IMG/VR virus record: IMGVR_UViG_3300021963_000208
Coordinates: 1-47,116 of that record
Direction: 5' to 3' (one strand)
DNA length: 47,116 nt
Source of the DNA: a virus
In this document: piece after piece, positions 1 to 47,116 of the stretch
Position numbering within the stretch: the first letter of the stretch is position 1
Layout of the letters: the number at the start of each line of letters is the position of its first letter
The notes under the pieces: model-generated
Database searches by the model: none
What the model was told of the DNA's origin: nothing
What the model saw: only the letters and a program-made list of their open reading frames with translations
Made by a program: the position numbers and the translations under genes

Positions 1-359
1 TCACCTAGTGCAATTGGGTAACTATTTTGTGGGTAATCAATGTCTGGATGGTCTAGCAAAATATTGTAAACTTTATCATATATCCATTTGTTCTGCATAA
101 AGAATTTACGACCAACTGCAATCATCAAAGGGTCTTTATTTGCATAAAAAGGCTTTTTCCTAAATACAATTGACGTTATATAATCATTATAAATTGGATT
201 AAATTGATGAGAGCTAATAGAGCGCCATAACGAAGGCTCTATATAAGTGTGATCTTTAAAATGTGTTCTAAGAAATTCAACTTTTTCATTAAACTCTGGA
301 GTACCAATTTCAAATGCAACTCTAGGGTTTGATCCTTCTGATTCCATCATTTCAATCAT
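1..359 (-). CDS. Hypothetical protein, C-terminus beyond the window
   Basis: This reading frame begins with ATG at 359 and runs off the left edge after about 119 codons with no stop. A ribosome-binding sequence (GAGGG) lies about 7 bases upstream, and the start overlaps the stop of the preceding gene as ATGA. The product starts MIEMMESEGSNPRVAFEIG and is mixed charged and aromatic, with no signal peptide or membrane segment in the visible part. No family was recognised. It is the last visible member of the tail-tip/fibre operon, so a structural or fibre-associated role is possible but only from position. Confidence 0.7.
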   Translation of the reverse strand, partial: MIEMMESEGSNPRVAFEIGTPEFNEKVEFLRTHFKDHTYIEPSLWRSISSHQFNPIYNDYITSIVFRKKPFYANKDPLMIAVGRKFFMQNKWIYDKVYNILLDHPDIDYPQNSYPIALG

Positions 360-562
360 GATATAAGCCCTCTATCTTTTAGATAATCATACACGACTTT
401 ATCATAGTTATCAGATGTTTTAACAACAATTGTATCAACTATTTTTTGAGTCATGCCTCTTTGGTTTTCATTATCCCAATATGTTCGATATGCTGTAAAA
501 TAAATTTTTACCATATCATTTGGTAAATTTTCAATACGATCGATTGTAAATGGCTTAATCAT
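356..562 (-). CDS. Small hypothetical protein (68 aa)
   Basis: The preferred start is ATG at 562 (MIKPFTIDRIENL...), with a GGAG element about a dozen bases upstream. A TTG at 580 in the same frame is a weaker alternative. The product is a small soluble protein with no recognised domain. It overlaps the 533-aa gene upstream by 8 bases and the next gene by ATGA, so translation is probably coupled. Small proteins of this sort at the end of tail-fibre operons are sometimes fibre chaperones, but nothing here proves that. Confidence 0.6.
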   Translation of the reverse strand: MIKPFTIDRIENLPNDMVKIYFTAYRTYWDNENQRGMTQKIVDTIVVKTSDNYDKVVYDYLKDRGLIS

Positions 563-2156
563 AATAAGAAGCATCTCCAATAATAACTGCGTTGTTTATA
601 AGGTTAATTGTTTCATTGCTATAAGGCCACGAGCCTCCAGTAGAGCCGCCTCCGCCAGTATCAATGCCAATAAAAGAGCTGTCTTTTTCATATTTCCAGT
701 TGCAACCAAAAGTATGAGGAATCCAGCCAGCTTGCATCTTTTTGACATAGCCTGGAGCAATTCTAAGATTAAATGGAGTGCTTTGTAATGTACCTATTTG
801 TGTAGTTGAAGATGCAGCTCCGTATACAGGTGTTATTCCAGTCCACCCAGACCAGTTAGTACCATCGTCTATAAAATCAATTGATCTGTTATTTTCATAA
901 CAACGAATCTCAAACTTAATGTCTGCAGGTCCTGTTGTATTATTATAATTCTTGTAACCTTCGTATCTGTAAGTAACAGTTCTATTTGGCGCAGAACCTT
1001 GTACTGTTACATACAATGCAATAGCTCTTCTATCACCACCGCCAAACATTACTTTAAAGTAGGAAGGATTAACAGCACTTACAATATAAGTTGCTGAGCC
1101 ATTGCCTGAGCCAAAGGTAACATATCCGTTTGTAGAAATATTGATTACATTCGTAGATATGGCTGCTGTGTTATCATTGTTACCACACCAAATTGCAAAT
1201 GGCGTAGCTAAAGACCAATAACCATCGTCAGAAGTTCCAAAGAACGTACTCCCATTTTCAACAGGTGTATATGTTGTATAATTATTTGTGTAGCCTGTGA
1301 ATTGCTCTGAGCAGCCATTGTCATCACAGTATGTTTGGTAATTTGCAGTCTGAGTTAAACCTAATATACTTGAGCTATGAGTAGTAACTTCTATTGGGCC
1401 AATCTGGTCATAGCCGATTCTAATTCCACCGCGATAAAAGCACCAATACCATGACCACCACTGATAATCTCTTCCAAAGCCAATACAGCCACCATATGCA
1501 TCCACACCGTCACAGTCGTCTTCACTTTGATAAGAAAAGGATTCTCGTTCTGACTGAGCCAAACTTGCGAAGAAATACATTGGCTTTACAGCAGCAGCTC
1601 CAATAATAGGATAGCTATTAAACGCATTTGCGTCTGGTTGAAAGACACCACTTCTTGAATCAATGCTAGCTTCGCAGTATTTTGCTGACAAAACATAATT
1701 AGAGGTAGCCTTTGGAACGCTAGGATGATTTACAGTTGATGCTCCAAATGCAACTAATGGGCGCAGTCGGCTGTCAAATGACTTAGTACCATCCTCATTG
1801 TAAACAATCATTCCATAGGCTTCAGTTGCATCAACACCTCTTGGATCTGCAAATATGTATAACTCAGGTACTGTAGTAGATGTTCCAGATCTTACTACTT
1901 CAATATCCCACGTATTTGCATCAATTTGCGTGATTTGAGTTACCCCGTAAAAATCAGACGTAGGCATTGTAAAGAACGGCATAGGAGCTGTTTTAACAGT
2001 AGCTCTATAACGCCACTTACGAATACCACCAAAATAATCACTGGATAAATCTACAGCAAATGGTGTAGTAAGTTTTTGAATAAAGTGTAAATTTCTAGTA
2101 TCACTAGAGACTAACACTTGGTTGTTGTTGTTTGTTGCTAAAAATCCGTAGCTCAT
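555..2156 (-). CDS. Putative tail/fibre structural protein (533 aa)
   Basis: The product is rich in Gly, Ser, Thr, Asn and aromatic residues and poor in Lys, the composition of an extracellular beta-rich virion protein. Cysteines cluster around residues 165-300, including DDCDGVDAYGGCIGFG and CDDNGCSEQ. The segment from about 330 to 460 alternates beta-strand-like stretches with turns. It starts with ATGAGC, overlapping the stop of the 94-aa gene by four bases (ATGA). Lying just after the J-like tail-tip gene, it is most likely part of the distal tail, perhaps a receptor-binding component. No named family was recognised. Confidence 0.65.
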   Translation of the reverse strand: MSYGFLATNNNNQVLVSSDTRNLHFIQKLTTPFAVDLSSDYFGGIRKWRYRATVKTAPMPFFTMPTSDFYGVTQITQIDANTWDIEVVRSGTSTTVPELYIFADPRGVDATEAYGMIVYNEDGTKSFDSRLRPLVAFGASTVNHPSVPKATSNYVLSAKYCEASIDSRSGVFQPDANAFNSYPIIGAAAVKPMYFFASLAQSERESFSYQSEDDCDGVDAYGGCIGFGRDYQWWSWYWCFYRGGIRIGYDQIGPIEVTTHSSSILGLTQTANYQTYCDDNGCSEQFTGYTNNYTTYTPVENGSTFFGTSDDGYWSLATPFAIWCGNNDNTAAISTNVINISTNGYVTFGSGNGSATYIVSAVNPSYFKVMFGGGDRRAIALYVTVQGSAPNRTVTYRYEGYKNYNNTTGPADIKFEIRCYENNRSIDFIDDGTNWSGWTGITPVYGAASSTTQIGTLQSTPFNLRIAPGYVKKMQAGWIPHTFGCNWKYEKDSSFIGIDTGGGGSTGGSWPYSNETINLINNAVIIGDASYYD

Positions 2157-2437
2157 CTCATTAACACCAGTATCAATGCATCTACATTACCACCGGATAC
2201 AGTTATTGTGTAATTGTTTCGTGTGATATCAAATGCAATTGCCTTTCTATCGCTTGGTGGGGCATTTACGAATATTTGTGAAGTAATTACTTCTCTTCCA
2301 GAAATGATCAAATAGTCTTTTGAAACAGTACTGTCACGAGAAACCAAGAAGAAATCTACTTGATTCCAAGTGACAGTATCCGAGTCATATGTCACATTTC
2401 CAGAAGCATCATATAGTCTGATGCCTTGTGTTGACAC
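2153..2437 (-). CDS. Small tail-associated protein (94 aa)
   Basis: The product begins MSTQGIRLYDASGNVTYDSD and consists of short alternating hydrophobic stretches ending in DALILVLMR, with no transmembrane segment long enough to be convincing. The start lies directly beside the stop of the J-like gene (no gap), and the stop overlaps the next start. The opening motif (a ligand 'described' as a variable with time or colour, as in xLYDASGNVxYDS) recurs in small proteins next to phage tail-tip genes in many phages as far as I recall. That family link is from memory and unverified. Confidence 0.6.
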   Translation of the reverse strand: MSTQGIRLYDASGNVTYDSDTVTWNQVDFFLVSRDSTVSKDYLIISGREVITSQIFVNAPPSDRKAIAFDITRNNYTITVSGGNVDALILVLMR

Positions 2438-5400
2438 TTATAATTCTCCTATTTTAACTCTAACGACACCATTATAAACAACACTTATTTGATTGTTTTT
2501 AATTTCCAGTCTATTATTGCCAGATGAACTCTTAATAACTACATTACCATTCTCATCTACACTGAAATTTTCATTTGCAGAAGATATTGTTCCGGTAACA
2601 GACAGTTGTCCTGTATTAACCGACAATGCCGACAAAGAGCCAACTTTCAATGAAGACCAGTATGGTGTAGTCCAAGTTGTTTGATTTGTTGCAGGATTGT
2701 AAATACCATCAGATTGCCACAATCTATTATTGGCAGGAATAACAGGCGCAGTTGTACTCCAAGCTACAGACACACCCCAACTAGTTTCAGAGTTTGCCGC
2801 AGTAGGAACAGCAGTTCCACTTTTAACGATATTTGCAGAAGAAGTGATTTCTGTTGCAACAGGTATCACAGCATAGCAAACAGTATAAGATGCAGCATCT
2901 TGTCCACCATAAGAAACAGCAGTAATACTTGATAGAGACCAGTTTACAGTTGTAGTTGCGTTTGAGGCAGAATCTGAAATATTAACTTTAGCCGACCACA
3001 GGGTATAACCCGCTACTGCTGCTCCAGGAGATTTAGACCAGCCAGCATTTGTATTTGCAGTACTTACACCATCAAAGTCATTGTCAGCCCAAGTCCATGT
3101 ATTAGTTCCTGTTGGAGCTGTCGGAATTGTTGCAGCCCATTTAAACAAAGTAGGTGTTGCTCCATGTACTCCAGCTTGACCATTCTGGGATATTGCAGAT
3201 ATTTGTGCATTAGTCCAGTCAACAGCTGTTGTTTGTGCGGCATTTGTCGCTTCAATCCTAACTGTTGCAGTCCATAACTTAATTCCAGGTGTACCTGGAT
3301 TAGCAGGAATTGATATTGTCCAATAGTCTAAATTTTGAGATGTATTTGGAACTTTGACATATCCACTGTTTGATAAGCTAGACCATGTCCATGTTGAATT
3401 ACCTGTTGGTGTAGGCGGCGCAGCAGTAGCCCATTGATATAGTTGGACCGTTGCTGTTTTCTTACCTGTAACTCCTTGTTTACGTTTAGTAAAGTTTTGA
3501 CGCTTAACCAAAGTAAAGGCCTTACCTGTAGTGCTTTTACCAGTCAGTGTAAAATCAATATATGCAGAATCTGCTGTGATAGCATCTACAACACCGTATC
3601 TAACATCAGTACCTAGGTCGGTTAAAGATGTAGATGCTGTAATGTTAGTTGCTGAGGCTACAGATTTCCAAGTTCCATTAGAAGTTCCAACACCATTATA
3701 CGAAAGCTTTGTATTACCTTCATATACTGAGATATCTACACCCGTACCAGCATAAGAACTTACCGTTCCACTTTCGTCCGTAGCAAAAATGTACTCAGTA
3801 TTAGTAAGATAGCCTTCAATTATGGTCTCACCTCTTCTTGCCTTTACAAATGTTTGGTCAACTGTAAAAGTAAAAGAAATACCTTCTGAAGTCTTACCCG
3901 TGACAGTGTACGTAATTACGGCTAACTCAGTTGTAAGATTACTATGATTTCCATAGGTTACAAAATCACCGCCATCAGTTACAGATGTAGAAACTGTAAT
4001 TCCAGTTGCTGTAGTATCTACTTTCCAAGTTCCATTAGAAGTTCCTTGTCCATCATATACTAATCGTGAAGCACCTTCATATACATATAACGATGTACCA
4101 GAATTGTTATAACCATCTTCAAGTACAGTACCATCTGAAGAGCAAGGAATAGCATGAGTTGCGTTGCTGAGAACTCCATTAACAGCGCCAGAGCCTTTGA
4201 GACCTTTAAATACAACAGGGATAAACTCTGTATCTAAAATTGCAGTTGATTGGTTTGTTTCATATAGTCTAACTGTAATAGACGTAATATCTGCGTCATT
4301 AGCAATTTCGGTTGTGTGACTTGCAGCTCTTGCAGATTCGTTTGTCATCTTATCTGTTTGATAAGTAACATAGCCAAAATCGGCAACAGTATCACCAATA
4401 ACACGTCTACCCTTTACAGTTACGTTTGAATGAACACCATCTAAGCTTGCACTTGCAGCATCTTTAAAGACTACTGGAGCACTTGTGAAGATATAAATAT
4501 ATCTTGCATCAACGCCGTAATTAATTTTAGAAAACGTCTGCGTAGAGGAAATTGAAAACGCTACGCCTTCAGATGTTTTGCCAGTTGCTGTGTAGGTGAT
4601 TGAGGCCGTACCTTGCGACAAACCGCTGTGATCACCAAATCTTACAAAGCTACCTTCATCTGTTTGAGTTGTGCTCTTTACGATGTTTGTAGTGTTTACA
4701 GTGACCTTCCAGGTGCCGTTGACAGAACCATCATAATTAGGATCATACGACAGAGCTGTTCCGCCTTCATATACAAAAACATCTGTTCCGGAGCCTTCAT
4801 ATGACTGTACCGCACCTGACTCATTACATGGAATTGCATGAGTTGGATTAGTAAGCACTATATTTAAAGCGCTTGCACCAGTAGCTCCTCTAAAAATAAC
4901 AGGAACTGTTACTGAGTCTAACAGCTGAGTCTTGTTTTCAGTAGAATAGAGCTTGAAGGTTATAGACGTTATATCAGAATTGTTTGCAATATCTGTTGTA
5001 ATAGTATTAGCAGTAGCTGCAGCGGCTTCTTGCACACCATTGTAAGTTGCAGTCAAATAACCAAATGTTGAAGCAGTATTTCCAATTGTCACTTGTCCAG
5101 TTGCTGTGATATTAGTATGAACACCATCAATTGCAGCTGTAGGTGAGTTCTTAAAAATAACAGGTGCAGACAACAATATTGAATAGATCTTTGCATCATA
5201 ACCAGATCTAGCCTTAGCAACCGTAAAGCGCTTTGTTATGCTTTGACCTGTTCTAGTGGCTGTGATGTCTAGATATCCTTCATCTTGAGTCAATGCAACT
5301 ACTTTGATTGGAAATGCTGAGATAACGCCATTTGTAGTCCCAGTGCCATCCCTATCAGTATTATCATCATTGTCTCTATACTTAGTTCCTGTTGATACAG

Positions 5401-8400
5401 CAGAAACATGAAAATTCCAATTGCTTGTATCAAGTTGAGTACCTTTGTAGATTATCATTGATGTTGCAGCAGACGCAAAGCTAGATACAGCACCTGAGCT
5501 ATCTGCTTGTAGCGTATGCGTCTCGTTTGTTAAAAACGCTGCATAACTATCAATACCTTCTCTAAGTTTAGTGATTGTGATTCTGTCAGCATAATTACCA
5601 GCAGTTGCAGTCACAACAGCTTGCTCTTGAGACATATCAGTATATTGCAAGACCTTTGTGTTATTTGCACCATCTGTCAGCGTTCCACCAACGCAATCCC
5701 AATTAATAGCCTGAGCTGTGTTTTGAAGCGTTGCTGAGAATGTTATAGCAGAAGGTGTTGCAGTACCACTTTGTGCAATGCTAAAGATTTGACTTGAAGC
5801 AGATACTGAAACAGATGCTGCAGGAAATACCTTTGTAAATGTTTGCTTCTTATTTAAAAGGAAGGTAGCACCCGAGATAGTAGTTCCAGCAATAACATAA
5901 TCAATATAAGCAGAACTTGCAGTCATATTGGAATGATTACCAACAATCGCTGTAGTACTGTCTGTCGAATCTACAGCTATTGTACCCGCTGTAATTCCGA
6001 CTTGATTTCCAGCTGGAGCAGTAACTTTCCAGGTTCCAGGAGTAACGCCTACACCGTCATATACAAGTGCAGTTGAACCCGAATAAACTTTTACAGAAGT
6101 TCCAGATCCTGCATAGCTTTGAGATGCCACCAAGCCATCTGCATTAGAGAGCAACGAATGAACATCGTTTGATAGAACTACATTGAGTGAATCGAACCCT
6201 TCTAAAAAGGCTGAAGACATTGTGTAGTTAATCAAAGGCCATGCAGACCCTTCAATAAGATTTCTAAATGGTGCTTGTCTTCCGTTTGCTGCCATCGAAA
6301 CAACAGCAAAAGTATAATTACCGTCTAATGCAGGTAGTTCACAAGAGAGTGTTGAAGTTGTAATTATTTCAGTCCAGACAGTAGTAGAAGTGATGTTATT
6401 AATAGAGTCTGAAGTATACTTTACAATATATCTAGAAACCCGATTATCGCCAGCACTGTCCCATTCTAATCGATAGTTTGAAGTTCTATTATTAGACTCG
6501 CCTAAAACCATTCTAAGATTTTTAGCTTGTTTTAACGAATAACCTTCAAAATTATCTGGTAATGGTGCATAGAAATTGTCTGGGACATTCCAAGCCAGCA
6601 GTCTTGCATCGAATGTAGATCCAGTGACCTTTACAACACCACCCTCTTCAGTTTCAATTTCATCGACTTTTAAAATGGTATAAGGTATTTTAAATAACTC
6701 ACTTGAAAATCCAAATAGATCACCAGGCTCTAATGTGAACACTCTAGCTACAGCTTTAAAGTTGTAAACAATAACACCTCTAGAAGCTCTAACCTTTTGT
6801 TCGGCTCTTGCCAATGCATGATATGGAGTGACACATCCATCTTCAAACGATTCTGTTTCTAATTGTATTCCATTATCTTCGGTGAGAAATGTTTGATAAA
6901 TTGCCGTACCATCGGTTGGCTCTTTTTCTGGCCAATTTATTGTATCTTCTGAAAAGTCTTTCTCTTCATTCAGAAATCTAACAGTCGCAAAATTAAGCTT
7001 TGTTGAAGCATCAGGCCAAGATACAAGAACTTCAGTATCTCGTACCAAGTCATTATCGTTAATATCAATAACATCGCTAGGAATAGCGTCTTCAACCCAG
7101 TCTGCTGCATTGATTAGAGGATTCTGAACAGTAGTATTAATTGCTCTAAAAAGCCTGTTTTTGTTGTTATTGTCTGTAATTTGAACAACATCGTCTATTT
7201 GATAAGTAAGACCTGTTGTAAAAACATAAGCATAAGGCAAATTAAGTCTATATTTACCCTCTGTCCAAACAAGCGAACTCATAGCCATTGTATCTAGGAT
7301 CTTCTGAATATTATCTCTAGAAGATGTGGCTGAGTCTAATATCAAATTACACTCATATAGATAAATATTCTTTGTGCCAGCCTTTGCTAAGTTTAATTTA
7401 CCTTTATTAGCAACATTAGATTTTACTTGAATTGAACAAATCTTAGCTGCTTTATAGAAAGACTCTAAATCAATATCTGACTCAGCAACACCTTTACCAT
7501 ATAGAGTATTTGTAAGATAATCTAGCAAAACTAAAGCAGAATTATTTGAGTATACTTTATAATTACTTAATGAGTAATTATTGCTATTTTTTAAAATTTC
7601 TTTAACTAAATTACCTTCTGCATAAAATTGAACTTCAGGAGTACCATTATATTGTGGATCATCCCTATTCAGCTTAAATGCACAAGTAGCATAAGCAACA
7701 TTAGTAAAGCGAGCGTTAGTTCTAGTGGAATCATTTGCGATCATCAAAGGATCTGCAACAGACCCGTTTTTATAAGCATGTATTCTTAAACCATAGCTAT
7801 ATGCGTCATACGTATATGGCTTTTGATCTACATCTACAGTGTAGATATTAGCAATACCGCTTTGACAAATTGCCTGTTGAATGAAGTAGAACTCATTCTT
7901 TTCACCAGAAACATTCTTGTCTAAGACTGGAACTGTATTTGTTCTTACAGGAAATTGGAACCCTAATGCTTGCAATGCAGCAGATGGCTTTGTAGAAGTG
8001 TCTGTGCCATTCTTAAAAGAGCAAAACACAAAATCTACGGCTGGTGCTGTATAGATTAAAGTTTCACCTTCAAAGGCTCTATTAGGTAACTTCCAAACGT
8101 TTATTTCATCTTTAGTAACAATCCAACCAGGATTTGAGGCAAACTCTGCAATAGAGGAAGGAACATATGACCATGAACCTGTCCAGTTTGCATTTGAATT
8201 GACTAATCTGTAAACAATAGGTGTAGCGTTGTCAGGCTGTTTCATGCTTTCAAAAACAGTGCCGCCACCTGCTATATTTGCAAATGCATAACTATCAGTT
8301 ACCTTAAAATGAACTCTAACCCCTCCAATCTTTCCTCTGCCATACATTATTGGAATTGCCTTAGCTTCACCCTCTTCAGTAAACTGAAAGCCTTTTTGAA

Positions 8401-8524
8401 GTTCAGCTTTTTGTTCAGCTTCTCTTCTTGCTCGCTCAGCGGCTTTTCTTGCTTTCTGAGCCATGTGTAAACTGTAGCCAACACTGACAACAGTTACAGT
8501 AACAGCTACCCAAAATAAACTCAT
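2438..8524 (-). CDS. Tail tip / host-specificity protein, J-like (2028 aa)
   Basis: The N-terminus has a hydrophobic stretch (residues 4-18), then a charged Ala/Arg/Glu helix. A segment near residues 55-75 (KAIPIMYGRGKIGGVRV) follows the pattern found at the start of lambda gpJ-type tip attachment proteins. The middle (about 550-780) contains the hub-like region and a fibronectin-like segment. From about 800 to 1650 the protein carries several related beta-sandwich repeats with a recurring plan: SGTxVxVYEGxTxLxYDGxGTxNGTWKV, then YGxHSxLTxxxAxITYTxxGKTxEGxxFT. The C-terminus ends in a short fibre-like tail. It overlaps the upstream tail-tip gene by four bases. The position after the tape measure and three tip genes matches lambda J. 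Receptor binding is inferred. Confidence 0.85.
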   Translation of the reverse strand: MSLFWVAVTVTVVSVGYSLHMAQKARKAAERARREAEQKAELQKGFQFTEEGEAKAIPIMYGRGKIGGVRVHFKVTDSYAFANIAGGGTVFESMKQPDNATPIVYRLVNSNANWTGSWSYVPSSIAEFASNPGWIVTKDEINVWKLPNRAFEGETLIYTAPAVDFVFCSFKNGTDTSTKPSAALQALGFQFPVRTNTVPVLDKNVSGEKNEFYFIQQAICQSGIANIYTVDVDQKPYTYDAYSYGLRIHAYKNGSVADPLMIANDSTRTNARFTNVAYATCAFKLNRDDPQYNGTPEVQFYAEGNLVKEILKNSNNYSLSNYKVYSNNSALVLLDYLTNTLYGKGVAESDIDLESFYKAAKICSIQVKSNVANKGKLNLAKAGTKNIYLYECNLILDSATSSRDNIQKILDTMAMSSLVWTEGKYRLNLPYAYVFTTGLTYQIDDVVQITDNNNKNRLFRAINTTVQNPLINAADWVEDAIPSDVIDINDNDLVRDTEVLVSWPDASTKLNFATVRFLNEEKDFSEDTINWPEKEPTDGTAIYQTFLTEDNGIQLETESFEDGCVTPYHALARAEQKVRASRGVIVYNFKAVARVFTLEPGDLFGFSSELFKIPYTILKVDEIETEEGGVVKVTGSTFDARLLAWNVPDNFYAPLPDNFEGYSLKQAKNLRMVLGESNNRTSNYRLEWDSAGDNRVSRYIVKYTSDSINNITSTTVWTEIITTSTLSCELPALDGNYTFAVVSMAANGRQAPFRNLIEGSAWPLINYTMSSAFLEGFDSLNVVLSNDVHSLLSNADGLVASQSYAGSGTSVKVYSGSTALVYDGVGVTPGTWKVTAPAGNQVGITAGTIAVDSTDSTTAIVGNHSNMTASSAYIDYVIAGTTISGATFLLNKKQTFTKVFPAASVSVSASSQIFSIAQSGTATPSAITFSATLQNTAQAINWDCVGGTLTDGANNTKVLQYTDMSQEQAVVTATAGNYADRITITKLREGIDSYAAFLTNETHTLQADSSGAVSSFASAATSMIIYKGTQLDTSNWNFHVSAVSTGTKYRDNDDNTDRDGTGTTNGVISAFPIKVVALTQDEGYLDITATRTGQSITKRFTVAKARSGYDAKIYSILLSAPVIFKNSPTAAIDGVHTNITATGQVTIGNTASTFGYLTATYNGVQEAAAATANTITTDIANNSDITSITFKLYSTENKTQLLDSVTVPVIFRGATGASALNIVLTNPTHAIPCNESGAVQSYEGSGTDVFVYEGGTALSYDPNYDGSVNGTWKVTVNTTNIVKSTTQTDEGSFVRFGDHSGLSQGTASITYTATGKTSEGVAFSISSTQTFSKINYGVDARYIYIFTSAPVVFKDAASASLDGVHSNVTVKGRRVIGDTVADFGYVTYQTDKMTNESARAASHTTEIANDADITSITVRLYETNQSTAILDTEFIPVVFKGLKGSGAVNGVLSNATHAIPCSSDGTVLEDGYNNSGTSLYVYEGASRLVYDGQGTSNGTWKVDTTATGITVSTSVTDGGDFVTYGNHSNLTTELAVITYTVTGKTSEGISFTFTVDQTFVKARRGETIIEGYLTNTEYIFATDESGTVSSYAGTGVDISVYEGNTKLSYNGVGTSNGTWKSVASATNITASTSLTDLGTDVRYGVVDAITADSAYIDFTLTGKSTTGKAFTLVKRQNFTKRKQGVTGKKTATVQLYQWATAAPPTPTGNSTWTWSSLSNSGYVKVPNTSQNLDYWTISIPANPGTPGIKLWTATVRIEATNAAQTTAVDWTNAQISAISQNGQAGVHGATPTLFKWAATIPTAPTGTNTWTWADNDFDGVSTANTNAGWSKSPGAAVAGYTLWSAKVNISDSASNATTTVNWSLSSITAVSYGGQDAASYTVCYAVIPVATEITSSANIVKSGTAVPTAANSETSWGVSVAWSTTAPVIPANNRLWQSDGIYNPATNQTTWTTPYWSSLKVGSLSALSVNTGQLSVTGTISSANENFSVDENGNVVIKSSSGNNRLEIKNNQISVVYNGVVRVKIGEL

Positions 8525-9150
8525 ATTTTACCCCACAATACTTCTTGTGACTTTCCACCAAGAGCTACATTGTCAAAGCACGTATCTGGTGCTGAACTCC
8601 ATTGCGCTGCAGGTATTCTTTGTCTAATTGAATTTTGAGTTGTATAAAAAGAATTTAAAGCATCTAAGCTTGCCATAGGTGATGCACACTCTATTTCAAA
8701 GATTGCTCCGTCTTCTTCTGATATTGTATATCTTACAATGTCAATAAAACCCTTATACAAAACTATACAGTCAGTATAATTTAAAATAGGATCATTTTGC
8801 AGAACTTGAGTTCCTGTTGAATCGATAATCGGGGAGCCAGAAGTGTTATAAAAGCCACCTCGTACAGTAACTCTCGAACCAATCATTTCATCAGCAAGAC
8901 CTGAGTATGTTAACAACGGATCTGCAAATTTAATCTTAAAAGCTTCTCTATCAGTATTGCTAGACAGTTTTGGAGGGTCTACACCTGCCAAAGAATTGTC
9001 TGCACTGTATGTTACACCACTGACTACGGCATCAAAAGGTAATGTTGTATACCGAAGCAGAGTGTTTCTAACATTCATATCAATCAAAAAGAAGCCGCTG
9101 TACACTCCCGTTCCCAAGAGCGTCTTTACCGTCTGGCTGAATTTTCTCAT
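8521..9150 (-). CDS. Tail-tip/baseplate hub-associated protein (209 aa)
   Basis: The start at ATG 9150 is supported by a strong ribosome-binding site (GGAAGGAAAGAG) just upstream, even though this start lies 71 bases inside the end of the previous gene. The product contains VSGVTYSADNSLAGVDPPKLS near residues 45-65 and a segment describing ordered beta strands (DCIVLYKGFIDIVRYTISEEDGAIFEIECASPMA). That pattern is reminiscent of gpL or DUF2163-type tail-tip hub proteins. It lies between the tape measure and J, the position of lambda L/K/I. The exact counterpart is not certain. Confidence 0.65.
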   Translation of the reverse strand: MRKFSQTVKTLLGTGVYSGFFLIDMNVRNTLLRYTTLPFDAVVSGVTYSADNSLAGVDPPKLSSNTDREAFKIKFADPLLTYSGLADEMIGSRVTVRGGFYNTSGSPIIDSTGTQVLQNDPILNYTDCIVLYKGFIDIVRYTISEEDGAIFEIECASPMASLDALNSFYTTQNSIRQRIPAAQWSSAPDTCFDNVALGGKSQEVLWGKI

Positions 9151-9619
9151 CGATCTCTTTCCTTCCGCCTATAAATAGTTTATAACGCCCTTCATTGACG
9201 CCACTTAGATTGTCTATATCACCTTCACCAATTTCTGCAATCAGTTGTTTTAAGTCTGCAGTATCAGCTCGGTGAAGTGTGACTAATGTTGTATCTTCTA
9301 AAGCTAGTCCTGCCCGTTGTGTACCAACAGGAGATATTTTAATTTGACCGGCTTTCAATGTAACAAGTCCATCCTCAGAGAAAACCCTGACTGAACCTGT
9401 TAAAATAATCATTGCTGTTTCTTTCTTGTGTACAGCACCCACAACAAGTGTATTCTTTTTAAGCTTAAGCTTGCGAATATAAACACCATCCGACAAGATG
9501 TGTTCGTATTCATATTTACTAGACGGAAGACCTTTACAAGAGTCTATAAAAGCCTGCATCTTATTGTAATGGTCTTCTCTTGATATAGGAGAATAATTTC
9601 TGTTGATAACTGGAAGCAT
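9080..9619 (-). CDS. Cupin-like tail-region protein (179 aa)
   Basis: Residues about 45-120 have the alternating pattern of a cupin beta-barrel: a first half with VVGAVHKKETAMIILTGSVRVFSEDGLVTLKAGQIKISPVGTQ split across the conserved turns G-S-V-R-V and L-K-A-G-Q. One His in the first motif (VHKKE) is kept, so metal binding is possible but may be degenerate. It sits within the tail-tip gene order and overlaps the next gene by 71 bases. Small cupin-like proteins occur beside tail genes in many phages and may be structural or act as assembly factors. I infer a tail-associated role, not an enzyme. Confidence 0.55.
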   Translation of the reverse strand: MLPVINRNYSPISREDHYNKMQAFIDSCKGLPSSKYEYEHILSDGVYIRKLKLKKNTLVVGAVHKKETAMIILTGSVRVFSEDGLVTLKAGQIKISPVGTQRAGLALEDTTLVTLHRADTADLKQLIAEIGEGDIDNLSGVNEGRYKLFIGGRKEIDEKIQPDGKDALGNGSVQRLLFD

Positions 9620-10248
9620 TATAACACCTCAATTAAAGTTATGCTGTCAACTTGAGATAAAATACCGTCAATGTAACTGATGCCTATCTTACTATCATCA
9701 CCATACATTGCTGCCATAGAGACTTTATCCCCATAGAGAACAGATTCATTTAAAGCAATTGACTTAGACAGCTTAGGAAAAATAGTTAACTGATTTACAG
9801 AACCACCAATCGAGGTAGATGCTTTTACAATATACACCTTAGAATGACCTGCAAATTTAATAAACTCTCCAACAGGCAAACCAGACCCTGCGTTTGTAAT
9901 ATTAACAACTGTATTACCAGCTGCAACGCCTGAGAATACCTTTGGAGATAGAGTCTGAGAAATCTTTTCAGACCTATAAATCTGAGGCATTCTAATAAAG
10001 AATGGTTCAGAGTAACCTGCAGCTACATTTTGAACTAAAAATTCTGAAGGGTTCTCAAATGGAACTAATGCTGTTTCAATTTCCCATCTTTGAATATCTG
10101 AATAAGAAGCTTTACGCTTCAATGTCAACGTATCATTAATCAAAGATGGCCTATTGCTATTGATTGATAAAGGTGCTGCAAACACGGCAATCAGCTCACT
10201 GTCTTGTCCTGTATTCGTAGCAGACCTTAAAATACCGTATTTGGCCAT
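9619..10248 (-). CDS. Tail protein following the tape measure (209 aa)
   Basis: It starts with ATG at 10248 behind AGAGGAAATTTAGT, a good ribosome-binding site. The protein is soluble and beta-rich. Residues 55-95 (RKASYSDIQRWEIETALVPFE...) follow the pattern of a distal tail or minor tail protein that frames an N-terminal beta-sandwich, and the middle (VVNITNAGSGLPVGEFIKFAG) looks like an OB or galectin-like insertion. It is the first gene after the tape measure, where lambda has M and others have the distal tail protein (Dit). I infer a distal-tail role. No specific family is claimed. Confidence 0.6.
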   Translation of the reverse strand: MAKYGILRSATNTGQDSELIAVFAAPLSINSNRPSLINDTLTLKRKASYSDIQRWEIETALVPFENPSEFLVQNVAAGYSEPFFIRMPQIYRSEKISQTLSPKVFSGVAAGNTVVNITNAGSGLPVGEFIKFAGHSKVYIVKASTSIGGSVNQLTIFPKLSKSIALNESVLYGDKVSMAAMYGDDSKIGISYIDGILSQVDSITLIEVL

Positions 10249-10291
10249 ACTAAATTTCCTCTAAGAAATACGCAAAATTTTTGCTTACCAA

Positions 10292-10405
10292 AGTGACGCC
10301 GGACGCCACCTAAATAGGGTGGTGACGGCTACCCCTCAGTCGGGCCACCTGTGCCAAACCTGGAGCAACCGCCACCCCTCTCAGGGCAGATAAGCCTACC
10401 CCGAA
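10292..10405 (-). other. GC-rich non-coding island between tape measure and tail-tip genes
   Basis: This stretch is strikingly GC-rich inside an AT-rich genome and has no credible gene: the one open frame on the minus strand (32 codons) has no ATG or ribosome-binding site. On the minus strand it contains three copies of GGGGTRGSC and three of GGTGGC, and CCCTGAGAGGG can fold into a 4-bp hairpin. A GGGT/ACCC pairing brackets GGGTAGCCGTCACCACCC. It probably encodes a structured RNA in the mRNA between the tape measure and the next gene. Its class is unknown, and I did not recognise a known riboswitch or ribozyme. Confidence 0.5.
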
Positions 10406-10418
10406 CTTTTCACTTGAA

Positions 10419-13400
10419 TTAGCCTTTTTCTCTATTATAGCTGTTTATGCTTGTTGCAATATTAGGGATCATTCTTTGAATTTCAGCTCTTGTCTGTCTG
10501 CTAACATCACCAGTAACATTAATGTTAATAGTCTGTTGAGACTGGCCTTTGCTTGAAAGTTCTGCAGGCTTGATATCAGCCATCGAAGGCGAAGCCATAA
10601 GACTTGCAGAAACAAGACCACCAGCTGCAAACTTAGGAATCATTCCTTTATTGATACCAGCTAATAAAGGTAAGAATCTCTTTGTAGCTTTAGCATTAAC
10701 AACAAACTCACCATTAGACAGCTGTGCTGTAATTGAGTCAGAAGTACCAGTTCCTGGACCTTTTACAAGGCCTCCAGATGCAAAGAAAGGCACACTACTT
10801 ACAGCTAATAGTGATGTCAGCAATGATGACACAGTGCCAAAGCCTGTTATAAGAGTAGTCTGCAATGCAAATAACCAACTACCATAATATGCTAGTTTAG
10901 CCTGCTCACTAACTTGCTCTGTAAGAGCAATACCAAACAAGCTTGCAACACCAGAAATAAGTGTTCCAAAGAAACCGCCAATACTAGCTATGCCGCTAGT
11001 TAAACTACCTAGGATACCAGAAAGCAACCCTGTGGATTCGTCACTTGCAGCATTTGCAGTAACGCCAACAGATGGTGTTGCAGAAGCCCCACCGCCACCA
11101 AACCCAAGATTACTTAAGGCACTACCACCCAAGCTAAATATCTTGGACCCAAGACCTCTAAGGGCTTGAGTAAGAATACCGTTCTCACCAGTGAATGGGC
11201 TTGTAAGACCTTCAATAAAGGTTTTAATAACTTGGTTTGCAAAGCTGTCTAAGATCGCTTTAGTCGTATCTCTCCAAGAAGCGTTACCTGTTAAATAATC
11301 TGTAAGCGCACTAGACCAAGAGCTTGTTATAGAGGATGCAAAGGCTTTTCCAGCTTCAGATGTTTGTTTTCTAACATCTATTGTTGCTGTTGCAATTGCT
11401 TCATCTAATCGTTCTCTAGCAGCATTTACTGCATTCTGAGCAGCTTTCCTTATAAACGCTGAAGCACCAGGATCTTTCTGAATTTCATTTCTTGTGTCGG
11501 TCGCGGCCTCTAATTGTGTAGTTAAGCTTCTTATAAGCTGATCATTTGCGTTACTTACAAGATTATAAGCGGCTTGATCAACTTCAATACCTAAGCTTTT
11601 TAATCTACTAAGAGTTCCAGCACCAAACGACAAAGCACTGATAGCTGTTTGTCCAGCTATTGTACCTCTTCTCTGTGTGTTTTCTACCGCAAACTGAGTA
11701 CCAATGCCAAGATTTCTATTTGTCTTTGCGCTATTTGCATCTAATGCAAGAAGACCTAATCTGTCTAATTCACGTCTGTTAACTTGAGCTAGTAGATCTT
11801 TATAGTCAGCTAGAGCAGGAAATGCATCAGTAATCTTAGACACAAGGTCATCTATCGGCATTAAGGCAATTTCAGAAGCTGCTTCTAAGTATTTTATACG
11901 AAGCACTTCAGCACTTCTGGACACTTCTAAAGATCTTTGTCTCAGTTGATCAAATGAGTCTAAAAGTCTATTTGTTACATCGCCTTGAACTGCAGTTGTA
12001 CCAGGATAGTCGATTGTTTCTTTTAAGACAGATGGACCCGTCCTGTTTGGTATTGCATAAACCTGAACGGTGTTATTAATAGGCTGACTACCAGACATTG
12101 GAAGCTTTTTAAGCTCTTCAATACCAGACAATAGTTTCTTAGCTTCATCTGATAATTTAATTATCAAACTGTCGCCTAGACGCGCTGCTTCTCTATCTGT
12201 AAGGTTTACGCCAAATGCTTTATTAATAGCATCAACTCTAACGTCAAAATTAGCAAAAGTATTTTTAAGTTTTTCGGCTTTCTTTTGAGCATCAACAAGC
12301 TCGCCTACAATCTCTTTAAATCTTGCAGCATTATTTGGATCCTTTAACTTATCCTGTAATTTTACAATTTCAGTGTCAATTACAAGGAACTGAGAAATGA
12401 TATCGCTTGTTAAGTTATTTACATCAAATAAGTCAGAGATGCCAAATTTAGACAAAGCCTGTAGTACTTTTTCACCAGAGGCGTATAGTAAATTAATGTA
12501 AACACCAAAGGCTTTCTGAGATGCCGCAAGCTTTCTTGCAATTATTTTGTCAATTTCAACTTTAGAAGCTCTTTCGCCCAAATGCTTAAGATCTTTTTCA
12601 ATTAAATTGACAGCTGCAGACACATCTTGAAGTATTGACAATTGTTCTGGATTTAACAGTTTGAGATCTTCAAGAGATATGGAACTTCCAAGGCTAGAGA
12701 TATTACTGATAAGATCTTGCAAAGTTTTAGGAGCTTCTTGCAGATCTTCTTTAAGTCTTTCTATTTGTTTTGTAAGACTTTCAACAACTGCACCACGGCC
12801 TTCTCTTGTTGCTTTTTCTAAATCTTCATTGAGTCTTACGAGTTTATTAATACCAATTGTTGCAACATTAAGACCTTTGTTTTTAACAAGATCATTAAAA
12901 TCTATGTTTACACTGGCGGCTAAATCTTTTAATACAGAAATATTAGAACCAGCCGTTTTTCGGGCTTCATTTGTTACAGTATTTCTGAGATTGCCAATCG
13001 CTTGTTGAACATTCTTTCTAGCTTGTTCATAGCTGTCGTATGCCTCTTGCTGAGCTTGAGTAACTTCTTTTCCACCAAAGAATCTTCTGATAGTTCCAAG
13101 CCAAGAATCATCTCCAGGCTTTAAAGATTGCATTGGTCCAGGAAGTTTTCTCTTGAGATTTTCTTCAGCAATTACAACATCGTTAGCAAGCTTAAATAAA
13201 TTTTCAGAAACATCATCACTGAGTCCTTCTAATGTTTCTTTACTAAAGATTCCAATACCAGCTCGCTCTAAACGTTCTTTAAGTAAGAATTGTTTTCTCT
13301 GAGTACCGCCTTCTTCACTACGTAACTTAAACTCTAATACTTGAGTTTTAATTTCAGTTATGCGATAAATAATTTGGTTTTGTTCAGCAATATTCTTAGT

Positions 13401-16400
13401 TTTAACTAATTGTTCAGCTAGCTCTTTAGCAGAATTGCTTAATCTTTCGATATTAGCAAATGATTTATCGTCAATTGCAAACAACTCGTCAGATTTAAAA
13501 TCAGCTCCAATAGCCTTAAGATTAGTTGCAACAGCGCCTAGTCTGTTTTGGAAATCTTGAATGTCTCTGTTTGCCTGATCTATTCCAATTTGCTTTAGAC
13601 TTGCATTCTTAAGTTGCTCACCTAATAGATCTCTTTGTTGAACTCTAGGATCGTCTTTAGATAGCGGTGTTGAAAAGCCAAAAATATTTATTTCAGCATC
13701 TGAAACAGCTTTAAAGGCTTTTAAATAGCCCTGTTCCAAATCTGTAATTTGTTTTGCTAATTCTGCATCTGGAAATTCTAAACTTTTTACTTTTTGAGCA
13801 AGTCTGCCAATTTCTTCAGCATTTGGATCTAATGGCCTGAATCTAGCATTATATCTAGTGTTTTCTTCAGATCGCAGTTTATCTAAGTCTTCCGTTGCGC
13901 GTAGCTTGCCTTTAGGTGTTGTTGCAAGTGCTCTTCTAGCTCTAATTAACGCCTGATTAACTTGGAATGCAATATCTAATCCAAATTGCTGAGCACCGGT
14001 TATAACTCTTTGTGCAGTAGTTACAGGTTGCAGATTTTGCAATTCTTGAAGTTCCTTTATAAAGTCTTCAGTATTAAATGCTGATCTAGCCTCTATTTTA
14101 GGTATTAAATTATTCAGACTTCTATCAAGAGCAGCAATTGAATCTCTTGTGTCTTGTGAAACTCTACCAGTCCTTTCTTCTTCATCAATAGATTGGACAA
14201 TTGTTTCATTAAGTTTAGAAATTATTCCTTGTAATTTCTCACTGTCTTTTGAAGAAATATTCTTGAAGTTAATACCTTCTAAGGAATATGTCAAAGGCAA
14301 TTTTCTAGATCTTGCAAAATCTTCTGTTCCAGCTTCAAGACCAGTCACCTTTGATTTTTTTCTGACATCAAAACCTAAAGCACCTTTTATTTTATTTACA
14401 GCATCTTTTATTTTAGCACTTAAATTAAGTCCAAAGAACCAGTCAATAAATGCAGTAATTGCACTAGTAAGCAATAGGATTATTGCGCCTTTTATTGAGA
14501 ACACAAAACCTAGGATTGCTCCACCAAGTCTTACAAACACAAATTGGAAGGCTGCAATTAGAGCTGCTGCAATGTTCTTTCTAAAGATTAGTGCAACTTC
14601 AGCCGCAAATGTAGCCGCTGCAATAGCAATTCCAGCATCTTTTGTAAGTGCATATGTTAGACCACCAGCAAGAGCGCCAGCACCACCAATGATGCCAATG
14701 TTCTTCATACTAGCAGCTACCTTACCAATGCTAGATACTGTAGTGCTGGCCCAGGAAGTTACTTTAGAAATATCAAATGCAGATGAGATTAAAGAAATAA
14801 CTCTTTGTCTAAAGAAGATTAATGCACCAATAATTAAAGGAATTGAAATTCCAATAATTTGCAATGCAGTAGCTGCAAACGGATTCTCAAGCTTAATCTT
14901 ATTCCAGTTATCAATCATGTCCTGGAATACGCTTTGATCTTTAAGCTTAGGCGCGGCATTCTCTGCAGCACTAGCAGCTGTCGCAAATAGCGAGACAATA
15001 CCGGCAATCAATACAACCTTGCCAGCTTTGCCAAACATCATTCTGCCGAGCAAGCCTGTTTCACCACCAACTTTTGCAGCAATTCCAGATAATTTAGAAC
15101 TTTCAGAAGCAACAGTCGAAGCAGTTTGTCTCACAGAATCTCTAAAACCACCAAAAGCCTTAGTACTGAATCCGCCTAGGAATGAAGGCAGACTTAACTC
15201 GCCAAGCTTTTGCTTCAGGATAGACAACTGAATTGTAGCAGCAGTAGCTACAGCAGCAACTTGTTTCTTTACAGCATTAACTGTAACTTCAGGTTTTGTG
15301 CCAAGCAACAATGTCTTGACAAAATCATAGCCTTTAGAAACAAATGGAGTTGCAGCATCTACAACTTTTCCAGTTATTTTATCTAAAACAGACTTTAGAG
15401 CAACAGAGGCTCTTTCAGCCCATGTTCCAGTCTGTCCAAAGAAGATGTCATAAAGTGTGCTATTGGCTGTTGCAGTTTTTGCTGAATTCTTTAAAGCATC
15501 AGTGATTGGTGCAAGTACTTTAGAACCTACGGCATCTACAATCTTGTTTACACCGGCTTGACCAAACAATGTAGTGTAAATTAAACCGCCCTGTAAAGCA
15601 TATTGAGCCAATACAGAATGCGAAAAGATTGCATCAAATGCACCAAGGCTGTTTAAAAGTAATCCAATAATACTTAATGCTCTGGCAGAGCCAAGTTTAC
15701 CAAACAAGAACTTAGAAATAATGCCATCGTCCTTGCCAGTGATTACTTTGCCAATCTTTCCAAAAATGCCTTCAATACCTTCTATTGCATCTTTTCCAAT
15801 CCCCAAGAACTTCAATGTTTTAGCAGCAACACCACCAAATAGGAAAGCTCCAAGCAATCCTAAAGGCCCAGAGACGCCAACAACATCACCAACATTAAAG
15901 ATTCCTTTTATTAAAGAACCAATTAATGGCAGTTGTTCAGCAAAGCCTCTGACAAATGAAGATACAATTCCAAGTAATGCATTCAAGAATTGAGGCAGCT
16001 CTTCAATAAGCGTACTTACTAAGAATCCAGCAGCTTTACCGAGTTGATAACCTAATTCTGAAACAAAACTTCCACCAGTAAGGGCAGCACCAAACTGTTC
16101 TGCAATAAGGGTTGAGCTAGCTGTTAAAGAAGTAATAATAGCTGCAAGGAGAACATTCTTAATAACACCGGCTGGAAATAAGGCTGAAATCAGTAAGCCG
16201 GAACCAGCGACAAGAGCAAATTTAAAGATGCTAGGGAAAGACTCTGCCAGATCTGCTAAAATTAACTTAGCAGATTCTGCAAACTTCAAGAAGCCTTCAG
16301 TCCAATCTTTAGTTTCTAATTTAGGAAGCTTAAATGAAGTAAAAGAAAAATCAATTGCTTTGATATCTGAAAAATCAAAGTTCAACCTTCTTTTGCTGTC

Positions 16401-18290
16401 AAAGATATTTTTAAAAAGTCCAATTGTATTGTTCTTAAATTTATTAAGACCAGCACTAGCTTTATCCCACAACGCGTTAGAAGTGTCAATGATATCTTCT
16501 ACAGTATCAGTCCACCAAGAGTTACCTATAACCTTGTCGTAGATTTGAAAGAATACTTCAATTACTTTCCTACCAAAATCTTTAATATTTTGATAAGCTT
16601 TTTCTAAATTAGACTTGCTTCTGATTCCATCAAAGAAGTCTAATACGCTTTCGTAAGCTGTTTCTAAAGCACCCTTTATTGAGAAAGAGGTGCTAAAGTC
16701 ATAAATAATTCCGTAAACAGCTTTAACAAACTCGTAGATACCTCGCATTGCTAATACAATAGCAACACCAATAGACTTTGTAATAGCTGGTAAAGAGTCT
16801 TTTAATGCACTTGTAAGTGCTTTAATTGATGGTGCTAAGTAATACTCAGCAAGTCTGCCTACTTCATAGAACTTGATAGCAACGCCAGAAAGACCTCTAA
16901 CAATCTCACCAAGTGTTCCAATAAAGTTTTCAAGGTTTCCGCCAGTAAACACAAATACGGTGTCTAAACGCAATCCAAAATATCTTCCAATATTTTTAAA
17001 GCCAGTATCAAGCTGTTTAAAGAATTTGGTTAATTGACCGCCAATTGCATTTGTATTACCTGCAACCGCTTTAAACAAGTCTTGGAATGCGCCAGCATAA
17101 GAGTTAAGAGTCTCTCTGCTAAAGAATCTTTCAAAAGTAGCTCTGTTAAATCCAGCACCAGCCCAATATGTAGGACTTAGTCGCTTAAGATTCTTAATAG
17201 CTTCTTCAACATCAGATTCAATAGAGATTAAGTCTACAAACTTAAACCTATTTATAGAGGTGAACAAGCCACCTGTAAACTTATCAAACGCCATGAAAGA
17301 CTCTTGCAAGTCTTTCTTAAGTGTTCGGCTAAATGCAACTGATGGTATGATCTGTGCAACTTGTTTACCAAGTTCTTTAAAGGTACTTAGTATTGGTCCG
17401 CCAATTGATTTAATGCCACCAGTAACTCTATTAAATGAATATGATATATTGGCGCCTAGCTCAAAAGCATTTTGAGATGCTTCTTTTATTCGCTTGGCGA
17501 AGCCAAACGTACTAGCTCCAAGAGATTCACTTAACCCTAGCCCTTTGTCAAGCTCGCTTACATAAATTTTAATAGAATCGCTTAAGAGACTATTTGCTTG
17601 TGCAAGAGTAGGTCTTAAATCACCAAATTCTTTGTTAATAGCTTTTGACTGGTTTAACAAAGCATTAAATACAACATCAGATGTTAATTTGCCATCTGCT
17701 GCAATTAGTCTTAACTTGCCTACGCTTGTATTTAGTTCGTCAGCAATTGCTTGAGCAATTCTAGGTGTCTGCTCAAGGACAGAATTCAGTTCTTCGCCTC
17801 TGAGTGTACCTGATGCAATACCTTGACCCAACTGAATCAAAGCACCAGCTGCAGACTCTGCACTAGAACCTGATATTGCAATAGCTTGTTGTACACTCTT
17901 TGTAGCTTGAAGAATTTTATCAGTAGATGCGCCTGTTGACTTTAAAGCTCTGCCGAACGATGCAAAGGTTGTTACTGTCCCTTGCAAAGAGCCTCTAGTG
18001 TCTTCCGCAATCTTAAATAAAGCTTCTTGTGTCTGTACAAGTTCTTTTGTTCTACCAGTTACAGTAGCAATCTTGTTGCTAAGATTTGTAAATTCTGTAG
18101 ATACATTCTTGATATAATTTACAGCCAGACCAGCTGTAGCTAACGCTCCTAAAGAAGCAAACATGTTCTTTAACGAAGCGCCAGTCTGATTTGTAGTTTT
18201 CTCAATATTTCTTAATGATGCGTTTATAGCTGCAAGATCTTGTTCGGCTTTAGAAGTTCTTGCTTCTACATCTATACGTACACCAGACAT
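10419..18290 (-). CDS. Tape measure protein (2623 aa)
   Basis: This is the tail-length ruler and a DNA-ejection component. Residues about 50-210 form the N-terminal tape-measure domain typical of lambda-like phages (SGSSAESAAGALIQLGQG, RGEELNSVLEQTPRIAQAIA). Long hydrophobic helical blocks follow (about 650-870 and 1050-1270), then extended charged helices and coiled coil (about 1300-2100). Near the C-terminus comes the common FFASGGLVKGPGTGTSDSI... NGEFVVNAKAT motif and a NVTGDVSRQ tail. At about 0.15 nm per residue the protein predicts a tail close to 390 nm. It follows the G/GT chaperone and a neck-type gene, and its ribosome-binding site (AGGAG) directly follows a terminator-like hairpin. 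Confidence 0.95.
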   Translation of the reverse strand: MSGVRIDVEARTSKAEQDLAAINASLRNIEKTTNQTGASLKNMFASLGALATAGLAVNYIKNVSTEFTNLSNKIATVTGRTKELVQTQEALFKIAEDTRGSLQGTVTTFASFGRALKSTGASTDKILQATKSVQQAIAISGSSAESAAGALIQLGQGIASGTLRGEELNSVLEQTPRIAQAIADELNTSVGKLRLIAADGKLTSDVVFNALLNQSKAINKEFGDLRPTLAQANSLLSDSIKIYVSELDKGLGLSESLGASTFGFAKRIKEASQNAFELGANISYSFNRVTGGIKSIGGPILSTFKELGKQVAQIIPSVAFSRTLKKDLQESFMAFDKFTGGLFTSINRFKFVDLISIESDVEEAIKNLKRLSPTYWAGAGFNRATFERFFSRETLNSYAGAFQDLFKAVAGNTNAIGGQLTKFFKQLDTGFKNIGRYFGLRLDTVFVFTGGNLENFIGTLGEIVRGLSGVAIKFYEVGRLAEYYLAPSIKALTSALKDSLPAITKSIGVAIVLAMRGIYEFVKAVYGIIYDFSTSFSIKGALETAYESVLDFFDGIRSKSNLEKAYQNIKDFGRKVIEVFFQIYDKVIGNSWWTDTVEDIIDTSNALWDKASAGLNKFKNNTIGLFKNIFDSKRRLNFDFSDIKAIDFSFTSFKLPKLETKDWTEGFLKFAESAKLILADLAESFPSIFKFALVAGSGLLISALFPAGVIKNVLLAAIITSLTASSTLIAEQFGAALTGGSFVSELGYQLGKAAGFLVSTLIEELPQFLNALLGIVSSFVRGFAEQLPLIGSLIKGIFNVGDVVGVSGPLGLLGAFLFGGVAAKTLKFLGIGKDAIEGIEGIFGKIGKVITGKDDGIISKFLFGKLGSARALSIIGLLLNSLGAFDAIFSHSVLAQYALQGGLIYTTLFGQAGVNKIVDAVGSKVLAPITDALKNSAKTATANSTLYDIFFGQTGTWAERASVALKSVLDKITGKVVDAATPFVSKGYDFVKTLLLGTKPEVTVNAVKKQVAAVATAATIQLSILKQKLGELSLPSFLGGFSTKAFGGFRDSVRQTASTVASESSKLSGIAAKVGGETGLLGRMMFGKAGKVVLIAGIVSLFATAASAAENAAPKLKDQSVFQDMIDNWNKIKLENPFAATALQIIGISIPLIIGALIFFRQRVISLISSAFDISKVTSWASTTVSSIGKVAASMKNIGIIGGAGALAGGLTYALTKDAGIAIAAATFAAEVALIFRKNIAAALIAAFQFVFVRLGGAILGFVFSIKGAIILLLTSAITAFIDWFFGLNLSAKIKDAVNKIKGALGFDVRKKSKVTGLEAGTEDFARSRKLPLTYSLEGINFKNISSKDSEKLQGIISKLNETIVQSIDEEERTGRVSQDTRDSIAALDRSLNNLIPKIEARSAFNTEDFIKELQELQNLQPVTTAQRVITGAQQFGLDIAFQVNQALIRARRALATTPKGKLRATEDLDKLRSEENTRYNARFRPLDPNAEEIGRLAQKVKSLEFPDAELAKQITDLEQGYLKAFKAVSDAEINIFGFSTPLSKDDPRVQQRDLLGEQLKNASLKQIGIDQANRDIQDFQNRLGAVATNLKAIGADFKSDELFAIDDKSFANIERLSNSAKELAEQLVKTKNIAEQNQIIYRITEIKTQVLEFKLRSEEGGTQRKQFLLKERLERAGIGIFSKETLEGLSDDVSENLFKLANDVVIAEENLKRKLPGPMQSLKPGDDSWLGTIRRFFGGKEVTQAQQEAYDSYEQARKNVQQAIGNLRNTVTNEARKTAGSNISVLKDLAASVNIDFNDLVKNKGLNVATIGINKLVRLNEDLEKATREGRGAVVESLTKQIERLKEDLQEAPKTLQDLISNISSLGSSISLEDLKLLNPEQLSILQDVSAAVNLIEKDLKHLGERASKVEIDKIIARKLAASQKAFGVYINLLYASGEKVLQALSKFGISDLFDVNNLTSDIISQFLVIDTEIVKLQDKLKDPNNAARFKEIVGELVDAQKKAEKLKNTFANFDVRVDAINKAFGVNLTDREAARLGDSLIIKLSDEAKKLLSGIEELKKLPMSGSQPINNTVQVYAIPNRTGPSVLKETIDYPGTTAVQGDVTNRLLDSFDQLRQRSLEVSRSAEVLRIKYLEAASEIALMPIDDLVSKITDAFPALADYKDLLAQVNRRELDRLGLLALDANSAKTNRNLGIGTQFAVENTQRRGTIAGQTAISALSFGAGTLSRLKSLGIEVDQAAYNLVSNANDQLIRSLTTQLEAATDTRNEIQKDPGASAFIRKAAQNAVNAARERLDEAIATATIDVRKQTSEAGKAFASSITSSWSSALTDYLTGNASWRDTTKAILDSFANQVIKTFIEGLTSPFTGENGILTQALRGLGSKIFSLGGSALSNLGFGGGGASATPSVGVTANAASDESTGLLSGILGSLTSGIASIGGFFGTLISGVASLFGIALTEQVSEQAKLAYYGSWLFALQTTLITGFGTVSSLLTSLLAVSSVPFFASGGLVKGPGTGTSDSITAQLSNGEFVVNAKATKRFLPLLAGINKGMIPKFAAGGLVSASLMASPSMADIKPAELSSKGQSQQTININVTGDVSRQTRAEIQRMIPNIATSINSYNREKG

Positions 18291-18300
18291 AGGAACTCCT

Positions 18301-18340
18301 AAAAATAAAGCCCCACTAAAGATTTAATCTCTAGCGGGGC
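18301..18340 (-). terminator. Terminator/attenuator hairpin just upstream of the tape measure
   Basis: On the minus strand, GCCCCGCTAGAGAT pairs with ATCTTTAGTGGGGC as a 14-bp stem (18310-18340) with a 3-base TAA loop. The two non-Watson-Crick pairs are G-U on the minus strand but A-C on the plus strand, so the RNA structure is made by leftward transcription. TTTATTTTT (18301-18309) follows directly, and the tape-measure ribosome-binding site AGGAG comes right after it. It is therefore a Rho-independent terminator, perhaps a partial one that lowers tape-measure expression relative to major tail protein. Confidence 0.85.
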
Positions 18341-18344
18341 GGTG

Positions 18345-18653
18345 TCAGATATTTTTCACAATCATACCACTAGGGCGTACACCCTTATGTGCTAATACAG
18401 TTCTCTCAACGAATAATGCTGGAGCCTGTTGTGAAGTACCTTCATTGAGGTAAGAGATATGTTCAACTTCATTCACAATAGCATCACCATCTCTTTTCCA
18501 ACCATCACGGGCTTCACCAGTATCAACAGGTGTTGCTTCACGTAATTCTTGTACTAAGCCGTTTATCTGCTTTGTCTTTTCTAACTCTATCTGAGTCTTA
18601 GTATATTTTTGAATCTTTTTAATTGATTGCTCAATTCCAGTGATTTTAATCAT
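18345..18653 (-). CDS. HK97 gp10-like tail-completion/neck protein (102 aa)
   Basis: The product has a Lys-rich helical N-terminus and the motif ATPVDTGEARDGWKRDGDAI at about residues 40-60. It then has HISYLNEGTSQQAPALFVERTV, which closely follows the pattern of the HK97 gp10-like family that caps or joins the tail. The start overlaps the stop of the upstream T-frame by 4 bases (ATGA). The gene is placed between the chaperone frame and the tape measure, where some phages have a minor tail gene. The family call rests on motif pattern; the exact neck position is inferred. Confidence 0.6.
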   Translation of the reverse strand: MIKITGIEQSIKKIQKYTKTQIELEKTKQINGLVQELREATPVDTGEARDGWKRDGDAIVNEVEHISYLNEGTSQQAPALFVERTVLAHKGVRPSGMIVKNI

Positions 18654-19296
18654 AGATCTAACTTATCTCCATTGACAGCATTCATCATTTTAGAGAACAT
18701 TAAAGAACCTTTAAATGCACCAGCATCTAGCATGCCTTCTTCAGTCACTGAAGCCTTATTGTTATAAATAGACTTTAATGAGCTAAAGATCATCCATGGT
18801 TTTTCTTTAACACCTTGAGTTTGTAAGTACTTATATGCTCTGTCATCAGACCTCCATTCAGGAGGTCTTCTTTCAAAGTAATTAAGCCAACCTAAAAACT
18901 CTTCGTAAGTCATTTCTTGAGCAATCTTGTAGACTGGCATCTTCAGATGAAAAGCAACTTCATAAACAGTTATCTCTTCATCTGTGAGACTTACTTTCCC
19001 TGGTCTTGACCAATACCAGAGAATCTCATAATTTCATTTGAAAGCTTTGACAACTCATCTAACGGGAAGTTATCAAAGTCTTGATCTGTAAGATCTTTTG
19101 CACCGTCAACAGATGCACGGATAACAGTCTTAAGAATATTGAAACCCTCAGACTCATCCTTTTCAAGAGCCTTAGCACGTTCTTGAATCTCCATAACTTC
19201 TGAAACACTCAGCTTAGAGATCTTAACGTCTTCACCCATGAACTTGACATTTTTGGTCATCTTACGACCAACAAGTCCCTTAATGCCTTCTGACAT
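18650..19296 (-). CDS. Tail assembly chaperone GT fusion made by -1 frameshift
   Basis: The second frame (T part) reads 18650-18940 as MPVYKIAQEMTYEEFLGWLNY and continues upstream, without a stop, to the end of the G frame. Slipping back one base at GGGAAAG joins ...GIGQDQG to KVSLTDEEITVYEVAFHLK and then to the T part. The joined product (about 215 aa) is the gpGT-type chaperone that in lambda binds the tape measure and major tail protein during tail assembly. The EEFLGWLNYFERRPPEWRSDD segment is typical of the T portion in lambda-like phages. The T part may have no independent start of its own. Confidence 0.8.
18991..19296 (-). CDS. Tail assembly chaperone, G-like (101 aa)
   Basis: This is the unshifted product of the G/GT pair. 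The start at ATG 19296 (MSEGIKGLVGRK) has AAAGGTGA just upstream and is preferred to a longer in-frame start near 19341. Overlap with the end of the upstream gene is negligible. The product has alternating charged and hydrophobic helices (KISKLSVSEVMEIQERAKALEK, then DFDNFPLDELSKLSNEIMRF). It ends at TAA immediately after the slippery heptamer. In lambda-like phages, G is made in excess over GT, and both escort the tape measure until the tail tube assembles. Confidence 0.8.
   Translation of the reverse strand: MSEGIKGLVGRKMTKNVKFMGEDVKISKLSVSEVMEIQERAKALEKDESEGFNILKTVIRASVDGAKDLTDQDFDNFPLDELSKLSNEIMRFSGIGQDQGK
18994..19000 (-). promoter_or_regulatory. Programmed -1 frameshift site (GGGAAAG)
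   Basis: On the minus strand the heptamer GGGAAAG is in the correct phase (G GGA AAG) and is followed at once by the zero-frame stop TAA. This is the same slippery heptamer that lambda uses between G and T. Slipping -1 gives GGG AAA GTA AGT and enters the T frame. The stop directly after the heptamer may promote slippage. I did not identify a strong downstream pseudoknot by eye. Confidence 0.85.
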
Positions 19297-19297
19297 A

Positions 19298-19534
19298 TTA
19301 TTCACCTTTGAAATTTTCGGAATGTTGAGCTTGGAAGTCATCTAATTGCTTCCTCATAGTGTGCAGAAATGCAAGTGTTTTAAATACTTCCTGAGACTTT
19401 TCCTGATCTTCTGCAAACTCAGGAACTCTTTCGAAAGTCTTTCTGATACTAATATCAATGCTTTTACGCATGTGTTTTGCAGTGGTTCTCAAAACATAAC
19501 CCATGCTAAATGGTTTTTGCTGATCTAGAGTCAT
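19298..19534 (-). CDS. Small tail-region protein (78 aa)
   Basis: The start is ATG at 19534 (MTLDQQKPFSMGYV), with AAGAGA upstream; a longer in-frame start at 19564 lacks such support. The product is a small, mostly helical protein (IDISIRKTFERVPEFAEDQEK) ending about one base before the chaperone start, so the two are likely coupled. No family was recognised. Position between major tail protein and G/GT chaperone suggests a tail-assembly helper. Confidence 0.65.
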   Translation of the reverse strand: MTLDQQKPFSMGYVLRTTAKHMRKSIDISIRKTFERVPEFAEDQEKSQEVFKTLAFLHTMRKQLDDFQAQHSENFKGE

Positions 19535-19620
19535 GATATCTCTTATTAATAGTATTGGGGCCACACCATGTCGGTCGTGTATTTAAGTATCTTAACCAAG
19601 GATACACCCCAATATGTCAA

Positions 19621-20220
19621 TTAGACAGTGTAAGCACCGAAGAACTCTGACTGCACAGTGATAGTCACAGTAGCAGTGTTAGCATCGGTCAACTGAGGAT
19701 TAACCTGGAGAGCTTCCAGCTTGCCCACCCAGTAGTATTGGCTGTTTTGAACAGTACCAACACCAGCAGATGTAGAAGCAAACTTGGTAGCACCAGCACC
19801 AGTCGGCTGAGCGTTCATCAGAGCAAAGCGAAAAACGTACTGCTTGCCATCGCCGACCATAGAGCCGAGGATGTTAGCGGATTCTTTAGCCCACTCAGCA
19901 GCAACGAAGTTCAAAGTGATTTCCATAGTCGGAGAATCAGCCTGACCTTGAATCTGCTGAGAAGTTTTAGAACCGTAAACAGGAACGTTAACCACGTTCG
20001 GAGGAGTACCCATAGAAGGAAACTCACGAACGTTCTTGATACGAACGAAAGTATTAGCGGCTTTTGTACCACCGACAGATTCAATCTCGTTTGCAAACAG
20101 AGCTTGGAATTCAGCAGCAGTATCAAGGGCAGCTAAAGTAGCTGTAGTGAAATCAGTAGCAGGCGTGGCAACAGCTAAGTCCGAGAAGACACCAGCGCCA
20201 ATTGAAGAAATATGAGCCAT
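19621..20220 (-). CDS. Major tail protein (199 aa)
   Basis: The product is a beta-rich, Ala/Thr-rich protein with few lysines. It includes RIKNVREFPSMGTPPNVVNVP near residue 65-85, and ADSPTMEITLNFVAAEW near 95-110, a pattern of major tail (tube) proteins, and ends in ATVTITVQSEFFGAYTV. It lies after a tail-terminator-like gene and before the chaperones and tape measure, exactly where the tube protein is expected. The G+C content is slightly higher here than in its neighbours, as is common for highly expressed structural genes such as the major capsid gene in this window. Confidence 0.8.
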   Translation of the reverse strand: MAHISSIGAGVFSDLAVATPATDFTTATLAALDTAAEFQALFANEIESVGGTKAANTFVRIKNVREFPSMGTPPNVVNVPVYGSKTSQQIQGQADSPTMEITLNFVAAEWAKESANILGSMVGDGKQYVFRFALMNAQPTGAGATKFASTSAGVGTVQNSQYYWVGKLEALQVNPQLTDANTATVTITVQSEFFGAYTV

Positions 20221-20225
20221 TTTAG

Positions 20226-20630
20226 TTAAACTCCGAAGTAATTGAATGGGATTTGGTAAATAGATCTAAACAAAGAAGGATTATCTTTATCTACGCCAAC
20301 ATGCCGCATATTACTGCTTGCAAATTGCGTAGTTCCATTTAAAGAAGTTGTTAAGACTTTCCCAACTAAGTATTGATCTAATTTGTCTGCTATAAGAGAT
20401 GCGCGTCTTGGTCCGTTCCCTGCAGATGTAAATATATCTACACTAAATAAACCAGATACGGATTTGATATTGATACCGTCTCCGCTAGGAATTACAGAAA
20501 CTCTGATAAACTCAGCGCCTGGGTTAACCGTTACAAAGTTAACTGGATAAGTTTTAATGTTCTCGTTTTTCCAAGTTTGCAAAGCAAATATTGAGAACAC
20601 ATCGCTTTCTAAAGCTTCATACTTTCCCAT
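20226..20630 (-). CDS. Tail terminator-like protein (134 aa)
   Basis: The product has VSGLFSVDIFTSAGNGPRRASLIADKLDQYLVGK at about residues 58-92. This GxGPRRAxxIADxLxQxL pattern is characteristic of the DUF4128/tail-terminator type, in which a ring caps the tail tube at the head side. The start ATG at 20630 overlaps the stop of the upstream gene by one base. It is followed after 5 bases by the major tail gene, the usual order neck, terminator, tube. Confidence 0.7.
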   Translation of the reverse strand: MGKYEALESDVFSIFALQTWKNENIKTYPVNFVTVNPGAEFIRVSVIPSGDGINIKSVSGLFSVDIFTSAGNGPRRASLIADKLDQYLVGKVLTTSLNGTTQFASSNMRHVGVDKDNPSLFRSIYQIPFNYFGV

Positions 20631-20983
20631 TAGGCCTCCTTATACATTTCTACAACAGTTATAAACTGTGTACTTTTGATAATTGGGCCTAACTTCCAGT
20701 TAATATTCTGATAGTTAATAGAATCATAACTATTTACATCACCGACTTCTTGAGTTTTTAACATAACTAATTTCTTAGATACGTTTCTTTCTTTAGAAGA
20801 CTTTTCAGTATCAGTTATAATTGCTTTAACAGTAACACTTGATGAGTTTGTTAGATTGCTTGTAGCTGTGGCAAAATCAAAACCGTCTCCGGTTCTTCTT
20901 ACAAATTGCACATCAACTGCAAGATCTTTAGCTAAATTAAAAGCTCTATTTAGATTTGAGTTGATTAGTGCTTCGAATGCCAT
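20630..20983 (-). CDS. Head-closure/neck protein (117 aa)
   Basis: The product has a helical N-terminus (LINSNLNRAFNLAKDLAVDV) followed by a beta-rich segment that includes VTVKAIITDTE and LVMLKTQEVGDVNSYD. The shape resembles small head-tail stoppers (gp16 of SPP1 type), although sequence identity alone was not enough for a family name. It overlaps both neighbours by a single base (stop/start TAATG-type coupling), between a connector and a tail terminator. The role is inferred mainly from gene order. Confidence 0.6.
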   Translation of the reverse strand: MAFEALINSNLNRAFNLAKDLAVDVQFVRRTGDGFDFATATSNLTNSSSVTVKAIITDTEKSSKERNVSKKLVMLKTQEVGDVNSYDSINYQNINWKLGPIIKSTQFITVVEMYKEA

Positions 20984-21462
20984 CAGTTAGCCCTCCACCA
21001 CATATTAGAACCTTTATTAACTAACAAAGGTCTAATAATACGTTTTACAACGTTTGGTATCTTAGAAGGCGTTTTGATGTTATCCAAATTGATTGCACCA
21101 ATCTTCAAATTGTCAACTTCACCTGTATCATCCAGCAGTCCATCATTATTTAATAAATGATAGGCAAGCTCATAAGTAGCAGTCAGAATACGACTAGGAA
21201 TATCTGTAGCTGTTAATTCTACATCAATCCCTAACCTTGGGTCAAAGTATGAACCAACTCTAGGAAAAGCCAGAGTTTGAGTATCACTTACGGCAGCTCC
21301 TGTCCAATCCAGATTGTCTAAGACCATCGTGGCTGTAACAAGAGCTTTACCTCTTTCGGTCTCATTAGCAGACGACCATGCAGCCACATCTATTCGAGTA
21401 TCGAAATAAGAATTAGCTTCTGCGACTGTTACATAAGAGTTTGTGCCCTTAACGAGTGCCAT
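20983..21462 (-). CDS. Head-tail connector, DnaT-like family (159 aa)
   Basis: The N-terminus (GTNSYVTVAEANSYFDTR) and the WSSANETERGKALVTATMVLDNLDW segment match a widely distributed phage connector/adaptor type often labelled 'DnaT-like ssDNA-binding' in databases. The FPRVG motif and helical segment DIPSRILTATYELAYHLL support this. It is the first gene after the major capsid, where the head-tail adaptor sits. Despite the database label, the role is structural: it binds the portal and prepares the neck. Confidence 0.75.
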   Translation of the reverse strand: MALVKGTNSYVTVAEANSYFDTRIDVAAWSSANETERGKALVTATMVLDNLDWTGAAVSDTQTLAFPRVGSYFDPRLGIDVELTATDIPSRILTATYELAYHLLNNDGLLDDTGEVDNLKIGAINLDNIKTPSKIPNVVKRIIRPLLVNKGSNMWWRAN

Positions 21463-21480
21463 AAGTGCCTCCTAATCTAA

Positions 21481-22665
21481 TTAAGAGTGGAAGACAGGCA
21501 GAATACCAAGGCTCAGAGCAGAGTTAAACTTACGACCCCATGAACCAGTAGTGCTAGCAGCACCGTTGGTAACAGTAGTAAGAGCCTTCGGAGTACCACT
21601 CTCGATAGCGTACATGTACTCAGCATCAGAGGGGAACTTCTCTTGCGAACCAGCCCAGTTGTAACCAGCCGGAGCCATCACATAACCCCAACGATACCAA
21701 ATAGAAGTAGCACCGCCACCCTTGTACTTGTTACCATCACGATAGATTTCAACCTGATCAGGCACAGCCAGAGGACGCATTGCGATAGCACCAGGAAGCA
21801 CAATGAACGAAGTCTTTGTACCAACGATGTCAACGCCAGCACCAGTGTTAATCTTAGCCAGTTCAGTAGAAGAAAGGCTTTGAGTAGCACGAGTCTGAAT
21901 CAGACGGAACTTACCATTGAAAATGGTGTTGAACATCACATTGCCGTCTTGCACAGGCGTTTCGTCAACCAGATTGGCAGAACGCAACGAAGCCATGATT
22001 TCAGGCGAAGTGACCAAATAAGCAAATTCAGGCTCATAATCCTTGTATGCCATACCAAAAGCATTCAAGAAGGCTTCAGCACGTGAAGCACCTTGAACAG
22101 CTGCAGTAGGAGCAGCAACAGGCCTAGAAGCACCTAAGTCCACATAGAAGCCATAACGCTTGTCAGTAGGATCGTTGTCAAAAGTTTGACCACCGAGACC
22201 TGCTTGACCTGATGCAGCAGCTGCACCATTAAGAGCTTCAGAAATAGCAACACCCTTCAGGATAGACAGGAGAGCATTGTGTTCGTCTTGCGAACGGGTT
22301 TCAGCGAAATCACGACCAATCTTAGCCAGACCATCTTGCTGAGTAACGACTTGCTGCATGTTCACCTTTTCGGCGCCATGCGTACGCACAGTCTTCACAT
22401 AGTTCAGGTAGTCTGAGCTGTAGTTGGTCTTAGTACCATCACTTGCATCAGTCAATGAAGCAACGTTAACAGTAGGATTCAGCGGTTTGAACCAACGAAC
22501 CTGACCGATGAAAGTCTCAGTTGAAGTATCGATATTGGGGTTATCACCCACAATACCAGTGCCAACCAGCTTCTTTGCATTGGTGTAGGCTTCGTCAGAG
22601 TAAGCACTAATAGCCTCTTGTAAAACAAAGTTATCAGCGCCAGTAACATTAATACGAGCAGTCAT
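21481..22665 (-). CDS. Major capsid protein (394 aa)
   Basis: The start is ATG at 22665 with AAGGAAACTTAA upstream. The product contains an N-arm rich in Thr/Ala, an extended middle, and a C-terminal region with FIVLPGAIAMRPLAVPDQVEI and SIWYRWGYVMAPAGYNWAG. This pattern is typical of a large group of HK97-fold phage capsids. It follows the scaffold gene and precedes the connector. The coding sequence is richer in G+C than its neighbours, consistent with optimised codons in a highly expressed gene. Confidence 0.85.
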   Translation of the reverse strand: MTARINVTGADNFVLQEAISAYSDEAYTNAKKLVGTGIVGDNPNIDTSTETFIGQVRWFKPLNPTVNVASLTDASDGTKTNYSSDYLNYVKTVRTHGAEKVNMQQVVTQQDGLAKIGRDFAETRSQDEHNALLSILKGVAISEALNGAAAASGQAGLGGQTFDNDPTDKRYGFYVDLGASRPVAAPTAAVQGASRAEAFLNAFGMAYKDYEPEFAYLVTSPEIMASLRSANLVDETPVQDGNVMFNTIFNGKFRLIQTRATQSLSSTELAKINTGAGVDIVGTKTSFIVLPGAIAMRPLAVPDQVEIYRDGNKYKGGGATSIWYRWGYVMAPAGYNWAGSQEKFPSDAEYMYAIESGTPKALTTVTNGAASTTGSWGRKFNSALSLGILPVFHS

Positions 22666-22688
22666 TTAAGTTTCCTTAAAGTGTATAA

Positions 22689-23369
22689 TTAGCCACGAAG
22701 TTTGCCTTCTTTGGCAAGTTTAAGAACTTCGTCTTGTGATAATTGAAATAAAGATTTCTTTCCACCAGACGTGTCAGACGGCTTCCCACCATTACTACCA
22801 GAACCTGAGCTAGCTTTAGCTTTAAACAAGAATGAATTGTCGTCAGAGTCAGCAAACCCTTTGACAAAGTCTCGAATAGAGATACCAGTCTTGTGAACCC
22901 AAACACCTTGATCATTTTGAACAAGTTGTCCCACAATTTCACGATATGCCATTTCTACGGCATTCTCATTTCTGAAAGGATGAGATGCTAATGCATTTCT
23001 AACGTCAATGTCTCGGGTAAGCTCAACATTACGTTTTTGTTCTGCAGTCAATTTAGCATTCAGGTCAGCCAATTGCATTTCGTAGGCTTCCTTGTGTTTG
23101 CCTTCGTCTTGCAGTCGCTTTAATTCGGCTTCACGCTCTTTCTTCTCAAATTCTTTGATTTTAGTCAAAGCTTCATCACGAGAACTGTAAGCTTTGTCAA
23201 GCTTTCCTTTAATGTCTTTCAATGCCTCGTCAAGTTTTGCTTGAACAAGTGCGTCAACATCAGGAACGTTCTGCGTGTTGGTATTTTGGTTTTGAGAATT
23301 TTGATTGTTATTGCCATCAGAATTCTGATTAGTATTTTGATCAGTATTTTGATCTTGATTGTCAGCCAT
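22689..23369 (-). CDS. Capsid scaffold protein (226 aa)
   Basis: The first 35 residues are Asn/Gln-rich and disordered (NQDQNTDQNTNQNSDGNNNQ), followed by a long coiled coil (about 45-125), rich in Lys and Glu. A C-terminal region (about 130-226) ends in basic GGKKSLFQLSQDEVLKLAKEGKL. That plan, acidic/coiled-coil and a basic C-terminal capsid-binding end, is the signature of a phage scaffold. It sits directly before the major capsid gene and starts about 100 bases after a promoter-like motif. Scaffold is lost or digested during head maturation. Confidence 0.85.
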   Translation of the reverse strand: MADNQDQNTDQNTNQNSDGNNNQNSQNQNTNTQNVPDVDALVQAKLDEALKDIKGKLDKAYSSRDEALTKIKEFEKKEREAELKRLQDEGKHKEAYEMQLADLNAKLTAEQKRNVELTRDIDVRNALASHPFRNENAVEMAYREIVGQLVQNDQGVWVHKTGISIRDFVKGFADSDDNSFLFKAKASSGSGSNGGKPSDTSGGKKSLFQLSQDEVLKLAKEGKLRG

Positions 23370-23397
23370 TTTTATATCCTCTGAGTACGACTCATTA

Positions 23398-23422
23398 TTA
23401 ATAAGAATACAATTCTTATTAA
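23398..23422 (-). promoter_or_regulatory. 11-bp hairpin in the leader of the scaffold gene
   Basis: TTAATAAGAAT (23398-23408) and ATTCTTATTAA (23412-23422) form a perfect 11-bp inverted repeat with a 3-base loop. No T-run follows on the minus strand, so it is not a classical terminator. It lies about 29 bases before the scaffold start. It might stabilise the leader, serve as an RNase III site, or act as a DNA hairpin. N4 virion RNA polymerase recognises small hairpins with 3-base loops, so a link to the fusion polymerase is possible but unproven. Confidence 0.55.
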
Positions 23423-23473
23423 GATAAATTTAAATATGAACGATAATTACATAGTAATAATCAAATTCACACC

Positions 23474-23490
23474 TGGGTTAATTTAACGGG
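23474..23490 (-). promoter_or_regulatory. 17-base promoter-like motif, copy 1
   Basis: On the plus strand this reads TGGGTTAATTTAACGGG, and an identical 17-base copy is at 40113-40129. Its core GTTAATTTAAC is a near-perfect palindrome. Here it is part of a larger inverted repeat, TGGGTTAA (23474-23481) and TTAACCCA (23497-23504), which includes the stop codon of the polymerase gene. It lies 105 bases upstream of the scaffold gene. It may be a promoter or operator for the capsid operon. Confidence 0.5.
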
Positions 23491-23496
23491 GTCTGG

Positions 23497-26400
23497 TTAA
23501 CCCACACCATACCATCCGTAATCATCTGAAAAACCTTTTGGAATTTCTTTTAAAATATCTTCTCTAAGCAAAATGTCGGTATCTTTCAAAAGTCTTCCAC
23601 CAATTCTTGACTTTCCAACAACTGGTATTAAACCTAATTCGATTGCTTCATTAAGGTACTTATCGTAAACCTTTTTTGGCAATCCCCTAGCCTTCATTTC
23701 ATCCAGAGTTTCTTTGATTACATTTCTTTCTAATGTTTTTGCATATATTTGTCTTAAAGCATTTCTAGCCTTAAGCATATCAGCAGCATTAGCAAAGAAC
23801 GCATCATGAATCGTAGATGTTGTGACGCCATTTTGCTTACCCCATAAATGAAAGCGTTTGACGATAACAGCATCATTAGAATGGTTACCATTAACAGCAT
23901 AGGCAGTCCTAGCTTTCGTAGGATCACCAATGTCATTAATTTTGCCAGACTTGTTGATTATCTGTTCCCACCAAGTTGCTTCGGTCTTTTGAGGCACTTG
24001 AAGAATATTTGTAAACCAATTTCCATTATTGTCTCTATACCTCAGACGCTCTTCAAATGTTTGCGTAAAGTTTTGTTCGATAGTTTTGCCATCAAAGTTA
24101 ACCCACGGAATATTTGTCCAGCTCTTCGGTAGCTTGTTAGCATAGAAAATTTCTAATTCGTTAATTGTCTTTAACTGAAGGAAGTCAACTTTCAGATACT
24201 TAGCACCAGTTCTTCTTGTCTCAGGTGCAGGTACACCATAGACAATTTGACTTAAAGTACTGTTAGGTTTCCAGAAACTGAATCTGCTCAATATCTTTTC
24301 ACTAACAGGTTGGCCTGGCTTTAAGCCAAGTAATTCACTAACACGATCTGGCAGTGTATAGCCTTTCTTCTTTGAGCCAATTACTTTTATTTTAGCAATT
24401 GTTTGCCAATCGAAATCTGCCTTAGATGGTTTGGCGTATGTCATATACTCGTTTGCAAGTCTACCGAAGTATCTTGTAAACTCTTTAAGTATAGGTACTT
24501 GTTCGCCAAGGTATTCACTCATAATTTGAGCTATAGCTTTAAAATCATTTGGTGTAACAACCTTGTCGTAATTATGTGATAACTTTTCTACAAGATCTTT
24601 TGTTTTAGGATCTAGGAAGTAAAGCTGTTCCATAATCTCATCACCAGGGTCTAAACCCTTGTTAAACACATCTTTAACATTTTCTCTTAGCACTCTAAGT
24701 TCTTCAGCTGTTTCAGGGTCTATCTTTTCGTACCTAGCAATTCTGGCACTAATCTCGTTCAAGACCGCATCTCGATCAGATGCCTTAACAACTAAAGTGT
24801 TTGCATCTTTTTCAAGAACTTTTGCCAGTTTGCCTTCAACACTAAAAATACCTGTACGCTCTCCAGCACCATAGAAAGTAACCATGTTCTGAGCTTTAGC
24901 GGCTTTTCTAAGATCTTTTTCGTTAAGACCAAACTTTTGATTCAAAGCCTTGAAACGAGGATCATTATAAGTAGCCGCTGCAATTTCATCATAGAGACGT
25001 TTCTTTTGAGTTGTGGGGATAACGTTACTAAGTTCTGCAAGTTGTTTATTTCTTGTTGTAAGAGCAATGATTTGTGCGCCAGACGAAGAAGCATCTTGTT
25101 CTAACGCCAATGCAATTTTATAGTCATTTAGCCTCCTTAAAGAAGCTTCAGAATAATCACCACCAAGATAGTTATCTATCTTTGCCATTTCAATTGCAAA
25201 TCTAAAGAACTTACCTTGCTCTTCACCATCAATATTTGCTAAGAGTTCTGATTCTAGGATTGCTCTAATGTCGTTAGGCTTTCCTCTAATCATATGATTT
25301 CCAATTTTAACTAATTCTGGACGCCATCTCTGAGCAATCTTTTGCCTTCCAGTAATAGTTAACGAATTAAATCTTCCTTCTAAGAAGTCGTTTAAACCAC
25401 CTAAGAAAGATCCAATCTGATCTTGTAAATCTTTAAATTCGTCTGGACTAAAGTTCTTAGCAACAGCAGTATTTAGAAATGGTCTAAAGGTTTCTCCACT
25501 CTGAGGGCTGATAAGTCCACGATCATAGATGCGAGCACGATGATCAACAAACGCGTGATTACTAAACGGCTTTTGTGAATTTCTAAGCCACTCCATAGCC
25601 TTGAAACGCTCATACGCATCTCCTCTAGATGCTATATACTTTCTGTAATTATTAAGATCATTGTAGAACTTTGCTTTACCTTTGTCATCTTCAAAATAAA
25701 GCAACTTGTTTACAAAGTCATAATAGTCTTCATCAATCTTATATTGAGATTGTGATGCCCAATTCAGTGCATCAACAAAATCCTTATCTACAAACTCTTC
25801 AGGGAAGTCGCTAAAGCTCGATGTAGAGGTTATTGGTATTCTTGTGTCTTCAAGACCAAGCGCACCACGATCAATAAAATATGTCTTATAACCTTCTCTA
25901 ACAAGTAGGCGATTCTTATCTGATGTTACAGCAACTCTAAGACCAAGATCTACTTTTCTAGTAAGCTTAGCATATTCTTGAATACGAGGGTCAGTTACTC
26001 TAAGATTATAAGCAATTGTATCATAGTAAGGCCCAAAGTAATTTCCACTCAACCTACTACGCATTCTTCTCTTTTGAACACCAAATGTTTCAATTTCAAA
26101 GAACTTACCAACGTTCTTACTTTCTAAAATCTTAGTACCTAATTTAAACCATGCATTTCTAGCACCATTCAAGTTTGCCAAGTTATACAGGTCTCTACCG
26201 AGAGATACAGCAAACTGATCTCTATCTGGCAAGTCAGCTAAACTAAGCCTATGAGCAAATCTTAAATAGAATTGATGTAAATCAGAATCACTTAGTCTGT
26301 TTCGAATAACTAATGGGATACTTGCATCAAATACTTCACGAAGCTCTCTAGCAATTTTGGGTGCTACAGTGTCTTCCCATTTGTTTTTCTTTGTGATATT

Positions 26401-28125
26401 TGATATAAAAGAATCATGTAATTCATCTAATTGAACTGGACCTAAAACTGGGTCAATGTAATTGTCCTGTAATAGGCGCTTCATTAGGTCAGTATCTTTG
26501 CGTAATTGAGTTTCAATTGCATCAGATACGTTCATTACATCAAATTTAATCTGGCTTTGTGCTACAGCTTTGAAGTTAGCCCAAGGCTCAGGATTCTTTC
26601 TATATCTGGTAAATACAATTCTAAGATTATCAACAACTGCTGCACGTTCATTTACGCTCATTCTTTCAGCCAGATTTTCATCCACTGATCGAATAAAGTC
26701 TTTGTCTCGTTGCAATAGCTCAGTGCTTTCGTCCAACAATCTAAGGTTATTAGATAATACAGCTGGATTTGGCTGATATAGTCTGATGTCTTCATAGCGT
26801 CCTGTAATTGGATTAAATTTCAATTGGTCTTCTCTAGGTGGAGAAGTCAGGACTCTATTCTTTGTAGCACGCTTTGTACCTAGTAGCATGCCACGATAAT
26901 TAGTCATTGAAAGAGTACCATTTAGTTCACCAGCTTGTAGTAAATAATAATCAATTAAAGTATTCTTAAGTTTTTGATTATCAACAAAATCGTCTGGCGT
27001 AGATGCACCTAATTGCATTGCATCTAACTTTTGTTTAGCAAGTGCAAACTTCCTAGTATCATTTGGTAATTCATATCCAGCATCTGTCATAGCACGAAGC
27101 TCTTTAATGCCGATTGAATTACCTTCAGGATTAGTAAATTTATCCAGAGTTAGCTGACCTGTATTAAACAGTTCAACTTTTTGATAATCACCAAGATGTC
27201 TTAACTGGACATCTTTAGGTTGTCTTAATAGCCATTCATTATAGCTCTCACGCATTGGCGTTTGACCATCATAGAATGCTATTTGCTTATCTGTTAAGTT
27301 TTGTAAGTTACGTCTACGAACTTCAGCAACACCTTCCAGCTTTGAAATATCGTCCCAGTTCTTAAAAACAGGAACTGTTGTAGAACGACAATTAAAGTGA
27401 GCCGGAGGCAAGTGCGCCGTGTCCCCAATGGGGTAGATAGTCCCGTCTCGGTGCGCACACAGAGGCGTGGTTCTGGAGTCTAGGACGGCTACATACTGCC
27501 ACCCCTGAAGGGCTTTCGAGTTCGCCTTGTAAACTTCTTGATCAGTTTGTGCGGTTACAGAAGTAATTGCAGTAACAACAAGAGCTTTCGATTGCATGCG
27601 AGTTATATTATGGACATTGCCTTTTCGAACTTCTAATGCAATTTGATCTACTGTTTTACCCTCTGAAATCCCTCTTCTGATAACAGCTTCAAGTCTTTTC
27701 TTTTCATTAATACTGACGCCTGCCCATCCTGCTGCAAGTGTCCTATTTTCAATTAAAGGTTTTTCTAGAACAATTTCTTCAGCAACTCTCTTTTGTGGTC
27801 TTTGTGTTCTCCATATTTGACCCATTGCTGTTTCAATATTTTGATACACATAAGAAACTTGATCTGAAACTAAATCTAGTAGAGATCGTTTGGTAATATT
27901 AAAAGTTTCTCTATAGGTTTTTGTTAGCTCTTTGTCAATTGCTTCTCTAAGTTTTTCAAAACCCTTTTGAGAGAGATTAGCTTCTTTGATAAGTTTATCA
28001 ACACGGACAGTATGACCGTCAATAACTAATTCAACCTTACCATTGACTCTTCTCTCATAAAGGCGGATCATTGCCGCCCTATCTATAGCTTTGTCATATA
28101 TTTGTGTATTAGCATTAACGGCCAT
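23497..28125 (-). CDS. MuF minor capsid protein fused to a single-subunit RNA polymerase (1542 aa)
   Basis: Residues about 1-260 form a MuF (SPP1 gp7/Mu gpF) minor-head domain with the C..H.DG motif (C223, CAHRDGTIYPIGD) and H-FNCRS (C246). The remainder contains the ordered motifs of T7-like and N4 virion RNA polymerases. These are VDHRARIY (D861, the T/DxxGR region, R->A in the last but one position), motif A LEQDASSSGAQ (D1011), motif B RKAAKAQNMVTFYGAG (R1073, K1077, Y1085) and motif C TIHDAF (H1440, D1441). R-K-Y spacing is exactly that of T7 R627, K631, Y639, and D1011/D1441 correspond to catalytic D537/D812. Motif B and C are further apart (about 364 residues) than in T7, as also in N4. 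It follows the portal gene and precedes the scaffold, the normal MuF position. I infer a polymerase packaged with the head and ejected with DNA. Activity and packaging are untested. Confidence 0.92.
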   Translation of the reverse strand: MAVNANTQIYDKAIDRAAMIRLYERRVNGKVELVIDGHTVRVDKLIKEANLSQKGFEKLREAIDKELTKTYRETFNITKRSLLDLVSDQVSYVYQNIETAMGQIWRTQRPQKRVAEEIVLEKPLIENRTLAAGWAGVSINEKKRLEAVIRRGISEGKTVDQIALEVRKGNVHNITRMQSKALVVTAITSVTAQTDQEVYKANSKALQGWQYVAVLDSRTTPLCAHRDGTIYPIGDTAHLPPAHFNCRSTTVPVFKNWDDISKLEGVAEVRRRNLQNLTDKQIAFYDGQTPMRESYNEWLLRQPKDVQLRHLGDYQKVELFNTGQLTLDKFTNPEGNSIGIKELRAMTDAGYELPNDTRKFALAKQKLDAMQLGASTPDDFVDNQKLKNTLIDYYLLQAGELNGTLSMTNYRGMLLGTKRATKNRVLTSPPREDQLKFNPITGRYEDIRLYQPNPAVLSNNLRLLDESTELLQRDKDFIRSVDENLAERMSVNERAAVVDNLRIVFTRYRKNPEPWANFKAVAQSQIKFDVMNVSDAIETQLRKDTDLMKRLLQDNYIDPVLGPVQLDELHDSFISNITKKNKWEDTVAPKIARELREVFDASIPLVIRNRLSDSDLHQFYLRFAHRLSLADLPDRDQFAVSLGRDLYNLANLNGARNAWFKLGTKILESKNVGKFFEIETFGVQKRRMRSRLSGNYFGPYYDTIAYNLRVTDPRIQEYAKLTRKVDLGLRVAVTSDKNRLLVREGYKTYFIDRGALGLEDTRIPITSTSSFSDFPEEFVDKDFVDALNWASQSQYKIDEDYYDFVNKLLYFEDDKGKAKFYNDLNNYRKYIASRGDAYERFKAMEWLRNSQKPFSNHAFVDHRARIYDRGLISPQSGETFRPFLNTAVAKNFSPDEFKDLQDQIGSFLGGLNDFLEGRFNSLTITGRQKIAQRWRPELVKIGNHMIRGKPNDIRAILESELLANIDGEEQGKFFRFAIEMAKIDNYLGGDYSEASLRRLNDYKIALALEQDASSSGAQIIALTTRNKQLAELSNVIPTTQKKRLYDEIAAATYNDPRFKALNQKFGLNEKDLRKAAKAQNMVTFYGAGERTGIFSVEGKLAKVLEKDANTLVVKASDRDAVLNEISARIARYEKIDPETAEELRVLRENVKDVFNKGLDPGDEIMEQLYFLDPKTKDLVEKLSHNYDKVVTPNDFKAIAQIMSEYLGEQVPILKEFTRYFGRLANEYMTYAKPSKADFDWQTIAKIKVIGSKKKGYTLPDRVSELLGLKPGQPVSEKILSRFSFWKPNSTLSQIVYGVPAPETRRTGAKYLKVDFLQLKTINELEIFYANKLPKSWTNIPWVNFDGKTIEQNFTQTFEERLRYRDNNGNWFTNILQVPQKTEATWWEQIINKSGKINDIGDPTKARTAYAVNGNHSNDAVIVKRFHLWGKQNGVTTSTIHDAFFANAADMLKARNALRQIYAKTLERNVIKETLDEMKARGLPKKVYDKYLNEAIELGLIPVVGKSRIGGRLLKDTDILLREDILKEIPKGFSDDYGWYGVG

Positions 28126-28134
28126 ACTTTATCC

Positions 28135-28263
28135 TCATTTGTTTTTCCTACCAAGTGGCTTAGATGCTTCTTGAGCACTTTTGGCCATATCCTTGTTTTT
28201 CCAAATATTCCTATTCTCATTCATGTCTTTAATTCTGTTACCAACAGAGTTTATTTTAGACAT
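28135..28263 (-). CDS. Small basic protein (42 aa)
   Basis: It starts with ATG at 28263 (MSKINSVGNRIKDMNENRN), 8 bases inside the end of the portal gene, with a weak CAGGGA upstream. It ends 9 bases before the MuF-polymerase start. The product is very rich in Lys, Asn and Arg and ends KPLGRKNK, likely disordered or nucleic-acid-binding. Its codon pattern continues that of its neighbours. No family was recognised. Confidence 0.5.
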   Translation of the reverse strand: MSKINSVGNRIKDMNENRNIWKNKDMAKSAQEASKPLGRKNK

Positions 28264-29842
28264 TCCCTGATTGGCCAGGTTCTTGGTTTTGTAACTGGTT
28301 AGCATAGTCTTCAGTTCCTTTTGGCAACAGCATAGCATCATTGTTAATTTCAGTCTGGCCAGCTTGATCGTCATAATCAGGCGGAATCAAGTCGTTTTGC
28401 TTAAGCATTTCAAGCCACACAGATCTTGGAATTAATCCTTGTTGATACCATTCAGTAGCAAGTCTAAGCCAATCAGCACCTAATGGGATTGGATTAAAAT
28501 CAGCTGACAAAGAAAAATCGATATCAGCAGCTTTTAATTGAAGATCATAACGCCAATTAAGCATGAAACAGATAACTTGTTTCATTATATTGCTTATTTT
28601 GTTGTTAAGAGTACCTAGTTGTGCCGTTTGAGCAGCATTCCTGATTTCAAGAGCAACACCAGACTGAGCAGTTTCAGGCGTTAACATACGAATGCCCATC
28701 TTTGCCATTTCTTCAATAGAAGCAGCAATTGCGCGATCCATATCTTGTAATGCAGCTGTAGGTGTGTCTAAAATACCTGCAGTATCGCCTTGACGTAATC
28801 TAATCCAAGTTCCTAAACCACCACTAACAATTTCTTCAAAATCATCATCTGACATATCAGATGCAATATATGGCGTATAAGTAGATGCGCCATATAACAA
28901 GTGATTCCTTCTGCTCATTTTATTGTACAAGGAAACTTCTTTGTCAATAATTGGAGAAAGCATCGGCTCAATTGCATCAATACTGCCGTTTAGAGGCCAA
29001 GCAGGGATCATCTTAAGACGTTCGCCATTTGCCTGAATATTTTGAATAGTATTCTTAAGTACAAAAGCTGCTTTATGTGCTCCTGGCTGTTTCAGTATTT
29101 GACCTGCAACAACAGGCACATTAGTGGCCTTGTCTTCTCTTTTGTAAATTCTAATTTGATAATATCCGCTATCATCTAATTCATGAACCCATACTGTTTC
29201 AATCATATCAGGATGGAATTCATTTGAAACATATTCTTCCTCGTAACCTCTGACAATTACTCGACTAAGAACGTTTCTACCAAGTGTGTCTGTCTTAATT
29301 CTCCAATTAATGATAGACTCAGCTTGCATTAAAATAGGGTATGGCTTATATTTAGCTAATTCTTCTCTTGTTAAAGCTTCAACATTAGTTATTTGAGGGT
29401 AATCTACAAAAATCCAAGCACGGCTTGTTTGCACTTCTTCCCATAATGCAGAATCAAGGAAAGATGCTAAAGGAGAGTCGTCTCTGCCAAACTCATTCAT
29501 AATCCAGTTCTGAGCATCTGCAGGGATGTTTTCAGGTAGATTAAGAACAGGTTGTTTTCTGAGAAGGCCTCCTACTAGCATCTTTGAAAACTGAGCTACA
29601 ATTCCTGGCAATTCGGCTTCCGCTTTATAGAAGTCATATTGCCTTTGATCCATAGAGGGTGAGAATGGGATTAGTAAGTTGTTAAAGCGCAATACATCTA
29701 CCGTACTGTCAAATTCTTTAACATAACGCTCCCCACTACAGACAGCTCTGCTTTTATTCCATAAAGGTTTTAAAGATTCAAAAGAAGCGTTAGGATCTGC
29801 AACAGTTTTGACTGAAGCTTGGGCAGCGTTCACTACAACCAT
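28256..29842 (-). CDS. Portal protein, DUF4055 type (528 aa)
   Basis: The start is at ATG 29842 with GAGGGG upstream. The N-terminus (about 20-90) includes LKPLWNKSRAVCSGERYVKEF and FYKAEAELPGIVAQFSKMLVGGLLRKQP, and the middle has WAFVDYP-like RAWIFVDYPQ; together these follow the DUF4055 portal family. A later segment (about 330-420) with ISGGLGTWIRLRQGD and helices reading MTPETAQSGVALEIRNAAQ is a typical wing/stem part. Twelve copies should form the DNA entry vertex, and the next gene (the MuF fusion) would bind near it. Confidence 0.85.
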   Translation of the reverse strand: MVVVNAAQASVKTVADPNASFESLKPLWNKSRAVCSGERYVKEFDSTVDVLRFNNLLIPFSPSMDQRQYDFYKAEAELPGIVAQFSKMLVGGLLRKQPVLNLPENIPADAQNWIMNEFGRDDSPLASFLDSALWEEVQTSRAWIFVDYPQITNVEALTREELAKYKPYPILMQAESIINWRIKTDTLGRNVLSRVIVRGYEEEYVSNEFHPDMIETVWVHELDDSGYYQIRIYKREDKATNVPVVAGQILKQPGAHKAAFVLKNTIQNIQANGERLKMIPAWPLNGSIDAIEPMLSPIIDKEVSLYNKMSRRNHLLYGASTYTPYIASDMSDDDFEEIVSGGLGTWIRLRQGDTAGILDTPTAALQDMDRAIAASIEEMAKMGIRMLTPETAQSGVALEIRNAAQTAQLGTLNNKISNIMKQVICFMLNWRYDLQLKAADIDFSLSADFNPIPLGADWLRLATEWYQQGLIPRSVWLEMLKQNDLIPPDYDDQAGQTEINNDAMLLPKGTEDYANQLQNQEPGQSGNV

Positions 29843-29843
29843 A

Positions 29844-30110
29844 TCAACCCCTCAATTTCTGATTGAACTCGGCGATAGAACCAACAAATTTTTCACGAGA
29901 ATTAGCATTGTAAGCTTCAATACCGTCTTCCGTAGGTTTGATTTGCCAGTTTGCAGGAACTTTGTCAATAAAAGCACCTTCAACATTAGCCTTAGGCTGT
30001 TCTTCAACTTGAGGCTGTTCTGTTTCAGGTTGCATAACTTCAGTTGTTTGTTCAACTTTAATCTCATCAGAGATTTCAGTTTGTGTTTTAGGATTGATTT
30101 TGATTTCCAT
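29844..30110 (-). CDS. Hypothetical acidic protein (88 aa)
   Basis: The product starts MEIKINPKTQTEISDE and is dominated by Glu, Gln, Val and Pro (about residues 15-45). It ends in a small ordered region with WQIKPTEDGIEAYNANSREKFVGSI. AAGGAATATTT upstream supports the start. It ends one base before the portal gene. Proteins with this ending, a short domain that recalls the tail of phage structural accessories, commonly precede the portal. The role is unknown. Confidence 0.65.
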   Translation of the reverse strand: MEIKINPKTQTEISDEIKVEQTTEVMQPETEQPQVEEQPKANVEGAFIDKVPANWQIKPTEDGIEAYNANSREKFVGSIAEFNQKLRG

Positions 30111-30131
30111 AAATATTCCTTAATAATAAAA

Positions 30132-30155
30132 GATCAGGAGCCAAAGCCTTTGATC
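30132..30155 (-). terminator. Rho-independent terminator
   Basis: On the minus strand GATCAAAGGC...TCCTGATC folds with a 5-bp outer stem and a short inner GGC/GCT stem, followed by TTTTATTATT. It comes right after the 76-aa gene and before the 88-aa gene, so it probably ends the fibre-region transcript before the portal operon. Confidence 0.5.
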
Positions 30156-30157
30156 GT

Positions 30158-30388
30158 TTACTCATCGGCTGGCAGTGGCGTATTTCCTTTTTCAAGCCAT
30201 TTTAAATATTCTGCAAACTCCTCATTAGCAGGATTGTTTAAAAGAACTTTACTATCTGAAATACGTAATACATATTGGTAATAACCTAAATTCACTAATT
30301 TATACATCAAGATTTCTACACTAAAGTCTATAACAAGACTAGTAGCATAACTACCTTGCGGTAGACTCAATAATGCTCCATAAAACAC
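30158..30388 (-). CDS. Small hypothetical protein (76 aa), GTG start
   Basis: The frame opens after a stop and starts with GTG at 30388 (encoded as M). The C-terminal half (NPANEEFAEYLKWLEKGNTPLPADE) has the EYLKWLxxGNTPLPAD form commonly seen in phage tail-associated or fibre-assembly proteins. The N-terminal part is hydrophobic (YATSLVIDFSVEILMYKLV). No clear ribosome-binding site was found, so the true start, or a frameshift joining it to the upstream reading frame, remains open. Confidence 0.5.
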   Translation of the reverse strand: MFYGALLSLPQGSYATSLVIDFSVEILMYKLVNLGYYQYVLRISDSKVLLNNPANEEFAEYLKWLEKGNTPLPADE

Positions 30389-30426
30389 CAGCCATATCTT
30401 GGAGAACCAACAACACTACCATTATT

Positions 30427-30543
30427 TCATGTATAGCTACCAGAACCGTATACGTTTCTGTTTACGCTAATCGAATGTTCGGCAATTACAATACTCGGAG
30501 GTTGTACTGCAGATGTTACTATAGGCTTAAAAATTAAAAACAT
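30427..30543 (-). CDS. Very small tail-type protein (38 aa), uncertain
   Basis: The frame from ATG 30543 to TGA 30427 encodes MFLIFKPIVTSAVQPPSIVIAE... ending in VYGSGSYT, with composition like a short tail-decoration peptide. No ribosome-binding site is visible. The same frame continues coding-like beyond the TGA (NNGSVVGSPRYGWCF) to a second TGA at 30367, so it may be a decaying remnant of a longer protein. Confidence 0.35.
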   Translation of the reverse strand: MFLIFKPIVTSAVQPPSIVIAEHSISVNRNVYGSGSYT

Positions 30544-30560
30544 ATTTTGTTTATAAGAAT

Positions 30561-30583
30561 AAAAGTGGCACAAGGCCGCTTTT
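30561..30583 (-). terminator. Bidirectional terminator
   Basis: AAAAGTGGC and GCCGCTTTT pair around a short loop, with one internal mismatch, giving A-tract and T-tract on opposite sides. On the minus strand it follows the 61-aa gene region and ends in CTTTTATT. It marks the left edge of the GC-rich block. Confidence 0.6.
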
Positions 30584-30627
30584 AGGGTTTAGACTGCGGG
30601 AATCTTCTTGTGTGGGCCAATAAATCA

Positions 30628-30813
30628 TTAACGCTTTAAGCCAGATAAAATCGTGTCATACGCAAACTGCGCCCAAGGACTACGTTCAGGGCGTACATTA
30701 ACGCTATCAGGCAAGGCAGGGGCTTTGTCTCGAAGGTGGCGCGGGCCACTTCCTTGTCGAGTTGATTTACTATAAAAGCGGGTTGATGACCGCTGTCGAC
30801 GTTTCCTTGTCAA
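30628..30813 (-). CDS. Small basic protein (61 aa), TTG start
   Basis: The frame opens with TTG at 30813, preceded by GGAG about eight bases upstream, and overlaps the end of the next upstream gene by 44 bases. The product is Arg- and Ser-rich (TRKRRQRSSTRFYSK) and ends in SPWAQFAYDTILSGLKR. The ending looks like part of a conserved phage protein, but no family is claimed. The codon choice is GC-rich, matching the neighbouring block and not the rest of the window. Confidence 0.4.
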   Translation of the reverse strand: MTRKRRQRSSTRFYSKSTRQGSGPRHLRDKAPALPDSVNVRPERSPWAQFAYDTILSGLKR

Positions 30814-31006
30814 TTACAAGAACTCCATCACAGGCAATGTTCCAGTCATCACTCAGTTGCTCTTTCTCGCTAATTGAAGGTACGTTCAGCTTGAAGTGCT
30901 TAAACAGGTATTCCTGTTTGTCAACAAAGACTCGCCAGACGTGATCGGGCGTACCTTTTCCTGGCTGGCCCCGGCTCTTGTTAAAACGGATGGAGATGTG
31001 GCTCAT
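30770..31006 (-). CDS. Hypothetical protein (78 aa) coupled to the oxygenase gene
   Basis: The start is ATG at 31006 (MSHISIRFNKSRGQPGKG), overlapping the oxygenase stop as ATGA. The product has an ordered central part (DHVWRVFVDKQEYLFKHFKLNVPS) and a C-terminal GVLVIDKETSTAVINP strand pattern. Reading it in longer form from 31114 is possible but unsupported. Its DNA is GC-rich, as in the whole 30.6-33.0 kb block. Small proteins directly after the phage 2OG-Fe(II) oxygenase are common in marine and freshwater phages, from memory. Confidence 0.6.
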   Translation of the reverse strand: MSHISIRFNKSRGQPGKGTPDHVWRVFVDKQEYLFKHFKLNVPSISEKEQLSDDWNIACDGVLVIDKETSTAVINPLL

Positions 31007-31644
31007 ATGACGATTGGCCCAGCAGGGCGCTCCATGGCTTTCACAGACACATTGAAGTGGATGAACTTCACGGACTCGTTGGAAGCGTTTCGAGTGAACG
31101 AGTGAGGCAACCAAGAGTTTGAGAACACCATCAGACCGGGCTGCGGCTTAATGAATAGCGAGTTGTTGGCGTCCTTAACCTGCGACTGATCTTTCAGCGG
31201 CAGACTGGCTTGAACCTTGCCGGGCCGAGGGTCGTGCAACTCGATCATCGAGCCGTTTTCAGGTGTGCTCATAAAGTAGAAACCCGAGATGACCACGCCG
31301 TGCGGGTGAACATGCTGTTCCATGCCGGAATACTTAAAGTGCTCTTGCGCCCACATTTCACTGACGTATGCGCCGAGGCCGTCCATGTTGTAGCCCTGCG
31401 AGTCCAAGATGGCCCAAGCCGAATCAGCAATGAACTGCTCAAAAGCATTCGTGCGCCCAACACCAATCATGCTGCCGGACATCACGGATGGGTAGGTCTC
31501 GTTCATCGGCATTGCCGCTTTGGAGGCGGCAAGCAACTCATTAGAAACAGCAGACGCAGCGTCCAGAAACTCTGGCTTTTGAATCGTGTACACCATCGAG
31601 GCAAAGTAGCCTGCAGGAGCCAAAATGGCTTGTGGTTGGTTCAT
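31003..31644 (-). CDS. 2OG-Fe(II) oxygenase-like protein (213 aa)
   Basis: The product fits the TIGR02466-type putative 2OG-Fe(II) oxygenases common in cyanophages. Residues 105-125 (YSGMEQHVHPHGVVISGFYF) provide His 111, 113 and 115. LHDPRPG (D138) follows, and LVFSNSWLPHSF-like VFSNSWLPHSFTR gives H181, with a closing beta strand VKFIHFNVSV. The His/Asp/His arrangement agrees with an iron centre, though which residues bind is inferred. The start is ATG at 31644, close to the stop of a fibre-type gene. It lies in a GC-rich module with fibre genes. In phages such proteins may modify host or fibre substrates; the substrate here is unknown. Confidence 0.7.
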   Translation of the reverse strand: MNQPQAILAPAGYFASMVYTIQKPEFLDAASAVSNELLAASKAAMPMNETYPSVMSGSMIGVGRTNAFEQFIADSAWAILDSQGYNMDGLGAYVSEMWAQEHFKYSGMEQHVHPHGVVISGFYFMSTPENGSMIELHDPRPGKVQASLPLKDQSQVKDANNSLFIKPQPGLMVFSNSWLPHSFTRNASNESVKFIHFNVSVKAMERPAGPIVI

Positions 31645-31647
31645 GGT

Positions 31648-31998
31648 TTAGGCCGGTGAGCAAGTGTTCCAAGGGGCGGATTTTGCCACCGGACGCACAG
31701 GAGGATTGGCCTTGAGTTCCAACATGCGGGTCAGCATGGTCTCAAGCTGCGCTTCTTTGCCAGCAGGCAAAGCTGACTTGACCCATGCAATCACCTGAGC
31801 CTCTGTCAAATTTGCAAACGGAGTGAAGGCCGCTGCGTCTGGAGCACCCAATCGCGTGACATTGCGAATATTGACAGTGTTAACACCGTCTGTTGCGGTG
31901 ACTGTGAATTGCACAGCCACCACCGCGTCGGTATTGCTGTCAATGGTTTGAGTCATGAGGCCATTCTTTGAGATTGACCAAGTTATTGTTGCAACCAT
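31648..31998 (-). CDS. Small tail/fibre-type protein (116 aa), DUF7936-like
   Basis: The start is ATG at 31998 (MVATITWSISKNGLMTQT), supported by AAAGGATTTTTT; an upstream in-frame start at 32013 is less likely. The opening VATITWxIS followed by a beta-rich domain (VVAVQFTVTATDGVNTVNIRNVTR) is characteristic of a small protein family found with cyanophage tail genes. The C-terminus is a helical segment (AQVIAWVKSALPAGKEAQLETML) and then Pro-rich. It lies between a YadA-like repeat protein and the oxygenase. Confidence 0.6.
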   Translation of the reverse strand: MVATITWSISKNGLMTQTIDSNTDAVVAVQFTVTATDGVNTVNIRNVTRLGAPDAAAFTPFANLTEAQVIAWVKSALPAGKEAQLETMLTRMLELKANPPVRPVAKSAPWNTCSPA

Positions 31999-32016
31999 AA
32001 AAAATCCTTTCAATCT

Positions 32017-33012
32017 TTAACCGTAGGTTATTTCTTTGGTTGTGGGGTTGTAGTACAAGTGGTATGCAGTCGTTGCGTTTCTTACCGGAGCTAGGTGCAT
32101 CTGACAAGCGCCGGTCGGAGTTAATGATGCCCCAGTAGCGTTAATAGCTATTGAGTTTGCTGGCATAGATATATCACCTGCATAAGCACCAATTGCTACA
32201 GAATTAACCCCTTGACTCACGCCGCCAGCAGCATGTCCAATTGCAACCGCGCGGCAGCTTTGTAAACAGACGCCCGCGCCACTACCGATGGCAACAGCCT
32301 GCCAGCCTTGGTTAAAATTACCGGCGGAACTGCCGATGGCAACAGCATCTGCTAGTTGGGAATAAGACCCCGCGCTGAATCCGATGGCAACAGCGGTGCA
32401 CCCCTGCGTCACCAAACCCGCTTGATTGCCAATGGCGATAGACCCAACGCCTTGCAGACAATTGCCCGCATATGGACCAACGGCAACAGCCGCCCAGCTT
32501 TGCTGTGAACTTCCTGCAGCTGAACCAACTGCAACGGCGCAAGCCATTTGGGCATTACCCCCTGCGCTGGTGCCAATAGCAACAGCAGCGCTTCCTTGAC
32601 CCGTGCAGGCAGCGCCTGCGCCGACGGCGACAGCGCCTGGACCCTGGCAGTCAGCCGCCGCGTTATACCCAATTGCTACGGTACAAGAGCCTTGCCCGTT
32701 AAAACCTGCCAAGTACCCAATTGCTGTTGATTGAGTCGTGGGGCCTAACCCGTTGCAAAGAGTTCGTCCATACACAATACCGGCAACAGTAGGCGTGGCG
32801 CCAGGTGTGCTACTAATTTGAGGTAACTGTGCTGTAGGCACTTTTCCAGTAGCATCCAACGAGGCGACACCGTTTGCGGAACCTTTTTCAGAAGAAGGGA
32901 TTCTAGTATTAATATCTGTATTTAAGTTGATAAAATTGGTATCAACCTCAGCATTAGTGAGAGGACTACCTTTGGCTGTAGCTCCGGTCTCACGAGTAAT
33001 GATAATTGCCAT
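32017..33012 (-). CDS. YadA-head-like repeat tail fibre (331 aa)
   Basis: The N-terminus (about 1-75) has a typical fibre attachment domain with GSPLTNAEVDTNFINLNTD and GVASLDATGKVPTAQLPQ. Residues about 85-300 are at least ten tandem repeats of roughly 14-28 residues built on AVAIGxxAG, the Hep_Hag/YadA head repeat of trimeric bacterial adhesins. The C-terminal part forms a short tail (AYHLYYNPTTKEITYG). The start has GAGGACTATAA upstream. I infer a trimeric fibre that binds a host surface structure. The DNA is GC-rich and repetitive. Confidence 0.8.
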   Translation of the reverse strand: MAIIITRETGATAKGSPLTNAEVDTNFINLNTDINTRIPSSEKGSANGVASLDATGKVPTAQLPQISSTPGATPTVAGIVYGRTLCNGLGPTTQSTAIGYLAGFNGQGSCTVAIGYNAAADCQGPGAVAVGAGAACTGQGSAAVAIGTSAGGNAQMACAVAVGSAAGSSQQSWAAVAVGPYAGNCLQGVGSIAIGNQAGLVTQGCTAVAIGFSAGSYSQLADAVAIGSSAGNFNQGWQAVAIGSGAGVCLQSCRAVAIGHAAGGVSQGVNSVAIGAYAGDISMPANSIAINATGASLTPTGACQMHLAPVRNATTAYHLYYNPTTKEITYG

Positions 33013-33030
33013 TTATAGTCCTCTCGTTGA

Positions 33031-33483
33031 TTAGGCCACAGTAACTTTCCAAGTGATCGTCAAGGTATCCAGAGCACCTTTATTAATCACATCGAACTTT
33101 GTACGGCAAAGCATATCACCAGCAGAAGCAGCATTGAAAATACCAGCTTCAGTGATAGCAGCGGTTGCTGTACCAGGATTGAATGTAGCAACGTACTGAA
33201 CGGAGTCATTAGCCACAGTAGTAGTGACAATAGTCGTAGACGTCAGAGCAACACGAGCAGATTCGGTCTGAAGTGCAGTCTGAGCATCAGCAGCAGCGTT
33301 AGTACCAGTACCAACCGCCATGTGCGACATCACGTTCTTAGCAACACCAACCATACGGCTAGCAATGTAAGCCAGACCAGAGTCAACAACTAAGTTCTTC
33401 TCTTGCTGCAGCTTAACATTACCATTCTCATCGGTCAGAACGAAGCTAACAAGGCCAGTAGCCTTAATTTTATCGTTGATCAT
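33031..33483 (-). CDS. Tail/fibre structural protein (150 aa)
   Basis: The product begins MINDKIKATGLVSFVLTDENGNV and contains LVVDSGLAYIASRMVGVAKNVMSHMAVGTGT, followed by beta strands and ITEAGIFNAASAGDMLCRTKFDVINKG. This pattern is frequent in small phage fibre or tail proteins. It starts near the stop of the 1102-aa gene (gap 12 bases) and is followed by the YadA-like fibre gene. I infer a fibre-base or adapter role. Confidence 0.65.
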   Translation of the reverse strand: MINDKIKATGLVSFVLTDENGNVKLQQEKNLVVDSGLAYIASRMVGVAKNVMSHMAVGTGTNAAADAQTALQTESARVALTSTTIVTTTVANDSVQYVATFNPGTATAAITEAGIFNAASAGDMLCRTKFDVINKGALDTLTITWKVTVA

Positions 33484-33495
33484 TTTTAAATTTCC

Positions 33496-36400
33496 TTAAA
33501 TTGTGTAATTTGAACCAACAAATCCAGTCTGAACGTAAGTACTACTTAGGTAGTCTTGTTTATTCGCCCATCTGTATTCGCTAAATGTTGTCGTTTCAGA
33601 CAACGCCTTTGTAAATGTCTGTAGATATGTGTCAGAAGCAATAGCTATCTCAGATAAACTCTTAGATGCACTAACTGCAATATTCTCAATGCTTGTTACT
33701 GTTTCTACAATAGACTTTGCATTTAAGAATGAATTTACATCGTTTGTTGCTACTGATTCATCAACAGATCTGTTATATGAGGTTGCACTAGAGAACAAAT
33801 CAGATAACGTAGACGTGTCTAACAAGCCCTTACCGACTTGAGCTGTCTGGTCGTCATCAATGTTTGCATTTCCGTAAAAATCGTCAGTGGTCTGAACAAC
33901 ATCAGATAAGTTATAAGTGAAATTATAGGTTATTTGCTCGGACACAGTCGCAAGGTCTTCAATGCCTTTAATTGGCACAAAAGAGATAACCTCATTACCT
34001 ATACTTGTAGTACTTGACAGTGCTTTTGATGCGCTAAATGCGATTTGATCTGCTAAATTTGTTGCGCCTGCAACAAAGTCAGGTTGAACGTAATCCTTCT
34101 CTTCAATAAACACAACACTTACCTGTCGGCTTATTTCATCAGAAATACTTCCATTGTCTGCTAAGAGTTTGAAACCTTCAAAGCTTAATACATCATCTAG
34201 ATTGATAGAATCAACAAAGCCCTTTGCTAACGTATAAAATAACAAATCAGTATTTTCTACTAAATCTAAGAAAGGTTTATAGAATGTAATTTCAAATAAT
34301 ACAGAGTCAGATGTTGTAGTGTCATCTTTAACAACCTTGTCAAAGAATGCATATTGATCATCGTCAATATTAGCTTCTCCAAGAACGTCATCTGTTGTAA
34401 CAATCGTGTCTTGCAACACAGACGATACATTAAATGCCAGCTGATCTGAGTTTGTAGATGTGTCTTCAATACCTTTTGTAGGCGATAAGTAAGCAACATC
34501 AGAGTTCGTGGTAGTTTCTCTGTATTCAGGTGCTACAATGAAATTTGCGACATCTGATGCAGGCACTGACTCAATATAAGCCGGTGCAATTAAGAAACTA
34601 TTTATATCTGAGTTATTAATACTATCTGAAAGCGGTCTTTCTGCTGAAAACGCCACTTGATCAGATGCAATCGCTGAGTCTTCCTTTACAATACCTAATG
34701 AGTAGCTTAACAAATCAGAAACAACACTGTTATCAATGACTGCTTTTGATAAATGCAAGCTAATTTGGTCAGGTATGCTAGTAAGACTTTCAAAGACTCG
34801 ATTATAAATTACAACTCGAACAAAATCTTCTACAGTAATATTAAGTTCTGTAAATACTTTGTCAACACCACTAGATAATTGATCAGAGGCATATAAAGAT
34901 GCCACGTAATCAGGCAACACAAAATGCTCAGTAAAGTAGCTATTGTCAATAATAACTTTTTGAGTTACGTTTGACACAACTTCTGAGACTTGTGCTACAT
35001 CAAGCTTTGTTGATTCAATCAAATTAGATACAATGTCGGTAATGACGTTAGAGTCATCAAAGTATCTAATCCAACTTATCGTAGTTGTAAACAAGTCTGT
35101 AACAGGAATTATATCTCTAACAACCTTCTCAAAGAACGCATATTGATCATCATCAATGTTTGCTTCACCAAGGACATCGTCTGTAGTAAGAATTATATCT
35201 TCAAATACCGGTTTAATATGGAATACAATTTGCTCTGCAGCTAATGAAGTATCTAATAGTGTCTTTTGAGCAACTTTAGAGATTTCTTCAGAAAGTGTAG
35301 ATGGGTCTACAATGCCTTTGCCGATTAATTTATAATCAACATCAGTAAATGTAGAGGTTTCTCTATACTCAGGCGCTACAAGAAGACTTGCAACATCTGA
35401 AGCAGGCACTGACTCAACATAAGCCGGTGCAATTAAGAAACTGTTTACATCTGTGTTGTTGATAGAATCAACAAGGCCTTTTACTAATGTATAAAATAGA
35501 TATTCAGTATTCTGAACAGAGTCCACAAAGTCTCTGTAGAATGCAATTGCAAATGAAATAGAATCAGATGTGCTAAAGTCATCTTTAACAACTTTCTCAA
35601 AGAACGCATATTGATCATCGTCAATATTAGCTTCTCCGAATACGTCGTCAGTTGTAACAATAATATCTGTCAATACAGAAGAAACATTAAAAGCAAATTT
35701 GTCTTGTGCAAACAAACCTCTAGTATAGTTGTAATACCCTTCTAAATTTAAAACATAGTCAGCGGTGGCATATGGACCTTCTGTAAGGATCCTATTAAAC
35801 TCTGCAATCCTGCTAACTGTATCAGACGTAATAGGAGTATCTTCAACACCTTTTGTAGGTGACAATGTAACTGTATCAGAATTTGTAAATGTTTCTATGT
35901 ATTCAGGCGAAACAAGCAAGCTTGCTACATCTGATGCAGGTACAGTTTCTACATAAACAGGTGCTATTAAGAAACTATTTATATCTGAATTAGAAATATT
36001 GTCAGTTAAGGGTTTTTCTGAAGAGATTGCAATACTATCAGTTGTAATTAAGCTGTCTGTTTTGACTATGCCTAAAAAATAGCTTAGTAAATCAGACATC
36101 ACACTAGTATCAAACTTAACTGATTCAACAACATTAGATACAATGTCATTAACTACATTAAAGTCATCAAAATACCTCAGTCGACTTATTTCAGTTATAA
36201 ATAAGTCAGATACAGGTACAACATCTCTTACTACCTTTTCAAAGAACGCATATTGATCATCATCAATGTTAGCTTCGCCTAGAACGTCATCTGTAGTTAA
36301 GATTGTGTCTAACAGAATTGTTTTAATGTCAAAAACAATTTGTTCAGTTGCTGTAGATGTGTCTAATAGAGCGCTTTGAATTAGTTTTGAAATTTGTTCT

Positions 36401-36804
36401 GAAAGAATCGAAGTCTCAAATAAGCCTTTGCCTACTAATTTAGAATTAACATCTGAAAAGGTTGCTGTCTCTTCAAACAGCTTAGCAAATAGCTTAGTAA
36501 AGTAATCTGTAAGACTTAAATTCTCTGAAAATGCTTTTCTAGTTTCAGCGCTAAATTGATCTAGCGCCTGAATTAAGTGTTGATTGAACTTAAATAGTGT
36601 AGGTTCAGGAATTACTTCCTCGCCATAGCCATCTAATTCAACACGGAAACTAGACTCTTTTTGAACTACGATACCTAAAGTATCAACTTCGTTTAAGTCA
36701 GCTACTAGTGTAGGCGTATTAATTTCAGTATTTAATTCTTTTACTTTAAGTTCAGCAATTAGCGGTACTGAAGCAGTGACTTTAATTACTTTTTCGTCTG
36801 ACAT
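33496..36804 (-). CDS. Repeat-rich putative fibre or tail protein (1102 aa)
   Basis: The product is acidic, with many Ser, Asp, Val and Ile, and organised in imperfect repeats of about 30-45 residues that include the patterns TTDDVLGEANIDDDQYAFFEKVV, SFLIAPxYVExVPASDVAS and LSYFLGIVKxDS. The first pattern occurs four times in full and once degenerate. There is no signal peptide or membrane segment. The start lies 13 bases from the previous gene and the gene leads the fibre operon. It is probably an elongated virion protein, but no domain is recognised. Confidence 0.7.
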   Translation of the reverse strand: MSDEKVIKVTASVPLIAELKVKELNTEINTPTLVADLNEVDTLGIVVQKESSFRVELDGYGEEVIPEPTLFKFNQHLIQALDQFSAETRKAFSENLSLTDYFTKLFAKLFEETATFSDVNSKLVGKGLFETSILSEQISKLIQSALLDTSTATEQIVFDIKTILLDTILTTDDVLGEANIDDDQYAFFEKVVRDVVPVSDLFITEISRLRYFDDFNVVNDIVSNVVESVKFDTSVMSDLLSYFLGIVKTDSLITTDSIAISSEKPLTDNISNSDINSFLIAPVYVETVPASDVASLLVSPEYIETFTNSDTVTLSPTKGVEDTPITSDTVSRIAEFNRILTEGPYATADYVLNLEGYYNYTRGLFAQDKFAFNVSSVLTDIIVTTDDVFGEANIDDDQYAFFEKVVKDDFSTSDSISFAIAFYRDFVDSVQNTEYLFYTLVKGLVDSINNTDVNSFLIAPAYVESVPASDVASLLVAPEYRETSTFTDVDYKLIGKGIVDPSTLSEEISKVAQKTLLDTSLAAEQIVFHIKPVFEDIILTTDDVLGEANIDDDQYAFFEKVVRDIIPVTDLFTTTISWIRYFDDSNVITDIVSNLIESTKLDVAQVSEVVSNVTQKVIIDNSYFTEHFVLPDYVASLYASDQLSSGVDKVFTELNITVEDFVRVVIYNRVFESLTSIPDQISLHLSKAVIDNSVVSDLLSYSLGIVKEDSAIASDQVAFSAERPLSDSINNSDINSFLIAPAYIESVPASDVANFIVAPEYRETTTNSDVAYLSPTKGIEDTSTNSDQLAFNVSSVLQDTIVTTDDVLGEANIDDDQYAFFDKVVKDDTTTSDSVLFEITFYKPFLDLVENTDLLFYTLAKGFVDSINLDDVLSFEGFKLLADNGSISDEISRQVSVVFIEEKDYVQPDFVAGATNLADQIAFSASKALSSTTSIGNEVISFVPIKGIEDLATVSEQITYNFTYNLSDVVQTTDDFYGNANIDDDQTAQVGKGLLDTSTLSDLFSSATSYNRSVDESVATNDVNSFLNAKSIVETVTSIENIAVSASKSLSEIAIASDTYLQTFTKALSETTTFSEYRWANKQDYLSSTYVQTGFVGSNYTI
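34340..36280 (-). repeat. Tandem/dispersed repeats inside the 1102-aa gene
   Basis: A DNA block including GCATATTGATCATC recurs near 34346, 35128, 35608 and 36248. Each copy encodes the IDDDQYAFF(E/D)KVV segment. Intervals of about 480-780 bases indicate duplication of larger units with divergence between them. Confidence 0.8.
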
Positions 36805-36817
36805 AATAAGCTCCTAA

Positions 36818-37444
36818 TTAACCATCAGGAACTACGTCAGTAGGACTGAAAAGTATTTCTACCATACCTCTAATAGGTTTCCATGTTCGTCTAAAGACTG
36901 CATCTTGTGGTTCTGTAACACGCATTTCGAAGAATCCATAAACAGGAAAACTAACGATAGGTGATACAGCCCATCCAGAACCCATAGTACCTGGGAACTG
37001 TAAATAGACTTTATTTAGGGTAGTCTCTTCCCACAAAGAATCAAGATCAGGCGTTATTGCGCTAGTTCTTGCTGCACCTACCAGAAGTTTATAATACTTA
37101 TTCCCGTAGGCTACAACTTCTTCTTTGTTATATGCTTGTTGTGCATCCCAATTACCACGGTACGTAGGAATTCTAACCGTTAAGTTTAAGTTAATACCAT
37201 TAGGCTGGATAGTAATTGGCTTTTCTTCTTGAAAGGCCACATTAGCTGCTTCAACCACAACTGCCTCATAAGTATACTTAGATGCAGGGTGTGCAGGTAA
37301 CCCATTAACAGTAATTGGAAAGTTTTCAATAAAATTTAGGACAATAGGGAACTCTAGTTGTTCACCTTTAACAATCGACCATAGTACGCTACCAGAGTCA
37401 CTGTTTAGATCTTCCGTAATGTCCGTTAATCTAGATCTAGCCAT
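36818..37444 (-). CDS. Structural protein with carbohydrate-binding-like module (208 aa)
   Basis: Residues 1-95 form an N-terminal beta-rich domain (ITVNGLPAHPASKYTYEAVVVE). About residues 110-135 read YRGNWDAQQAYNKEEVVAY, the usual opening of a chitin/cellulose-binding module of CBM5/12 type (W and Y residues). The C-terminus has FPVYGFFEMRVTEPQ and RPIRGMVEILF-like segments. It is followed by the 1102-aa gene, whose start lies 13 bases after its stop. I infer a fibre or baseplate protein that may touch glycans. Confidence 0.6.
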   Translation of the reverse strand: MARSRLTDITEDLNSDSGSVLWSIVKGEQLEFPIVLNFIENFPITVNGLPAHPASKYTYEAVVVEAANVAFQEEKPITIQPNGINLNLTVRIPTYRGNWDAQQAYNKEEVVAYGNKYYKLLVGAARTSAITPDLDSLWEETTLNKVYLQFPGTMGSGWAVSPIVSFPVYGFFEMRVTEPQDAVFRRTWKPIRGMVEILFSPTDVVPDG

Positions 37445-37453
37445 TCTGACTCC

Positions 37454-37804
37454 TTAATGTTTGTCAGCCTTCTTGTCTAGTTTCTCATCTATTTTGTCAA
37501 GTTTTGCAAAGAGCGTTTCAATGCTCTTATGAAACTCTTCCTTAGTAACATAGTGGCTAGCCAGTACAACTTCAAGATTTTCTAATTTGTCAAGACGCTT
37601 CATAATAGTATCACCTACTTTGTTCACATCGTCTTTCTTGGCATACTCGCCTGCGATGAGAACCTCAATTTGAGAAAGTTTTGATAATAATGCTTTTTCA
37701 GCCTTTTGCAAGTCTTTTATGCTAAGCCATACGTTTTTAAGCCACCATCCACCTAGAAAAGAACAAAGACCAAGAAGTATGTTGAACATATCTTGGTATG
37801 ACAC
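37454..37804 (-). CDS. Membrane-anchored coiled-coil protein (116 aa), holin-like possibility
   Basis: The preferred start is GTG at 37804 with GGAGG six bases upstream (GTG TCA TAC CAA); a TTG start at 37828 is weaker. The N-terminus has a hydrophobic segment (FNILLGLCSFLGGWWLKNVWL), then a long charged coiled coil (about 30-116) ending in KLDKIDEKLDKKADKH. Such proteins are annotated as holin-like or as i-spanin-like in phages. No adjacent lysozyme is present, so a lysis role is only possible. Confidence 0.55.
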   Translation of the reverse strand: MSYQDMFNILLGLCSFLGGWWLKNVWLSIKDLQKAEKALLSKLSQIEVLIAGEYAKKDDVNKVGDTIMKRLDKLENLEVVLASHYVTKEEFHKSIETLFAKLDKIDEKLDKKADKH

Positions 37805-37985
37805 CAATAACCTCCGTTCTTTTGCCAAGGATCTGTGTTAGCATCCCTGGGTTTTCAATTAAATTGAAAATAAACGTGTATTTATTACACTTACAGTCGT
37901 CTTTCAGCTCTTCAACAAGCTGACTATAATCACCCTTTGGAGGCGCTCTACAAAGTTTATTTTCAACACTATTGTTGCTAGTCAC
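37737..37985 (-). CDS. Small hypothetical protein (82 aa), overlapping
   Basis: Starting at 37985 with MTSNNSVENKLCRAPPKGDYSQ, the frame is open for 82 codons and overlaps the next gene by 68 bases in another frame. The first 55 residues (SQLVEELKDDCKCNKYTFIFNL) look coding, while the C-terminal overlap may be forced. No start site or family was recognised, and it might be a short spanin-type or unrelated protein. Confidence 0.35.
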   Translation of the reverse strand: MTSNNSVENKLCRAPPKGDYSQLVEELKDDCKCNKYTFIFNLIENPGMLTQILGKRTEVIGVIPRYVQHTSWSLFFSRWMVA

Positions 37986-38044
37986 ATCTATATTAGACGT
38001 ATTACCGAATATTGGTGTTTACATTAACAGGATTTGCTACACAT

Positions 38045-39391
38045 TTAGAAGTTAAAACCTCTAACAGCTCTCTTCGTTCCCAGATTGACAGGAAACATAT
38101 ACTCTACACCATAACGAATACCGTCTGAGAAATGTTCTATGCCTTCTGATTTATCAATCACGGCAGTATCAGGGTTTCCATCAACCCATTTAGTACGTTC
38201 TAAAGATGTAATCACACCTGTACATCTCGGATGGACGTATAAATCTATATCTCCAGCTGCATTTAATAGTTTCCTATTTACTGCTGCAACTGAATCTACA
38301 ATTGGAGGAGCCTTACTATGAGCCAAGCAGCGAATGCCATGAGACTCGAGTATAGAGAAATCAGTACGCCCAACAGGAGCAGAGGATTTACGCGCTCTAC
38401 CTGATGGATCAGGATAAGCATAAATCTTATGTCCTTGAAAACGGGTCTTAATGGCAACAGCCAAAGTTTCCGTGTCAGGGTGTCCTTTAAACTCTTCCAA
38501 GATATGAATCTGCTTGCCTCTAATAGCCATAGCAGAAGAGCACTGGAGACCAACGTTAAAGTCAATATTAATATGTACGTCTTCACCACGTTCCCCATTT
38601 TCAGCTTCTGCAAAGTCTGGTAGTTCGGAGGTTACATGTTTCTTTCTGTCAAAACAGTAGAACACATTGTTGCCAGATTCTGCAAAAGATGCTAAATATT
38701 CTGAAGCAAATTCAATAGGATCTAGGTTGTGTCGAATTCTTTCAATTTCGTTAACATCAAGAAATGGAGACATCGTATAATCATAATGATATGATTTCCA
38801 ATTCTGATCCAGTTCCTGATAATTGAATAATTCATGAAAATAATTATAACCTTTTGGAGTACTAATAATCAAAGCACGACCAGGGCTTCTAGCACCATAA
38901 GTCAATGCTCTTTGATTAGACCAACGAGTTATAATCGTAGGCTGAATAACACCTTGCCATGCTTCTTTAGGGCTAATGCCTTTTCGACAAGATGAGACCT
39001 CATCCCACACAACAAAATAAGCACCTTTACCACGCATACGTTCGACTGCTTCATACGATAGCAATCTAAGTTCTACGTTGTTAGGAAATATAAATCGACC
39101 TAAGTCTCTAGAAGATCTAATAGCATAGTCTTCCATACCTAAATCATAGTTGATCAGAGGATAATAAATATCTGTTACTTGATCATAAGTTGGAGCAATA
39201 ATGTACACAATCTTGTTTGGCACTCGAACGTCTAATTCAAGAAGCTCAAAGACAGCTGTTACACCAGCAACACCTGCCATATAAGACTTACCCCAACCAC
39301 GAGAACAACAAACAACAGAAAATCTGTTTGTTTTATTAACAAATAAATCTTCATAGACCTCTGATTGGCCTTCATGAAGATTAATACTCAT
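38045..39391 (-). CDS. terL: Terminase large subunit (448 aa)
   Basis: Numbered from ATG 39391 (MSINLHEG), the Walker A-like motif SRGWGKS is at residues 30-36 and Walker B VVWDE at 127-131. A nuclease part follows, with DFNVG (INIDFNVG), YPDPSGR and a later DGIRYGVEYMF that supply the acidic residues of the RNase-H-like fold. The start overlaps the upstream stop by 11 bases (ATGAGTATTAA) and has GAAGG upstream; an in-frame TTG at 39409 is less likely. It pumps phage DNA through the portal and cuts it. Confidence 0.92.
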   Translation of the reverse strand: MSINLHEGQSEVYEDLFVNKTNRFSVVCCSRGWGKSYMAGVAGVTAVFELLELDVRVPNKIVYIIAPTYDQVTDIYYPLINYDLGMEDYAIRSSRDLGRFIFPNNVELRLLSYEAVERMRGKGAYFVVWDEVSSCRKGISPKEAWQGVIQPTIITRWSNQRALTYGARSPGRALIISTPKGYNYFHELFNYQELDQNWKSYHYDYTMSPFLDVNEIERIRHNLDPIEFASEYLASFAESGNNVFYCFDRKKHVTSELPDFAEAENGERGEDVHINIDFNVGLQCSSAMAIRGKQIHILEEFKGHPDTETLAVAIKTRFQGHKIYAYPDPSGRARKSSAPVGRTDFSILESHGIRCLAHSKAPPIVDSVAAVNRKLLNAAGDIDLYVHPRCTGVITSLERTKWVDGNPDTAVIDKSEGIEHFSDGIRYGVEYMFPVNLGTKRAVRGFNF

Positions 39392-39830
39392 CCTCGTCAC
39401 CTTCATCAAACTCTAATTGATCAGGTTGTTGATCATTAGCAATATATACTTCACCTTTCTTTGTAAGATTTACAATTAAAGGCATTGGTTTCTTCTCTTC
39501 AACTATTGTAGTCTCAGGCACACGACCGTAACCATATCGAAGAAGTTTATCTCCAATCATGTTTAACTTATCGTACAGTGCATGATGTACTTCAGCACGA
39601 TATGATCTAGGCTTACCAGTAGCAGTAAGCTCCACAATCACACCATCTCTAATCTTTTCTTGACGCAATATCTCTTCTTGTAACCTTCTGTAATTAGCTA
39701 CAAGTTCACCAATTGGGTCAAAGCCAAGCTGTTTCAATCTTGTCACAGATCGTTTACCACCAGCTTGATATTGTGGTATTCCAGGAGTGCGACCTCCTTT
39801 GATTGGAGGCTGCATAATATCATCAGCCAT
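39381..39830 (-). CDS. terS: Terminase small subunit (149 aa)
   Basis: The start has AAAGGACAACT upstream. The product has an N-terminal basic/Pro region (PPIKGGRTPGIPQYQAGGKRS) and a helical middle (QLGFDPIGELVANYRRLQEEILRQEK), typical of small terminases with helix-turn-helix-like DNA-binding and oligomerisation. The C-terminus is very acidic (LEFDEGDEDEY). Its gene precedes and overlaps terL. The non-coding region just upstream holds a large inverted repeat that might be a packaging site. Confidence 0.75.
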   Translation of the reverse strand: MADDIMQPPIKGGRTPGIPQYQAGGKRSVTRLKQLGFDPIGELVANYRRLQEEILRQEKIRDGVIVELTATGKPRSYRAEVHHALYDKLNMIGDKLLRYGYGRVPETTIVEEKKPMPLIVNLTKKGEVYIANDQQPDQLEFDEGDEDEY

Positions 39831-39867
39831 AGTTGTCCTTTATTTCTGTTTGATCTAAGGTAAGCGT

Positions 39868-39975
39868 TCACACCAAGTCCCTTTCAATTGCTTTCGAAAA
39901 CTCTTTCCAAATCAAGCACTTAGCGTGACCACTCCAAAGTCCATCGCAAGTGCCTCTTCGCCTTAATAAATGCAT
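39868..39975 (-). CDS. Possible small protein (35 aa)
   Basis: Between the inverted repeat and terS, an ATG frame (MHLLRRRGTCDGLWSGHAKC...) of 35 codons ends KEFSKAIERDLV. It has Cys10, His18 and Cys20 and coding-like composition, perhaps a zinc site, but no ribosome-binding site is visible. It may be a small real gene or the 3' remnant of one. Confidence 0.4.
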   Translation of the reverse strand: MHLLRRRGTCDGLWSGHAKCLIWKEFSKAIERDLV

Positions 39976-39981
39976 TTTAAA

Positions 39982-40058
39982 GACGTTCTATATAGGAATA
40001 GTATTAATTTAGTTATTAAGATGAATAACTAACTACTATAACAACTATATAGAACGTC
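39982..40058. repeat. Nested inverted repeat upstream of the terminase genes
   Basis: GACGTTCTATATAG (39982-39995) and CTATATAGAACGTC (40045-40058) are a perfect 14-bp inverted repeat with 49 bases between. Inside, TTAGTTATT (40009-40017) and AATAACTAA (40024-40032) form a 9-bp stem with a 6-base loop. A DNA cruciform or a folded RNA is possible. The region is AT-rich and has no T-run that would make it a terminator. Confidence 0.75.
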
Positions 40059-40112
40059 TATATTAGCGTTATTAAGGACATTAAAGGGTATTATTTCTCA
40101 GGAGAACGTCCT

Positions 40113-40129
40113 TGGGTTAATTTAACGGG
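40113..40129 (-). promoter_or_regulatory. 17-base promoter-like motif, copy 2
   Basis: The same 17 bases as at 23474-23490 (TGGGTTAATTTAACGGG on the plus strand). Here it is flanked by a 6-bp repeat GAGAAC/GTTCTC (40102-40107, 40129-40134). It lies about 283 bases upstream of terS. The copy lies in non-coding DNA between the small-gene region and the terminase operon. Confidence 0.5.
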
Positions 40130-40181
40130 TTCTCGCTAAGGTCACTAATGACTTCTCTGTGCTTAATTTTAAAAACATTAT

Positions 40182-40532
40182 TTATTGATCATCAACTCTG
40201 CAAGGCGAAGGGTTCTCATCAAAGCGTACAGCCTTGATAGTAGTATGACCTAATAATATAGCTTTCATAATTCTATGTCTACCGTCCATGATCTCACCAT
40301 CCTCATCTAATATAATAGGATAATTTAAATCAGCAGCATTAACTGCTTTCATGTGCATTACGAATTTACGTAATGAAAGCTTCTCATAGTTATGCCATAC
40401 ATTTAAGCAATCTATTGGTACTTCCATTACTGGTAAATTCTTTGCTAATTCGAATAACCTTGGAATGCTCCAGTGATGTCTGCCAATATTAGACATCTGA
40501 TCTTCAGGCTTAACCCATTCTGGTATCTTCAT
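40182..40532 (-). CDS. ParB/sulfiredoxin-like domain protein (116 aa)
   Basis: Residues 35-60 (VMEVPIDCLNVWHNYEKLS) and the core motif IMDGRHRIMKAILLGH (DGRHR at 83-87) match the ParB/Srx-like fold, in which GxHR-type residues bind nucleotide or cleave DNA. In phages such single-domain proteins are common, and their activities are mostly unknown. It ends before the inverted repeat and follows a 49-aa gene. Confidence 0.65.
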   Translation of the reverse strand: MKIPEWVKPEDQMSNIGRHHWSIPRLFELAKNLPVMEVPIDCLNVWHNYEKLSLRKFVMHMKAVNAADLNYPIILDEDGEIMDGRHRIMKAILLGHTTIKAVRFDENPSPCRVDDQ

Positions 40533-40540
40533 ATTAAATC

Positions 40541-40690
40541 CTAATTTCGTTTAGATTTTATTAAACATGCAGCTTTCTTTGAGCCATCGTCATTTGTTTC
40601 TCTTGTAATTTCAATACAAGCTTTTAAAGTTGGCACTGGATATTCTTCAACTATAGTTGAATTGATAAAAATTAAAATTATGTAAATCAT
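40541..40690 (-). CDS. Small protein with hydrophobic N-terminus (49 aa)
   Basis: ATG at 40690 to TAG at 40541 gives MIYIILIFINSTIVEEYPVP followed by a soluble region with two cysteines (KACIEITRE, KKAACLIK). The first 12 residues could be a short signal or membrane helix. There is no ribosome-binding site; the start follows a run of 14 T. It precedes the ParB-like gene by 8 bases. Confidence 0.5.
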   Translation of the reverse strand: MIYIILIFINSTIVEEYPVPTLKACIEITRETNDDGSKKAACLIKSKRN

Positions 40691-40715
40691 AAAAAAAAAA
40701 AAAATAAGGGAATAA

Positions 40716-40750
40716 CCTCACAGAATATCCAATGAAGGATACCTGTGAGG
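40716..40750 (-). terminator. Bidirectional Rho-independent terminator
   Basis: CCTCACAG (40716-40723) and CTGTGAGG (40743-40750) pair as 8 bp, with inner TATCC/GGATA and a small loop. On the plus strand a T-run (GTGGTTTTT) follows, and on the minus strand a longer T-rich run ending in 14 T leads into the next gene. It separates the 59-aa gene from the 49-aa gene. Confidence 0.7.
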
Positions 40751-40757
40751 GTGGTTT

Positions 40758-40937
40758 TTAATTAAGATCTAAAAAATCATCTCGGAAATCATCACGCCAG
40801 TCTTGCTTAGGAGGTTCCAAAACAACTGTCTGAGAGTGGTGAAACAATGGATTTCCAGATGGATCTCGCATTACCGAAGAACGTCCTTGTTCTACAACAC
40901 GACCGTTCGCTTTCCATTCATTGTATGTTGCCCACAT
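40758..40937 (-). CDS. Small protein (59 aa)
   Basis: From ATG 40937 with AAAGGAAG upstream, the product is MWATYNEWKANGRVVEQGRS... ending in PPKQDWRDDFRDDFLDLN. It overlaps the preceding gene by 46 bases in another frame, yet the strong ribosome-binding site and the acidic end make it a likely real gene. No known family. The C-terminus recalls acidic tails of nucleic-acid mimic proteins, without proof. Confidence 0.6.
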   Translation of the reverse strand: MWATYNEWKANGRVVEQGRSSVMRDPSGNPLFHHSQTVVLEPPKQDWRDDFRDDFLDLN

Positions 40938-41098
40938 TTTGTCTTCCTTTCAAGAGTTTGCTTAAGATTAGTAATAAATGTTTTCGCTAGATCTAGCGGA
41001 ACATTAGAATGATAGAAATAGATAGCTGCCTGACCGATATGCTCATTATAGCCACCTATTTCTACAAGTGTCCGTATATAATCAGACTTGTGGAGCAT
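40892..41098 (-). CDS. Small hypothetical protein (68 aa)
   Basis: Starting at ATG 41098, the product (MLHKSDYIRTLVEIGGYNEH) is helical and has VPLDLAKTFITNLKQTLERK near its C-terminus. It overlaps the stop of the 71-aa gene upstream by 17 bases and the next start by 46 bases. The start has only a weak upstream AAAG, so translational coupling is likely. No family was recognised. Confidence 0.5.
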   Translation of the reverse strand: MLHKSDYIRTLVEIGGYNEHIGQAAIYFYHSNVPLDLAKTFITNLKQTLERKTKCGQHTMNGKRTVVL

Positions 41099-41297
41099 CT
41101 TTGTTAATCAGTCCAACACGACTGAACATACGCTCAAGAAGAGGACTCATCCAAGCCTTCATTGAAGTAAAGTTACCTTTACCTTTTCTGCGAACATGAG
41201 GACGTTGCTTGTTAAGCACTCGCTCACCTTCAGCATTCATAAAGAACTCAGGCTTACGCCATTCTTTTGTTTTACCGTGGTTTTGAGATTTAGCCAT
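41082..41297 (-). CDS. Small basic protein (71 aa)
   Basis: The start is at ATG 41297 (MAKSQNHGKTKEWRKPE) with GGAG seven bases upstream; a longer form from 41336 is unsupported. It is very rich in Lys and Arg (VLNKQRPHVRRKGKGNFTS), suggesting nucleic-acid contact. It overlaps the stop of the 163-aa gene by 8 bases. Confidence 0.55.
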   Translation of the reverse strand: MAKSQNHGKTKEWRKPEFFMNAEGERVLNKQRPHVRRKGKGNFTSMKAWMSPLLERMFSRVGLINKDAPQV

Positions 41298-41781
41298 TTT
41301 CTTGCTCCTTTTGAACAACATAACCAAATGGAACAATACCAGCTACAATACTGTTCCAATGACGCAATACATCAGCGCTAACATTAGAACTATCCAGATG
41401 CTTTTCTAGATTTTCTTTTGCTTTGTCTTGAATGTATTTCCAAACCTCCTCATCAATGACAGTATCGAAACTGCTAAAGTATTGAGGATATAGCATATTG
41501 TTGTAGTCTAAAAGTTTCATTGGACCTTCAAGATGCATCCAATGCCTTACAAACTCCCACATAACAGCACCAGCTTGAAAGCCTGTAATGCCGCCAGCTT
41601 CTTGCCTGTTCATTTTCTTTGCAGCTTGAACAGCGACAGCAGCCAAGGCATGACAAATTGTTCCATAATCATGCTCATATTCGGAATTGAGCTTATCAAT
41701 AAGAGCATCAATGCTTTCAACTTCTTCGTTGTACCAAGTTTGAATCAAGTCTCGATCTTGTTCTGTAACTGCTGTTTTCAT
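41290..41781 (-). CDS. Hypothetical protein (163 aa)
   Basis: The product is helical and acidic (WYNEEVESIDALIDKLNSEY; ICHALAAVAVQAAKKMNRQ) with no known domain. The start overlaps the stop of a 36-aa membrane protein by ATGA. The central MGAV-like segment (GAVMWEFVRHWMHLEGP) is hydrophobic but amphipathic. Similar proteins occur in phage early or nucleotide-metabolism neighbourhoods, from memory only. Confidence 0.6.
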   Translation of the reverse strand: MKTAVTEQDRDLIQTWYNEEVESIDALIDKLNSEYEHDYGTICHALAAVAVQAAKKMNRQEAGGITGFQAGAVMWEFVRHWMHLEGPMKLLDYNNMLYPQYFSSFDTVIDEEVWKYIQDKAKENLEKHLDSSNVSADVLRHWNSIVAGIVPFGYVVQKEQENG

Positions 41782-41888
41782 TTGTCTTTACGCCTCTTTG
41801 ATAGATACCACATTGCCAAAGGAAAGCCTACTGCTGTTCCTATTATGGCTGCCCAAATCTTTATCTCTAGATATGTCTCGAAAGTCAT
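41778..41888 (-). CDS. Small membrane protein (36 aa)
   Basis: The ATG at 41888 overlaps the stop of the previous gene (ATGA) and its stop overlaps the next start (ATGA). The product MTFETYLEIKIWAAIIGTAVG... has one membrane helix (about residues 9-28) and a basic end KRRKDK. A short, transcriptionally embedded membrane peptide of this sort could be a lysis or superinfection factor, but this is only possible. Confidence 0.6.
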   Translation of the reverse strand: MTFETYLEIKIWAAIIGTAVGFPLAMWYLSKRRKDK

Positions 41889-42325
41889 AGCTCAGACTCG
41901 ATTGTTGAAAGCTCATCTTCGATTGTCTCATATGCATTTCGAAGTAAACTTGCTTTCTCTTCATATTCATCAGCCTTGCATGGGCCACCTTCACAGCAGG
42001 CATAGCCGCCATTACCGTACTGACATTCCACAGGCTCCTGCTGTGCTGCGGGTGGGGTGGTGTAGAGAGGCACTTCGTAACGGATCGGATAGTCAGGCCG
42101 ATCTTTACCCCATGACACATGGGCATGACTGCCGAGCATCGTGGCCCATGCCACAGGCTCCTGCACAGGTGCTGCGTTGTTCTGTTCATCAGCCTTGCTT
42201 GAAAGGTTATCAGGGAGATTTGAGGCTTTATCATCTTCTTCTCCTGCAATTTCTTCAAACACACTAAGGCCCTCTCGTATTAGAGTGATTGCTTCACTTA
42301 CTCTTTTTCTTTGTTCCGCGTTCAT
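41885..42325 (-). CDS. Hypothetical protein with Ead/Ea22-like pattern (146 aa)
   Basis: It starts at ATG 42325 behind AAGGAACG and overlaps the upstream gene by 32 bases. The helical N-terminus (residues 1-30) is followed by a linker and PVAWATMLG...EVPLYTTPPAAQ, a pattern widespread in phage and prophage proteins of the Ead/Ea22 sort. Near 105-118 comes a Cys-rich piece (CQYGNGGYACCEGGPC) and then a C-terminal coiled coil. The central DNA is noticeably GC-rich, suggesting recombination. Confidence 0.55.
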   Translation of the reverse strand: MNAEQRKRVSEAITLIREGLSVFEEIAGEEDDKASNLPDNLSSKADEQNNAAPVQEPVAWATMLGSHAHVSWGKDRPDYPIRYEVPLYTTPPAAQQEPVECQYGNGGYACCEGGPCKADEYEEKASLLRNAYETIEDELSTIESEL

Positions 42326-42602
42326 TGTCGTTCCTTTTCAGTTGAGTTAAAATACTTTCAGTGCTAAATGCTGATAGCAGCACAGAGCTTAAGTCACCGT
42401 ATAGCTCCCAGAGGTCTGTAATCTCTTGGTCTTTAATATCATACACAAGATGGTAACTTTTGGTTATATCTTTTGGAGATCTAGCATTGAGGCAGCTCTC
42501 AATTGTAATTGAAGTACCTCTGCCTAATTTATTAGCCCTTTCAATAAGCGCACTCTTAGTCTTTTTCCGAAGCTCAATAATCTGAATCACAAGATAGTCC
42601 AT
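42294..42602 (-). CDS. Hypothetical protein (102 aa)
   Basis: The start has AAAGGACTTCAG upstream and follows a terminator by 15 bases. The product is MDYLVIQIIELRKKTKSALI..., with a basic N-terminus and a beta/helix pattern in SYHLVYDIKDQEITDLWELY. The end is Lys-rich (NERGTKKKSK). It overlaps the 146-aa gene by 32 bases. No family was recognised. Confidence 0.5.
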   Translation of the reverse strand: MDYLVIQIIELRKKTKSALIERANKLGRGTSITIESCLNARSPKDITKSYHLVYDIKDQEITDLWELYGDLSSVLLSAFSTESILTQLKRNDNERGTKKKSK

Positions 42603-42616
42603 CTGAAGTCCTTTCG

Positions 42617-42638
42617 TTAAAAAGCCCCATTACGGGGC
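42617..42638 (-). terminator. Rho-independent terminator
   Basis: GCCCC-ATTAC-GGGGC (42624-42638) on the plus strand reads GCCCCGTAATGGGGC followed by TTTTTAA on the minus strand. This ends the HicA-like/small-gene transcript just before the 102-aa gene. Confidence 0.8.
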
Positions 42639-42642
42639 ATTA

Positions 42643-42672
42643 GTAATGTTAAAGGGTGGAGTTTAACATTAC
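42643..42672 (-). promoter_or_regulatory. 11-bp hairpin next to a terminator
   Basis: GTAATGTTAAA (42643-42653) and TTTAACATTAC (42662-42672) are a perfect 11-bp inverted repeat with an 8-base loop (GGGTGGAG on the plus strand). It precedes the terminator by a few bases. It could be an operator or an RNA structure. The loop on the minus strand, CTCCACCC, is pyrimidine-rich and complementary to a ribosome-binding sequence. Confidence 0.6.
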
Positions 42673-42739
42673 AAATTTCGTTCTTTTCATCCACCATAGC
42701 AGCTGTCTTTCCAAGCTGTCAACCTAATACACACGCAAC

Positions 42740-42967
42740 CTAGGACTGCGATAAGCTTAGGGTTTCTTTTCGATGCACACGATTTACATCGCTTCTGAAT
42801 TTAATAACGGTTCTAAAATCACTAACAGAACCTGATATTGTCAACACTGTTCCGCCAGGAGAGCGTATTTGCCAGTGACCCTTCGAGCGCATCTCCGGCT
42901 TCCAGCCCTGTTTGACAAGTTTATTAACTTCTTTGTTAAGATCTTTATCGGCACTGTAGTGGCTCAT
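42740..42967 (-). CDS. HicA-like mRNA interferase domain (75 aa)
   Basis: ATG 42967 (MSHYSADKDLNKEVNKL) overlaps the stop of a small membrane protein gene as ATGA. Residues 8-60 read LNKEVNKLVKQGWKPEMRSKGHWQIRSP... with the GHW motif (H31) and TISGSVSDFRTVIKFRSDV, the pattern of the HicA dsRBD-like toxin. No HicB is next to it. In phages such single HicA-like genes are common and may not be toxins. A G+C-rich stretch occurs in the middle. Confidence 0.6.
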   Translation of the reverse strand: MSHYSADKDLNKEVNKLVKQGWKPEMRSKGHWQIRSPGGTVLTISGSVSDFRTVIKFRSDVNRVHRKETLSLSQS

Positions 42968-43077
42968 TGGAACCAAATTTTGTAAACATCAAACCCAATA
43001 CTAATAAGCAAAGTTACCAATAGAATAACGTCAATATGCTTAAAAATTTTATCAATTAGCTTGTTTCGATCTGACAT
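42964..43077 (-). CDS. Small membrane protein (37 aa)
   Basis: The product MSDRNKLIDKIFKHIDVILL... has one membrane helix (about residues 16-34). ATG 43077 lies 22 bases inside the end of the previous gene, and the stop overlaps the HicA-like start by ATGA. The tight coupling supports a real gene. Confidence 0.6.
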   Translation of the reverse strand: MSDRNKLIDKIFKHIDVILLVTLLISIGFDVYKIWFQ

Positions 43078-43352
43078 ACTTTCTCCATATATGCTACATA
43101 AAGTTGATCAATAGTTTCGAAATTTCTTTCGTCACCGTCCATAGAGTAAATCACTACCGATTTCCGCCAACCACTGTAAGGATCACCTTTCTTCTTAAGT
43201 TTAGTATGTGTTTCATATTGTAACTTAAGTTCATCATTACGATACAACCTACTAGCACCACTGTCACTAGACAGACCGTAAGTGTATTTGAAAGGTAAAT
43301 CACAAAACTCTTCAAAAGTAAGTTCTTTAGTAATAGTTAAAACACCATACAA
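43056..43352 (-). CDS. Hypothetical protein (98 aa)
   Basis: ATG 43352 starts 16 bases inside the end of the previous gene. The product has ELTFEEFCDLPFKYTYGLSSD and later YSGWRKSVVIYSMDGDERN, a mixed alpha/beta small protein with no recognised family. No good ribosome-binding site is present, so it probably depends on coupling. Related short proteins accompany tRNA regions in other phages, from memory only. Confidence 0.5.
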   Translation of the reverse strand: MYGVLTITKELTFEEFCDLPFKYTYGLSSDSGASRLYRNDELKLQYETHTKLKKKGDPYSGWRKSVVIYSMDGDERNFETIDQLYVAYMEKVCQIETS

Positions 43353-43627
43353 TCGGGTGAATCACACCTATAGGGACCACCACTACCTCCATCAAAATGC
43401 AAGTTTTCAGTTGTACCACAACATGCACATCGAGGAATAGCTCTATCTTTGTACATTTCATATTGTTCGGTTCGAGTGTTCATTGTATCACAAATATCCT
43501 GGAACACAGCATTTTGGATTTCTTTTGTTGGATTAGTATCAAAATTTGCAGACGCAATTCTTAATGTACCACAACACAGCACTCCATTACCATGATGCCA
43601 ACGACCGAGTAAGGTAGGTTCTTTCAT
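43337..43627 (-). CDS. Zinc-ribbon-like protein (96 aa)
   Basis: The preferred start is ATG 43627 (MKEPTLLGRWHHGNGVLCCG); an upstream ATG at 43657 would translate the poly-T run as FFFF and is doubtful. The C-terminus has CACC...YRCDSPDC (about residues 66-94), a probable zinc site. No ribosome-binding site precedes it, but a 13-base T run does. A terminator lies just before this gene. Confidence 0.6.
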   Translation of the reverse strand: MKEPTLLGRWHHGNGVLCCGTLRIASANFDTNPTKEIQNAVFQDICDTMNTRTEQYEMYKDRAIPRCACCGTTENLHFDGGSGGPYRCDSPDCMVF

Positions 43628-43663
43628 ATTCGAAAAAAAAAAAAATAAGTTAACCAATTAAAA

Positions 43664-43682
43664 GCCCCTCACAAGGAGGGGC
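43664..43682 (-). terminator. Rho-independent terminator
   Basis: GCCCCTC-ACAAG-GAGGGGC pairs as a 7-bp stem with a 5-base loop. On the minus strand it is followed by TTTTAATTGG. It ends transcription of the Gp49-family gene. Confidence 0.8.
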
Positions 43683-43687
43683 GTTTG

Positions 43688-43969
43688 TTAAAGACCAGCT
43701 TGATAACGCTTTTCAGCAAGCAAATAACCCTCAAGTTCCCAGATATTATCAAAGGCTTTCTCAAAAGCGTATTTTTCACCGAGTGCTTGATTGTATTCTT
43801 CTTTAACAACACAAGCTGAACTACCATTAACAGTGAATCCATTCTTAAGTGTAATCTGACAAATCGTTGTACGACCGTCAGGCAACAATGTATAACTTGT
43901 TGACTTGATTTTATCTTGAATATCAGAAGCCTGAACTTTAACAGGCAATACTTCTTGATTATCTTTCAT
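43688..43969 (-). CDS. Gp49-like phage protein (93 aa)
   Basis: The start is at ATG 43969 (MKDNQEVLPVKVQASDI), supported by GAAAGAAAAT. The product matches the Gp49/Sf6 gene 66 family (PF13876 type): YTLLPDGRTTICQITLKNGFTVNGSSACV, then YAFEKAFDNIWELEGYLLAE. These are short proteins of unknown role common in phages. A Longer form from 44050 would run through tRNA sequence and is unlikely. Confidence 0.75.
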   Translation of the reverse strand: MKDNQEVLPVKVQASDIQDKIKSTSYTLLPDGRTTICQITLKNGFTVNGSSACVVKEEYNQALGEKYAFEKAFDNIWELEGYLLAEKRYQAGL

Positions 43970-43982
43970 ATTTTCTTTCAAA

Positions 43983-44016
43983 TGGTGGGTCCAGTAAGAT
44001 TTGAACTTACGACCAA
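43983..44016 (-). pseudogene. tRNA 3' half (T arm and acceptor, CCA)
   Basis: The minus strand reads TTGGTC GTAAGTTCAAATCTTAC TGGACCC A CCA. This includes a correct T arm, one acceptor strand, a discriminator base and CCA, but no 5' half next to it. The matching 5' half (GGGCCTA...) lies 550 bases away at 44564-44589. The acceptor strands pair with one mismatch. It begins right after the CCA of the intact CAU tRNA. Confidence 0.75.
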
Positions 44017-44092
44017 TGGTATGCCAGCTCGGATTCGAACCGAGGCTCAATATCTTATGAGGATACTGCTTTTACCGCTAAGCTACTGGCAT
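44017..44092 (-). tRNA. tRNA-Met(CAU) or lysidine-type tRNA-Ile
   Basis: Minus strand ATGCCAG-TA-GCTTAGCGGTAAAAGC-A-GTATC CTCATAA GATAT, then TGAGC, CTCGG TTCGAAT CCGAG and CTGGCAT A CCA. All stems pair perfectly. The anticodon loop CTCATAA gives CAU. It may read AUG, or AUA if C34 is modified. The 5' end is overlapped by the stop end of the HNH gene (15 bases). Confidence 0.85.
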
Positions 44093-44533
44093 GCTGTTTA
44101 TAAAAATTTTCCTAGCTTCTATAGCCTCGGTTTCTGTATTAAATCGACCAATATAATGCTTTTTACTTTTGTAATTGTAATATGCACCATATTTATTTCC
44201 AACCTTCCAAACACCAACATTGTAATGGTCTGAACGCGTTGAATTACGATTATTATCAGAACCTGAAGATATTCTAAGATTTTCAATACGATTATCAGAC
44301 CTGTCTCTATTGATATGGTCTATTGGAGTTTCGGATGAAAGATCTCCATTAAACCAAATCCAAATTAAGCGATGGGCTTGATAGAATTTCATATTAAGTC
44401 TGATATGTATATAACCTCTTGAATTTATAGTACCTGCTACAGTACCTTTACGCACAGGGCCTCTTGATTCTTTCCAAATCAAAAATCCATTGTTATATTC
44501 AAAAACTGATTTTAAATATTTTTGCGTTATCAT
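44078..44533 (-). CDS. HNH homing endonuclease with AP2-like domain (151 aa)
   Basis: The start is ATG 44533 behind AAGGAG. Residues 40-90 contain the HNH fold with YQAHRLIWIWFNG and IDHINRDRSDNRIENLR (H54, H73, N81). The C-terminal part 104-145 (VGVWKVGNKYGAYYNYKSKKHYIGRF...TETEAIEARK) is the AP2-like DNA-binding repeat found in phage HNH proteins. The stop codon (TAG) is inside the CAU tRNA. It sits between the two halves of a broken tRNA, fitting a homing insertion. Confidence 0.85.
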   Translation of the reverse strand: MITQKYLKSVFEYNNGFLIWKESRGPVRKGTVAGTINSRGYIHIRLNMKFYQAHRLIWIWFNGDLSSETPIDHINRDRSDNRIENLRISSGSDNNRNSTRSDHYNVGVWKVGNKYGAYYNYKSKKHYIGRFNTETEAIEARKIFINSMPVA

Positions 44534-44563
44534 TTTAACTCCTTAAGTTAATAGATATAATAA

Positions 44564-44589
44564 GCTCTAACCAACTGAGCTATAGGCCC
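44564..44589 (-). pseudogene. tRNA 5' half (acceptor and D arm)
   Basis: GGGCCTA-TA-GCTCAGTTGGTTAGAGC is a normal 5' tRNA acceptor strand and D arm, but what follows on the minus strand (TTATTATATC...) does not continue with a paired anticodon arm. The 3' half is at 43983-44016 on the far side of the HNH gene and the CAU tRNA. The form GGGCC...AGAGC resembles elongator Met or Ile type tRNAs. Confidence 0.7.
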
Positions 44590-44593
44590 TGAA

Positions 44594-44680
44594 TGGTGCG
44601 CCTGACCAGACTCGAACTGGTACGCCGATTAAGGCGAGAGATTTTAAGTCTCTTGTGTCTACCTATTTCACCACAGGCGC
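44594..44680 (-). tRNA. tRNA-Leu(UAA)
   Basis: Minus strand GCGCCTG...CAGGCGC with A and encoded CCA. Anticodon arm AGAGA CTTAAAA TCTCT gives UAA. A long variable arm CGCC TTAAT GGCG type (class II) supports Leu. T arm ACCAG TTCGAGT CTGGT pairs well. Its 5' end overlaps the last 18 bases of the 48-aa gene. Confidence 0.95.
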
Positions 44681-44809
44681 TTGCATTGAACTATATAATC
44701 TTCGCACTTTCTGCAAAGATAATTTAGCTGATTCTATTTCAGCCTTTGACCGAGAGCGCCACAGAGTAAGCAGAGCTTGATAACAAAAGAAAAACTCGTC
44801 ACGTTTCAT
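44663..44809 (-). CDS. Small protein (48 aa) ending inside tRNA-Leu
   Basis: ATG 44809 has AAAGGACT upstream, and overlaps the stop of the 51-aa gene by ATGA. The product MKRDEFFFCYQALLTLWRSR... is helical and basic. The last codons and TAG stop are inside the 5' end of tRNA-Leu, so the tRNA and mRNA share sequence. No family was recognised. Confidence 0.6.
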   Translation of the reverse strand: MKRDEFFFCYQALLTLWRSRSKAEIESAKLSLQKVRRLYSSMQAPVVK

Positions 44810-44961
44810 TTGAATAGTCCTTTTATAAAGTTAAATAAATTTAGAAATCGAGCATTATAGCTGTTAAAAAGATAATCAGAATAGTTGCCTCTATGAGGGC
44901 ATCTTCCTTGATTCCAATCACAATTTGGTTCAATTTCTTTATGGCATGTTTCACATTTCAT
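44806..44961 (-). CDS. Small zinc-ribbon-like protein (51 aa)
   Basis: ATG 44961 has a strong AAAGGAG. The product MKCETCHKEIEPNCDWNQGR... contains CETC, C and CPH, a probable zinc knuckle, then an aromatic helical end (YLFNSYNARFLNLFNFIKG). It is translationally coupled to the next gene by ATGA. No family is claimed. Confidence 0.7.
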   Translation of the reverse strand: MKCETCHKEIEPNCDWNQGRCPHRGNYSDYLFNSYNARFLNLFNFIKGLFK

Positions 44962-44971
44962 TTTAGCTCCT

Positions 44972-45355
44972 TTAATGGCCGACTAACAATACTTTCAAAT
45001 TAGGATTCTTTAACAATTTAATCCAAAAGCTGTGTTGAAATTGATGAACTGTGCTATTACTAAACCAAGTCTGATTTTTCTTCCAGTAATCTTCATCAGT
45101 ATAAGAGTGACGAATTGGGCGTTGCCTGAACGATGCTTTAAGCCTTATACCGTCTCTTTTGTAAACAATATAAGCATTTTCTATAACGCCTTCTGGATAG
45201 TAGACAATTCCTTCTATTTCATCATCATCCGCAAGAATAGGATTTTGCGGTATTGCTCTGAAATGTTTTACTAACATTCTGCGCGACCCATCTAACAGAT
45301 CACCACGTTTAGCTGTTGCAGCAAAATTTAACAAGAGTTGTTCAATAGTATCCAT
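44972..45355 (-). CDS. Hypothetical protein (127 aa)
   Basis: The start is placed at ATG 45355 (MDTIEQLLLNFAATAKR); a TTG at 45367 is in frame. The product has a helical start, a central beta-rich region (IEGIVYYPEGVIENAYIVYKRDGIRL) and ends HSFWIKLLKNPNLKVLLVGH. It follows tRNA-Asn directly and has no close ribosome-binding site. No family was recognised. Confidence 0.55.
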   Translation of the reverse strand: MDTIEQLLLNFAATAKRGDLLDGSRRMLVKHFRAIPQNPILADDDEIEGIVYYPEGVIENAYIVYKRDGIRLKASFRQRPIRHSYTDEDYWKKNQTWFSNSTVHQFQHSFWIKLLKNPNLKVLLVGH

Positions 45356-45371
45356 AAAAACTTTCAATGAA

Positions 45372-45446
45372 TGGCTCCAGAGGCAGGGATCGAACCTGCG
45401 ACTAATTGATTAACAGTCAACTGCTCTACCGCTGAGCTACTCTGGA
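45372..45446 (-). tRNA. tRNA-Asn(GUU)
   Basis: Minus strand TCCAGAG...CTCTGGA with G and encoded CCA. Anticodon arm GTTGA CTGTTAA TCAAT gives GUU. D arm GCTCAGCGGTAGAGC and T arm GCAGG TTCGATC CCTGC are normal. Confidence 0.95.
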
Positions 45447-45450
45447 AGGT

Positions 45451-45527
45451 TGGCCTGCCCTACATGATTCGAACATGTGACCCACAGCTTAGAAGGCTGT
45501 TGCTCTATCCAACTGAGCTAAGGGCAG
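45451..45527 (-). tRNA. tRNA-Arg(UCU)
   Basis: Minus strand CTGCCCT...AGGGCAG with G and encoded CCA. Anticodon arm ACAGC CTTCTAA GCTGT gives UCU, which reads AGA/AGG. It is adjacent, with no gap, to the stop codon of the 116-aa gene. An AGA reader suits an AT-rich phage. Confidence 0.95.
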
Positions 45528-45878
45528 TTATTTAATACGCATAAACTCTACTGTATTTGCCTTCCTATTACAGCTAGTGGCGTAGTTACCCTTACCAATA
45601 TTTCGAACTGCAGAACTTGCAATTTGAGATTGAAGATCGGACAATTCATGACCATCTGTCGGCGAGAATTCAATGACATCTCCTATTCCAGTCGGGACGA
45701 TTCTTTCCTTTATTTTGTAAAGATCTTCCCAATTAATAGAACGTGGAGCTCTTGTTTCCTTTTCAGTTACCGACAGGTTACCATGTACAATGCCTTTCTC
45801 ATCAATAATTGCATATTGAAGACCTAGTGCTTCAAGTTTGGCAATACAGTCTTTGAACACTCTAGTTTTCACACTCAT
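45528..45878 (-). CDS. Hypothetical protein (116 aa)
   Basis: ATG 45878 is preceded by GAGGAGAAATC. The product starts MSVKTRVFKDCIAKLEALGL and has beta/helix alternation with FSPTDGHELSDLQSQIASS near the middle and TSCNRKANTVEFMRIK at the end. The gene stops directly at tRNA-Arg. No family was recognised. Confidence 0.6.
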   Translation of the reverse strand: MSVKTRVFKDCIAKLEALGLQYAIIDEKGIVHGNLSVTEKETRAPRSINWEDLYKIKERIVPTGIGDVIEFSPTDGHELSDLQSQIASSAVRNIGKGNYATSCNRKANTVEFMRIK

Positions 45879-45887
45879 GATTTCTCC

Positions 45888-46265
45888 TCAAAAGTTTTTC
45901 ATTGCATAACGCACTTGCCTAATAAACTCGTTTTGATTAGGATGCATATAAGTTGTCTTAAAGATTTCAGAACCAGCTTTTTCAATTGTAAATGTACAGT
46001 TAGTTACACCAGTGCTAAGTTGATCTTCAATTTGAATACAAGCAACTTCTGCATCTGCTGCGAGTTCTTTTATTCCGTGATTAAATTCAATAAAATATTT
46101 CATTTTAGTAGGGCGATGGATTTTAAGAACACCATCTTTTGGATTAACTACAAACACTCCTCCAGAGTCTAATACACCTTTAATAAAGCCACTATTGTAA
46201 AACGGTCTAGAAACTTCCAGCACAAGATGTGCTTGACCATTAATATTAATATAAGAAGCAGACAT
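45888..46265 (-). CDS. Hypothetical protein (125 aa)
   Basis: ATG 46265 follows GAAAGGTGACTT. The product MSASYININGQAHLVLEVSR... is beta-rich, with GVFVVNPKDGVLKIHRPTKMKYFIEF and CTFTIEKAGSEIFKTTYMHPNQ. It looks like a small globular protein. No family was recognised; the next gene starts 9 bases later. Confidence 0.6.
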   Translation of the reverse strand: MSASYININGQAHLVLEVSRPFYNSGFIKGVLDSGGVFVVNPKDGVLKIHRPTKMKYFIEFNHGIKELAADAEVACIQIEDQLSTGVTNCTFTIEKAGSEIFKTTYMHPNQNEFIRQVRYAMKNF

Positions 46266-46297
46266 AAGTCACCTTTCAAGTTGTGTTGGAAAAGCCC

Positions 46298-46349
46298 AAC
46301 CCAAGGGGCACTGCAAGGTTTTGACCTTGAAGACAATGCCCTATGGGTT
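46298..46349 (-). ncRNA. Long hairpin, terminator or small RNA
   Basis: On the minus strand AACCCA..GGGCA...CAAGGT-CAAA-ACCTTG...TGCCC..TGGGTT forms a 52-base interrupted hairpin, followed by GGGCTTTTCC. It may be a terminator of the 71-aa gene, a processing site or a small structured RNA. The rest of the gap 46350-46530 has no gene with a start codon. A 33-codon open frame (46404-46505, minus) lacks ATG. Confidence 0.45.
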
Positions 46350-46369
46350 GAGGACTAGACTAAATATAA

Positions 46370-46397
46370 TTGACAGCATACGATCTGTAATTATAAA
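46370..46397 (+). promoter_or_regulatory. Possible sigma-70 promoter on the plus strand
   Basis: TTGACA (46370-46375), a 16-base spacer and TATAAA (46392-46397) give a near-consensus host promoter. It points rightward, against every gene here, so it would make an antisense or non-coding RNA. The match may be accidental in AT-rich DNA. Confidence 0.3.
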
Positions 46398-46530
46398 AGT
46401 CTAATCAACAGCTTGCGATAAATGCTTTCTCAAGGCACTGATTGCCGTACGATTTAAGACGTTGAGATGTCTTACAAAGTAGTTCTTCCTCTTATCAACA
46501 AGCTATATCGTGAGTTCGCTATCAGATAAG

Positions 46531-46746
46531 TCATTCTAGATGCGCATTTCGTCTATTCTTTAAGGTCTTAGACTCATCAGTAGTTGGACCATAGATTGTT
46601 TCGCTAATTTCCATGTCATAGACTTCGCCTTGAGACAGTTTTAAAGCATAATTTATTGCAGGCTTCTTAGTTTTAAATACTGTGGTTACAAATACTCCGT
46701 CAGCAAAACCTGTTACTCTGTATCGACTCATTTTGTATATCACCAT
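46531..46746 (-). CDS. Small hypothetical protein (71 aa)
   Basis: The start is uncertain: ATG 46746, GTG 46743 (best spaced from AGGAG) or ATG 46731 (MSRYRVTGFADG). The product has a small beta-rich body (YRVTGFADGVFVTTVFKTKK) and a charged end (KTLKNRRNAHLE). It follows tRNA-Thr. Confidence 0.55.
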   Translation of the reverse strand: MVIYKMSRYRVTGFADGVFVTTVFKTKKPAINYALKLSQGEVYDMEISETIYGPTTDESKTLKNRRNAHLE

Positions 46747-46756
46747 CTCTCCTGAA

Positions 46757-46833
46757 TGGTGCTACTTGTCTGACTCGAACAGACGACCTACCGCTTACAA
46801 GGCGGTTGCTCTACCAACTGAGCTAAAGTAGCA
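46757..46833 (-). tRNA. tRNA-Thr(UGU)
   Basis: Minus strand TGCTACT...AGTAGCA with encoded CCA. Anticodon arm ACCGC CTTGTAA GCGGT gives UGU. D arm GCTCAGTTGGTAGAGC and T arm TCTG TTCGAGT CAGA are normal. Confidence 0.95.
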
Positions 46834-46837
46834 TTTA

Positions 46838-47041
46838 TTATTGATAGACTACAGACACAATGTCAACTTTGTAGCCTTGCCCTCTATATTTATTTAAAAT
46901 TTCTTTTTCGGCTTGTTTATGTTTGTTCTTGGAGAAGAACCATACAGACTCTTCTCTTTGCTCACTAAAGCCATTTTTCATTTTAATCCAAAATTTAACG
47001 ACATACTCTTCTGTCTTTGTGTTAATCGGATATTTCTTCAT
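46838..47041 (-). CDS. Small basic hypothetical protein (67 aa)
   Basis: ATG 47041 is preceded by AAAGAG. The product MKKYPINTKTEEYVVKFWIK... has WFFSKNKHKQAEKEILNKYRGQGYKV, Lys-rich with alternating strands. It stops 4 bases before tRNA-Thr. No family was recognised. Confidence 0.55.
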   Translation of the reverse strand: MKKYPINTKTEEYVVKFWIKMKNGFSEQREESVWFFSKNKHKQAEKEILNKYRGQGYKVDIVSVVYQ

Positions 47042-47053
47042 GATTACTCTTTA

Positions 47054-47116
47054 TTAAGTTTTACTATCTAACCATTCTTTAATTTGCTGAGAAGTCATTA
47101 AACCAACTTTTCTACT
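47054..47116 (-). CDS. C-terminal end of a gene entering from the right edge
   Basis: The frame ...SRKVGLMTSQQIKEWLDSKT ends with TAA at 47054 and is open to the window edge. The internal ATG could also be the start of a 14-aa peptide. The end of the frame is 12 bases before the next start. Confidence 0.4.
   Translation of the reverse strand, partial: SRKVGLMTSQQIKEWLDSKT

Follow-up and report, generated by a model that had tools for sequence, protein, structure and literature searches.

To our knowledge, single-subunit RNA polymerases that are carried in the virion have until now been known mainly from short-tailed phages of the N4 type. The virion RNA polymerase (vRNAP) of N4 is ejected and transcribes the genes for the second RNA polymerase of that phage (PMC12633501). 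In SPP1 the MuF protein gp7 enters the procapsid carried by the portal protein gp6, and for toxins fused to the C-termini of MuF proteins delivery has been proposed (PMC6316719). According to a survey of polyvalent proteins, N4-like vRNAP modules are confined to N4-like phages, and RNA polymerase is absent from the many MuF cargoes which that survey covers (PMC5512222). The gene described here joins a MuF head protein and a single-subunit RNA polymerase in a single frame.

A MuF head protein and an RNA polymerase in one gene

The window (the whole stretch of 47,116 nucleotides that was analysed, IMG/VR record IMGVR_UViG_3300021963_000208) carries the MuF–RNA polymerase fusion gene on its minus strand (23497..28125, delimited by its open frame, its size and its relatives). 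The frame runs from an ATG at 28125 to a stop at 23497 through 1542 codons without interruption and has the ribosome-binding site GAGGA 6 nt ahead of its start codon (28132..28136, minus strand); the computed product has 1542 aa, a mass of 177 kDa and a pI of 9.1. The head-morphogenesis part (aa 1–390, 26956..28125, minus strand) matches phrog_241 (E 3.8e-66) and includes the MuF domain proper (aa 145–250, 27376..27693, minus strand; PF04233, E 5.7e-14, 53.3 bits vs a curated cut-off of 29.6). The RNA polymerase part (aa 343–1542, 23500..27099, minus strand, its extent modelled with AlphaFold2 and Foldseek matches in the PDB) is recognized by PF00940 (RNA_pol, E 1.7e-11, 44.1 bits vs a curated cut-off of 22) and by the RNA polymerase family phrog_414 (E 1.7e-21). 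A model of aa 1–600 was of low confidence (pTM 0.48) and gave no PDB match at E ≤ 0.001, so that the MuF assignment rests on sequence profiles and synteny.

The neighbouring genes, also on the minus strand, are those of a long-tailed phage. Directly upstream lies the portal gene (28256..29842; phrog_145, E 6.2e-56; PF13264), which ends 130 bp from the fusion gene, and directly downstream the head scaffolding protein (22689..23369; phrog_206, E 1e-11), then the major capsid protein (MCP; 21481..22665; phrog_247, E 6.9e-22) and the tail genes; a tape-measure protein of 2623 aa (10419..18290; PF20155, E 6.8e-54, with PHROG tape-measure matches) is of the long-tailed (sipho-) type, and the terminase large subunit is encoded at 38045..39409 (phrog_2, E 1.7e-30). 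Before the scaffold gene stands a hairpin with a perfect stem of 11 bp and a loop of 3 nt (23398–23422, minus strand). Elsewhere in the window are a 2OG-Fe(II) oxygenase (31003–31644; PF13759, E 2.7e-13) between the portal and tail-fibre-like genes, a 1102-aa protein with long internal repeats 62–79% identical (33496–36804) adjoining the tail-fibre-like genes, and five tRNA genes (Met, Leu, Asn, Arg and Thr; 44017–46832) with an HNH_3 endonuclease ORF beside them (44078–44533).

The polymerase part contains the catalytic motifs of the T7 enzyme in order (all on the minus strand). These are D861-H-R-A-R865, the equivalent of T7 D421-WRG-R425 (25531..25545; D and R invariant); motif A, EQDASSSGAQ, with the catalytic D1011 (T7 D537; 25072..25101; D invariant); motif B, R1073-x3-K1077-x7-Y1085-G (T7 R627-K631-Y639; 24859..24909, by alignment); and motif C, TIHDAFF, with H1440-D1441 (T7 H811-D812; 23794..23814, by alignment). 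Ten positions (D861, R863, R865, Y867, D1011, K1077, Y1085, G1086, H1440 and D1441) are invariant in all 75 aligned sequences, the position of R1073 is R in 71 of them, K in three and Q in one, and in the DxxGR-type motif of the fusion clade the G is mostly replaced by A. The original prediction, which had described one uninterrupted 1542-codon gene in the MuF position of a phage with long-tail genes, with an N-terminal MuF domain and a polymerase with the T7 motif B spacing, is borne out in each of these respects: its residue numbers are exact, the R-x3-K-x7-Y spacing is that of T7, and the strand, which it did not give, is the minus strand.

An AlphaFold2 model of aa 343–1542, built with 49 sequences (pLDDT 84, pTM 0.79), has the right-hand polymerase fold on which that prediction had staked its case, and the fold is of the T7/mitochondrial type: the best PDB matches in Foldseek are POLRMT/mitochondrial and T7 RNA polymerases (prob 1.0, E 2e-17 to about 1e-17), with 10–14% identity to the top matches in structural alignment. 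Among viral models the best match is a 1463-residue protein (E 7e-67) of the same length as the DSS3_VP1 homologue discussed below; phage RNA polymerases come next and N4-like vRNAPs are weaker (E about 3e-13). A PDB match of 1uly to aa 674–808 was set aside as chance. Profile comparison (hhalign) gave a weak link between the fused polymerase and the T7-type second polymerase of related genomes (RNAP2; E 0.0012, motifs correctly aligned), and against N4 vRNAP only an unrelated segment was aligned (E 0.18), a result without support for profile homology. The enzyme is therefore a T7-type single-subunit RNA polymerase, as motif C is H-D and the profile link is to RNAP2 with none to N4 vRNAP; membership of the N4 vRNAP family is not supported by the profile result, by size or by motif C, which is not F-D. 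Of the ‘T7/N4-like’ label first given to it, the T7 part stands and the N4 part falls.

Relatives of the fusion gene and their inserts

Relatives of the fusion protein occur in at least 541 stretches of IMG/VR, and the fusion clade is a widespread, large and widely sampled group of long-tailed bacterial viruses. The homologue in EBPR siphovirus 1 is 62% identical over 100% of the length and has an HNH insert; those of the isolates DSS3_VP1 and DSS3_PM1 are about 30% identical over 94%. The MuF position of the gene is kept in relatives where annotated. Comparison with an 87%-identical relative gave a dN/dS of 0.06 for the fusion gene and a still lower value for the RNA polymerase core, where dS is near saturation, and purifying selection thus acts on the gene. 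In Pelagibacter phage Kolga a MuF protein of 633 aa without polymerase annotation occurs alongside a free RNA polymerase, an arrangement that may resemble the pre-fusion state.

In some relatives the fusion gene is interrupted. Group I introns (RF00028) break the frame in L088 (about 11239–12112), L092 (about 5278–6413) and L071 (about 12219–12975), and the frame-breaking inserts lie at one of two places, within motif B (aa 1082/1083) or shortly ahead of motif C (aa 1413). Frame 2 of the L071 intron has an HNH-like reading, and motif B of L016 contains a comparable insert that also bears an HNH (about 23189–24040). Other homologues are lengthened by in-frame inserts of 138–235 aa (L015 6078–6515, L009 8983–9396, L091 11319–12011 and L014 8956–9652), which enter the polymerase near aa 987, 1008 and 1106. 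Inteins were considered as the cause of these long homologues and rejected, since no match to any intein family was obtained and the inserts resemble insertion domains; one domain type occurs at two different sites (L014 and L091).

One relative, G006, encodes a PurZ-like adenylosuccinate synthetase (72955–73845) and an HD phosphohydrolase (56880–57341) and, on the evidence of these genes, is a candidate 2-aminoadenine (Z) genome. Among 12 records only G006 has the PurZ-like gene, and the HD phosphohydrolase was found there and, weakly, in the distant relative DSS3_VP1; a link of the whole clade to modified DNA was rejected because these genes are too sparse.

A second polymerase, two intergenic motifs and a proposed cascade

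A second RNA polymerase gene (RNAP2) was present in 14 of 14 records tested, DSS3_VP1 among them, and in most of these it is a free T7-like enzyme of about 740–770 aa. In the nearest relative it lies upstream of the genes for DNA polymerase, primase-helicase and ribonucleotide reductase. Neither RNAP2 nor the second of the two motifs described below is found in the 47-kb window, presumably because the window is a fragment of a larger phage genome (the near-complete relatives used mostly measure about 66–82 kb).

Motif 1 (CCCGTTAAATTAACCC) is conserved and intergenic and is a candidate late promoter. At up to three mismatches the window has two sites (0.16 expected), both on the minus strand: an exact match, CCCCGTTAAATTAACCC, in the gap between the fusion gene and the scaffold–MCP genes (23475..23491), and ACCCGTTAAATTAACCC, found by mismatch scan, upstream of the terminase–portal–fusion unit (40114..40130). 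An 18-nt inverted repeat (94%; TAAAGACGTTCTATATAG) with arms 49 nt apart lies between the latter site and the terminase genes (39978–40062). Seven of eight related records have four to seven motif 1 sites each (in G001 at 379, 19601, 42065, 48792 and 63340), every G003 site having one mismatch, and G004 has none at up to one mismatch; in the seven records first scanned, more than 25 sites were seen at up to two mismatches vs about 0.4 expected. Some sites in G005 and G008 are paired, about 115–155 bp apart. The motif is on the coding strand at 39 of 39 sites in the genomes checked, the two of the window included, and at all 75 sites in loci containing scaffold/MCP genes it lies 32–219 bp upstream of them; further sites precede other gene blocks. 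Exact matches in IMG/VR fall in 74 loci, of which 72 encode a homologue of the fusion group. The motif itself forms only a weak hairpin.

Motif 2 (TTGCGGAAAAANNRGTATCTTATATGA) is likewise conserved and intergenic, and its placing makes it a candidate early promoter, possibly that of the virion RNA polymerase. All 72 sites in loci shared with RNAP2 lie 0.7–5.1 kb upstream of that gene, and none was found in loci with capsid genes. Sites were seen in G001 (43220, 43885 and 63396), in G006 (40820, 42936 and 43352) and in other relatives, and in G003 in weak form only. Neither motif occurs as written in the 44 kb of DSS3_VP1 that were checked, and the promoter part of the scheme is therefore limited to the clade of the window. 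Hairpin promoters of the N4 type (3-nt loop) showed no excess between the genes in five records (14 found vs 9.7 expected).

We consider it probable that the fusion gene encodes a virion RNA polymerase acting in an N4-like cascade with RNAP2 and the two motifs; the case is stronger than that made by the original prediction because the related genomes hold a second polymerase and two classes of promoter-like motif. In this scheme, in which we infer the packaging, ejection and activity of the fused enzyme and its pairing with a motif, the MuF part would bind the portal within the procapsid, as SPP1 gp7 does, so that each particle would package the T7-type polymerase in a few copies. At infection the fused polymerase would travel down the tail with the DNA, refold in the cytoplasm and transcribe the early genes, RNAP2 included, from motif 2; RNAP2 would then read motif 1 as the promoter of the late units, namely scaffold–capsid and terminase–portal–MuF–RNA polymerase, the latter remaking the virion polymerase. 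A point against delivery is that a protein of about 177 kDa must traverse a tail tube of about 390 nm (a rule-of-thumb estimate from the length of the tape-measure protein), for which it would need to be unfolded.

An unlikely alternative with some evidence in its favour is that the fused enzyme is indeed a virion polymerase but that host RNA polymerase first transcribes the early genes and RNAP2 from motif 2, leaving the fused enzyme another job such as transcription-driven DNA intake or the reading of motif 1. In the T-bearing half of motif 2 sites, TTGCGG-16-TATGAT could pass for a poor sigma-70 site, and Kolga has a free polymerase with no fused one annotated. The conservation pattern of motif 2 is nevertheless a poor fit to sigma-70: a conserved block, GTATCTTATATGA, spans the would-be spacer, the T most needed by a −10 box is present in only eight of 17 sites, and in the window sigma-70-like sites are no more frequent than chance predicts. 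It is more doubtful still that the fused polymerase is made and active late in the infected cell, tied to the portal for assembly and not delivered to the next host. The gene does lie within the structural block behind a motif 1 site and so is presumably made late, but RNAP2 is already there for late transcription in every record tested, and a second polymerase on a portal-binding head protein is best explained by packaging. An assembly error or frameshift joining two genes, or a dead polymerase relic, has nothing found in its favour and can be dismissed: the fusion is in frame in many independent contigs (59 uninterrupted full-length frames among the locus matches) and in the isolates DSS3_VP1 and DSS3_PM1, which confirms it as real, and its catalytic residues are invariant and its dN/dS is low.

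Comparison with known systems

The closest described relatives are DSS3_VP1 and DSS3_PM1 (Naomviridae) and EBPR siphovirus 1, whose whole-protein homologues occupy the same position but carry no annotation beyond head or minor head protein; DSS3_VP1 differs further in having dU-DNA. The head-morphogenesis protein of the DSS3 phages has the accession YP_010105321.1. No description of a MuF–RNA polymerase fusion was found in the full-text literature searched, a search outside which the original DSS3 phage paper falls, and its authors may have noted the fusion. As DSS3_VP1 is cultured on Ruegeria pomeroyi DSS-3, the system is immediately testable, the passage of a large enzyme through a long tail included.

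MuF–effector fusions (polyvalent proteins and MuF toxins) share the N-terminal MuF domain, the enzymatic C-terminal part and the position beside the portal gene, but their described cargoes include ARTs, PBECR RNases, 2H, Nudix and RelA/SpoT enzymes; RNA polymerase widens this range. The T7-type polymerases (those of Autographiviridae and free RNAP2) share DxRxR, motif A, R-x3-K-x7-YG, HD, the Pfam RNA_pol match and the fold, whereas T7 RNA polymerase is an early cytoplasmic protein without a virion domain and is only remotely similar to the fused enzyme (about 12% identity in structural alignment). The candidate promoters would add natural polymerase/promoter pairs.

By analogy, the fused T7-type enzyme probably works like N4 vRNAP, and if it is packaged, each particle probably takes a transcription enzyme of its own into the host it infects next. 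N4 gp50 (Schitoviridae) has the same single-subunit fold and motifs, is placed with late virion genes, and belongs to a phage that encodes a second RNA polymerase and follows the same early-to-late cascade logic. It differs in its 3500 aa with N- and C-terminal regions of its own, against 1542 aa and a MuF address here, and in belonging to short-tailed phages with an F-D motif C and hairpin promoters, whereas the fusion clade is long-tailed, has H-D, and shows no detected hairpin promoters and no detectable sequence-profile relation to gp50, the structural similarity being E 3e-13. The fusion would be a second design of virion RNA polymerase, found in long-tailed phages and coupled to a head-address domain that is itself widespread, and we lean slightly towards the view that a large long-tailed clade evolved a full virion-polymerase cascade separately from N4, with a portal-addressed polymerase reading motif 2 and RNAP2 reading motif 1.

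Follow-up and report, generated by a model that had tools for sequence, protein, structure and literature searches.

The locus described here is probably a homing endonuclease that has invaded a phage tRNA gene at the anticodon arm and carries with it a diverged tRNA of the same type; it can be regarded as a natural 'home-and-rescue' element. The sequence analysed (the window) is the whole 47,116 bases of a single, metagenome-derived IMG/VR virus record. A preliminary description of this DNA had proposed a mobile nuclease cassette in a CAU tRNA gene, together with a replacement CAU tRNA. This is the best-supported reading of the locus, and the arrangement recurs elsewhere.

The whole cassette is on the minus strand and forms a 607-base unit (43983-44589). 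The two tRNA halves, the HNH gene and the intact CAU tRNA are all found where the preliminary description had placed them (Table 1); the single acceptor mismatch between the halves and the position of the HNH stop codon inside the replacement tRNA were also described correctly. The 5' half (26 bases, minus strand 44589-44564) reads GGGCCTATAGCTCAGTTGGTTAGAGC, its last bases being GAGC at about position 25. The 3' half (minus strand 44016-43983) reads TTGGTCGTAAGTTCAAATCTTACTGGACCCACCA and consists of the end of the anticodon stem, the variable loop, the T arm, the acceptor and CCA. Acceptor pairing between the halves is 6/7, with C4:A69 as the one mismatch and T6:G67 as a wobble; acceptor pairing in the spare tRNA is 7/7. 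The ORF and the spare tRNA overlap by 15 bases, and the stop codon occupies tRNA nucleotides 13-15. The insert contains the HNH ORF and the tRNA and nothing else. The spare is the only CAT tRNA that ARAGORN detects in the window record. One point absent from the preliminary description is that the broken gene lacks positions about 26-43, the anticodon arm; because of this loss, the halves are unable to form a tRNA together.

Table 1. Features of the cassette locus and its immediate context in the window.
Feature	Coordinates	Strand	Remarks
tRNA-Leu(TAA), intact (context)	44594..44680	-	ARAGORN; just upstream in the array
5' half of broken CAU tRNA gene	44564..44589	-	covers tRNA positions 1 to about 25; 4 bases from the end of tRNA-Leu(TAA)
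Nuclease leader	44534..44563	-	30 bases; AGGAG ribosome site within a weak hairpin (TTAACT..AGTTAA), z -1.65; common to L002
HNH_3-AP2 endonuclease ORF (predicted)	44078..44533	-	151 aa; stop codon inside spare tRNA
Complete spare tRNA, anticodon CAT	44017..44092	-	ARAGORN; Rfam 67.6 bits; C4:G69 and C5:G68 (Ile2-like)
3' half of broken CAU tRNA gene	43983..44016	-	abuts the CCA of the spare tRNA
Phage_gp49_66 ORF (context)	43688..43969	-	Pfam; downstream

When the halves are joined with the anticodon arm written as N, they match phiKZ-type CAT tRNAs end to end at 70-71%, a figure that counts the 17 N as mismatches and corresponds to about 55 matches among the 60 real bases. At least 119 viral stretches contain the 26-base 5' half without any change. 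Among the 119 carriers listed, 108 are intact tRNAs according to ARAGORN (107 CAT and one GAT); the remaining 11 comprise nine that look like truncated att-type tRNA ends, one that is cut by a contig end and one nuclease insertion (L179). A 23-mer of the 3' half occurs in three viral contigs: in intact CAT tRNAs in L162 and L164, which share 33/33 bases with the 3' half of the window, and in an Arg(TCT) tRNA. Judged from the 5'-half carriers, the 3' 23-mer and the match of the joined halves, the broken gene is a CAU tRNA gene. The halves had been described as resembling one Met- or Ile-type tRNA; by these counts, an origin from two different tRNAs, named earlier as a refuting result, is unlikely.

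The identity pairs of tRNA-Ile2 for E. coli TilS are C4:G69 and C5:G68, according to the available part of PMC12514573. Both are present in the window spare together with the CAT anticodon. The resident relic has C4:A69 and C5:G68; C4 is paired with G69 in most intact carriers of the 5' half. By these acceptor pairs, the CAU tRNA of the window is most likely tRNA-Ile2, which reads AUA; it would then be expected to have lysidine at C34 and to be charged with Ile. AUA accounts for 173 of 900 isoleucine codons in 32 window ORFs chosen by a simple rule.

The 151-residue window protein contains a Pfam HNH_3 domain at residues 51-96 (E 2.9e-15) and matches the HNH endonuclease family PHROG 99 (E 5.6e-48). 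A structure model made from 23 relatives has a pLDDT of 85.9. The first fold match of this model is I-HmuI (E 2e-3, probability 1.00); the matches that follow include plant AP2 domains, at weak E values (0.2 or worse, probability 0.96-1.00). No fold match of the model reaches E 0.001 or better, and a PDB sequence search with the protein gives no match at E up to 1. The HNH_3 domain and the order of fold matches bear out the earlier 'HNH/AP2' label, and the protein is predicted to be an HNH-AP2 endonuclease with an I-HmuI-like fold. H73, N81 and N85, presumably the catalytic residues of the HNH enzyme, are among the invariant columns of the 23 relatives. The nuclease would be expected to cleave the insert-free allele at or close to the insertion site. 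I-HmuI and other HNH-AP2 enzymes resemble the window protein in fold and HNH_3 domain, but I-HmuI is intron-encoded. In the window, Rfam detects nothing but tRNAs, and a scan of 12 related loci gives no group I match with an E of 0.1 or less; a group I intron-encoded endonuclease, which would have a self-splicing intron around the ORF, thus has no support from Rfam. Of 105 loci with HNH relatives, 80 were kept; L002 is the only one of these with any tRNA, which counts against the home-and-rescue reading.

L002 is another phage contig and comes from a different data set. Its order is the same, 5' half, HNH gene, complete CAT tRNA and 3' half, and the nuclease stop codon again falls inside the tRNA with the same overlap. 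The window and L002 nucleases are 69% identical in protein and 71% in DNA; dS is 3.1 (synonymous sites are saturated) against a dN of 0.22, and the nuclease is therefore under purifying selection. The spare tRNAs agree at 70/76 bases. The relic halves agree at 21/25 bases (5') and 26/34 bases (3'), and their stems are kept through two-sided changes. The nearest intact neighbours of the L002 halves are CAT tRNAs; the L002 3' 23-mer is found elsewhere in three CAT and two Asn tRNAs. The resident tRNA of L002 looks different from that of the window. Had there been a single old insertion, its neutral relics would be expected to have decayed over this time; two resident tRNAs that were each invaded separately and more recently are the better fit. 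A pattern search with the leader gives seven matches; one is the L002 contig and six precede another gene with the same ribosome-site words.

Recurrence of the architecture is also found when nucleases are ignored. The viral_contigs were searched for a complete tRNA T-loop closely followed by a second, orphan T-loop, which gives 44 loci. At eight of these, a 5' half with a canonical D arm lies upstream, and its acceptor forms 7/7 pairs with that of the relic; with permuted acceptors (1000 runs) the mean is 0.17 and the maximum 2. Six of the eight have both a nuclease ORF and a complete tRNA: L166 (the L002 contig), L311, L329 and L335 (CAU), and L318 and L332 (Asn), although the pattern requires GGTC before the orphan T-loop and so favours some tRNA types, CAU included, which biases the counts by type. 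This gives five cassettes beyond L002, in the order 5' half, nuclease, complete tRNA, 3' relic. L319 and L345 have a 7/7 partner but no nuclease ORF and are not counted as cassettes; L317, L321 and L306 have nuclease ORFs near tRNA relics, and as no paired 5' half is found in them, they are not counted either. L179, which came to light through its 5' half, adds another CAU case. Its spare resembles a tRNA and has a CAT loop, but neither ARAGORN nor Rfam calls it, and it may be decayed. The match of the halves to phiKZ-type CAT tRNAs, the repeated architecture in L002 and the permutation result indicate that the split-tRNA arrangement is not due to chance.

Wherever the type of the resident can be told, it is that of the spare. 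In L318 and L332, whose spares are Asn tRNAs, the surviving part of the resident anticodon loop is likewise compatible with Asn; the nearest intact tRNAs of the L332 halves are Asn, and the L318 halves alone point to no clear type. The L335 resident is Ile- or Met-like, its nearest intact tRNAs being GAT and CAT. The L311 halves alone do not point to CAT; the 5' part of this locus extends to ACTC.

The nucleases differ between cassettes. Pfam assigns those of L332 and L335 to HNH_3. The L329 nuclease belongs to another HNH group (PHROG 4234, E 7.6e-27), and that of L318 to PDDEXK_5 (E 6e-33). The L179 and L311 nucleases belong to a T7-endonuclease-I-like PD-(D/E)XK group and are BLAST-related to those of PhaxI, Kuja, Apostate and others; Pfam Phage_endo_I matches this group below cut-off only, in the members tested. 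It is somewhat likely that these loci form a class of natural home-and-rescue drives in phage tRNA genes, in which four or more types of nuclease (HNH_3, whether AP2 is present or not, a second HNH group, PDDEXK_5 and T7-endonuclease-I-like PD-(D/E)XK) would have independently come to destroy a resident tRNA gene at its anticodon arm and to supply, joined to the nuclease 3' end, a diverged tRNA of matching type.

Two other readings of the halves can be weighed against these loci. Firstly, the halves could be a working split or intron-bearing tRNA whose insert is removed from the RNA before the halves are joined. The acceptor and T-arm pairing of the halves, which is kept in both the window and L002, would suit this, as would the complete halves of the Acinetobacter phage Apostate; however, the window, L002 and L329 all lack the anticodon arm, and Rfam finds no group I intron, which makes a working split tRNA very improbable. 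Secondly, the locus could be a scar, left by an integrase-type element or by tandem tRNAs that recombined, in which the HNH gene is there by accident. tRNA genes are indeed common integration sites, and among the 119 listed carriers of the 5' half, nine resemble att-type tRNA ends. Against this, the insert consists only of the HNH ORF and the tRNA, and the same order recurs with unrelated nucleases; a scar is likewise very improbable. The home-and-rescue reading remains preferred for the window.

The nuclease stop codon is at tRNA nucleotides 8-10 or 13-15 in nine of the 12 cassettes with a downstream tRNA that were examined by coordinates. It is at 13-15 in the window, L002, L311 and L329, and at 8-10 in L332, PhaxI, Kuja, CBA120 and Marshall. 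In L179 the stop is within the tRNA-like stretch; in L318 and L335, nuclease and tRNA abut. With the stop inside the tRNA, nuclease and tRNA should be hard to part by recombination. The PD-(D/E)XK leaders, six of the eight leaders folded, form strong hairpins (z -3.7 to -5.3); the two HNH leaders are weak (z -1.65 in the window and -2.07 in L002). The spares of L329, PhaxI and Kuja lack one of the two Ile2 pairs.

Empty and filled sites can be compared in named phages. Kuttervirus ST-W77, GG32 and Sa157lw have an intact CAT tRNA (GGCCCCG...). At the same place, PhaxI and BRM 13312 have about 27 first bases of the ST-W77-type tRNA, followed by a PD-(D/E)XK nuclease and by another CAT tRNA, which is complete and differs from the resident; of the 3' half, only the last bases are left. 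ST-W77 and PhaxI match in two pieces around the insert, with 99.0% identity. The relic reads GGCCCCG in PhaxI, as in ST-W77, and GGTCCTG in cp19, as in the intact SP1, while the spares are similar; since each relic follows its own resident, the relic is local and the cassette is shared. Only the 5' relic is kept in PhaxI, cp19 and Kuja.

Among Acinetobacter phages, Stupor has an intact CAT tRNA. In Apostate the same tRNA is cut exactly after CAT; both sides are kept and there is no nearby spare. CkP1 and AsFcp_4, whose nucleases are of the PD-(D/E)XK group, likewise seem to have a split CAT tRNA and no spare close by. Because the nucleases of these three phages split a CAU tRNA with no spare nearby, rescue is not obligatory; these cases may represent a stage before rescue was gained, or rescue may be optional. 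The preliminary description had suggested looking for an uninterrupted tRNA in related phages, and in sister systems such alleles exist: ST-W77 is intact where PhaxI is filled, and Stupor is intact where Apostate is split. Presence/absence polymorphism is seen for the PD-(D/E)XK systems and for the CBA120 HNH gene.

At the ST-W77 locus, CBA120 has an HNH gene whose stop codon is nucleotides 8-10 of a CAT tRNA, with no 5' relic. Its tRNA is P01-like up to about nucleotide 41 and then identical to that of ST-W77, leaving a C28:A42 mismatch; this looks like a mosaic of the kind left at the end of a conversion tract. CBA120-type HNH genes are found in 30 records, a count that includes duplicates of a single phage, and in 23 of them the matched stretch carries a tRNA-Met annotation. 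The mosaic is in keeping with a homing cassette; such cases would also suit plain co-conversion, in which a free-standing homing nuclease sits beside its own uncuttable tRNA allele and both are copied together; the halves would then be sloppy repair, and the spare a passenger that is not selected for rescue. Both the CBA120 type, with its mosaic tRNA and no 5' relic, and the existence of spare-less nucleases fit this. On the other hand, complete spares are flanked by the 5' half of the resident, with a 3' relic as well in eight cases, and the tRNA type is the same every time it can be told. In addition, the window and L002 spares agree at 70/76 bases, compared with 71% for the nuclease DNA. 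Plain co-conversion is therefore the less plausible account and is considered unlikely, though not negligible; a cassette in which the spare serves as rescue is preferred.

No empty-site relative of the window phage was found in the phage collection, viral_contigs or genome_contigs. When the phage collection was searched for distant and for near DNA similarity, the matches listed were all to tRNAs; local BLAST of the window flanks gave tRNA matches and the gp49_66 gene among those listed. The gp49_66 relatives in viral_contigs have no matching tRNA array, ORF 45891-46265 has no relative in viral_contigs, and the HNH alignment finds no relative in genome_contigs. The flanks of L335 and L311 gave only tRNA-sized matches among those listed for the phage collection. 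A single metagenome-derived record with no close relatives might be suspected of being an assembly artefact of one contig. This is extremely improbable, because the same order is present in L002, from another data set, and isolated phages have the sister arrangement.

The proposed mechanism is as follows. In a mixed infection, the nuclease would meet the genome of a recipient phage and cut its tRNA gene; for the HNH-AP2 enzyme, the site of recognition and cleavage is probably the region of the anticodon arm in CAU tRNA genes. Repair from the co-infecting donor would then copy the cassette into the break and destroy the resident tRNA, in the window with loss of the anticodon arm. The diverged CAU tRNA fused to the nuclease 3' end presumably no longer fits the cut site, and would take the place of the resident and keep a CAU tRNA in the genome. 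This could benefit the phage. Phage tRNAs are often dispensable, however, so the spare may give little benefit.

Several known systems share parts of this design. Integrative elements enter tRNA genes by means of integrases and restore the resident tRNA; in the window, the cassette supplies a divergent second tRNA and the resident stays broken. In HomeR, a recoded copy of the target restores function; engineered drives add such a copy to avoid the cost of homing. The window system shares with the engineered HomeR home-and-rescue drives, as far as these are set out in the accessible portion of PMC7968924, a homing nuclease and a copy of the target that restores function; HomeR is synthetic and uses Cas9 in insects, whereas the window system is natural and concerns a phage tRNA.

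The mORFs of fungal mitochondrial genes are a closer parallel. The available text of PMC3630166 places them in Allomyces (atp6) and Glomus (atp6, atp9, cox2, nad3), where the endonuclease interrupts a gene and comes with a foreign version of that gene's end, while the native end can persist as a relic. The window, L002 and the five pattern loci likewise combine an endonuclease, a foreign copy of the displaced target and a native relic. In that text, mORFs concern mitochondrial protein genes and LAGLIDADG or GIY-YIG enzymes, and the 3' part alone is replaced (PMC3630166); the phage cassettes are in tRNA genes, have HNH and PD-(D/E)XK enzymes and supply a whole tRNA. The phage cassettes thus appear to work like mORFs; as the enzyme families differ, they are not assigned to them.

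SegB of T4 and T6 is located in a tRNA array and cuts within tRNA genes, according to the parts available of PMC13096335 and PMC2988022. It resembles the cassettes as a free-standing phage homing nuclease in a tRNA array, and the hairpins over the ribosome site that are known for segB and mobE (available part of PMC2988022) are comparable to the leader hairpins of the PD-(D/E)XK cassettes. SegB differs in being a GIY-YIG enzyme located between tRNA genes (same part of PMC2988022), and the available parts of PMC13096335 and PMC2988022 describe no tRNA split by SegB with a nested replacement. The Marshall genome paper lists homing endonucleases, but not a tRNA-nested cassette (PMC3853055). No description of a nuclease nested in a phage tRNA gene with a complete replacement tRNA was found in searches of one open-access literature library.

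If this reading is right, phages have reached a home-and-rescue design repeatedly, in tRNA genes and with unrelated nucleases. Such drives would help explain the fast turnover of phage CAU tRNAs and tRNA arrays. The paired natural alleles (ST-W77/PhaxI, Stupor/Apostate and the CBA120 type) make it testable whether rescue helps a homing nuclease to spread, and they also bear on why phages keep and exchange tRNA genes, CAU in particular. For annotation, a 'tRNA-Met next to an HNH gene' can be an element of this kind with flanking relic halves.

A number of other loci show related features. Kimel (L360, 718-792) and Stupor (L359, 718-794) have two quite different CAT tRNAs at the same place and with the same flanks, perhaps because of conversion to an uncuttable allele. 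In IME341 (L350, 1120-1888), a nuclease is flanked on one side by what may be the 5' relic of an Arg(TCT) tRNA and on the other by a complete tRNA of that type, possibly a change of target tRNA. This nuclease is 68% identical to the one in the CAT tRNA of CkP1; the relic is short, and IME341 is therefore not counted as a cassette. IME13 and Bhz51 have a related nuclease in tRNA arrays, but split halves are not clear and these phages are not counted as cassettes.

In L321 (about 2121-2800), an HNH ORF extends up to or into the start of a tRNA-Leu(CAA) and is followed by an orphan 3' half; this is likely a Leu-type cassette, with no 5' relic found. Possibly decayed cassettes without a nuclease ORF are seen in L345 (oriented 5138-5338), where a tRNA-like stretch is nested in another tRNA gene, and in L319 (2331-2629), where the nested tRNA is a complete tRNA-Ile(TAT).

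CAT tRNA 5' parts that end abruptly at or just past the anticodon arm are found in L188, L209, L229, L236, L254, L255, L259, L261 and L280; some of these contigs also carry a complete copy, which fits prophage attachment sites at a CAT tRNA. In L308, L334, L346, L341, L310, L339, L323, L330 and L338, close to the positions matched by the T-loop pattern, a 5' half is located only about 40-80 bases before the inner T-loop. These small inserts in or near the anticodon loop contain a second T-arm-like hairpin and no ORF, and are perhaps small tRNA introns or misread long tRNAs. Just after tRNA-Ile(GAT), L312 has a tRNA with a paired acceptor and no anticodon arm (TTAGCTCAGTTGGTTGGTCCCC), which could be an insertion scar.
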